Shown one piece after another: positions 1 through 34,547 of a DNA stretch of 34,547 bases. The position numbers and the translations under genes are program-made. The notes beneath the pieces are model-generated. The model worked only from the letters and a program-made list of their open reading frames with translations, was not told where the DNA came from and did no database searches. Position 1 is the stretch's first letter, and the number at the start of each line of letters is the position of its first letter. The DNA lies in NCBI GenBank assembly GCA_900318465.1, contig ONKQ01000036.1, positions 1-34,547 of the forward strand. The letters are read 5' to 3'. The stretch comes from an uncultured Bacteroidales bacterium (GTDB taxonomy: Bacteria; Bacteroidota; Bacteroidia; Bacteroidales; F082).

Positions 1-53
1 ATTTCAACCACAAAATTACTGAAAATCAATAATATGTGCAACTTTTTATCCAT

Positions 54-1082
54 TTATTTCGCTCTCTTTTCCCTCTTTTCTAATTCCGCCAACGGGTTCC
101 CAGAAGTATTTCCATATTTAGTCCCACCAACAAAATGCCATTGTTTCTCGGCAAAGCGCCAAGTACCTTGTTTTGTCGTACCATCAGCGCATTGGTGAGA
201 ACCCTGTGCAGCATTGTACTGCAAATTTCCTTGTGAGAACCAAACCTGCTTTGATGGACTTACAGAGAACACCCCATTGATGGCACCTGTTGGAGGCGGT
301 CCATAACCGCCTCCATTGCCACCGCCGCTCGGAAGCGAAGTAAAATACATTTCGTCGCCATAACCAGTTCCTTGGCTATTGATAGCATAGGCTCGAACAT
401 AATACACTGTTCCTGGAACTAGGCCGGTCATTAATACCGAATAACTTCCCGTACCATTGCCATTAGTGATATGGCTTCCACTTGTGTTGGGATTGTGGCT
501 CGTTCCCCAACAGATGCCTCGTTCCATCACAGTGGCACCACCATCACTGGTCACATCTCCTCCGCATTGGGCTGTGTTTTGCGTAATATCTGTTACTTGG
601 GCTGTTATTACAGTTGGAAGTACAGGTGTGATACTACCACCTCCCCCTCCGCCACCATTGTTTCCTCCTCCTTCAGCAAGTGTGGTAAAAGTTTTGTCTT
701 CTCCATAATAATACTCCAAGCCTCGCAAAGCAAAAGCCCGCACATGATAGGTTGTGTTGGGCGAAAGCCCTGTCAATGTCTTGACGAAAGGCTCGTTCCA
801 TGCCTCCGAAGATAATTGGCTGTCTTGTACAGTCGGATTGGACGAAGTGCTCCAGCAAATGCCAATCTTTGTCAAAGACAAGCCTTGTCTCACCTGAACA
901 GAGCATCCAGAAACGGCAGTTGAAGCAGTCACATCAGACGGCGTGTATGTTGTCACGATAACATCGTCATCCGAATTGCCACTAGAGTTGTTGTTATTGG
1001 GTTTGGTGCAACTTACGATGCAACTCATTACTGCTATAAACAGCAGCATAATTGTTGGTTTTGATAATGCTTTCATATCCAT
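54..1082 (-). CDS. FN3-like domain lipoprotein, probably C-terminally truncated
   Basis: The 342-residue product has a lipoprotein signal peptide with lipobox CIVSC (cysteine near residue 25), so it should be anchored in the envelope. Two fibronectin-type-III-like domains follow (about 45-134 and 156-250), each with a GICW-type motif and ending in YGE/YGD plus F-T-S/T, separated by poly-glycine linkers. The tail (about 263-325, motif FSVSPSKQVWFSQGNLQY) matches the opening of a domain common in Bacteroidales surface proteins, which normally runs on for well over 100 residues. Here it stops after about 60 residues and ends in a charged run (AELEKREKRAK) unlike the family. A frameshift or recombination truncation is the likely reason. 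It is the last of four minus-strand envelope genes. An alternative start two codons downstream is equally good. Function is unknown; surface binding is an inference. Confidence 0.8.
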   Translation of the reverse strand: MDMKALSKPTIMLLFIAVMSCIVSCTKPNNNNSSGNSDDDVIVTTYTPSDVTASTAVSGCSVQVRQGLSLTKIGICWSTSSNPTVQDSQLSSEAWNEPFVKTLTGLSPNTTYHVRAFALRGLEYYYGEDKTFTTLAEGGGNNGGGGGGGSITPVLPTVITAQVTDITQNTAQCGGDVTSDGGATVMERGICWGTSHNPNTSGSHITNGNGTGSYSVLMTGLVPGTVYYVRAYAINSQGTGYGDEMYFTSLPSGGGNGGGYGPPPTGAINGVFSVSPSKQVWFSQGNLQYNAAQGSHQCADGTTKQGTWRFAEKQWHFVGGTKYGNTSGNPLAELEKREKRAK

Positions 1083-1126
1083 ATTATTTTAGTGCTGCAT
1101 TCAATCTTTAATACAGAATACATGTT

Positions 1127-1795
1127 TTAAGGATAGTATTTATCAATTACATCCAGCGAAAGAGTTGGCCAAAAGTCAAAATACATATACTTGTAGTCAT
1201 ACTTCACTCCATCTACTTCAACAAAAAACCTTCCAGTAAAAGCTCTTGCAGCTTGTTGTTCGTGTTCGTTGAGATGCATAAGGGTCTCGTTATAAAGTTC
1301 CCAATCATCCGCTGTCATGATATATCCATTTTGCATTTGCTGTTGATAATACATATACGTATCATATTGAAACTTGCCATAAACTCCACAAAGCCATTCA
1401 CTATCTGCATTATAGAAAAGTAGGAACTCTTTGGAATAAGCATTGCCTTGTCTTGTTAGATACAACTTGTTGTCAAGAATGTCTTCGGATTCATCTTCTC
1501 GAAGATAGCCATACTCCACACCATACTTAATTGATCGGTCGGGAAGTGCCTCTTCCAAGGTGGATGTCAGCGAAGCAGTAATCTTATAATCATAATAGGA
1601 TGCCGTAACCTTAACATGCTCTCTAATCAACCGAGGAATCGAGGCTGATACTTCTGGTGTTTCTCCACCATTTGAGTCACCTCCTGAAGGGAAAGGATAA
1701 TTATCATCTTGTTTTGTACAACTCGCAATGCACAATATGACCGCTGCAAAAAGCGTAACAGTAAATGGTTTCATGATGTTCTTCATATTACACAC
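1127..1795 (-). CDS. Hypothetical lipoprotein
   Basis: The 222-residue protein starts with a lipoprotein signal (hydrophobic stretch ending LCIASC), followed by a short low-complexity linker rich in Ser, Gly and Pro. The mature part is mixed alpha/beta and rich in Tyr (motifs such as YGVEYGYL and YMYYQQQMQ). I recognise no family. A start three codons downstream (MKNIMKPF, base 1786) gives a more typical signal peptide. It lies 18 nt after the damaged beta-barrel gene and 44 nt before the FN3 lipoprotein gene, all on the same strand, so co-transcription is likely. The signal peptide resembles that of the downstream FN3 lipoprotein (MKPFTVTLFAAVILCIASC versus MLLFIAVMSCIVSC), which suggests the genes share history. 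Confidence 0.75.
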   Translation of the reverse strand: MCNMKNIMKPFTVTLFAAVILCIASCTKQDDNYPFPSGGDSNGGETPEVSASIPRLIREHVKVTASYYDYKITASLTSTLEEALPDRSIKYGVEYGYLREDESEDILDNKLYLTRQGNAYSKEFLLFYNADSEWLCGVYGKFQYDTYMYYQQQMQNGYIMTADDWELYNETLMHLNEHEQQAARAFTGRFFVEVDGVKYDYKYMYFDFWPTLSLDVIDKYYP

Positions 1796-1813
1796 ATTTA
1801 GTTCTAATAAAAA

Positions 1814-2361
1814 TTAAAATGGAATTGAAATTCCAATAATCCAGTTTCCAGTGCTCCCCGACTGGAATGGAAAATCATATTGGGTCATCAAAACATAATT
1901 CTCGATCCCAACTGAGAGTCTGGCACTGCCGCCCCAAAATGTTCTTTTATCAAGGCTTGTTAGATCTATTTTTTGTTTGCCTTCTTTTGCAGCAACCAGA
2001 TAGTCCATCACTACGCCTCCTCTGATAGCGACATGGAGTTTTTTGACATCGCCAAACAAATATCCAAAATAGGCTGGAACACGAAGGCTTGTGCTGGAAG
2101 TAGATAAAATCTTTGAGGAATACTGACCGTATGAAAAGCCTAATCCCGGGGTGAAGAAAACAGGAATCTCTTTATTCATAATGCCACCTTCCACTTGCAT
2201 CATAAACCCAAAATACGATGGTTGAAAAAATTGAAACCCATTATACCGCATACAACAGGAGCAATGGGCCTTTCACCCTTATTTCCTAAAATGGAACTTT
2301 GTCCTATAGCCATTCCGCTGAACAGCAACGCTAACATGACTATCAATACAAATCTTTTCAT
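1814..2361 (-). pseudogene. Small outer-membrane beta-barrel protein gene with a frameshift
   Basis: The start at 2361 (MKRFVLIVML..., a good signal peptide ending MAIGQ) opens a frame that stops at 2200 after 53 codons. The rest of the protein (motifs YNGFQFFQPSYFGF, FFTPGLGFSYGQ, VPAYFGYLFG, ending in a Phe as barrels do) is in another frame, which is closed upstream near 2270. The two pieces overlap between about 2200 and 2270, so a 1- or 2-base indel there would join a secretion signal to a barrel of about 160 residues. Alternating hydrophobic strands and the C-terminal aromatic residue support an outer-membrane barrel. The damage may be real or a sequencing error. The 3' part alone, starting at 2251, would lack a signal peptide. 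Confidence 0.7.
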
Positions 2362-2381
2362 TTCAATTAATTTTAATTGTC

Positions 2382-2420
2382 AAGGAGGTTGACCAAACTG
2401 ACTTGGTCTCCCTCCTCCTT
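2382..2420 (-). terminator. Intergenic hairpin, possible terminator after the FN3 lipoprotein gene
   Basis: AAGGAGG pairs with CCTCCTT, and inside it GACCAA pairs with TTGGTC, giving a long interrupted stem between two minus-strand genes. The U-tract on the minus side is weak, so it may attenuate rather than stop transcription. Confidence 0.4.
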
Positions 2421-2433
2421 CTTATTGTTGTTT

Positions 2434-3198
2434 TCAGAAATATCTCTCCAATTCCAATATGTCACCATATACACTCTCTTTCAGCACCAAATTATTCGAA
2501 GTGCATGATTGAATCGTATAAGTAACAGTTTTGGTTTGTCCATCGACAAAGCCATACGTATGACCATATACCCAAGGAACTATATCAAAATCACTAAAAC
2601 TAACGTTCGTGTATGTGGCCGTGACAATGTTGCCCGAAATGGTATAATCTCCAAAAGCCATAACGCCGCTAAAGCTATTACTATATTCAAAGAAGATCTT
2701 CCCCTTCACATCATCATAGTCGAAAATGATGTTCATATACAATTCATCGTATGTAGGTGAATGCATGTTCCAACCACCTGGAAGCATGGTCTCATAATTT
2801 GTGCCGCCACCTCCACCAGAAGTTTCAGTGGTAAAACTTTGGTTTTCACCATAGTAGTAATTTGTACCATCATAGGCAAAAGCACGCACATAGTACTTCG
2901 TATCAGGCGTAAGACCATTGATTGTACACACATAAGGCTGGTCACAAACTTCAGTGGATTGCTTATTGTCAGATGGAGTAGGATTAGAAGAAGTACTCCA
3001 ACACACCCCAAGTTCGGAGAGTGAAACATTTCCATTCACAATGGCATCGCCTCCACATGATGCGGAAGTGCTTGTGATGTTTGTTGGAGTGTAAGTCTTC
3101 ACTTCAACATTAGTGTTGTCGTCGGCATTAGGCTTTGTGCAGCCTGCCAGATATAATGCCAATAGCATCATACCAAAAAGTGTCATCGTTTTTTTCAT
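2434..3198 (-). CDS. FN3-like domain lipoprotein
   Basis: The 254-residue protein has a lipoprotein signal peptide (lipobox LYLAGC) and one FN3-like domain (about 35-128) with the same LGVCWSTSSNPTPS, PDTKYYVRAFAYDG and YGENQSFTT motifs as the protein at 54-1082. A GGGGG linker and a C-terminal domain of about 115 residues follow, predicted all-beta and rich in Thr, Tyr and Phe. The C-terminal part resembles lipocalin-like or META-like beta folds of Bacteroidales lipoproteins only in general composition, so I give no family. It is the first gene of the minus-strand envelope group. A weak -7-like box (TGGATTTG, 3242-3249) lies upstream. Function is unknown. Confidence 0.82.
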   Translation of the reverse strand: MKKTMTLFGMMLLALYLAGCTKPNADDNTNVEVKTYTPTNITSTSASCGGDAIVNGNVSLSELGVCWSTSSNPTPSDNKQSTEVCDQPYVCTINGLTPDTKYYVRAFAYDGTNYYYGENQSFTTETSGGGGGTNYETMLPGGWNMHSPTYDELYMNIIFDYDDVKGKIFFEYSNSFSGVMAFGDYTISGNIVTATYTNVSFSDFDIVPWVYGHTYGFVDGQTKTVTYTIQSCTSNNLVLKESVYGDILELERYF

Positions 3199-3282
3199 GA
3201 CATATTTCCTTTCTTTTTTGCGGCATCGACACCCAAAACGCCAAATCCATTTTGAATTTGATTGTTACATTCAAAACACACC

Positions 3283-3323
3283 AAAAAAAGAAGCGCGGGT
3301 ATCTGAACTATTGCTCATCCCGC
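3283..3323 (-). terminator. Intrinsic terminator of the structured RNA
   Basis: On the minus strand GCGGG (3323-3319) pairs with CCCGC (3299-3295), followed by GCTTCTTTTTTT, a clear U-tract. Confidence 0.6.
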
Positions 3324-3550
3324 AAACAAGGCTCTCGCATTGCCCTCCCGTCGAGGATAAGCAATGCCGAAGCCCACGCTCATTCGTATATACAATTAAG
3401 GTAAGTATATATCGAATACATGGGCGTTGGCCATTGCTTTATCAAGCGACGGGATTGAACTTGCGAGATTCTGTTTGCCGCAGATAAAGCGTTAGTACAA
3501 CGCCTTTCTTTCAATATGTCTGCCGCTCGGCCTTTTCAGGGCAGAACGGC
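3284..3550 (-). ncRNA. Structured small RNA with rod-like fold; 6S-like candidate
   Basis: A perfect Bacteroidota promoter points into this gap on the minus strand, and a hairpin plus U-tract ends it. In between, complementary blocks nest in order to make a long interrupted rod: CAAACA with TGTTTG, CTCGCA with TGCGAG, CCCGTCG with CGACGGG, GATAAGCAATG with CATTGCTTTATC, GCCCA with TGGGC, and ATTCG.TATATAC with GTATATA.TCGAAT around the apical loop near 3395-3405. Two small hairpins sit at the 5' end (CTGCCG/CGGCAG and GGCGTT/AACGCT). A long stem broken by internal loops, about 270 nt in all, resembles 6S RNA, which binds RNA polymerase. I saw no RNase P, tmRNA or SRP signature. The RNA gene is well supported; the 6S identity is an inference. 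Confidence 0.6.
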
Positions 3551-3554
3551 AGGG

Positions 3555-3583
3555 CAAAAATACAGAATTTTCGGATAGCGCAA
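3555..3583 (-). promoter_or_regulatory. Promoter of the structured RNA
   Basis: On the minus strand TTG (3583-3581) lies 18 nt before TATTTTTG (3562-3555), a full match to the Bacteroidota TAnnTTTG -7 element. The predicted start is near 3550. Confidence 0.7.
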
Positions 3584-3638
3584 GGAAAAAAGAGACAAAT
3601 CTTGCGGAAATCTGCCACAAATGTCATCCTAATCGATT

Positions 3639-3739
3639 CGATAATCCCCCATTTCTATCAATTTTTTTGAGTTTTGGGGATTTATAGCATCGATAATTCC
3701 CCAAATCTATCAAAAAAAATGAGTTTTGGGGGGCTATCG
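3639..3739. repeat. Two tandem copies of a 49-nt palindromic element upstream of an AAA ATPase
   Basis: Copies at 3639-3687 and 3691-3739 repeat with a 52-nt period. Each is itself an inverted repeat: CGATAAT(C/T)CCCC at the left, TTTTGGGG and TAT(A/C)G at the right, with an A/T-rich middle containing CTATCA and TGAGTTTTGGGG. Copy 2 ends 13 nt before the -7 box of the ATPase gene, so it overlaps the expected -33 region. This suits an operator; a mobile palindromic repeat is the alternative. Confidence 0.7.
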
Positions 3740-3752
3740 AATATATTTTTTG

Positions 3753-3760
3753 TATCTTTG
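3753..3760 (+). promoter_or_regulatory. -7 promoter element of the DUF234-type ATPase gene
   Basis: TATCTTTG matches TAnnTTTG. It lies 24 nt before the ATG and directly after the tandem palindromes. The -33 box is not clear. Confidence 0.6.
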
Positions 3761-3783
3761 CGGCTGAATTTCAGACAAAAAAC

Positions 3784-5214
3784 ATGGATAAGAACTTCAT
3801 CGGACGACAAGAAGAAATACGACTCCTCCAAAAACTGCAAAAATCCGGAAAGCCTGAGTTTGTTGCGGTTTACGGAAGAAGGCGCGTGGGCAAGACCTAT
3901 CTCATCCAACAGTTTTTCGAGAACAAGTTTTCCTTTGCAGCCTCCGGCATCATCGGCGGGAAAAAAGAAGACCAAATGTTCGCCTTCACAAGTGCCTTGG
4001 CCGTGGCAGGCTATCAGGGGAAAAAACCAAAAAACTGGCTCGAAGCCTTTGAGATGCTCAAAACGACTTTGGAGCAACACAACCGTAAAGGCCGTTGCAT
4101 CATCTATATAGACGAGCTGCCTTGCTTCGACACGCCAAAATCGGGTTTCGTCAAGGCGTTGGGGCATTTTTGGAACACTTGGGCTTCATTGCGGAAGAAT
4201 GTCACCCTCATCGTATGCGGGTCAGCTACCTCATGGATGGTGAGCAACATCATCAACAACCACGGAGGGCTGCACAACCGCATCACGCACAGCATCTATC
4301 TAAGGCCGTTCAACCTCGCCGAAACCGAGGCCTATCTGCACACCTTGGGCATCTATTGGCCTCGGCAAACCGTGGTGGAAACCTACATGATGTTGGGCGG
4401 CGTTCCCTATTATCTCAGTCTTTTGGACAAACAGGAAAGTCTTGCCCAGAATATCGACAGGCTCTATTTCCGAAAAAACGCCGAACTCAGCCAAGAATAC
4501 AACCGCCTTTACGCCTCGCTTTTCAAATCGCCTGAGCCTTATCTCCGCATCGTGGAAGTCTTGGGAAAAAACAAACAGGGCATGACCCGATCCGAATTGG
4601 AGGAGGCACTGAAAACTCCGTCAAGCGGCTCCTTGACCAAGCAACTTGACAACCTTGTACACTGCGACCTCATCAGACGGTACATCTCCAAAATGAACGG
4701 AAAGCCAAAGGTGAAGGATGCCTATTACCAATTGGTGGACTTCTTCTCGTTTTTTTACCTCACTTTCTCCAAGAAAATCACTACGGAGGACTACTGGGAG
4801 CAACACCTCAACACCCCCGTAGCCAACACATGGTTGGGACTTGCCTTCGAGAGAATCTGTGTCGCCCACCAATACCAAATCCGCCATGCTTTGGGGCTTG
4901 ACCGTATTGCTGTGGAGTTTTATTCCTGGCGAAACAACACTACGCCAAAAGCCCAAATCGACCTCATCATCGAGCGCGCCGATCATTTGATTAACCTTTG
5001 CGAAATCAAATACACCTATTCGGAATACACCATCACGGCAAGCGAGGACAAGAAACTGAAAGCCCGTATCTCTGCTTTCAGCTACGCAACGAAAACCAAA
5101 TGCGGCATCATTCCCACTTGGATAACACCTCATGGATTGTTCAAAAATGAGCACTCCGCTTCCGTGCAATACCAAGTAACAATGGACGACCTGTTTTATA
5201 ATCCCAGCAAATGA
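3784..5214 (+). CDS. AAA ATPase with C-terminal DUF234/PD-(D/E)XK-like domain
   Basis: The 476-residue protein has a Walker A motif GRRRVGKT (31-38), a Walker B motif IIYIDELP (106-113) and a sensor-1-like strand TLIVCGSATS (141-150). These features, with the early FIGRQEE box, define the archaeal-type ATPase family often annotated as ATP-binding protein. A winged-helix region follows (about 265-305). The C-terminal part carries QIDLIIER...NLCEIKY (about 393-416), the D...ExK pattern of the nuclease-like DUF234 domain. Cellular role in bacteria is unknown; a mobile or conflict-related role is often suspected. Its stop overlaps the ygiQ start by 4 nt (ATGA), so the two are translationally coupled. 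The tandem palindromes just upstream may be its operator. Confidence 0.88.
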   Translation: MDKNFIGRQEEIRLLQKLQKSGKPEFVAVYGRRRVGKTYLIQQFFENKFSFAASGIIGGKKEDQMFAFTSALAVAGYQGKKPKNWLEAFEMLKTTLEQHNRKGRCIIYIDELPCFDTPKSGFVKALGHFWNTWASLRKNVTLIVCGSATSWMVSNIINNHGGLHNRITHSIYLRPFNLAETEAYLHTLGIYWPRQTVVETYMMLGGVPYYLSLLDKQESLAQNIDRLYFRKNAELSQEYNRLYASLFKSPEPYLRIVEVLGKNKQGMTRSELEEALKTPSSGSLTKQLDNLVHCDLIRRYISKMNGKPKVKDAYYQLVDFFSFFYLTFSKKITTEDYWEQHLNTPVANTWLGLAFERICVAHQYQIRHALGLDRIAVEFYSWRNNTTPKAQIDLIIERADHLINLCEIKYTYSEYTITASEDKKLKARISAFSYATKTKCGIIPTWITPHGLFKNEHSASVQYQVTMDDLFYNPSK

Positions 5215-7028
5215 CTCTACTCGATTGGCTCCCCATAACGAAAAAAGAAACCGATTTGCGCGGTTGGGACGAGGTGGACATCGTCTTCGTCACTGGCGAT
5301 GCATACGTCGACCATCCCGCTTTTGGGGCGGCGGTTATTGGAAGAGTATTGGAACACAATGGTTTCCGTGTGGCGCTCATTCCGCAGCCCAACTGGAGGG
5401 ACGATTTGCGTGACTTCAAGAAATTCGGCAAGCCAAGGATTTATTTCGGCGTGTCGGCGGGCTGTATGGACTCGATGGTGAACCACTACACGGCCAACAA
5501 ACGCCTCCGCAGCAACGATGCCTACACCCCGGGCGGCGATGCGGGCTTCCGTCCCGACCGCGCCACGGTGGTCTATAGCAACATCCTCAAGCAACTCTAC
5601 CCCGACGTGCCCATCGTCATCGGCGGCATTGAGGCTTCATTAAGGCGCGTGACACATTATGACTATTGGGACGACTGCCTGAAACCCAGCATTTTGGTGG
5701 ATTCCAAGGCCGACATTGGCGTTTACGGTATGGGCGAACTCACTATGGTGGAAATCGCGAAGGCCATCCAAAGCGGGAAAAAAGTCAGCGAATTGACTGA
5801 CATTCAGCAGACTTTCTTTTTGCAAGACAAAAAACAACCTTTGCCTGATTTCGAGGGCGAAACTATTGAACTTGTTTCGCACGAAGTCTGCCTCAAGGAC
5901 AAGAAGAAATACGCTTCCAACTTCCGCCATATCGAAGAGGAATCGAACAAGAAACACGCGGCAAGACTAATTCAAGAAATTGGTAACCAAAGACTTGTCA
6001 TCAACCCACCCTTGCCGACTTTCACCACGGAGCAGATTGATGCTTCTTTTGATTTGCCTTACACGAGGCTGCCGCATCCGAAATACGCCAAGCGTGGCGT
6101 GATTCCCGCCTACGAAATGATTCGCCATTCGGTGAATTTACACCGTGGCTGTTTTGGCGGCTGCGCTTTTTGCACCATCTCGGCGCACCAAGGCAAGTTT
6201 GTGGCTTCGCGGAGCAAGGAATCCATTATGCGCGAGGTGGAGAAAGTCGTTGAAATGGAGGATTTTAAGGGCTACATCAGCGACTTGGGCGGTCCGTCGG
6301 CCAACATGTACGGTATGAAGGGTAAAGATGAACGCCTCTGCGAGAAATGCTCCCGCCCGACCTGCCTGCAACCCACTGTCTGCAAAAACCTCAACACCGA
6401 CCACCATCCGCTCATCGACATATATAAAGAGGTGGACGCACACCCGAAGGTCAAGAAGGCCACCATCGGCTCGGGCATCCGCTACGACCTGTTTTTGCAC
6501 GACAGCACACCCGAGGAAAACAAGGCGATGGGCTACGATGAATACTTCCGCCAATTGGTCACGCGCCACGTCAGCGGCAGGCTGAAAGTCGCGCCAGAGC
6601 ACACTTCCGATGCCGTCCTCAAACTCATGCGCAAGCCCAAGTTCGACATGTTCGTCAAACTGAAAAAGAAGTTCGACCAAATCAACGAAAAGGAACATCT
6701 GAACCAGCAACTCATCCCTTATTTCATCTCCTCGCACCCCGACTGCTACCTTGAAGATATGGCCGATTTGGCGGTGAGAACCAAGGAATTAGGCTATCAT
6801 CTGGAACAAGTGCAAGACTTCACCCCAACTCCGATGACCTTGTCCACCGAAATCTATTATTCTGGCTACGACCCTTATACCTTGGAGCCAGTTTTTTGTG
6901 CCAAAACAAAGGAGGAAAAACTCGCCCAACAAAGGTTTTTCTTCTGGTACAAACCAGAGAATAGAGAGTGGGTGAAGAACGCTTTGCGCAAGATCGGCCA
7001 TCCCGAATGGATCAAGAAACTGTTTTAA
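5211..7028 (+). CDS. ygiQ: YgiQ family radical SAM protein
   Basis: The 605-residue product matches the YgiQ family in length and layout. An N-terminal domain (LTLLDWLPIT-like start, then VDIVFVTGDAYVDHP and GVSAGCMDSMVNHYT) precedes a radical SAM core whose [4Fe-4S] ligands are C314, C318 and C321 in HRGCFGGCAFC. A second cysteine-rich patch, CEKCSRPTCLQPTVC (about 384-398), is also typical of this family. The C-terminal part (QVQDFTPTPMT) is conserved too. The substrate of YgiQ proteins is not established. The ATG overlaps the stop codon of the ATPase gene by 4 nt, so it is probably translated from the same mRNA; whether the functions are linked is not shown. Confidence 0.93.
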   Translation: MTLLDWLPITKKETDLRGWDEVDIVFVTGDAYVDHPAFGAAVIGRVLEHNGFRVALIPQPNWRDDLRDFKKFGKPRIYFGVSAGCMDSMVNHYTANKRLRSNDAYTPGGDAGFRPDRATVVYSNILKQLYPDVPIVIGGIEASLRRVTHYDYWDDCLKPSILVDSKADIGVYGMGELTMVEIAKAIQSGKKVSELTDIQQTFFLQDKKQPLPDFEGETIELVSHEVCLKDKKKYASNFRHIEEESNKKHAARLIQEIGNQRLVINPPLPTFTTEQIDASFDLPYTRLPHPKYAKRGVIPAYEMIRHSVNLHRGCFGGCAFCTISAHQGKFVASRSKESIMREVEKVVEMEDFKGYISDLGGPSANMYGMKGKDERLCEKCSRPTCLQPTVCKNLNTDHHPLIDIYKEVDAHPKVKKATIGSGIRYDLFLHDSTPEENKAMGYDEYFRQLVTRHVSGRLKVAPEHTSDAVLKLMRKPKFDMFVKLKKKFDQINEKEHLNQQLIPYFISSHPDCYLEDMADLAVRTKELGYHLEQVQDFTPTPMTLSTEIYYSGYDPYTLEPVFCAKTKEEKLAQQRFFFWYKPENREWVKNALRKIGHPEWIKKLF

Positions 7029-7029
7029 T

Positions 7030-7161
7030 GCAGAATGCGGAATTAAGAATGCGGAATAATGGGCTAAGCCCAATGTCACGTCACGATAGTGGCTGCGCCG
7101 AAATCTCCGATTCAGTGTAGCTAATCTTCGATTTCCGAATTCAGCATTCTGCATTCCGAAT
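7030..7161. repeat. Dispersed-type inverted repeat element
   Basis: GCAGAATGCGGAATT near the left end is complementary to AATTCAGCATTC and ATTCTGCATTCCG near the right end. The unit AGAATGCGGAAT also repeats directly at the left. The centre includes GGGCTAAGCCC. The element fills the gap between ygiQ and the hydrolase gene. Confidence 0.5.
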
Positions 7162-7168
7162 TTTTCAC

Positions 7169-7176
7169 TACCTTTG
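7169..7176 (+). promoter_or_regulatory. -7 promoter element of the nicotinamidase-like gene
   Basis: TACCTTTG matches TAnnTTTG and lies 26 nt before the ATG. It directly follows the inverted repeat. Confidence 0.6.
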
Positions 7177-7201
7177 CCGCAAATTTCTAACACATAATAA
7201 A

Positions 7202-7924
7202 ATGAAGAAAAACCTCATCGGAGCCATCGTGCTCATCGCTGCCCTTGCTATGACGGGCTGCAACAACGAGAAAAAGGAAAAGAAGCAACAAGAAGATGTC
7301 CAAAAGACTGAAGCCAAGGCAGAGAAGCCACAACTTCCTAATCGTCTGCTCATCATCGTCGACCCACAGGTTGACTTCACCACAGGCAGTTTGGCCACCA
7401 AAAACGGTCCCGCCGCCATGGACTACCTTGCCAAGGCCTTGAACGAAGGTGCTTGGAAAAACTATGGTTGGATCATCGTCACGCAAGACGCCCATCCCAA
7501 GAACCACTGCTCGTTTGTGGAGCAAGGCGGCGTGTTCCCGCCCCACTGCGTGGAAGGCACCGAAGGCATGAAAGTTTACCCCGCCCTTCAAGAGGTCTTG
7601 ACCAACATTATGTCCAACGTCCCGAACATCCATTATATGTTCAAAGGAAACTTGCCTGAGAAAGAGGAATTTAGCATCTTCCAAAACGAGCAAAGTGGTG
7701 AAAAGCTGCGTCGCACCATCGACGAATTTGAGCATTTTGAAGGCATCGACATTTGTGGTATCGCCACGGATTACTGTGTGTACGAAACCACAAAGGACCT
7801 CATTGCATTCTATCCCGCCAACAAGGTGCGTATTGTCACGAACTGCCTCGCTGCCGTCGACGACAACGACACCAAACTCGCCGACCTGATGAAGGAAAAC
7901 GGTATACAAGGCATCGAATTTTAA
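7202..7924 (+). CDS. Nicotinamidase-like cysteine hydrolase with lipoprotein signal
   Basis: The 240-residue protein belongs to the isochorismatase/nicotinamidase superfamily. The probable catalytic triad is D58 (IIVDPQVDF), K148 (MFKGNLPEK) and C192 (ATDYCVYET). Metal-site motifs of true nicotinamidases are present: TQDAHPKNHCSF (D96, H98) and FPPHCVEGT (H115). Such enzymes convert nicotinamide to nicotinate for NAD salvage. Unusually, the protein starts with a lipoprotein signal (lipobox AMTGC, C20) and a Lys/Glu/Gln-rich linker (22-44), so it is predicted to be exported and lipid-anchored rather than cytoplasmic. It stands alone behind its own promoter. The family call is firm; nicotinamide as substrate is an inference. 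Confidence 0.88.
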   Translation: MKKNLIGAIVLIAALAMTGCNNEKKEKKQQEDVQKTEAKAEKPQLPNRLLIIVDPQVDFTTGSLATKNGPAAMDYLAKALNEGAWKNYGWIIVTQDAHPKNHCSFVEQGGVFPPHCVEGTEGMKVYPALQEVLTNIMSNVPNIHYMFKGNLPEKEEFSIFQNEQSGEKLRRTIDEFEHFEGIDICGIATDYCVYETTKDLIAFYPANKVRIVTNCLAAVDDNDTKLADLMKENGIQGIEF

Positions 7925-7937
7925 TTGACACGTTTCA

Positions 7938-8051
7938 CGTCATTGCGAACGGAGTGAAGCAATCTATTCGCATAATTTGCTTCATTGGCCGACAAAAAAC
8001 GGCGAATTAACGAATGAAACGAATTGGACTATTTCGTGCCTCGCAGTGACG
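7938..8051. repeat. Inverted-repeat-ended intergenic element
   Basis: CGTCATTGCGA (7938-7948) is matched with one mismatch in inverted orientation by TCGCAGTGACG (8041-8051). The left part continues as a GAACGGAGTGAAGCAATC sequence of a type widely scattered in bacterial genomes. It contains no coding sequence. Confidence 0.6.
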
Positions 8052-8072
8052 CAAAGCGGCTCATAATTACCT

Positions 8073-9092
8073 ATGGGAAAATTCAAAGACTTCCTGCACC
8101 GAAAAAACATCGACCTCACTTGGAAGGCCTATTTTGTCGACGCTCTTGGTGCTATGGCGTTGGGCTTGTTCGCCTCGTTGCTCATCGGAACCATCTTCCA
8201 GACTTTGGGCGACAAAACCGGCATTGAGGCCTTCGTGACTATCGCGAAATACGCCAAAGCCGCTACAGGTGCCGCCATTGCTGTGGCCATCGCCTACAAA
8301 CTCGGCTGTGAAGGTTTGGTGCTGTTTAGTGCCATCGCCGTGGGCATTGCGGGCAACGAACTCGGCGGCCCGATGGGAGCCTACGCCGCTGTCATTGTGG
8401 CCGTTGAGTTGGGCAAAATGGTCTATAAGGAAACCCAAGTCGACATTTTGGTCACGCCAGCCGTTGTGATCATCAGCGGTGTTTTGGTGGCCTACGCCGT
8501 GGGCGCACCCATTCAAAAGGTAATGACCGCGCTTGGCACTTTCATCGAAAACGCCACGCAGATGCAGCCTTTCCTTATGGGCATCGTTGTTTCGGTGGTC
8601 ATCGGTATGGTCCTGACACTACCGATTAGTTCGGCGGCCATCTGCCTTGCCATCGGTTTGGGCGGCATTGCCGGAGGAGCGGCCACAGCGGGCTGTTGCG
8701 CACAAATGATAGGCTTCGCCATACTGAGTTTCAGGGAAAACCGCTGGGGCGGACTTGTGGCTCAAGGGCTTGGCACTTCCATGCTGCAAATGGGCAACAT
8801 CGTGAAAAACCCGAAAATTTGGATTCCCGTGCTTCTGACAGCTGCCATCACTGGCCCGATTTCCACCTGCGTCTTCCATTTGCAAAACATCCCTATCGGT
8901 TCAGGTATGGGCACTTGCGGCCTCGTCGGGCCTATCGGCATCTATACTGCGATGCCTGAAGGCGGCGCGAATATGTGGATTGGGATGTTGCTTGTTTGCT
9001 TTGTGCTGCCCGCTGTCCTCACCTGGCTTTTTGGCTTGATTCTAAGAAAGATAGGCTGGATAAAAGACGGAGACCTTAAAATCGACTGCTGA
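8073..9092 (+). CDS. PTS EIIC-like membrane transporter, stand-alone
   Basis: The 339-residue protein is highly hydrophobic with about eight to ten membrane segments and many Gly/Ala-rich stretches. The layout and motifs (NELGGPMGAYAAV, TLPISSAAIC, GPISTCVFHLQN, GSGMGTCGLVGPIG) match the PTS EIIC-type family (PTS_EIIC_2). The classic family moves sugars across the inner membrane, but no EIIA, EIIB, HPr or enzyme I gene is nearby, and Bacteroidota usually lack a full sugar PTS. The protein may therefore use a different coupling mechanism or substrate. The stop codon shares one base with the recX start (TGATG), so the two genes are coupled. Confidence 0.85.
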   Translation: MGKFKDFLHRKNIDLTWKAYFVDALGAMALGLFASLLIGTIFQTLGDKTGIEAFVTIAKYAKAATGAAIAVAIAYKLGCEGLVLFSAIAVGIAGNELGGPMGAYAAVIVAVELGKMVYKETQVDILVTPAVVIISGVLVAYAVGAPIQKVMTALGTFIENATQMQPFLMGIVVSVVIGMVLTLPISSAAICLAIGLGGIAGGAATAGCCAQMIGFAILSFRENRWGGLVAQGLGTSMLQMGNIVKNPKIWIPVLLTAAITGPISTCVFHLQNIPIGSGMGTCGLVGPIGIYTAMPEGGANMWIGMLLVCFVLPAVLTWLFGLILRKIGWIKDGDLKIDC

Positions 9093-9577
9093 TGCCGAAA
9101 CAACCTGACAAGCCGCTCACCCCCGACCAAGTTTTGGACAAAATAGCCAAGTATTGCGCCTATCAGGAACGTTGCGTAAAGGATGTGCGCGACAAACTGA
9201 AAACCTTCGACATTCCACAAAAAGAAAAGGAAGAAATCATTGATTATCTGTTGGATAACCGTTTTGTCAACGATGAGCGGTTTGCCAAAAGTTTCGTGCG
9301 CGGTAAAATCAACCAAAGCGGCTGGGGAGTGAACAAAATCCGTTTCCACCTTATTCAGAAAGGCATTGATAAAGAGATAATTGACGAAGCCCTTGGCCAA
9401 ACCGACGAAGAAATCTATCGCCAACGTCTCATCGACATTCTCAAAGTGAAAGCCAAGACCGTGAAGGCTGAAAACGATTTCGAGAGAAAACGCAAATTGG
9501 CCGCATACGCTATGCAGAAGGGCTTTGAGGGTTCTTTGGTTTGGGAGGTCTTGAAGGAATGTCCTTTTTCTTTATAA
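9092..9577 (+). CDS. recX: RecX family regulatory protein
   Basis: The 161-residue protein shows the three-helix repeat layout of RecX, with DVLDKIAKYCAYQER-like and DVRDKL motifs, then YLLDNRFVNDERFAKSFVRGK and GWGVNKIRFHLIQKGI. RecX binds and restrains RecA filaments during recombination and SOS repair. Length is normal for Bacteroidota RecX. The ATG overlaps the last base of the EIIC-like gene's stop codon. No recA lies in the window. Confidence 0.9.
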   Translation: MPKQPDKPLTPDQVLDKIAKYCAYQERCVKDVRDKLKTFDIPQKEKEEIIDYLLDNRFVNDERFAKSFVRGKINQSGWGVNKIRFHLIQKGIDKEIIDEALGQTDEEIYRQRLIDILKVKAKTVKAENDFERKRKLAAYAMQKGFEGSLVWEVLKECPFSL

Positions 9578-9583
9578 AACACA

Positions 9584-9662
9584 AATTACCAATAATTTAT
9601 CACGAATTTTCATTAATTTCATTACTGGATAATTCATGTTTAATTCATGGTAATTCATGTAA
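9584..9662. repeat. AT-rich inverted repeat with phased TAATTCATG copies
   Basis: AATTACC (9584-9590) pairs with GGTAATT (9649-9655) and the arms extend imperfectly inward (AATAATTTATCACGAATT against AATTCATGTTTAATTCATG). TAATTCATG occurs at 9630, 9641 and 9651, spaced 11 and 10 bp, ending just before the -7 box of the LytTR gene. It could be a dispersed palindrome or a binding array. Confidence 0.5.
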
Positions 9663-9668
9663 ATTTTA

Positions 9669-9676
9669 TATTTTTG
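9669..9676 (+). promoter_or_regulatory. -7 promoter element of the LytTR regulator gene
   Basis: TATTTTTG matches TAnnTTTG. The expected transcription start near 9683 is downstream of every in-frame start earlier than 9700, which fixes the ATG at 9700. Confidence 0.65.
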
Positions 9677-9699
9677 CGGCAATCTTTGAACAAAAGCCA

Positions 9700-10578
9700 A
9701 TGAGATTCCCCAAACGCCTGATAACTCAAACGCCTGAATGCCTGACAGAACCCGTCGGGCAGGTGCTTAATGTGATTATCTCGACGCTGTTCGCCTTGGT
9801 GTTCCTGACCGCATACGTCCCGTTTTCGGAAACTGCTTGGTTTCAGGTGGGACGTAGCCATTATTTCTTCATCACTGCCGCTTTCGTCGGGGCGGGTACT
9901 ATGTTCTTGGTCCTCAGCAGAATGATGATGAACTGGGCCATCAAAAAGAGCCGTCATTTCCCGTTTTGGTTATATCTCTTGTGGTTGTTCCTCGAAATCA
10001 TGATTATTGCGGTGTGCCACACCCTGATTTCCTATTTCGAAATCCGGTCCACTGACCATAGTTTTGGCTATCTTTTTGCCAAATGCGTGCTCATCACTTT
10101 TGTGGCACTGGGTGTGCCTTACACTGTCACTATTCTTTCTATCTTGCTGAAAGACACGCGACAACGCCTGATGCTCACCAAGAGCGACACGGTGGAATCG
10201 GACGACGAGGTGATGCCCCAACACACCGAAATCATCAACCTGATGGACAACAACGGCAACCTGAAACTGTCGGTCAAATTGGACAACCTCTATTACATCA
10301 AGGCGGAGGACAACTACATCAACGTGTTTTACCAACGCAGCGGCAACATTGCGAGCTATATGCTACGTTGCAAGATGCAGACCATCGCCGACAACTGCGT
10401 GGATTCCAGCAGTTTGATGCGCTGCCACCGCTCTTATATCGTCAACATCAAAAAAGTGAGCGTATTGCACAACGAGGCCGACGGTTTCGTCATGGATTTT
10501 GAGCGCGAGGGATTGGATTCGGTGCCCGTTTCAAAGACCTATTCGGCGAAGGTTTTGGAGGCGTTTAATAAGAAGTAA
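9700..10578 (+). CDS. Membrane-bound LytTR family transcriptional regulator
   Basis: With the start at 9700 (MRFPKRL) the protein has 292 residues. Four membrane segments lie at about 21-41, 53-73, 88-108 and 126-150. A linker leads to a C-terminal LytTR DNA-binding domain (about 182-290) with LYYIKAEDNYINVFY, MLRCKMQTI, MRCHRSYIVNI and VSKTYS motifs. Such proteins sense a membrane or external signal and bind direct repeats in promoters. No histidine kinase gene is adjacent, so it may be a one-component sensor. The frame is open further upstream to 9541, but that part overlaps recX and lies before the promoter. Target genes are unknown; three phased repeats upstream hint at autoregulation. 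Confidence 0.87.
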   Translation: MRFPKRLITQTPECLTEPVGQVLNVIISTLFALVFLTAYVPFSETAWFQVGRSHYFFITAAFVGAGTMFLVLSRMMMNWAIKKSRHFPFWLYLLWLFLEIMIIAVCHTLISYFEIRSTDHSFGYLFAKCVLITFVALGVPYTVTILSILLKDTRQRLMLTKSDTVESDDEVMPQHTEIINLMDNNGNLKLSVKLDNLYYIKAEDNYINVFYQRSGNIASYMLRCKMQTIADNCVDSSSLMRCHRSYIVNIKKVSVLHNEADGFVMDFEREGLDSVPVSKTYSAKVLEAFNKK

Positions 10579-10626
10579 AAAATTCGATTTCAGAAGAATT
10601 TCAAACAAAAACATTGTTTTATTTTT

Positions 10627-10656
10627 CTGCAATTGGTATGATTCGTATCAATGCAG
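10627..10656. terminator. Imperfect hairpin after the LytTR gene
   Basis: CTGCAATTGGTATGA pairs with TCGTATCAATGCAG with one bulge. No clear U-tract follows, so a terminator role is tentative. Confidence 0.3.
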
Positions 10657-10678
10657 AGAATTAAAATGCATTTACTAG

Positions 10679-10709
10679 AAAAGCCCCACCGTTTGGCAAG
10701 GCTTCTTTA
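10679..10709. terminator. Bidirectional terminator between convergent genes
   Basis: AAGCC (10681-10685) pairs with GGCTT (10700-10704), with A residues before and CTTTATT after the stem. It lies between the convergent LytTR and DUF4143-type ATPase genes. Confidence 0.5.
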
Positions 10710-10727
10710 TTAAATCCCGCCTCAGAA

Positions 10728-11870
10728 TCATTTAAGATGCAGGTAATTGACGAAGCCATTATTAGAGATAGGGAGTTCTTCTTTCCCTGCATAGACAATT
10801 TTCGTTGAAACAACATCATCGCCCATCAACTTCCTAAAATAGTCAAGATTCTGATAGAAACTGGCATGTGTCATTTGCGCTGACTTGATTTCGTACGCTT
10901 TCAGTTGCAATCCATCTTCTTGAACGACATCCACCTCATGCTGCGAACTGTCGCGGAAGAAAAACAAATTGTTGTCAAGCCCTTTGTTGAAAAGCCCTTT
11001 CATCATGTCAGCGACCACCATGTTTTCGAAGATTTGTCCTCTTAACGGATGTGAGGACAGTTGCTCAGCATTTTGTATTCCAAGCAGATAACACACCAAG
11101 CCAGAATCATAAAAATAGATTTTTGGTTTTTTCACCAACCTTTTGCCGATGTTGCGATAAAACGGACGCAAATGGAAAACTATGTAAGATGCTTCCAACA
11201 CATTCATCCATGATTGTATGGTGTGTATTGAAACCCCGATTTCGTTGGAAAGCCCCTGGGCGTTGAACTCGGTTCCCACACGAGCCGCACACAACACCAC
11301 AAACCTCCTAAATTCATCCATGTTTCTGATGTTCAAAACCTGCAAAATGTCGCGTTGCAAATAGGTGTTGTAATATTGTCTATAAGCGTCCCTTGCCGGA
11401 ACTTTCTTAGCCAGCACTGCGGGATAAAAACCGCGTAGCATCATGGAATCTACATCAATAGATTTGTCATCAGCCGTAAGTTCTGAAAACGACAAAGGCA
11501 ACAAAATCAGCATAGCTGCACGACCAGCCATCGACTGAGTAATGTTCTGCATCAAGGAGAAATTGTTGCTGCCTGTGACGACATACCGCAACTCTGGATT
11601 TTCATCCACCATCACCTGCAACATGGAAAAAATCTCAGGCATGTTTTGCGCCTCGTCAATGATGAGATTCCCCTTTGTCATCAAAAACTCTTTACGCTTG
11701 GTGGCAACTTCATCCCTAACCAGTTCATCCTCAAGATTGACATAAGCATAATCCTGAAAGGCCATTTTGCACAAAGTGGTCTTGCCCGATTGACGCGGAC
11801 CTGTCACTACGATTACAGGAAAATAGGCTTTCAAGCGCAATAATTCATTATTTAATTCTCTGAAATACAT
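10728..11870 (-). CDS. AAA ATPase with DUF4143 domain
   Basis: The 380-residue protein has Walker A GPRQSGKTT (24-32), Walker B LIIDEAQNMPE (about 69-79) and sensor VTGSNNF (about 98-104), typical of the AAA_14/DUF4143 family. The C-terminal domain (about 205-370) includes RPFYRNIGKRLVKKPKIYFYD and the nuclease-like D...ExK pattern HEVDVVQEDG...AYEIKSA. The family is very common and multicopy in Bacteroidales. Its role is unknown; links to defence or toxin-like systems are only suspected. It is monocistronic with its own promoter and a palindrome in the leader. It shares its general architecture with the ATPase at 3784-5214 but is not close in sequence. Confidence 0.9.
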   Translation of the reverse strand: MYFRELNNELLRLKAYFPVIVVTGPRQSGKTTLCKMAFQDYAYVNLEDELVRDEVATKRKEFLMTKGNLIIDEAQNMPEIFSMLQVMVDENPELRYVVTGSNNFSLMQNITQSMAGRAAMLILLPLSFSELTADDKSIDVDSMMLRGFYPAVLAKKVPARDAYRQYYNTYLQRDILQVLNIRNMDEFRRFVVLCAARVGTEFNAQGLSNEIGVSIHTIQSWMNVLEASYIVFHLRPFYRNIGKRLVKKPKIYFYDSGLVCYLLGIQNAEQLSSHPLRGQIFENMVVADMMKGLFNKGLDNNLFFFRDSSQHEVDVVQEDGLQLKAYEIKSAQMTHASFYQNLDYFRKLMGDDVVSTKIVYAGKEELPISNNGFVNYLHLK

Positions 11871-11897
11871 ATATTTATTGATAATATTTGCAAAACT

Positions 11898-11910
11898 GAA
11901 GTACTACTTC
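11898..11910. promoter_or_regulatory. Palindrome in the leader of the DUF4143-type ATPase gene
   Basis: GAAGTA and TACTTC flank a single C, a perfect 6+6 dyad. It lies between the predicted transcription start and the ATG, where a repressor could bind. Confidence 0.4.
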
Positions 11911-11917
11911 ATTTTTG

Positions 11918-11946
11918 CAAAAATACGATTTTATTTGATACTACAA
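11918..11946 (-). promoter_or_regulatory. Promoter of the DUF4143-type ATPase gene
   Basis: On the minus strand TTG (11946-11944) is followed after 18 nt by TATTTTTG (11925-11918), a full -7 match. Confidence 0.65.
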
Positions 11947-11990
11947 TGCTTATTCACCTTAAAAAATAAGCACAAGCAGATTATAAACCA

Positions 11991-12020
11991 GAGAAGCCCC
12001 GCCAATTGGCGAGGCTTCTC
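11991..12020 (-). terminator. Terminator hairpin of the fab operon
   Basis: GAGAAGCC (11991-11998) pairs with GGCTTCTC (12013-12020), with an inner GCCAATTGGC palindrome. It lies 29 nt past the fabG stop. The U-tract is weak, as is common in this phylum. Confidence 0.55.
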
Positions 12021-12048
12021 TTCTGCTATCGTTTTCAAAATAAGTGTT

Positions 12049-12795
12049 TTAACAATTCATGCCACCACAGCAGTGAATCACCTGTCCCGTGACATACGAC
12101 GAGAGGTCGCTGGCGAGGAAGAGGGCCACGTTGGCCACATCTTCGGGAGTGCCGCCGCGACGCAGTGGAATCTGGCTTTCCCATTGTTTGCGGACATCCT
12201 CGGGAAGGGCATCGGTCATGGCGGTGATGATAAAGCCAGGGGCGATGGCGTTGTGGCGGATGTTGCGCACGCCCATCTCCTTGGCCGCGCTCTTCGTGAA
12301 GCCGATGATACCGGCCTTCGAGGCACTGTAATTGCATTGGTTGGCATTGCCTGAAACGCCCACCACTGAGCTCATGTTGATGACGCTGCCGCCAGCCTGC
12401 TTCCACATGACGGGCTGCACGGCCTTGGTGAAGTTGAACACCGACTTGAGGTTCACGTTGATGACGGCATCCCATTGCTCTTCGGTCATGCGCTTGAGGG
12501 CTGTGTCTTTGGTGATGCCCGCATTGTTCACAAGAATGTCGATGCGGCCAAAGTCCTTGACGATTTCGTCCACCACCTTGTGGGTTTCCTCGAAGTTGGC
12601 GGCGTTTGAGGCGTAGGCCTTGACCTTCACGCCGAGGGCTTGCAGTTCCTTTTCCGTTTCCATGACGACATCGTTCAAGGCAATGTCGGTGAAGGCGATG
12701 TTGCAGCCTTCCTGGGCAAAACGCAGGGCGATGGCCTTGCCAATGCCGCGACCGGCTCCCGTAATCAGAGCCACTTTATTTTCTAAAAGTTTCAT
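12049..12795 (-). CDS. fabG: 3-oxoacyl-[ACP] reductase FabG
   Basis: The 248-residue short-chain dehydrogenase has the NADPH-binding glycine motif TGAGRGIG (12-19), NNAG (90-93), and catalytic N115, S143, Y156 and K160 (YSASK). It reduces 3-oxoacyl-ACP to 3-hydroxyacyl-ACP in fatty-acid elongation. Length and motifs fit FabG well. The extreme C-terminus reads HCCGGMNC where most FabG proteins have a V-D-G-G-M type ending, so two or three cysteines are atypical. It is the last gene of the fabH-fabF-fabZ-acpP-fabG transcript, separated from acpP by a 151-nt gap that holds an inverted-repeat element. Confidence 0.93.
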   Translation of the reverse strand: MKLLENKVALITGAGRGIGKAIALRFAQEGCNIAFTDIALNDVVMETEKELQALGVKVKAYASNAANFEETHKVVDEIVKDFGRIDILVNNAGITKDTALKRMTEEQWDAVINVNLKSVFNFTKAVQPVMWKQAGGSVINMSSVVGVSGNANQCNYSASKAGIIGFTKSAAKEMGVRNIRHNAIAPGFIITAMTDALPEDVRKQWESQIPLRRGGTPEDVANVALFLASDLSSYVTGQVIHCCGGMNC

Positions 12796-12815
12796 TGTGT
12801 TTGTCTTTTTTTCAT

Positions 12816-12937
12816 CACAAAACCATCAAAACCCACAAAACCACAACTATGGCGGCTCGCAACCGCTTGCCGCCGGAAGCAGCCGGTTGGCGTGCTTCCG
12901 ATGTAATAGAAGTTTTGTCCGTTTTGTATGTTTTGTG
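12816..12937. repeat. Inverted-repeat element between acpP and fabG
   Basis: CACAAAAC (12816-12823) pairs with GTTTTGTG (12930-12937), and the arms continue as CAAAAC-rich and GTTTTG-rich sequence. The core holds GGCGGC...GCCGCC and GGAAGCA...TGCTTCC hairpins. It is noncoding and sits inside the fab operon. Confidence 0.6.
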
Positions 12938-12946
12938 ACATAATGA

Positions 12947-13183
12947 TTACTTGGTGTATTTTTCAATCAGATGATACAAGTCTCCGACAGTCTTGACATT
13001 AGACAAGTCTTCTTCGCTGAACTTCACATTGAATTCGCGCTCCAAAGTCATGGAAAGTTCCACGAAATCAAGCGAATCGGCACCCAAATCGTTGAAAAGA
13101 TTCTTGCCCTCCCTAATCTCACTCTCGTCGATTTTCAGCTTGGAAGAAATCAGTGCTTTTGTCTTGTCTTGAATTGTTGCCAT
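12947..13183 (-). CDS. acpP: Acyl carrier protein
   Basis: The 78-residue acidic protein carries the phosphopantetheine attachment site at S37 in GADSLDFVE. The pattern of three main helices and the length match bacterial ACP. It holds the growing acyl chain as a thioester for the enzymes encoded around it. It lies between fabZ and fabG on the same strand. The 44-nt gap to fabZ is a run of AGATTTAAG-like direct repeats. No other ACP gene is in the window, so I cannot tell whether this is the housekeeping ACP or one dedicated to this operon. Confidence 0.95.
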   Translation of the reverse strand: MATIQDKTKALISSKLKIDESEIREGKNLFNDLGADSLDFVELSMTLEREFNVKFSEEDLSNVKTVGDLYHLIEKYTK

Positions 13184-13227
13184 AGTCTGATTTGAGATTT
13201 AAAGATTTAAGATTCAAGATTTTGGAT

Positions 13228-13659
13228 TCATTGCTTGTTCCTTGTGTCTGGGAGCAAGGCAAAGGAAAGTTCGCCTTTGACACACATCTTGCCGCCCACG
13301 CTGAGCTCGGCTGAGCAGATGTAGATGTTGCGCATGTGGTAGGTCAATGTGGCTTCCACTTCGACGGTGTCGCCCGGCTTGACGCTGTTCTTGAAACGTA
13401 CCTTGTCGATGCCGGTGTAGAAGGTCAGTTTGCCGATGAGGTCGTCTTTCATCAACAGGGCGCACGATTGGGCCATGATTTCGCAAAGGATGACGCCCGG
13501 CACGACGGGTTCGCCCGGGAAATGGCCTTTCAGGAAGAACTCCTCGCCTGTCACGTGGTACTTGGAATGGCACACATGGTTCTCGTCGAGGTTCATCTCG
13601 TCGACCAAGAGCATTGGCTCGCGGTGGGGGAGATACTGTTTGATTTCGTCTCTGTTCAT
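13228..13659 (-). CDS. fabZ: 3-hydroxyacyl-[ACP] dehydratase FabZ-like
   Basis: The 143-residue protein is a single hotdog-fold dehydratase. The active-site pair is H46 (LKGHFPGEPVVPG) and E60 (GVILCEIMAQ), and the early YLPHREPMLLVDE motif is typical of FabZ. It removes water from 3-hydroxyacyl-ACP to give trans-2-enoyl-ACP. In many Bacteroidota the housekeeping FabZ is fused to LpxC; this one is stand-alone, which could point to a separate or additional fatty-acid pathway. It lies between fabF and acpP in the operon. Confidence 0.92.
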   Translation of the reverse strand: MNRDEIKQYLPHREPMLLVDEMNLDENHVCHSKYHVTGEEFFLKGHFPGEPVVPGVILCEIMAQSCALLMKDDLIGKLTFYTGIDKVRFKNSVKPGDTVEVEATLTYHMRNIYICSAELSVGGKMCVKGELSFALLPDTRNKQ

Positions 13660-13661
13660 AT

Positions 13662-13780
13662 TGTTGATTTGTTGAATGTTGAATCGTTGAATTGTTGAAT
13701 TGTTTGGCTGTTAGCTTTTAGCTGTTAGCCATTAGCCTGCATCACCGTTGCTAACGGCTAACAGCCAATGGCTAATAGCC
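13662..13780. repeat. Tandem TTGAAT-type repeat and imperfect inverted repeat between fabF and fabZ
   Basis: From 13662 to 13705 a (TTGAATTG)-like unit repeats several times. From 13706 to 13780 GGCTGTTAGC...GTTAGCCATTAGCC on the left is the imperfect complement of GCTAACGGCTAACAGCC...GGCTAATAGCC on the right, forming a long hairpin. A similar sequence lies at 31181-31252. Confidence 0.6.
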
Positions 13781-13783
13781 TTA

Positions 13784-15025
13784 TTATATTTTCCTAATCG
13801 CCAGACAAGCGTTATGTCCGCCGAAGCCCAAGGAGTTGGAAATCGCAATGTCCAAATCGGCCTTGACGGGCGTGTTGGGCGTGTAGTTAAGGTCGCATTC
13901 GGGGTCGGGATTGTCCAAGCCGATGGTGGGCGGAATGATGCCGTTGTTCAAAGTCATTACACTGATGATGAGTTCGATGGCACCAGCGGCACCGAGGGCA
14001 TGACCCATTTCCGATTTCGTGGAACTGATGTGCGCCTTGTAAGCCTCTTCTTCGCCCATCGCAATCTTGATGGCCTTGGTCTCGCCGCTGTCGTTCATGG
14101 GCGTACCCGTGCCGTGGGCATTAATGTAGATGCTTTCGCCAGCCTTGAAATTGGCCTCCTGCAAAGCCTGCTTGATGGCCAAAGATTGTGTCGTCCCGTC
14201 GGGACGCGGGGCGGTGCTGTGATAGGCATCGCACGAGTTGCCGTAGCCGCAAAGCTCGGCGTAAATCGTCGCGCCGCGTTGCTTGGCGTGTTCGTACTCT
14301 TCCAAAAGGACGATGCCCGATCCCTCAGCGATGACAAAACCTGCGCGGTCTTTGTTGAACGGCAGAGAGGCATGTTTCGGGTCTTCTGCCTTGGTCAGGG
14401 CCTTGCAGTTAGCGAAACCGCCGATGGAAACGGGGTTGATGCCCGCCTCTGAGCCACCCGCGATGATGGCATCGGCATAACCATGCTTGATGGCGCGATA
14501 GGCCTCACCGATGGAGTGAGTGCCTGTAGCACAAGCCGTTACAATAGGCACACAAGGCCCTTGTGCGTTGTAACGGATTGCCACGCTGCCCGAAGCCATG
14601 TTGCCAATCATGGTGGGGATCATCAGGGGCGAAATCCAGCGCGCACCTTCATCATAATAAGTCTTGACGCCGCGCATGATGGTGTCGAAGCCGCCAATGC
14701 CGGAGCCGACATACACGCCCAAGCGGTCGGGGCTCATCTGCATATCTGCATTGTCCTTCATGGCCTGATAAGCAGCTGCCAAAGTGTAGACGGCGAAGCG
14801 GTCGTTGCGCTTGACGAAAGCCTTGTCAACGCCAAGAGCCTCGGGGTTGAAGTCCTTCAGCTCAGCGGCGATTTTCACGGGAAGGTCTGTGGTATCAAAC
14901 GACTTGATGAAATCGATGCCGCAATAGCCGTCCATCAGGTTTTTCCATATCGTCGGCAGGTCGTTGCCAATGGGCGAAACGGCACCCATGCCGGTAATCA
15001 CAACTCTTCTAATTTCAGTATTCAT
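13784..15025 (-). CDS. fabF: 3-oxoacyl-[ACP] synthase II (FabF)
   Basis: The 413-residue condensing enzyme has the Cys-His-His triad of KAS I/II: C165 (VTACATGTH), H304 (NAHGTGTPMND) and H342 (STKSEMGHALGAAGA, with K337). The start RRVVITGMGAVSPIG is the classic FabF N-terminus, and length is normal. It elongates acyl-ACP with malonyl-ACP, releasing CO2. It follows fabH and precedes fabZ on the same strand. The NSLGFGGHNA motif near the C-terminus (glycine-rich loop) is intact, so it should be active. Confidence 0.95.
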   Translation of the reverse strand: MNTEIRRVVITGMGAVSPIGNDLPTIWKNLMDGYCGIDFIKSFDTTDLPVKIAAELKDFNPEALGVDKAFVKRNDRFAVYTLAAAYQAMKDNADMQMSPDRLGVYVGSGIGGFDTIMRGVKTYYDEGARWISPLMIPTMIGNMASGSVAIRYNAQGPCVPIVTACATGTHSIGEAYRAIKHGYADAIIAGGSEAGINPVSIGGFANCKALTKAEDPKHASLPFNKDRAGFVIAEGSGIVLLEEYEHAKQRGATIYAELCGYGNSCDAYHSTAPRPDGTTQSLAIKQALQEANFKAGESIYINAHGTGTPMNDSGETKAIKIAMGEEEAYKAHISSTKSEMGHALGAAGAIELIISVMTLNNGIIPPTIGLDNPDPECDLNYTPNTPVKADLDIAISNSLGFGGHNACLAIRKI

Positions 15026-15087
15026 TTGTCTATTTTATTATTCTCTGTTTGTTTTTTAATGCAGAATTGGGACAAAACCAATCTATT

Positions 15088-15199
15088 CATCATTCTACAT
15101 TCATCATTCTACATTCATCATTCTACATTCATCATTCTACATTCATCATTCTACATTCATCATTCCGCATTCATCATTCCGCATTCATCATTCTACATT
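15088..15199. repeat. Tandem repeat, eight copies of a 14-bp unit
   Basis: Eight back-to-back copies of CATCATTCTACATT run from 15088 to 15199. Copies 6 and 7 carry CCGC in place of CTAC; the others are identical. The array ends on the first base of the fabH stop codon (read on the plus strand) and fills the gap to fabF. Copy number may vary between strains. Confidence 0.9.
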
Positions 15200-16152
15200 T
15201 AATTCTCCCATTCCCAAAGGCAAGCGGCTGAGACGAAACCAGCGCCGAAGGCACTCATAATAATCTTGTCGCCGGCCTTGATTTTGTTGTCTTTCAGCAT
15301 CTCGTCAAGCATAATCGGGATGCTGGCCGATGAGGTGTTGCCGTATTTCTCGATGATGGTAGGATACTTCTCCTCGGGGCCGCCAATGATGTGGCGAATG
15401 CCCTCTATGATGCGTTTGTTGGCCTGATGCAGCAAGAACCAGTCGATGTCGTTGTGGGTCAAATGGTTGTAGTCCAACACGTTTTGAATGTCCTTGGCCG
15501 ACTCAGTGACGGCGGTCTTGAACAATTCCTTGCCTTTCATCACAAGAGGCTGACCTTTGGTATAGTGTTGTTCAAAAGGTGTGGTCTCCATGCCGCGCTC
15601 GTAATAAAGCACGTCGCGGTCGGAGATCATGGTGAGCTTCACGTCCTTGAAGGCGGTGCCTTCGGTGAGCACCACTGCGCCGGCACCGTCGCCAAACAAC
15701 ACGCTACAGTCTCTTTCGTGCCAATCGCAGTATTTGGTGGGCTCTTCCGCGCACACAATCAAAATATTCTTGGCGTGACCCGCCTTAATCATGCTGTCGG
15801 CAAGCATCAGGGCGTTGACAAAACCGGCACAAGCCACGTTGATGTCGAGGCCCGCGCAGGTGACGCCAATGCGTTTTTGGATGATGCAGCTCAGTCCTGG
15901 GGTGACGTGTTGGTTCGCCACATTCGAGACCAACAGGAAATCTATCTGGTCGGTACGAAGCCCCGAGGCTTGGATAGCCTTGTTAGCGGCTTCAACGGCC
16001 AAGTCATATAAAGATTCGGTTGATAATAGGTGTCGCGCTTGGATTCCCGTGCGGGAAGAGATCCAAGCGTCGTTTGTGTCCAAAAAGGTGGCCAAGTCGT
16101 CGTTGGTTACCGTAAGTTTCGGCAATGCGCTTCCTGTTCCAATGATTTTCAT
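15199..16152 (-). CDS. fabH: 3-oxoacyl-[ACP] synthase III (FabH)
   Basis: Starting at 16152 (MKIIGTGSALP) the protein has 317 residues, the normal length of FabH. The catalytic triad is C108 (NVACAGFVNAL), H242 (LLHQANKRI) and N272 (YGNTSSASIP). It starts fatty-acid synthesis by condensing an acyl-CoA primer with malonyl-ACP. The frame stays open upstream to 16368, but that extension matches nothing in the family and includes the -7 promoter element at 16206-16213, so the shorter start is right. It is the first gene of the fab operon and so may set its expression level. Confidence 0.94.
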   Translation of the reverse strand: MKIIGTGSALPKLTVTNDDLATFLDTNDAWISSRTGIQARHLLSTESLYDLAVEAANKAIQASGLRTDQIDFLLVSNVANQHVTPGLSCIIQKRIGVTCAGLDINVACAGFVNALMLADSMIKAGHAKNILIVCAEEPTKYCDWHERDCSVLFGDGAGAVVLTEGTAFKDVKLTMISDRDVLYYERGMETTPFEQHYTKGQPLVMKGKELFKTAVTESAKDIQNVLDYNHLTHNDIDWFLLHQANKRIIEGIRHIIGGPEEKYPTIIEKYGNTSSASIPIMLDEMLKDNKIKAGDKIIMSAFGAGFVSAACLWEWEN

Positions 16153-16205
16153 TTCGATTCGGTTAAAAGGTTGATACTCGTTTTCGATTTTGATTAAAAA
16201 CGCCG

Positions 16206-16213
16206 CAAAAGTA
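16206..16213 (-). promoter_or_regulatory. -7 promoter element of the fab operon
   Basis: On the minus strand TACTTTTG matches TAnnTTTG, 54 nt before the fabH ATG. The -33 box is not clear. Confidence 0.55.
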
Positions 16214-16368
16214 CAGCATCGTGTCAAGCTGTGTGGAAAATGTGTCCAAAACGGGAAAAATGTGGCGAAAATCCCGTATTTGGGGTGAAATTCTGGGATT
16301 TTTGGGGTGAAAAATGAAGGTTTTTGACAAGGGTCGAGTTGACGTTTTGCCCTAAAACTGTCCAACAC

Positions 16369-16559
16369 TGGATGAAAATTTGTTGCAAATTCGTTGTTAC
16401 GAGGTGAGTAACGTTTGGCTCCTGGGCGTAGAGCCTATGTTCATGTTCAAGAGGTTTTATATCATCCTCTTTTGGCTGCAACATTGGTGAATAAGAGTAA
16501 AATTAAGAAGAGATTTTGAAATAAACCCGACACTTTTTATTCAATTCATAAAAATTGAT
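16369..16559. other. Noncoding gap, left edge of the AT-rich island
   Basis: I see no convincing gene here. A small hairpin (AAGAGG at 16449-16454 with CCTCTT at 16466-16471) is present. Base composition changes from balanced to AT-rich near 16480, which may mark the boundary of the acquired block to the right. Confidence 0.4.
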
Positions 16560-16567
16560 TATTTTTG
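16560..16567 (+). promoter_or_regulatory. -7 promoter element of the NurA-HerA operon
   Basis: TATTTTTG is a full TAnnTTTG match, 26 nt before the first ATG of the small leading gene. No clear -33 TTG is seen at the usual distance. Confidence 0.6.
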
Positions 16568-16593
16568 TAACCACAAACAACGTGATTTGTCCA

Positions 16594-16833
16594 ATGATGG
16601 CACAATATAAAATGGCATCTCGAAAGGGAATATTAAATATTAAAGATGCTCAAGTCTATGAAAAATGGATGTACCTTTTTTGGTTCACTGGTAACGAACC
16701 AATTAGACAATAAGATATTTTTAAGGACGATAAACAATGCCAAACCGATAAGTTATTATATTTGCAGGTTCTAAAAGCAATTCGATGTAATGAGTTATTC
16801 AAAATGTGTTTATTTGATAAATGGGAGAACTAA
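16594..16833 (+). pseudogene. Small leading gene of the NurA-HerA operon, interrupted by in-frame TAA
   Basis: From ATG 16594 a frame runs 39 codons (MMAQYKMASRKGILNIKDAQ..., ending FTGNEPIRQ) to TAA at 16711-16713. The same frame then stays open for another 39 codons (DIFKDDKQCQTDKLLYLQVL..., ending MCLFDKWEN) to TAA at 16831-16833. That second stop overlaps the start of the nuclease gene (ATG 16821) by 13 nt, the spacing expected of a coupled upstream gene. The whole would be a 79-codon, mostly helical protein of no family I recognise. A CAA-to-TAA mutation would explain the break; readthrough or sequencing error are alternatives. The 39-residue front part could also be made alone. Confidence 0.55.
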
Positions 16834-17990
16834 TACAATATATTGCAAATGAAACCGATGGCAAGGCTTTTGGTTCGTTTAAGTACGGTTATGATAATGA
16901 CCCGCAAATGCGGATACCATATGAAGAACAAGATTTGCCCATTATGCCCAAACAGTATGCAGAGAGTTTGAAAATACCCAAAACAAGGGATATGACAGCA
17001 ATGGCGCAACAATTAAGCAAATATCCACCACTGTTTCATTACTTTTTGGATGGTTCGCGTATGGTGTATAAAGTGGATGATATACAATATGACAAGAAAG
17101 TATATCCACTAGTTGCTGGTCAGATTTCTGTAGCATGTTGCGAACGCATTATGCAAGCAGATGGCATTTCTTTTGGTTCGTTTCAACATGTAGAGGAGGA
17201 GACATATTCTGTGTTGGCGTTGCCGACCGCCGCCAATTCAAGGGGCATAGATTCTGGCGTTTTCTTCCGCAATTTGTGTAACAAAATCAATGAATCACAA
17301 CCTGCAAAACGTAAAGGCATAAGAATTCAAAAGGTATTGGTTTATGCTTCTAGCCAACAAGATGGCTCTTTTGACAAGTTGGCCACTGCACGAATACAAG
17401 ATGAAATGGTGGATTGTGAAAAGAAAATTGTTGCGACACTTGTTGCTCAACACAAACTCACTCCAGATAGTTATTTGATAAAAGATGGCTCTTTGCAGTA
17501 TAAAACAATCAAAACGGGTGATTTTGGCGAAATGAAAAAAATACGTGCCAATTATCAACGTGTGGTTGGAGTCAGCAAAATGTTTAATCCTAATCTGATG
17601 CGAAACAATAAAGGACAAAGCATTGCTGCAGAGATTGCCAATCTGTCGTTGTTTCATCGCACACCAGCAATAATGTGGGAACCTGATCCTGCCTTCTGTG
17701 AAGCCAATTTTGCTATTTGGTATGTACGAGTTCGTGAGCGCGAAAAGACGGCTACACCATATTCCGGCATATTGAAAATTGAGAAAATGTTGATGACAGG
17801 AGAAGAAGCAGAACACGGACTGCAGACAGATGAAGTGGATATGATTACTGCCAACATCATCAACGAGCGCAATCCCGTCTGTTATGGCAAGGATGCACGT
17901 TGGGCTAATCACCTTTACCCAATATATATGACGGAAAGTTACTGCAAGAGTAAATTTAAAAGCGAATACTATTTCTTAAACATATTCTGA
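16821..17990 (+). CDS. nurA: NurA-like nuclease
   Basis: The 389-residue protein has the spaced motifs of the NurA nuclease family: an early acidic site FLDGS (D77), a second LIKDGSLQY (D222), VVGVSKMF (248-255), and a C-terminal HLYPIYMTESY (364-374). NurA proteins are Mn-dependent nucleases with an RNase H-like core that work as a ring with the HerA ATPase in DNA end resection or, in bacteria, in anti-phage defence. A herA-like gene begins 1 nt after this stop, which supports the call strongly. The N-terminal 60 residues are not recognisable. The start overlaps the damaged small gene by 13 nt. The gene is clearly AT-richer than the fab operon next to it. The nuclease identity rests on motifs only. 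Confidence 0.78.
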   Translation: MGELIQYIANETDGKAFGSFKYGYDNDPQMRIPYEEQDLPIMPKQYAESLKIPKTRDMTAMAQQLSKYPPLFHYFLDGSRMVYKVDDIQYDKKVYPLVAGQISVACCERIMQADGISFGSFQHVEEETYSVLALPTAANSRGIDSGVFFRNLCNKINESQPAKRKGIRIQKVLVYASSQQDGSFDKLATARIQDEMVDCEKKIVATLVAQHKLTPDSYLIKDGSLQYKTIKTGDFGEMKKIRANYQRVVGVSKMFNPNLMRNNKGQSIAAEIANLSLFHRTPAIMWEPDPAFCEANFAIWYVRVREREKTATPYSGILKIEKMLMTGEEAEHGLQTDEVDMITANIINERNPVCYGKDARWANHLYPIYMTESYCKSKFKSEYYFLNIF

Positions 17991-17991
17991 T

Positions 17992-19653
17992 ATGGAAACT
18001 ATCGGTAAAATCATCGCCACAGAAAAGTTACCTTCTACTATTGAGGAGTTTACTTTTTGGACTAATAAGGAACGCAAACTCAAACCATTTGATGTGGTTG
18101 TTGTAGAACACCACATTGATAATTCAAAAACTTTTGGAGTTGTAGAAGAAATTGCACACATAACCGATGCACCAAGTCCATTGGCGGGTTTTATTTCAAG
18201 TGATTTTGGGCAAGTTGATTCCACTTCATACACCGACCGCATTGGTATGAACTATGTAAAATGCAAAGTAGTTGGTAATTCTGCCAACATTTACATTCCT
18301 GTTACCGAAGGCAGTATAGTACGACTGGCATCACAGTCGGAGATAATGGAAGCATTAGGTCTTAACGATGTAAAGAATCCTGTTCCTGCTGGATACATCC
18401 AGATGTATGACGGTACGGAACAGCAGATTTTGCCAGTACATTTCAATTCACATTTCCTCATTGGTCCCGAAGGAGCGCATTTGAATATTTCTGGCATGTC
18501 AGGCTTGGCTTCCAAGACATCATACACAATGTTTTTGTTGAAAGCGTTGCAAGACACCACTCAAAAACGTAAAGAAGAATCAGTGGCATTTATTCTGATG
18601 AATGTGAAAGGAACAGACTTATTATCTATTGATCAAAAGAACGCAAAGCAGGATGAATTAGATGAAATACAACCAATATATGATATTTTGGGCTTGGAAA
18701 TGAAACCATTTCAACATGTTACTTATTATTATCCATATTCATCAAATGCTACGCTCTATACTTACGAAAAGAAAAATCGAATAGAAAGTCGTGTAAAAAA
18801 ACAGCAAGCGTTTCAATTTAAATATCTTTTTGAAACACCAGAAGATAAAGAGTGTTTAGAGTTGCTTTTTGCTAATGTTGATGACCCGAACGATACTATT
18901 GATGCGATAATCAGCTATATCATAGCGGGTAATGGGGCTTTCCGTAATGTTGAAACATGGGAGGATTTTCGTACAACACTATCAGAACAAGCCAATTCGT
19001 CAGTAACAGATAAAAAAGGTCAAAAAAATGAAATACCTGTAGTCAGTTGGCGTAAATTTTATCGACTATTCAATAAATGCTATCAAAAGAACCAACAAAT
19101 GTTCACTAATAGTTTGGGAAATTCGGGTATTCGATTGCGCGATAAAATTGCTGACATTAAAGGAAATGAGGTAATGGTAATAGATATAGCCAAGTTGGAT
19201 GATGAATCAAAGGGATTTGTTTTTGGTGATGTTATGCATGCGGTTAATGAATTGAAAATGAGTTCAGAACGGGAAGACATACCTGATCATATTATTATTT
19301 TTATTGACGAGTTGAATAAATATGCGTCAAACGATGCTCCCAAATCATCACCTATTTTAAGACAGTTACTTGAAATTACGGAGCGAGGCCGTTCATCTGG
19401 AATAGTACTCTTTGGCGCAGAACAGTTTGTTAGCGATATACACAAACGAGTTAAAGGTAATTGTGCTACACAAGCATTTGGACGTACAAATGCGATAGAA
19501 ATAACAAAGGATGATTTCCGTTTTATTCCACAAGTTTATAAAACAATGTTGACTCGTCTAAAACAAGGTGAATATATAATACAGAATCCTGTATTCCGTT
19601 CACTTTTGAATATTAAATTCCCCAAACCAATTTATAAATACTACAACGAATAA
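17992..19653 (+). CDS. herA: HerA-like DNA-pumping ATPase with variant P-loop
   Basis: The 553-residue protein has an N-terminal beta-barrel (HAS-barrel-like, about 30-110, motif FDVVVVEHHIDNSKTFGVVEE), then the HerA/FtsK-type ATPase core. Walker B is clear: IIIFIDELNK (434-443, D439, E440). ITERGRSSG (462-470) and LFGAEQFVSDIHKRV with QAFGRTNAIEI (472-504) match HerA sensor and arginine-finger regions. The P-loop reads SGMSGLASKTS (167-177), in which the usual Gly before Lys is Ser and the spacing is one residue longer than GxxxxGK. HerA hexamers pump DNA into a partner nuclease ring. A helical insert (about 255-375) interrupts the core. The stop shares a base with the next ATG. Confidence 0.82.
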   Translation: METIGKIIATEKLPSTIEEFTFWTNKERKLKPFDVVVVEHHIDNSKTFGVVEEIAHITDAPSPLAGFISSDFGQVDSTSYTDRIGMNYVKCKVVGNSANIYIPVTEGSIVRLASQSEIMEALGLNDVKNPVPAGYIQMYDGTEQQILPVHFNSHFLIGPEGAHLNISGMSGLASKTSYTMFLLKALQDTTQKRKEESVAFILMNVKGTDLLSIDQKNAKQDELDEIQPIYDILGLEMKPFQHVTYYYPYSSNATLYTYEKKNRIESRVKKQQAFQFKYLFETPEDKECLELLFANVDDPNDTIDAIISYIIAGNGAFRNVETWEDFRTTLSEQANSSVTDKKGQKNEIPVVSWRKFYRLFNKCYQKNQQMFTNSLGNSGIRLRDKIADIKGNEVMVIDIAKLDDESKGFVFGDVMHAVNELKMSSEREDIPDHIIIFIDELNKYASNDAPKSSPILRQLLEITERGRSSGIVLFGAEQFVSDIHKRVKGNCATQAFGRTNAIEITKDDFRFIPQVYKTMLTRLKQGEYIIQNPVFRSLLNIKFPKPIYKYYNE

Positions 19654-21212
19654 TGGCACGAATAGGAAAAAATGTACTTGAGTCGTTGACTCGCAGCATG
19701 TATGCTGATAGCAAATGTGTATATCGTGAGTATATACAGAACGCTGCCGATCAGATAGATGCGGCAAAAGAGGTCCACCCTGAATATGAATACAATGTGT
19801 ACGTAACCATTGATAAACAGAATCGTACTATTATTATTGAAGATAATGCCACTGGTGTAATGGCAAATAAAGTCCAAGAGTTGCTTATAGATGTGGCTCG
19901 TTCGGACAAAGAACGTGGAGTTAATAAAGGCTTCCGAGGCATTGGCCGTTTGGGAGGTTTGGCGTATTGCAAAACACTCAAATTTGAAACTTCATATTTT
20001 GACGAAGATGTTGTTTCAACTGTAATATGGGATGCTGTACGCTTGAATCATATTCTTGATGACGACAATGATGATAGTGATGCAGGTGATGTTATAGATA
20101 CTATTACGAAGGTTTCGTCGCAAAAAAACGATACAATCAGAGATAAGCACTATTTTAAGGTCATTATGGAAGATGTTACAGATGAAAAGCTGCTGAATGA
20201 AAAAGATGTTCGTGACTATCTTTCTATGGTTGCACCAGTAGATTATTCAAATCATTTTGTGTATCGTTCTGAGATATACAAATTTATGGAGAAACATAAT
20301 TTGCATTTAGATTGTTATAATATATTTGTTGGTTATAATCAGATTTTCAAAGATTATTCAATGACCATTTATGACCCCAAAGGGCAGGAAGAGGATAAGG
20401 TTACTGGGGTGGAGTTTTGGTATGAAGAGAATTCCAAGAGCGCTCCAATGTATTGGGGCTGGTATTCAATTTCAAGTTTGAAAGGTATTCTTTCTAAATC
20501 AAACAACGCTCGAAATATCCGATTGCGTTGTGAGAATATACAATTAGGTGACGAAACGGCTTGTTATCGTTTAATGCCAACAGGTGATAAGGCTCGGTTT
20601 GTTAGATATTTCTTCGGTGAAATTAATGTGTTGCCAACAAGTAAACTGGTACCAAATTCACAGCGTGATTATTTGAGAGAAGATGAAGGGTTGAAAGAAT
20701 TTGAAAACAATGTTGAGGAAAAGTTGTTGCAACTTGAAAAGCTTTGTTATTCTGCATCAGGTGCAAGAAAAACAGATAAAACAATTCGAGATACAGGAAA
20801 AAAAGAAGTAGTAATAAAGGAAAAGCTCAAAAAAGGGGTTACAAGCGACGCTCAAAGGCAACAACTTGAAAAAGAATTGAAAAAAGCACAAGAAGAAAAA
20901 TCGAAAGCCTGTAAAAAACTGAATGAGATAAAACAAAAATGGGAAGAAGAAAACAACCCGTTGTCACGTATGTTTTCTCCTGTTGGCATTCAAGTGCCAC
21001 AAACAAAGACGGAGTCTGAAAAGCAAATAACAATTGCTTCTGAATCTGTTGTTTATACTCAGTTACGTACTGATGGTGAGAAATATCAAAAATATACTCC
21101 GCAAGAGAAGAAACTCATACTATCTATTTACGGCGTTATTGAAAAGTCATTGAACAATGAGAAAGAACGGGAAGCGTTGATTGACAAAATTGAAGAGGAA
21201 ATTACCAAATGA
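19653..21212 (+). CDS. Hsp90/GHKL-type ATPase with coiled-coil tail
   Basis: The 519-residue protein has the Bergerat ATP-binding fold: N-box YREYIQNAADQ (E27, N30, D33), G1 box EDNATG (63-68) and a lid GFRGIGRLGG (93-102). The spacing and the REYIQNA motif match Hsp90/HtpG-like proteins rather than histidine kinases. A middle region (about 200-345) with NARNIRLRCENIQLGD and LVPNSQRDYLRED resembles the Hsp90 middle domain. A Lys/Glu-rich coiled coil (about 385-432) and a short helical C-terminus follow in place of the HtpG dimer domain. It may act as an ATP-gated clamp or sensor. Its 1-nt overlap with herA and 4-nt overlap with the radical SAM gene suggest it is part of one complex or pathway. 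Confidence 0.8.
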   Translation: MARIGKNVLESLTRSMYADSKCVYREYIQNAADQIDAAKEVHPEYEYNVYVTIDKQNRTIIIEDNATGVMANKVQELLIDVARSDKERGVNKGFRGIGRLGGLAYCKTLKFETSYFDEDVVSTVIWDAVRLNHILDDDNDDSDAGDVIDTITKVSSQKNDTIRDKHYFKVIMEDVTDEKLLNEKDVRDYLSMVAPVDYSNHFVYRSEIYKFMEKHNLHLDCYNIFVGYNQIFKDYSMTIYDPKGQEEDKVTGVEFWYEENSKSAPMYWGWYSISSLKGILSKSNNARNIRLRCENIQLGDETACYRLMPTGDKARFVRYFFGEINVLPTSKLVPNSQRDYLREDEGLKEFENNVEEKLLQLEKLCYSASGARKTDKTIRDTGKKEVVIKEKLKKGVTSDAQRQQLEKELKKAQEEKSKACKKLNEIKQKWEEENNPLSRMFSPVGIQVPQTKTESEKQITIASESVVYTQLRTDGEKYQKYTPQEKKLILSIYGVIEKSLNNEKEREALIDKIEEEITK

Positions 21213-23227
21213 ATCGCAAGGTTTTACTTATAGAACCTAATTATAAGAACAAATTTCCGCCAATCGGGTTAATGAAAATTGCTACATATTTTCGTTTGCG
21301 TGGCGATGATGTCATTTTCTTTAAAGGAGAACTTAAAGATTTCTTGCTTAATTGGCTTACGGGTTTATGTGTTGACAAGTTAGCGTCTATTGATGACTCT
21401 ATCAATTGGAGATTGAAAGGCGATAAAATAAAGCGGTATATAAAAACTGGCAAACGGGAGGATTATGATGCAATACATGTAGAAAAATCAAGTTTCGCAG
21501 TGTTGCTTTACCCTTGGTTTGACCAATACCGCAAAGAATTCCGTTCAGGCAAGTTGTCCAAAGAATCAAAGTTTGATTTTGTCGGAGTTACTACTTTGTT
21601 TACTTTCTATTGGGACATAACAATAAAAACAATAGAATTTGCAAAAACGTTAGTCAAAGACATTAGCAAATTACAAGTTGGTGGCGTGTTGGCATCCATT
21701 CAACCTGATGAGATTTATGAGGCAACAGGCATTAAACCACATTGTGGCACACTTCATTCAAAAGGTGACATAGACCCTGATAATCCGTATATTATTGATG
21801 AATTGCCACTTGATTATTCTATTTTAGACGAAATAGATTATGTTTACCCTGACAATAATGCCTATTTCAGCTATACCACCCGTGGTTGTATTCGCAAATG
21901 TGCCTTCTGTGCCGTACGAACCCTAGAACCACATTATGTGGACCATATTCCGCTCAAGGAACGTATAGAACGCACTCGCAAGCTATACGGAGAGCAGCAG
22001 AATCTGCTTTTAATGGATAATAATGTAATGGCATCAAAACAATTCATGCAGATTATCCAGGATATTAAAGATTGTGGCTTCGCGGCAGGAAGTAAATATA
22101 TTGAAACAAACCAGTATGATTTGGCAATTCGCAATTTGCGACTGCACTTGAATGACCGTGCTTATATTCGCAAAGCTTTCAAGCTCTTGCAGGAGCTAAA
22201 TGATATGAAACGTTTTTCAGAAGATGAGCGTACTGAAATATACGCAGTACGAGACAAGTTCGGTTTGTTGTCGTTAGATACATGTACGCGTGATGCTTTG
22301 TTACAATCATATCACTTTTTTGCTTCTTATTTTACAAAACGATATTCAAGCATAAAAGGTAAGCAGAGAATAATAGATTTCAATCAGGGTGTAGATGCTC
22401 GCTTATTTACAGAAGAGATTGTTACTGCGTTAAGTGGAATAGCTATTCGACCTTTGCGTATTGCATTTGACAACATTAAGACAAAGCCTAAATATTTGAA
22501 AGCCATAAAATTGAGTGTCGATCATGGCTTAAAAGACTTTTCAAATTACCTGCTTTATAACTATACTGATAGACCAGATGACTTGTACGAGCGTTTGAGA
22601 ATCAATGTGGATTTGTGCGAAAAATACGATGTAAGCATTTATTCTTTCCCAATGAAATACCATCCGATTCGAGGTGAACACAGCCATGACCGTGATTATA
22701 TTGGTGAGAATTGGAATAGAAAATACATTCGTGCCATTCAAGCAGTATTGAACAGCACAAAAGGAAAAATTGGACGAGGAATATCTTTTTTTAAGAAGGC
22801 ATTTGGAGAAAATCTTGAAGAATATCACAAATTACTTGATATGCCTGAAACGATGATTATCTACCGCTATTTCTTTGAGTGGCTTGGCGATGAAAAAGGC
22901 ATTAGAAAAGCAAAGGAGATTTTGGGGCATAGTATGAAAAGCATTTCTACTCAAGCATGGTGGGAGTGTTACAACGAATGTAAAAATACGCTGTCTGAGG
23001 AATTGTGGGAAGAAGTACTCAAGTGTATTCATAAAAATGACTTTGAGGAGAATAATCATTTTACAAATCCTTTAGTTGTTAAGCTTATTTCGTTCTATGA
23101 GAATAATAGAAAAGCCATAATTGACCCTGATACAGAACTATATAGAATGAAGTTGGAATATGATAAAAGCCCTACCCTTGAGTTAAAAAAACATAATAAG
23201 AATGATGAAAGAATTGTGAATTATTAG
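21209..23227 (+). CDS. Large radical SAM protein of the NurA-HerA operon
   Basis: The 672-residue protein begins with a B12-binding-like Rossmann part (NRKVLLIEPNYKNKFPPIGL, 2-21; VGVTTLFTFYWD about 125-136), as in the B12-binding-type radical SAM group. The cluster ligands are C227, C231 and C234 in TRGCIRKCAFC. LLLMDNNVMAS (266-276) fits the second core strand, and IDFNQGVDARL a later one; an insert of roughly 80-90 residues lies between them. The C-terminal 170 residues are helical and unknown. It should use S-adenosylmethionine to start radical chemistry, but the substrate is unknown; a nucleic acid, nucleotide or partner protein is possible. The ATG overlaps the stop of the Hsp90-like gene by 4 nt (ATGA). 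It is the last gene of the operon. Confidence 0.82.
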   Translation: MNRKVLLIEPNYKNKFPPIGLMKIATYFRLRGDDVIFFKGELKDFLLNWLTGLCVDKLASIDDSINWRLKGDKIKRYIKTGKREDYDAIHVEKSSFAVLLYPWFDQYRKEFRSGKLSKESKFDFVGVTTLFTFYWDITIKTIEFAKTLVKDISKLQVGGVLASIQPDEIYEATGIKPHCGTLHSKGDIDPDNPYIIDELPLDYSILDEIDYVYPDNNAYFSYTTRGCIRKCAFCAVRTLEPHYVDHIPLKERIERTRKLYGEQQNLLLMDNNVMASKQFMQIIQDIKDCGFAAGSKYIETNQYDLAIRNLRLHLNDRAYIRKAFKLLQELNDMKRFSEDERTEIYAVRDKFGLLSLDTCTRDALLQSYHFFASYFTKRYSSIKGKQRIIDFNQGVDARLFTEEIVTALSGIAIRPLRIAFDNIKTKPKYLKAIKLSVDHGLKDFSNYLLYNYTDRPDDLYERLRINVDLCEKYDVSIYSFPMKYHPIRGEHSHDRDYIGENWNRKYIRAIQAVLNSTKGKIGRGISFFKKAFGENLEEYHKLLDMPETMIIYRYFFEWLGDEKGIRKAKEILGHSMKSISTQAWWECYNECKNTLSEELWEEVLKCIHKNDFEENNHFTNPLVVKLISFYENNRKAIIDPDTELYRMKLEYDKSPTLELKKHNKNDERIVNY

Positions 23228-23298
23228 ATTGTCAAATAGTGAGTTCAGATTGTTTTTATTCATGGCTCCGAAGGGGCGGTAATAGTACTACCTGCTGT

Positions 23299-23415
23299 TT
23301 ATGTGTTCCAAAATGGAACATGAGCCAAATTTTTGTGGATGAAGTTGATGCTGTAGCCTTCCTCCAACATCTTCATGTACTTCAATTGCTCTTCATAATT
23401 GTGTCTTTTTGGCAT
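23299..23415 (-). pseudogene. Remnant of a transposase N-terminus
   Basis: On the minus strand a 38-codon frame starts MPKRHNYEEQLKYMKMLEEG and continues YSINFIHKNLAHVPF before a stop. The front part resembles the N-terminal helix-turn-helix of IS3-type OrfA proteins, which then breaks off. No further transposase sequence or clear terminal repeats are seen. A GTTCCA-AAA-TGGAAC palindrome (23304-23318) lies at the break point. It sits just after the last gene of the acquired operon and may be a scar of past insertion or deletion. Confidence 0.5.
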
Positions 23416-23421
23416 AATAAA

Positions 23422-23455
23422 AACCCCGAAAGTTTTTTGTCCAACTTTCGGGGTT
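23422..23455 (-). terminator. Intrinsic terminator of the export operon
   Basis: AACCCCGAAAGTT (23422-23434) and AACTTTCGGGGTT (23443-23455) form a perfect 13-bp stem. On the minus strand it is followed by TTTATTATG, so it ends the minus-strand operon about 50 nt after its last stop codon. Confidence 0.8.
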
Positions 23456-23504
23456 CAGTTCAATTTGACGCACCCTCTTTTTCATTTTCCTCAAGAGGCA
23501 TAAC

Positions 23505-25970
23505 CTACACCCCCCCCATCCCCTGAGGGGCGGTGCCTGACTCGCCCTCGCCTTGGCGGGCCATCTGCTCCAATTCCATCTTGCCGAAACGGAACGTCAC
23601 GCCGACGGCGACGCTGCGGCTGTTGTACTTGGAATTGGAGATGGACTCCACATACGGGCTGTAGTTCGTGCTGCCCCAACTGTTCCAATTGAAGATGTCG
23701 TTGGCGTTGACGAACACCGAAAGTTTACGGTCAAAGAAGTCGGCGCGAAGGCCGGCATTGATGCCATAGCGGGCGTGACGCTCGCTGAACAGCGATTGGG
23801 TCGGTGAACTGTAATAACCCGAAGCCGTCACTTCAAGTTTGTTCCAAAGTTTGGCCCACATATTGAGGCGGAAACTGTACGACCACATATCAGACTCGTA
23901 AGGTTTCCCGTTGTATTCCGTATAAATGTAAGAATCGTAAAGGTTGGCGTAGAAACGCAAGTTGAAGAAGCCGCTCGGACGATACATCACATTGGCCTCC
24001 AAGCCTGTGTTGTGGCTCTTGCCCACGTTGACGGGATATGAATACTGTACCACTCGATTGTAGAGCCAATGGTATTTCGACAAGGATATCGTGTTGATTT
24101 CGTTGGTCTTGCCTCGATAGTAAGCTGTTAGGCCAACGGAACCGAAACTGTTCCAATACTTGGTCCAGCCTGCCTCAACGGATTGGGTATAAACGCGGTC
24201 CAAGTCGGGGTTGCCTGTGCTGTAATCATCTTCGTGATACATGGGGAATTTGCTCAACTGCTCGGCATTAGGAGCGGCAATGCGCATCGTGTAACTCAAC
24301 TTGAAGTTGTGCATCGACTCGGTTCTGTATGAAAGGTGAATCGAAGGTCTGACGCTGAAGAAATGCTTGCTGAAATCGTAATCGGTCGTATCGTTAGGGA
24401 AATTGGAGAGGTATTTCCCGCTCACCAATTCGCTGACGAAACGCACACCAGGCTTTATCGTAAAGCCGCCAAACTTGTGCTGCACGGTGATGAAAGCCTC
24501 GTTGTTCAGGTTGCTGAACTTGGCATCGTAGGAACGGTAAACGTCGTTTTCCCAATGATCTGGTTCCGTGCTATATGGGTCGGACACGGTGTCGGTGAAC
24601 AGGAACTCTTTTTCAGGGTCGTAGCCAATCGTGTAGCCGACCGAAATCTCTCCGTTCTCGGAATAAGGGCGGTTATAGATGATTTCGCCCTCCCCGCCAA
24701 TAGAACGATCTCCACCGTCCTGCCGCATCACCTTTTCGTATGCCACTGGTGAGGTGAATTCCCTTGTAATCGCACCTGCATTGCGATAGCCCCAACCCAT
24801 GCCATTGACGCTAACGGAAAGATTGTGGCCTTTGTTATCGAACTTATGCTGGTAATACAAGCCACCGTTGGCAAAGAAACTGCGGCTTAGCGCCCTGCTG
24901 TTTTCGTGTATGTTGGTCAACAAAGTGTCGGGGAAAAACTCTTCCCTCATCATCCACGCGTCGTTGGTCTGGGTGCTCCAATTGGGCCATCCGCCGAGCC
25001 AGAGGTTCAGGCTGTTGGCCGTGTCAATCTCGTAATCGAGGCTGAAAAAACCGCCCGCGTTGTATCCTGGATTTTTGTATTTCGATGAGTCAATCTCGTG
25101 GTTGGCCAACACACCTTCATCTGTGAATAAAGATTGATCTACAGAATATCGGCCTTCCCAAACGGAATAGCCACCATTGACGTAAGCGTTCACCGTCAGT
25201 TTCTCGTTCGACCAAACGTAGGAAGCCCAAGGCCCGATGTAGGGACTCGTCGAGGCATTCACGCCGAAACTGAAGAACTCGTTTTTCTGGATTTTGGCGT
25301 TGGTCACGATGTTGATGATGCCATCGGCGTTGGAACCGTAACGCGCCGAGGGATTGGTGATAACTTCCACGCGGTCAATGCTGTTGGCAGGCAAGGTCTG
25401 GATGTAGGTCTTGAGGTTCTCGGCAGTCATGTGCGAGGGTTTGTCGTTGATCCATACCTCAACGCTCGAAGTGCCGCGCAGGGTGATGTTGCCCTCCACG
25501 TCGACCTCCACGCCGGGAGCGTTCTGCAAGGCGTCGGACAGTGTACCCGTCTGGATGCTGTTGTCTTCGGCCACGTTGTACATGGTCTTTTCGCCCTCCA
25601 CGGCAAACAAGGGACGTTTTTCGGTAATCACCACTTCGCTGAGCTTGGTGGAGCCTTCAGCCATTTTCAGCAGGCCGAGGTCTTGGTTGCCCTTCACCGT
25701 CAGCATTTGCTCGTAGGTTTGGAAGCCGATGGCCGACACTTGCAGGCGATAGTCGCCGTTGGGGGCCAAAAGCTCGAAACGACCTTTGTCATCGGAAGCC
25801 GCACCGCTCACAAAGACGCTGTCGGCCTGCCGGAACAGCCCCACATTGACAAAGGGAATGCCCTTGCTGTTGGCTTCTTCGACGATGGTTCCCGTGATTT
25901 TGTTTTGTGCCAAAGCGGGCATAACAAAGCACCCGATAAGAGCAAAGAGTATAAAGATACGCTTTTTCAT
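23505..25970 (-). CDS. Outer-membrane beta-barrel receptor-like protein with carboxypeptidase-regulatory-like domain
   Basis: From the start at 25970 (MKKRIFILFALIG) the protein has 821 residues. A signal peptide (ending ALAQ) precedes a CarboxypepD-regulatory-like domain (about 22-105; KITGTIVEEANSKGIPFVNV), a plug domain (about 125-225; TLSDALQNAPGVEVDVEGNI and NPSARYGSNADGIINIV) and a large beta-barrel of the OMP_b-brl_3 type. This is a TonB-receptor-like outer-membrane protein. The frame opens 10 codons earlier, but that extension spoils the signal peptide. It follows the TolC-like gene in the same direction, with 77 nt between. Its substrate is unknown; the context suggests work with the efflux system. 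Confidence 0.9.
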   Translation of the reverse strand: MKKRIFILFALIGCFVMPALAQNKITGTIVEEANSKGIPFVNVGLFRQADSVFVSGAASDDKGRFELLAPNGDYRLQVSAIGFQTYEQMLTVKGNQDLGLLKMAEGSTKLSEVVITEKRPLFAVEGEKTMYNVAEDNSIQTGTLSDALQNAPGVEVDVEGNITLRGTSSVEVWINDKPSHMTAENLKTYIQTLPANSIDRVEVITNPSARYGSNADGIINIVTNAKIQKNEFFSFGVNASTSPYIGPWASYVWSNEKLTVNAYVNGGYSVWEGRYSVDQSLFTDEGVLANHEIDSSKYKNPGYNAGGFFSLDYEIDTANSLNLWLGGWPNWSTQTNDAWMMREEFFPDTLLTNIHENSRALSRSFFANGGLYYQHKFDNKGHNLSVSVNGMGWGYRNAGAITREFTSPVAYEKVMRQDGGDRSIGGEGEIIYNRPYSENGEISVGYTIGYDPEKEFLFTDTVSDPYSTEPDHWENDVYRSYDAKFSNLNNEAFITVQHKFGGFTIKPGVRFVSELVSGKYLSNFPNDTTDYDFSKHFFSVRPSIHLSYRTESMHNFKLSYTMRIAAPNAEQLSKFPMYHEDDYSTGNPDLDRVYTQSVEAGWTKYWNSFGSVGLTAYYRGKTNEINTISLSKYHWLYNRVVQYSYPVNVGKSHNTGLEANVMYRPSGFFNLRFYANLYDSYIYTEYNGKPYESDMWSYSFRLNMWAKLWNKLEVTASGYYSSPTQSLFSERHARYGINAGLRADFFDRKLSVFVNANDIFNWNSWGSTNYSPYVESISNSKYNSRSVAVGVTFRFGKMELEQMARQGEGESGTAPQGMGGV

Positions 25971-26047
25971 GGTTGTTGTTTTTACAAGATGGTATTTCAT
26001 TGTTTGACAAAATAACGAAGTTGAAACTGAATTATTGCGAATTGCAA

Positions 26048-27364
26048 TTATTCCGCATTTCTGTAATACTCAATGATTTTGCAGCGGTAAAGGTATTCAT
26101 ATCGCGCTTGAAGCAAGTCGGATTCGGCCTTGTGGTAACGGATTTTGCTTTCGTTTAGCTCCAACAGGGTCTTCTTGCCCATGTCGTAGCCGGCTTTGGC
26201 GTAATCGTAGGCGATGCGCGAGGCATCGAGGCTGTTTACCATAGCTTCCATTTTTTGTTTTGCGGCTTCTGCATTGCCGTAGGCTTGCTGGATTTCCTTG
26301 CGCAAGGTTTTCTCCGTATTCTCAAGGCTGAGTTGCTGGTCGGCGATGGAGAGTTCGGTCATCTTCACGCGGTATTTCGTCTTCATTCCGTTGAAAATCG
26401 GGATGTTGAGCGAAACGCCGAGTTGTGCACGGCTGTTGCGTTTCAGTTGCTCGTCGATGGGCGTGTTGGGGTAGTTGTCGCCGAAATAATGGTACAATCC
26501 GTTGGAATAACCGGCGTAAAAACTCAATGAGGGATACCACGCTGATTTTGAGGCTTTCAGGTCGTAATGGCTCTTTTGCAGGCGTAGGCGGGCGGCTTCC
26601 ATGAGAGGTTGATTCTTCAATGCAAAGGCGATTGTGGCTTGTGGAGTGTCAAAGGACTGTTCTTGGTTGGCAAAGAAAGCTTCTGGCTCACTGATTTCAA
26701 ACCCTTTACTGTATTCAATTTCAAGGGCTTGGGTCAAGGTGAGTAGGCTTAATGCCAAATTGGTCTCGGCTTGGGTGAGGTTGGCTTGGTCGGTGGCGAG
26801 TTGGGCTTTGCTCTCATAGACATCAGCCTCGGCAATACGCCCATTTTCAAAGAGTTGCTGGGTCTTTTGCAGTTGTTCGGTGGACAGTTCCACTTGCCTG
26901 CGGGCGATTTCAACCTGTTCCTTGCCGTAGAGCACCTGCATGTAAAAGGCCATCACGTTGAGTTTCAGGTTGAGTTGGGCGGCCTTCTGGTCCATTTCGG
27001 AGGCTTGCAGGTTCAGGGCATCGGCCTTGGCGGTGTTGTAGAGGTTCAATCCCTGAAACAGCGGCAAGGAAACACTCGCGCCAAACGAGGCTGAAGAGGA
27101 GTTGTCGGAAACGTAAACGCCTGTGTAAGAAGGCGATTGGCCAAAGCCAAGGTATTCGCCTGCATTGGCGCTCAGGGTAGGCAACCATGCGATTTTGCTT
27201 GCTTTGTATTGGTATTCAGCCTGTTGCCTTGCTAATTGGGTTTTGCGCAGGTCGAGGTTGTGTTCAATGGCGTAATCAATGCATTCGTCAAGCGTCCACA
27301 CTTTTTGGGCTTGGGCGGTGAAAACAGTTGCAACCAATAGCGTTATCAAAAATGTGTGTTTCAT
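26048..27364 (-). CDS. TolC-family outer-membrane efflux protein
   Basis: The 438-residue protein has a signal peptide (MKHTFLITLLVATVFTAQAQ), the start motif WTLDECIDYAIEHNLDL, and two repeats of the OEP domain with long helices rich in Gln, Glu and Ala, as in TolC. It would form the outer-membrane duct for the MacAB-like exporter encoded just upstream. The ATG overlaps the adaptor gene's stop codon by 4 nt (ATGA). The length is normal for Bacteroidota TolC homologues. Confidence 0.92.
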   Translation of the reverse strand: MKHTFLITLLVATVFTAQAQKVWTLDECIDYAIEHNLDLRKTQLARQQAEYQYKASKIAWLPTLSANAGEYLGFGQSPSYTGVYVSDNSSSASFGASVSLPLFQGLNLYNTAKADALNLQASEMDQKAAQLNLKLNVMAFYMQVLYGKEQVEIARRQVELSTEQLQKTQQLFENGRIAEADVYESKAQLATDQANLTQAETNLALSLLTLTQALEIEYSKGFEISEPEAFFANQEQSFDTPQATIAFALKNQPLMEAARLRLQKSHYDLKASKSAWYPSLSFYAGYSNGLYHYFGDNYPNTPIDEQLKRNSRAQLGVSLNIPIFNGMKTKYRVKMTELSIADQQLSLENTEKTLRKEIQQAYGNAEAAKQKMEAMVNSLDASRIAYDYAKAGYDMGKKTLLELNESKIRYHKAESDLLQARYEYLYRCKIIEYYRNAE

Positions 27365-28464
27365 TTTTCTTCGGTTTTTTCGATTCCACGGACTTTGTCG
27401 CCGACTTGCAGCCCTTCGGTAATTACAATGTTGACACCGTCGGAAAGGCCGACTTTAACGGATTGTTTCTCAAATTGTTGCGGAATGTCTTCCTTGGTGC
27501 AGCGATACACAAAAGGTTCGCCGTCCTCGTAATTGATGCAACTTTCAGGCACAGTCACGGCACCTTTGGCCTCGTCCAATACGATTTCGGCATTGGCGGA
27601 ATAACCGGCGCGGATGAAGACATCGTCGGGCAGGATGGCGCGGGCTTTCATCTCGAAGAAGACGGCACCGCTTTCCTGTGTGCCTTTGGGCGCAATGTAT
27701 TCCAACACAGCGTCAAACTTGCGGTCGTTCATGGCACCTATAGTCAAGGTCATGGGCATTCCCTCGTGGATTTTGCCCACCTCGGTTTCGTCGAGTTTGC
27801 CCTTGAAAATCATATCCTTCATGTTGGCGATGGTCGCGATGGTGGTGCCGTCGTTGAAGGTGTTGGAGTTGATGACCGAGTTGCCGACTTTCACGGGGAT
27901 GTCGAGAATCATGCCCGAAATGGTGGCCTTGATTTTCGTGTTGCTGTAGCCCGCCGTGCTCTTTGAGATGCCCTCCTTGATGATGTTCAATTGGTCTTGG
28001 GCGTTGCTGTAGCTCTCTTTCGCCTGCTGGTATTCGAGTTGCGACTTCTCGAATTCCTCGGTGGAAATCAAGCCTTTAGCCTTCATATTCTCTTGACGCT
28101 TGTAGATTTTTTCCACGTTGTCCAAGTTCATTTTGGCCACGCGCACCTGCGACTCGGCGGCGGCGAGGTTGCTCACGTCGGGGATGACCTTCACCACAGC
28201 GATGACTTCGCCTTGCTGAACCTGTTGGCCAGGCTCTTTCAGGATTTCTGAGATGATGCCCGACACTTGGGGCTTCATGGCCACCTCGTCGCGTGGGTCG
28301 ATTTGTCCCGTCACCACCGTCGATTTCTGGATGGTGTCGATTTTGGCCGTCTCGATTGCATAAACGATCTCTTGCGGCCTCGATTTCTTGTAGAGATATA
28401 CGAAAGTCCAAATGACTCCTATGCCTAACAAGATGAAAAACAAGATTTTAAAGAATTTCTTCAT
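27361..28464 (-). CDS. Periplasmic adaptor (HlyD/MacA-like membrane fusion protein)
   Basis: The 367-residue protein has an N-terminal membrane anchor (about 5-24), a biotinyl-lipoyl-like domain split around a coiled-coil hairpin (DEVAMKPQVSGIISEILKEPGQ, then a helical pair about 95-165) and a beta-barrel domain (MKDMIFKGKLDETEVGKI). The NKIKATISGMILDIPVKVGNSV-like half-motif closes the lipoyl domain. It would link the MacB-like permeases to the TolC-like duct. It follows the permease gene across a 170-nt gap that holds an inverted-repeat element. Confidence 0.92.
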   Translation of the reverse strand: MKKFFKILFFILLGIGVIWTFVYLYKKSRPQEIVYAIETAKIDTIQKSTVVTGQIDPRDEVAMKPQVSGIISEILKEPGQQVQQGEVIAVVKVIPDVSNLAAAESQVRVAKMNLDNVEKIYKRQENMKAKGLISTEEFEKSQLEYQQAKESYSNAQDQLNIIKEGISKSTAGYSNTKIKATISGMILDIPVKVGNSVINSNTFNDGTTIATIANMKDMIFKGKLDETEVGKIHEGMPMTLTIGAMNDRKFDAVLEYIAPKGTQESGAVFFEMKARAILPDDVFIRAGYSANAEIVLDEAKGAVTVPESCINYEDGEPFVYRCTKEDIPQQFEKQSVKVGLSDGVNIVITEGLQVGDKVRGIEKTEEK

Positions 28465-28494
28465 GGTATTGTTGATTTTGTGATTTCTGTTTTT

Positions 28495-28623
28495 AACTAC
28501 GGATTAAACGGATTAAACAGATGCCAATATGAAAATTTGGCAGCCAAGGCTGCGGATTTCTACAGATCCGTACCAATCTGCAACGAAGTTGAAATATCCG
28601 TAAAATCCGTGTAATCCGTAGTT
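28495..28623. repeat. Inverted-repeat element between permease and adaptor genes
   Basis: AACTACGGATTA (28495-28506) is the exact complement of TAATCCGTAGTT (28612-28623). The arms repeat ACGGATTAA-type units, and the core includes GGCAGCC...GGCTGC and GGATTTCTACAGATCC. It is noncoding, inside the export operon. Confidence 0.7.
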
Positions 28624-28634
28624 TCTTTTCATAA

Positions 28635-29897
28635 TTATTCCTCCCGAATGGCATCAATCGCCTTAATCTGAATGGCCCTCAAAGCCGGCAAAACGCCCGC
28701 CAAAAGTCCTGATATGATGACTATAACCGTGGCCGCAACCGCAGCTTTGAAACTCATGTAGGGTTCTTGGAACATCATGTTGTCGCTGGGCATATTGGCG
28801 GTAATGCTACCCACTATCGCCATAATGCCCACACCGATACACAAACCGACCAGACCCGCCAATGTGGTGAGCAACAGGCTCTCCGACAGCACTTGACCGA
28901 TGATATCCTTGGGCTTGGCCCCGATAGCGCGCCTTACACCAATTTCGCGAGTGCGTTCTTTCACCGTTACGAGCATAATGTTGCTTACCCCGATGATGCC
29001 TGACATCAACGTGCCCAAGCCAACAATCCAGATGAGGATGTGGATGCCGAAAAACAGGCCTTTGAAGGCTTTGAAAATCTCCGACACGTTGAATGAGTTG
29101 ATGGCATCCTCATCAGTGGGCGCAATGTCGTGCCGCTGCTTGATGAGCTGTTTCAGGTCCTCCTCGATGTCGGTGATGGGTGTCTCGTCATCAGCCACGA
29201 TGGCAAAGAAACGAATCTTGTCACCTAAGGCATACACTTGTTGCATGGTCGTGTACGGCAAGATAACCGACTCGTCGATGGAGCCATTGATGTTGACATT
29301 GTCCGTGTAGGAACGTATCACGCCCACCACTTGGAAATATATCCCGTTGACCTTGACCATCTTACCTAATGGGTCTTCGCCTCGCTCAAACATGGTTTCA
29401 TACACTTTCTTTCCTAAGAGGCACACCTTTCGGTTGGCAGAGATGTCGGTATCGTTGATGAAACGACCTTTCAAAATCTTCGATTTTTCGATCGTGTTGT
29501 ATTCGGGCAGCACGCCTTTCACGGAGAAGCTGCCGCCGCGACTGCCGTAAATCACGTTCTTGTCCTCGCTCGACCACACACTGGCCTCGGGCGATATGGC
29601 TTTGACACACGGGAATGTTTCCTTGATGGCCTCCAAATCAGCCATTTGCATCGACCAAGAACGACCTTTTTGGTAGCCTTTATAAGGTTCGCTGGTTTCG
29701 CCGGTGAAGAAGAAAGCCGTGTTGGGGGTCACGCCTTCCACCTGCTGCATCAGGCCGTTCTCGAAGCCGTTTCCCGTCGAGGAAAGCACGACAAGCAAGA
29801 AAATGCCCCAAAACACACCGAAAGCCGTCAGCAAGCTGCGGGTCTTGTTGCGCGTGATGGTCTGCCAAATCTCGTGTATGCCGTCGAAGTCGAACAT
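28635..29897 (-). CDS. MacB-like ABC transporter permease
   Basis: The 420-residue protein has one N-terminal membrane helix (about 19-40; SLLTAFGVFWGIFLLVVLSS), a large periplasmic MacB_PCD domain (about 45-270) and three C-terminal helices of the FtsX fold, with the conserved cytoplasmic motif VKERTREIGVRRAIGAKPKDI. This is the permease half of a MacB-type type VII ABC exporter without its own ATPase domain. It is the second of two such permeases, 12 nt after the first, so a heterodimeric pump is likely. Confidence 0.93.
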   Translation of the reverse strand: MFDFDGIHEIWQTITRNKTRSLLTAFGVFWGIFLLVVLSSTGNGFENGLMQQVEGVTPNTAFFFTGETSEPYKGYQKGRSWSMQMADLEAIKETFPCVKAISPEASVWSSEDKNVIYGSRGGSFSVKGVLPEYNTIEKSKILKGRFINDTDISANRKVCLLGKKVYETMFERGEDPLGKMVKVNGIYFQVVGVIRSYTDNVNINGSIDESVILPYTTMQQVYALGDKIRFFAIVADDETPITDIEEDLKQLIKQRHDIAPTDEDAINSFNVSEIFKAFKGLFFGIHILIWIVGLGTLMSGIIGVSNIMLVTVKERTREIGVRRAIGAKPKDIIGQVLSESLLLTTLAGLVGLCIGVGIMAIVGSITANMPSDNMMFQEPYMSFKAAVAATVIVIISGLLAGVLPALRAIQIKAIDAIREE

Positions 29898-29909
29898 GGT
29901 GTCAGGGTT

Positions 29910-31145
29910 TTATCTGTAATTCATTGCTTCAATAGGTTTGATTTTCACAGCGTTGCGAGCAGGGAAGAAGCCAGCCAAAACGCCGCAGACGATAAGCAAA
30001 GCCGTTGCCATCAGCACGATGCGGATGTCGATGCTCGGGACGATGTTCAAGGAGATTTCCTTACCTTCCTGAACCTTGCTCAAAACGTTGCCTCCGACTT
30101 CAGCCGCCACCATGCCGAGCCACATGCCGATATAGCCAAAAATGGTGGTGATAATCAAGGATTCGGTGACGATGGAGGCCAAGATCGAGCGCGACTTGGC
30201 ACCGAGGGCCTTGCGGATGCCGATTTCGTTGGTGCGCTCCTTCACGGTGATGCGCATGATGTTGCTCACACCCACGATGCCCGAAATGAGCATGGCGAAG
30301 CCGATGATCCAAATGAAAAGCTCAAATGTGCGGAAAATTTTCATGGTTTGCAAGTATCCCTCTTGTCGGCTACCGATGTAAACGGCGGAGGTGTCGTCGG
30401 GGTCAAACTCATGCAAATGCGCCAATTGGGTTCGCAGATACTCGGTGAACGCCTCGTTTTCCTCCTTGGTTTCCAAGCCTTTGACAGTGAAATGCAGCAT
30501 CCAGTACCAGTTTTTTCTCGTGATTTTCTTCAAGGTGGAGAAAGGCACGTAGCCGTTGCCGCCGTCGGAGCGGCCTTCGCTTTCGCAGATGCCGATCACC
30601 TTATAGGCAATGCCACTGACGATGACAAACTGTCCGAGCGGGGAAACCTCGTCGTCAAAAAGCTTCTTGCGCAGGTTGTCGTCGATGACGATGAACTTCT
30701 CACTGCTTTTCTCGTCCAATTCGCTGATGAAGCGGCCTTCGAGCATTTTGGTGTTGTTGATGTCCTTGAAAACAGGTCTCACGCCTTGCACAAAGATGCT
30801 GCCCGATTTGTCGCCGAAGTTGGCAAAACCACTTTGATAAATGCACGGCGACACTTGATCCACCTCTTTTACCTCGGTTTCCAGAAAACGTATATCCTTG
30901 TCATTGAACCAGATGGAGCGGTTAGTGCCGTGACCCTTGTAGGGTTTTGAGGTTTCGCCGCCATAAATCATGTAGGTGTTTTTGGACTGGTCGCTGAACT
31001 CTTCGCCGATGCCGTTCATAATGCCATTGCCCGCCGCAAGCAGCACAATGAGGATGAAGATGCCCCACGAGATGGCGAATCCCGTGAGGAAAGTCCTCAA
31101 TTTGTTGCGGCTCAAGGCCATGAATATTTCGCGCCAGAAGTCCAT
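29910..31145 (-). CDS. MacB-like ABC transporter permease
   Basis: The 411-residue protein has the same MacB/FtsX layout as its neighbour: helix 1 (about 15-38; LRTFLTGFAISWGIFILIVL), a periplasmic domain, and three C-terminal helices with VKERTNEIGIRKALGAKSRS. Sequence between the two permeases differs clearly, so they are ancient paralogues rather than a recent duplication. It follows the ATPase gene across a gap with an inverted-repeat element and probably pairs with the second permease. Confidence 0.93.
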   Translation of the reverse strand: MDFWREIFMALSRNKLRTFLTGFAISWGIFILIVLLAAGNGIMNGIGEEFSDQSKNTYMIYGGETSKPYKGHGTNRSIWFNDKDIRFLETEVKEVDQVSPCIYQSGFANFGDKSGSIFVQGVRPVFKDINNTKMLEGRFISELDEKSSEKFIVIDDNLRKKLFDDEVSPLGQFVIVSGIAYKVIGICESEGRSDGGNGYVPFSTLKKITRKNWYWMLHFTVKGLETKEENEAFTEYLRTQLAHLHEFDPDDTSAVYIGSRQEGYLQTMKIFRTFELFIWIIGFAMLISGIVGVSNIMRITVKERTNEIGIRKALGAKSRSILASIVTESLIITTIFGYIGMWLGMVAAEVGGNVLSKVQEGKEISLNIVPSIDIRIVLMATALLIVCGVLAGFFPARNAVKIKPIEAMNYR

Positions 31146-31180
31146 GATAGTAGCTGCTTGTTATTTTTACACTATTTATC

Positions 31181-31252
31181 GGTAGCCGTCAGCCATCAGC
31201 TATCAGCTTGGTTACACCGAGGCTGAAAGCTGACTGCTGATTGCTGAAAGCC
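31181..31252. repeat. Imperfect inverted repeat between ATPase and permease genes
   Basis: GTAGCCGTCAGCCATCAGC and TATCAGC on the left are imperfect complements of GCTGACTGCTGATTGCTG and AAGCC on the right, forming a long hairpin. It is the same type of sequence as at 13706-13780. Confidence 0.5.
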
Positions 31253-31290
31253 AAACAAAGTCTCGCGTCTATTATTTAAACTCAATCTGT

Positions 31291-31998
31291 TCATTTTATC
31301 TCTTTACTGAAGTCGATGCTGTCGGGGTTGTTGATTTCGATGTTCTCGATGATGCCGTCCTTCAGGTGGATGATCTTGTCGGTGCGGAGGGCAATGCCTC
31401 TTTCGTGCGTGACGATGACCATGGTGATGCCCGTTTCATGCACTTCGCGGAGGATTTGCATCACCTCGGCGGAGGTCTTGCTGTCCAAGGCGCCCGTAGG
31501 CTCGTCGGCGAGGATGACTTTCGGTTGGGTCACCAAGGCGCGGGCCATCGAGACACGTTGTTTTTGTCCGCCGGAGAGTTCGTTAGGGTAGTGGTCGGCC
31601 CATTCCTTCAGGCCAAAACGTTCCAAGTACTCCATAGCGATTTGGTTGCGTTTCTTGCGGTTCACGTTTTGGTAATATAAGGGCAAGGCCACGTTCTCCA
31701 TCGCCGTCTTGAACGGGATGAGGTTGAACGACTGGAAGATGAAGCCGATGGTACGGTTGCGCACGTCGGCGGCCTCGTTCTCGCTGAGGTCTTTGACGAG
31801 TTTCCCATTGAGGTAATAGTTGCCCGAATCATAGTTGTCGAGGATGCCCAAAATGTTGAGCATGGTCGACTTGCCCGATCCCGATGCCCCCATGATGCTG
31901 ACCATCTCGCCCTCATTGACCTGCAAATCAATGCCTTTCAGCACGTGCAGGGGCTGGGCACCAAAATAGGTCTTGTTTATTTTTTCCAATCGTATCAT
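31291..31998 (-). CDS. ABC transporter ATP-binding protein (MacB/LolD type)
   Basis: The 235-residue ATPase has Walker A GASGSGKST (37-45), a Q-loop (FQSFNLIPF), the signature LSGGQKQR (about 140-147), Walker B VILADEPTGALD and the H-loop VTHE. The FNLIP motif and the sequence in general match the LolD/MacB group that drives type VII exporters. It is the first gene of the six-gene export operon and should power the two MacB-like permeases downstream. Transcription from the promoter at 32166-32195 gives a leader of about 160 nt. Confidence 0.95.
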   Translation of the reverse strand: MIRLEKINKTYFGAQPLHVLKGIDLQVNEGEMVSIMGASGSGKSTMLNILGILDNYDSGNYYLNGKLVKDLSENEAADVRNRTIGFIFQSFNLIPFKTAMENVALPLYYQNVNRKKRNQIAMEYLERFGLKEWADHYPNELSGGQKQRVSMARALVTQPKVILADEPTGALDSKTSAEVMQILREVHETGITMVIVTHERGIALRTDKIIHLKDGIIENIEINNPDSIDFSKEIK

Positions 31999-32165
31999 GG
32001 CCGTTATTAATAATTAGGTGTGTCAAATAATTGTTTGCCAATGGTAATACGCAGAAAACCTGCTTTTGTTACATCCAGACGAAAATAATTGCTTGTTCTC
32101 GCTTTCTCCTGAAAATCTGTATGTTGTATTGTTTGGCATTAGTGTAATAGTTTATTAGAACACTG

Positions 32166-32195
32166 CAAAAGTACGGCTTTTTTTGATACTGTCAA
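32166..32195 (-). promoter_or_regulatory. Promoter of the export operon
   Basis: On the minus strand TTG (32195-32193, in CCTTGACAG) is followed after 19 nt by TACTTTTG (32173-32166), a full -7 match with ideal spacing. Confidence 0.7.
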
Positions 32196-32293
32196 GGGAA
32201 AAGTTGATTTTTTTTGAAAATTTTCTTGGACAGCCTTTGTCCTATTAGACAGCGAAAGTTGGGAAATGCTACAAGAATTCGGGATAAAATTTG

Positions 32294-32301
32294 TAACTTT
32301 G
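32294..32301 (+). promoter_or_regulatory. -7 promoter element of the toxin-antitoxin pair
   Basis: TAACTTTG matches TAnnTTTG, 24 nt before the antitoxin ATG at 32326. It is divergent from the export operon promoter. Confidence 0.6.
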
Positions 32302-32325
32302 CAGCCGTAAATAAAATGAAATGCC

Positions 32326-32505
32326 ATGTTCACAGAAACAGATGTAAGGCCATACACCATTGAAGAACTTCAGGAAAGAATTGCCATAAGCGAGAAGCAA
32401 CTTGCCAACGGAGAATGGATGGATTTTGATGAAGCAATGGACGAAATCGAGAGAGAACTCGACAAAGAAGAACAAGAAGAACTTAAAATGGCGGTAGTGG
32501 CATGA
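32326..32505 (+). CDS. Antitoxin of a type II toxin-antitoxin pair
   Basis: The small, acidic 59-residue protein (MFTETDVRPYTIEELQERIA at the start, DEAMDEIERELDKEEQEE later) is mostly helical. It directly precedes a RelE/ParE-type toxin gene, and its stop overlaps the toxin ATG by 4 nt (ATGA), the standard antitoxin-first layout. It should bind and neutralise the toxin and probably repress the shared promoter. I cannot assign it to a specific antitoxin family, and no ribbon-helix-helix motif is obvious. Two earlier ATG codons (32316 and 32321) are in frames that close quickly, so 32326 is the start. Confidence 0.75.
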   Translation: MFTETDVRPYTIEELQERIAISEKQLANGEWMDFDEAMDEIERELDKEEQEELKMAVVA

Positions 32506-32840
32506 AGGTAATCATTACCCCTTTTGCACAGCAGCAAATCAACAAAACTGCAAGATACATCCAACGGGAATTCGGCAAAAACCACAGACGCAATTTCATT
32601 CAAAGTGTCCGCGAAACAAAACGGTTGCTTGCGGTCAATTCTTATCTTGGCCCCATCGAACCTTATCTTTCCGGCCAGCCAAAAACCTACCGTAGCGTAG
32701 TGGTCGCACGACTGAACAAGATTATCTACCGCATCGAGAACGAGCGTATCGATGTTGTTGATTTCTGGGACTGCCGACGAGAACCGGAAAAACAAGCAGC
32801 ACAAACCATTGCCCGCGATGACGATATTGAGTCACAATAG
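32502..32840 (+). CDS. RelE/ParE-family toxin
   Basis: The 112-residue basic protein begins MKVIITPFAQQQINKTARYI and contains YRSVVVARLNKIIYRIENERIDVVDFWDCRR, the strand pattern of the RelE/ParE toxin fold, ending in a short acidic tail. ParE members poison DNA gyrase and RelE members cut mRNA at the ribosome; I cannot tell which applies here. The ATG overlaps the antitoxin stop by 4 nt. A convergent terminator follows 10 nt after its stop. Confidence 0.85.
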   Translation: MKVIITPFAQQQINKTARYIQREFGKNHRRNFIQSVRETKRLLAVNSYLGPIEPYLSGQPKTYRSVVVARLNKIIYRIENERIDVVDFWDCRREPEKQAAQTIARDDDIESQ

Positions 32841-32850
32841 GGAAAAACAA

Positions 32851-32878
32851 TTTTGGCGGATTTGATAATCCGCCAAAA
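32851..32878. terminator. Bidirectional terminator between the toxin and membrane protein genes
   Basis: TTTTGGCGGATT (32851-32862) and AATCCGCCAAAA (32867-32878) form a perfect 12-bp stem with a 4-nt loop. On the minus strand TTGTTTTTCC follows. Confidence 0.75.
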
Positions 32879-32902
32879 CCATAGACATGCTGTAGTACAT
32901 CT

Positions 32903-34165
32903 CTACTGGCGGATCAATCGCTTGCAGAAATCGTCCAATTTGTCTTTTCTCCATATCCAACCGAAGGAGAACGATTTGTTAGTAACGCCATGCAAAGACG
33001 TGAAATTCGTCTTATGATACACCATGCCATCAACAACCAAGGCAATGTCCAACGACTTGATTTCCTCTCCAGTTTGGAAATAGTCATGCCAAAGTTGTCC
33101 AGCCTCGGGTGTCAAGCGAATGATAACGGGAATCTTTTCCTCTTGGTCTTTGTTGAAAACAGACTCTCGTGCCACCACTTCTTCTACCACTGGCTTACCT
33201 CCAATGCGTGCCGAACTGACAATCGGTCCCTCGGGCGAATTCATTTTCAGCGCATAGAGTTGTACTTGTGCCTCGTTGTCACCAAATCCTTTCATCACCA
33301 CAAGTGATTCATTTTGTTGCCATTTTTCCGTCACCGCCGAAACTTCGGTTGGTGCGACAACCGTGTCGGCATAGACTTCCCAAACCGACAGTTGTTCCTC
33401 CGCCGGAATCTTGGTGTCAGGGCGTTTGTAGGTCACGTTGCGCCACATCGGCGGCAGTTTCAGATAGGTTCCGACAATCGTGTATGCCCAAATGTCGAGA
33501 CCGATGAATGCGACAAGCATGGCAACGCAGAACCATCTTTGTTTCCTGTCAATGCCTATCTTCCTATTAATTATGGTGTTGTCAGAAGCATCAATTTGTC
33601 GGATAATTTCATCACAAGGCCTTGTCTTATAGCGGACTTCACTAATTCCCAACACTATCATTCCGACAACAACTGCCAAAAATGTCAACATCATTGGCCC
33701 TCCATTATAGTTTGTGCCGACCAACGACATTAACAAGCCACAAACGAGAATGAGTCCTGTGGAATAATTCAGGACAGTAAAGACGGAAAAAAGTTTCTTG
33801 AAACTTCGAGCGGTGTGCGAAAGAACGAGCAAATCGTCGTTTCCCAATGTTTTGCGCTGGAATTTGCGAGTCAGAACAAGTTCTATGACAAGGCAAGTGA
33901 GCATAAATGCGACCCAAAACAGACTTAACGAAAGATTGTTGCCAAACCACAATTTGATTCCTAAAAGACCAAAAATGGCAGCCAACGGACACATTATAAT
34001 GCTCCTCATCCGGTTGCGTCTGTAGAAGTCCGTGCCCTGCTTGATGGACGACTTCATCAACCTATCATTGACGATTTCCTGTTGTTCGAACTGCTGTTTT
34101 AGCGTCTCGTATTGCGCTTTCAGTTGGTCGAGTTCGTTCAGATTGTTGTTTTCATTGTTTTCCAT
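32903..34165 (-). CDS. Multi-pass membrane protein downstream of an ECF sigma factor, possible anti-sigma or sensor
   Basis: The 420-residue protein has an N-terminal Asn/Gln/Glu-rich coiled coil (about 8-45), five membrane helices (about 55-74, 80-98, 126-149, 157-176 and 210-231) and a C-terminal outside domain of about 185 residues. Part of that domain (IIRLTPEAGQLWHDYF, then LDIALVVDGMVY) resembles the P1-head motif of SecD, in which a similar strand ends in I-V-L-D-G. It starts 12 nt after the sigma factor's stop on the same strand. In Bacteroidota such partners often control the sigma factor, and the cytoplasmic coiled coil could bind it. No zinc-binding anti-sigma motif is seen. Function is an inference. 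Confidence 0.7.
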   Translation of the reverse strand: MENNENNNLNELDQLKAQYETLKQQFEQQEIVNDRLMKSSIKQGTDFYRRNRMRSIIMCPLAAIFGLLGIKLWFGNNLSLSLFWVAFMLTCLVIELVLTRKFQRKTLGNDDLLVLSHTARSFKKLFSVFTVLNYSTGLILVCGLLMSLVGTNYNGGPMMLTFLAVVVGMIVLGISEVRYKTRPCDEIIRQIDASDNTIINRKIGIDRKQRWFCVAMLVAFIGLDIWAYTIVGTYLKLPPMWRNVTYKRPDTKIPAEEQLSVWEVYADTVVAPTEVSAVTEKWQQNESLVVMKGFGDNEAQVQLYALKMNSPEGPIVSSARIGGKPVVEEVVARESVFNKDQEEKIPVIIRLTPEAGQLWHDYFQTGEEIKSLDIALVVDGMVYHKTNFTSLHGVTNKSFSFGWIWRKDKLDDFCKRLIRQ

Positions 34166-34177
34166 AATGATTCCCTT

Positions 34178-34547
34178 TCATTCGTTTTTCGACATTTTCA
34201 CCAATTTTTCCTTGATGCGCGCCAGTCTCACCCCCACGTTGTTGGGCGTGATGCCGATGATGGCCCCGATTTCGTCGTAAGTGATGCCTTCGAGCCAAAG
34301 CAGGATGAGGCTTCGGTCGATGAGGTCTAAGCGCGAGATGCGGTCGTAGAGTTCGCGGATTTGCTGCGTCTTGGGGTCGTCGGCCTCGTAAGGGTCGATG
34401 TCCACCGTCAGCGGCACGGTCTCGATGCGTCGGCGTTCCTTCTTGTCTTGGTTGATGGCCGTGTTGAGCGCGACGCGATAGATCCAAGTCTGCGCGGTGC
34501 TGCGTCCCTCGTAGTTGTCGAAGCCGTTCCAAAGCCTGATGAGGATT
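34178..34547 (-). CDS. ECF-type RNA polymerase sigma factor (partial, N-terminus outside window)
   Basis: The last 122 codons are present; the start lies beyond the window edge. Visible are the end of sigma region 2 (LIRLWNGFDNYEGRST and AQTWIYRVALNTAINQDKKE) and region 4 (LDLIDRSLILLWLEGITYDE and IGAIIGITPNNVGVRLARIK), which read the -10 and -35 elements. The TWIYRVALN motif is diagnostic of sigma-70 family ECF proteins. It is followed after 12 nt by the membrane protein gene, probably its regulator. Confidence 0.9.
   Translation of the reverse strand, partial: ILIRLWNGFDNYEGRSTAQTWIYRVALNTAINQDKKERRRIETVPLTVDIDPYEADDPKTQQIRELYDRISRLDLIDRSLILLWLEGITYDEIGAIIGITPNNVGVRLARIKEKLVKMSKNE

Follow-up and report, generated by a model that had tools for sequence, protein, structure and literature searches.

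The window, that is, the whole stretch of 34,547 nucleotides of DNA analysed here from an uncultured Bacteroidales bacterium, contains at 16821-23227 four intact open reading frames, all of them on the forward strand according to the ORF calls and translations, which follow each other with a 1-nt gap, a 1-nt overlap and a 4-nt overlap (Table 1). The four tightly coupled genes that the original prediction had described are thus present, with all three junctions as claimed. That prediction had the unit begin at 16560, which does not hold as the start of a gene; instead, a Bacteroidota-type -7-like box, TATTTTTG (16560-16567), begins there, and a second box of this kind, TATATTTG, lies nearer to the first gene. 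Both are candidates, named by what we take to be the consensus, which is no proof of function; similar boxes occur 42-49 nt ahead of the first gene in the relatives L001, L002 and L005, and none was found upstream of the first gene in the relative L003. The hairpin beyond the operon has a folding energy of -19.6 kcal/mol (z -4.37), which none of 200 shuffled sequences equalled. The closest neighbours of the operon are fabH and a gene resembling those of TonB-linked receptors.

Table 1. Features of the operon and of its surroundings in the window
Feature	Position	Strand	Basis or remark
NurA-like nuclease, 389 aa	16821..17990	+	invariant DG residues; weak profile and model matches
HerA-type DNA translocase, 553 aa	17992..19653	+	profile match to 7f6d_B; Walker motifs
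Hsp90-like GHKL ATPase, 519 aa	19653..21212	+	HATPase_c_3; HtpG profile match; invariant residues
Radical SAM enzyme, N-terminal cobalamin-domain-like region, 672 aa	21209..23227	+	Pfam; cysteines; fold
Inserted segment, absent in the same-genus loci compared	16313..23505, edges approximate		alignment of 13 loci
Possible promoter -7 box TATATTTG	16757..16764	+	begins 64 nt 5' of the first gene
13-bp perfect hairpin, terminator-like	23422..23455		in the gap to the convergent gene 3' of the operon

The identities proposed for the four proteins are borne out by profiles and folds, that of NurA least firmly. The HerA profile matches chain 7f6d_B of the Protein Data Bank with an E value of 1.8e-129, with all other HerA chains in the same comparison far weaker (best 1.3e-10), and the Walker A-like G168xxG171xxxK175 and the Walker B DELN (439-442) are invariant in 18 of 18 rows. 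For NurA, the sole profile match, 7f6d_H, is weak (E 0.078), and the predicted structure is of low confidence (pLDDT 53.8), so that its only match at E <=0.001 (7f6d_G; 3.6e-6, TM-scores 0.31/0.35) serves as support only; taken together, profile and model make an assignment to the NurA fold that is not strong. The residues D77-G78 and D222-G223, to which we ascribe a presumed catalytic role, are invariant in 15 of 15 sequences, and Marinitoga camini virus 1 has a relative that carries the annotation Rad50/Mre11-associated exonuclease. The two proteins are thus assigned to the Deinococcus radiodurans type, NurA on the weaker evidence, and the pair very probably degrades DNA.

The third protein is assigned to the Hsp90-like GHKL ATPases by a match to HATPase_c_3 in Pfam (3e-7), by a profile match to HtpG (7.5e-16) and by residues E26, N30, D33, D64, G68, G96 and G98, which are invariant in 20 of 20 sequences. 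The fourth is classified as a radical SAM enzyme with a cobalamin-type fold: the Pfam matches to B12-binding (1.8e-4) and Radical_SAM (2.5e-4) both lie under the curated cut-offs, the CxxxCxxC cysteines (C227, C231 and C234) are invariant in 16 of 16 rows, and the structure model (pLDDT 85.0) matches MgmA (9ccb, the top match, 4.4e-6), AprD4 and TsrM, in loose superpositions (rmsd 9-13). The substrates of these closest solved folds are a protein, an aminoglycoside sugar or tryptophan, none of them a nucleic acid. The chemistry of the enzyme is uncertain, because the motif DxHxxG, which we take to be that of cobalamin binding, was not seen by eye in the translation.

Comparison of loci shows that the operon is, as judged from sequence, mobile and inserted at a junction otherwise without it. 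In all 13 same-genus loci compared (12 genomes and one further contig of the window's own bin, selected for having both neighbours close together on a single contig), the same two neighbours are present and the operon between them is absent; these loci align with the window up to 16312-16330 (two of them up to 16152-16156) and resume from 23500-23551. Of 40 genomes, 33 have a fabH gene and 37 have TonB-like genes by these searches. HerA is present in only two of 36 same-genus genomes, the own genome counted, and at different sites: in the other carrier, G024, the operon (L030) lies about 2 kb from the Septu genes PtuA/PtuB, the fabH/TonB site is occupied by another gene, and HerA is 51-52% identical to that of the window, as against 84% for L001. 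Order-wide, eight of 295 genomes were positive, and phylum-wide, as judged by the radical SAM gene, six of 395, one of them merely with a fragment; the own genome is included in both counts, and the genome-wide searches covered the window's own phylum only. The operon L007, labelled Gastranaerophilales, is no proof of spread beyond Bacteroidota, because it shares 92% DNA identity over 6.1 kb with the operon of a Bacteroidales assembly of the same isolate prefix. Relatives are found on plasmids, some of them typed as conjugative, and in contigs of viral collections, and an integrase gene is near the relative L044. The suggestion that the operon had been acquired is therefore upheld by the empty site and by sporadic presence, and co-occurrence confined to close relatives at a core-genome site, which would have removed the novelty, was looked for and not found; a core housekeeping function was rejected on the grounds of the same empty site and patchy occurrence. 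The G+C content, 35-40% across the operon as against about 44-57% for the adjoining flanks (14001-16000 and 23001-26000), had been taken as a further sign of acquisition; AT-richness by itself is little proof, because a second stretch of 37-40% exists in the window at 1001-3000.

The four genes stay together. All four families occur in the order of the window in 23 records, and in each of the 20 records (window included) that entered a Mantel test they share one order and one strand; the test indicates co-inheritance, without a correction for common descent of the species, and its records include the near-identical L007 and L008. Together with values of pN far below pS in each of the four genes, the comparison shows a unit co-inherited under purifying selection. 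A gene of about 347 aa stands 3' of the radical SAM gene in L003-L006; it has no counterpart among the ORFs of the window, and its L003 copy gave no family match. A conserved small gene 5' of nurA was dropped as a candidate component, being shared by only three pairs of relatives, none of which includes the window.

The original prediction had placed a DNA-degrading HerA pump at the centre of the system. Comparative data suggest instead that the Hsp90-like and radical SAM genes form the constant part and that the DNA-handling genes vary. When viral contigs were scanned with the Hsp90 profile only, which derives largely from loci bearing radical SAM genes, a radical SAM gene was adjacent in 15 of 17; it was missing beside the strong match L107 and the weak match L114, and L045 and L046 have a radical SAM gene without Hsp90. 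Ten records have a SNF2 helicase, a 139-aa protein and two ParB-N-annotated paralogues in place of NurA-HerA, five plasmid or viral-collection records have a DndB/DpdB-like protein directly 5' of the radical SAM gene, and in L048 DISARM-like DrmA (2.8e-161) and DrmB (1e-52) are joined to the Hsp90-radical SAM pair. For phage homologues of the radical SAM core, the neighbourhoods of five out of 15 records were viewed, in addition to that in Marinitoga camini virus 1. In three of the five, genes annotated as DNA methyltransferase and as PAPS reductase both lie within 6 kb, a ParB-like gene is overlapped in the fourth, and no annotated modification gene is near the fifth (vir215).

A role of the operon in genetic conflict, also part of the original prediction, gains support from the context of relatives but not from the neighbours in the window, where nothing outside the operon points to defence. 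In L007, a gene for AbiP2 (3e-182) overlaps the radical SAM gene by 4 nt, type I restriction-modification genes are near L083 and a PDC-M26A-like gene (2.6e-53) is near L034, in addition to the Septu and DISARM-like genes mentioned above. Many of the genes beside the relatives are of ordinary kinds. The survey of flanks comprised 96 ORFs at 19 loci of 108 ORFs at 20 loci, the 12 omitted being mostly cut at contig or locus ends; matches were counted by family, and PADLOC was applied per protein to proteins chosen by size and position; in one set of ten of these, six had no PADLOC family at 1e-10.

None of the described systems compared here accounts for this combination. The D. radiodurans HerA-NurA pair (PDB 7f6d), the best match for both window proteins, though a weak one for NurA, and likewise encoded by adjacent genes, appears in the accessible part of its literature as a two-gene end-processing pair, whereas that of the window is mobile and coupled to two further genes, the Hsp90-like one and that of the radical SAM enzyme. 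SIR2-HerA and DUF4297-HerA, the latter an anti-phage system of a HerA ATPase with an effector nuclease according to the available text (PMC11291478), share the plan of HerA with an effector, which is NurA-like in the window; however, SIR2 and DUF4297 have no match in the four window proteins (Pfam, PADLOC and NCBIfam), two extra conserved genes are present, and the HerA is far closer to 7f6d_B. For MORC and paraMORC GHKL ATPases, the available text describes operons with helicases and nucleases and proposes DNA looping between sites (PMC2292703); the window shares a GHKL ATPase, but its best match is HtpG/Hsp90, and its operon has a radical SAM gene instead of the DNA methylase and SFII helicase of MORC-type systems. 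DrmA and DrmB, found with the pair in L048, are missing from the window operon (PADLOC, four proteins), as is the DndB/DpdB-like protein, and no Dnd/Dpd family matched the four proteins in PADLOC. PADLOC v2, scanned with these four proteins, gave only a match of HerA to mad8 (8.2e-7, residues 393-534 only), the single match to the MADS gene set, and a weak one of the radical SAM enzyme to PDC-M51A (0.0023), and the operon was therefore rejected as a catalogued system. The main text of a study on HerA/FtsK-capture defence systems, as available, does not contain 'Hsp90', 'NurA' or 'GHKL' (PMC10853773). A lead from the PP_RS20740 family, which an extra protein of about 320 aa matches weakly (3.6e-7 and 0.0028), was abandoned, the accessible literature on it being a furfural-tolerance paper. 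Among the open-licence papers listed in literature searches, and in PADLOC v2, no described system combining these four families was found, and the operon appears to be an undescribed, probably defensive, anti-invader system.

That the operon is a mobile conflict module is likely. A more specific reading, to which we give somewhat less than an even chance, is that the operon spreads horizontally and acts against invaders, with NurA-HerA as the degrader of DNA, the Hsp90-like protein as its gate and the radical SAM enzyme probably as a marker of nucleic acid. The HerA ring would feed duplex DNA into NurA for degradation, and the Hsp90-like dimer would work as a clamp powered by ATP, linking recognition with the nuclease in the way that has been proposed for MORC-type GHKL proteins of restriction systems. 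The radical SAM enzyme would modify nucleic acid, most simply by placing a mark on self DNA (or else a tag on foreign DNA), and the mark would let the degrading machine discriminate between the two, which we propose as the reason why the Hsp90-radical SAM pair persists through exchanges of that machine. Action on nucleic acid is a tentative assignment, and a mark on self in particular is doubtful. In L033, the radical SAM frame is broken and NurA and HerA are kept, which is awkward for strict self-marking, tempered by the absence of the first-type Hsp90 gene as well and by the draft status of the genome.

The enzyme could instead act on protein, perhaps modifying HerA, NurA or an invader protein presented as a client by the Hsp90-like protein, with the modification releasing the nuclease. 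The best fold match, MgmA, is indeed a protein methylase that modifies glutamine, Hsp90-like proteins are client-binding chaperones, and the two genes are neighbours on the 15 contigs mentioned above; yet DNA methyltransferases lie in three of the five phage neighbourhoods, and the DNA-handling module is exchanged entirely while the pair is kept, so that no such partner can be the constant substrate, and we regard this reading as unlikely. Viperins are radical SAM enzymes that produce antiviral nucleotides, and with this precedent, and AprD4 and TsrM as small-molecule enzymes among the nearest folds, a small molecule or altered nucleotide might be made after infection and sensed by the Hsp90-like ATPase or HerA; this is quite improbable, as the viperin family is absent from Pfam, PADLOC and NCBIfam matches up to E 1 and a dedicated sensor domain was not recognised within the operon.

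It is very unlikely that the operon is an accessory of DNA repair, with NurA-HerA processing breaks and the other genes assisting. Such a role would agree with the HerA relatives on four plasmids, which adjoin genes annotated as SbcD/exonuclease and SbcC/SMC ATPase (one partly unannotated), and with the lowered recombination on loss of NurA-HerA in D. radiodurans, but the same report, in its available part, is sceptical of resection and points to a function of the archaeal pair against viruses (PMC12977600). Furthermore, the operon is sporadic and moves horizontally rather than being core, Mre11/Rad50 are not among its genes, and in relatives NurA-HerA is replaced by DISARM or SNF2 modules. 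A module that maintains a mobile element or excludes its rivals, and is not part of the host's defence set, would fit the plasmid and viral-collection locations, the integrase near L044 and the partial presence in Marinitoga camini virus 1; against it, no mobility gene was recognised in the window between fabH and the TonB-like gene, and we consider it rather unlikely. Defence genes are common on mobile elements, and therefore the maintenance and defence readings overlap.

Returning to the reading of an anti-invader operon with a marking enzyme, its generalization, that the Hsp90-radical SAM pair is a portable core shared by anti-invader systems of a group as yet undescribed, which would mark DNA or RNA by radical chemistry, and that it has been joined to at least three DNA-handling machines (NurA-HerA, the SNF2 helicase with ParB-N-annotated and in some cases DndB-like proteins, and DrmA-DrmB of DISARM), is speculative and at present less probable than not by a wide measure. 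If true, HerA-nuclease systems, GHKL-gated restriction and DISARM would be linked through one portable pair, and radical SAM chemistry would join the bacterial means of marking or sensing nucleic acid. The short versions of the radical SAM core in phages possibly serve to wear the same mark, which would be a lead toward explaining the radical SAM genes of Bacteroides phages.

Comparison of sequences establishes the anatomy of the four-gene operon, the conservation of its catalytic motifs, its co-inheritance and its mobility. The genes are coupled: 1 nt separates the first from the second, and the next two junctions are overlaps of 1 nt and 4 nt. The G+C content of the operon is 35-40%, compared with about 44-57% in the adjoining flanks, and the stretch of the window from 1001 to 3000 is likewise low (37-40%). 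With the closest relatives (L001 and L002; L-numbers denote comparison loci or records) as reference, pN is 0.09-0.22 versus a pS of 0.71-0.83 in the four genes, and each of them is therefore under purifying selection.

Features of the operon and its 3' side (window coordinates)
Feature	Position	Strand	Remark
NurA-like ORF	16821-17990	+	intact
HerA ORF	17992-19653	+	intact
Hsp90-like ORF	19653-21212	+	intact
Radical SAM (rSAM) ORF	21209-23227	+	intact
Hairpin, 13-bp	23422-23455		between operon and convergent downstream gene; z -4.37

A search of genome contigs with the Hsp90-like protein found eight loci, all of which carry the complete set of four in an identical order, and this order, on one strand, recurred in 20 of 20 records that hold all four, including the window. 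Three further four-gene records (L006, L080, L105) bring the total to 23, five of which (L029, L033, L080, L081, L082) have intervening genes between Hsp90 and rSAM. Damaged copies are counted among the 23: the Hsp90-like gene of L031 has an in-frame stop, herA of L035 is split by another ORF, and L033 has a broken rSAM gene and only a second-type Hsp90, an extra gene of some relatives that is distinct from the operon's own. Pairwise identities are correlated across the four families (r 0.65-0.96, uncorrected for species ancestry), each value being reached in none of 2000 permutations.

When the window DNA was compared with 13 loci from the same genus, one of them (L085) on a different contig of the bin that also holds the window, similarity ended at 16312-16330 (16152-16156 in two loci) and restarted at 23500-23551 in all 13. 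The operon's neighbours are fabH (3-oxoacyl-ACP synthase III) and a TonB-linked-receptor-like gene; the space between the two stretches of similarity does not exceed about 230 bp in nine of the 13 loci, and in the other four (L090-L093, from four genomes of the genus) it is a different insert of 1.6-2.2 kb with an ORF of ~510 aa that is none of the operon's four genes. HerA is present in 2/36 genomes of the genus, 3/60 relatives and 8/295 genomes of the order, and rSAM in 6/395 genomes of the phylum, one a fragment (own genome included in each count). In the second carrier of the genus, G024, the fabH/TonB site is that of L090, and the operon is on a different contig, where Septu genes lie about 2 kb away. 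The HerA of G024 is 51-52% identical to that of the window, versus 84% for the HerA of L001, which comes from a Paludibacteraceae assembly. Horizontal transfer is the best explanation for this distribution of the operon.

It should be noted that L085 (contig C8) carries a second version of the left flank, with a fabH about 90% identical in protein sequence and the TonB-like gene directly next to it, and the window's bin therefore appears to be a mixture of two strains or species. Although L007 comes from an assembly labelled Gastranaerophilales and L008 from one labelled Bacteroidales, their operons share 92% DNA identity across 6.1 kb, which reflects either recent transfer or misbinning.

The HerA family profile matched Deinococcus radiodurans HerA best in the PDB (7f6d_B, 1.8e-129), with the remaining HerA chains far behind (best 1.3e-10). 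The NurA-like protein matched no Pfam family; the sole PDB match of its profile was the NurA chain of 7f6d (E 0.078), and for its predicted model, of low confidence (pLDDT 53.8), the same NurA (3.6e-6) was the one structure matched at E ≤ 0.001. The Hsp90-like protein matched Pfam HATPase_c_3 (3e-7) and, in a profile search, HtpG (7.5e-16), and the ATP-site residues of its family are invariant (20/20). The Pfam matches of rSAM fall under curated cut-offs; CxxxCxxC is present in 16/16 members of its family, and its predicted model is good (pLDDT 85.0). Fold matches of this model with E up to 0.001 comprise seven chains, of MgmA, AprD4 and TsrM only, which act on protein, an aminoglycoside sugar or tryptophan; the TM-score against MgmA is 0.51 by MgmA length and 0.34 by query length (rmsd 11).

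Judged from gene neighbourhoods, the constant core is Hsp90-rSAM, and the DNA-handling neighbours vary. A scan of a viral contig collection with the Hsp90 family alone yielded 18 loci on 17 contigs, and rSAM adjoins Hsp90 on 15 of these, the profile having been built largely from rSAM-bearing loci; the exceptions are L107 and L114 (a weak match). NurA-HerA neighbours occur on three contigs (L098, L099, L105), and an SNF2 helicase accompanied by a 139-aa protein and a pair of ~340-aa paralogues on eight, in front on five and behind, on the opposite strand, on three. Counting L020 and L028, this module is found in 10 records. The ~340-aa paralogues carry the plasmid annotation 'ParB N-terminal domain'; the one searched against Pfam had no match up to 0.01, and PADLOC gave a match to PDC-M38A (1.9e-8). 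L048 alone among the 17 has DrmA (2.8e-161), DrmB (1e-52) and a NERD helicase. A DndB-like DGQHR protein lies directly ahead of rSAM in five records (L020, L021, L028, L054, L062), that of L020 matching Pfam DndB (1.8e-11) and PADLOC DpdB (1.5e-17). Extra genes are also found in Bacteroidota relatives: L029, L033 and L082, and L008 (there 3' of rSAM), have a second Hsp90 and a ~320-330-aa protein, and L080 and L081 have an OLD-type ATPase together with a 273-295-aa protein and a further Hsp90. L045 and L046 combine rSAM with a ParB-like protein (read by eye) without Hsp90, and that of L045 matched PD-Lambda-5_A in PADLOC (4.1e-32).

Several individual arrangements were also observed. On a Rhizobium conjugative plasmid (L020:2825-14728), two ParB-N-annotated paralogues, an SNF2 helicase, the DndB-like gene, rSAM and an Hsp90-like gene are accompanied by a convergent Hsp90-like/PIN_8 pair; this set is perhaps a separate system of its own. 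On the viral-collection contig L048 (996-11478), DISARM-like DrmA-DrmB and the NERD helicase are joined to rSAM and Hsp90-like genes, with a further Hsp90-like gene upstream (L100). Marinitoga camini virus 1 (L019:4927-8753) has NurA-HerA and a convergent rSAM relative, and no Hsp90-like gene was found in the 13.6-kb region covered. A ~347-aa family without a recognised domain lies directly 3' of rSAM (L003:8980-10023, L004:9829-10872, L005:13539-14582, L006:13502-14572); L002 has a 206-aa relative, and the window's ORFs include no counterpart. Distant plasmid relatives of HerA (L022, L023, L024, L027) are followed by an SbcD- or exonuclease-annotated gene and, in three of the four, by one annotated as SbcC or SMC ATPase.

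Scanning the viral collection with the rSAM family gave 37 loci, 13 with long versions and 24 with weak, short ones (192-335 aa). The short versions have CxxxCxxC in 22/24, DNN in 23/24 and, by a strict pattern, FNQGLDAR in 6/24; FNQGVDAR is present in 9/13 long versions. A relative of one short version occurs in 15 phage records. Five of these neighbourhoods were examined: DNA methyltransferase and PAPS-reductase annotations lie <6 kb from rSAM in three, one methyltransferase gene overlapping rSAM by 20 nt, a ParB-like gene overlaps rSAM in another, and one has neither. These phage neighbours, together with the DndB-like and DrmA-DrmB partners, suggest, short of proof, that rSAM acts on nucleic acid. 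In Bacteroides phage BI-TP1 (L115:3938-7383), a short rSAM lies amid DNA methyltransferase- and PAPS reductase-annotated genes.

Defence genes were found near at least four of 19 flank-scanned loci, a figure without a control rate for random Bacteroidota loci. They are an AbiP2 reverse transcriptase with a 4-nt overlap with rSAM (L007, 3e-182), Septu PtuA (1.9e-80) and PtuB (3.6e-48) near the operon (L030), type I methylase and specificity subunits (L083) and a PDC-M26A-like gene (L034, 2.6e-53). Many further flanking genes of the relatives are ordinary, six of 10 selected flank proteins matched no PADLOC family at 1e-10, and the nearest neighbours of the window operon are housekeeping-like.

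In the proposed mechanism, HerA would supply NurA with duplex DNA by pumping, an Hsp90-like dimer, by analogy, would gate this machine, and rSAM may mark nucleic acid. Precedents for the gating are GHKL proteins in restriction operons (PMC2292703) and the GHKL-Shedu nuclease VcSduA, whose ATPase and nuclease mutants lose defence (PMC12137116). DUF4297-HerA is a precedent for a HerA-nuclease anti-phage machine (PMC11291478), and an antiviral role has been suggested for archaeal HerA-NurA (PMC12977600). In the open-licence literature, no paper combining HerA, NurA, Hsp90 and radical SAM was found, nor any description of such a system among the matches listed, and neither the NurA-like protein nor the Hsp90-like one matched a PADLOC v2 model at E ≤ 1. 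HerA-nuclease defence and GHKL-gated restriction are themes with precedents, and the new part is an Hsp90-rSAM core whose DNA machines are exchangeable.
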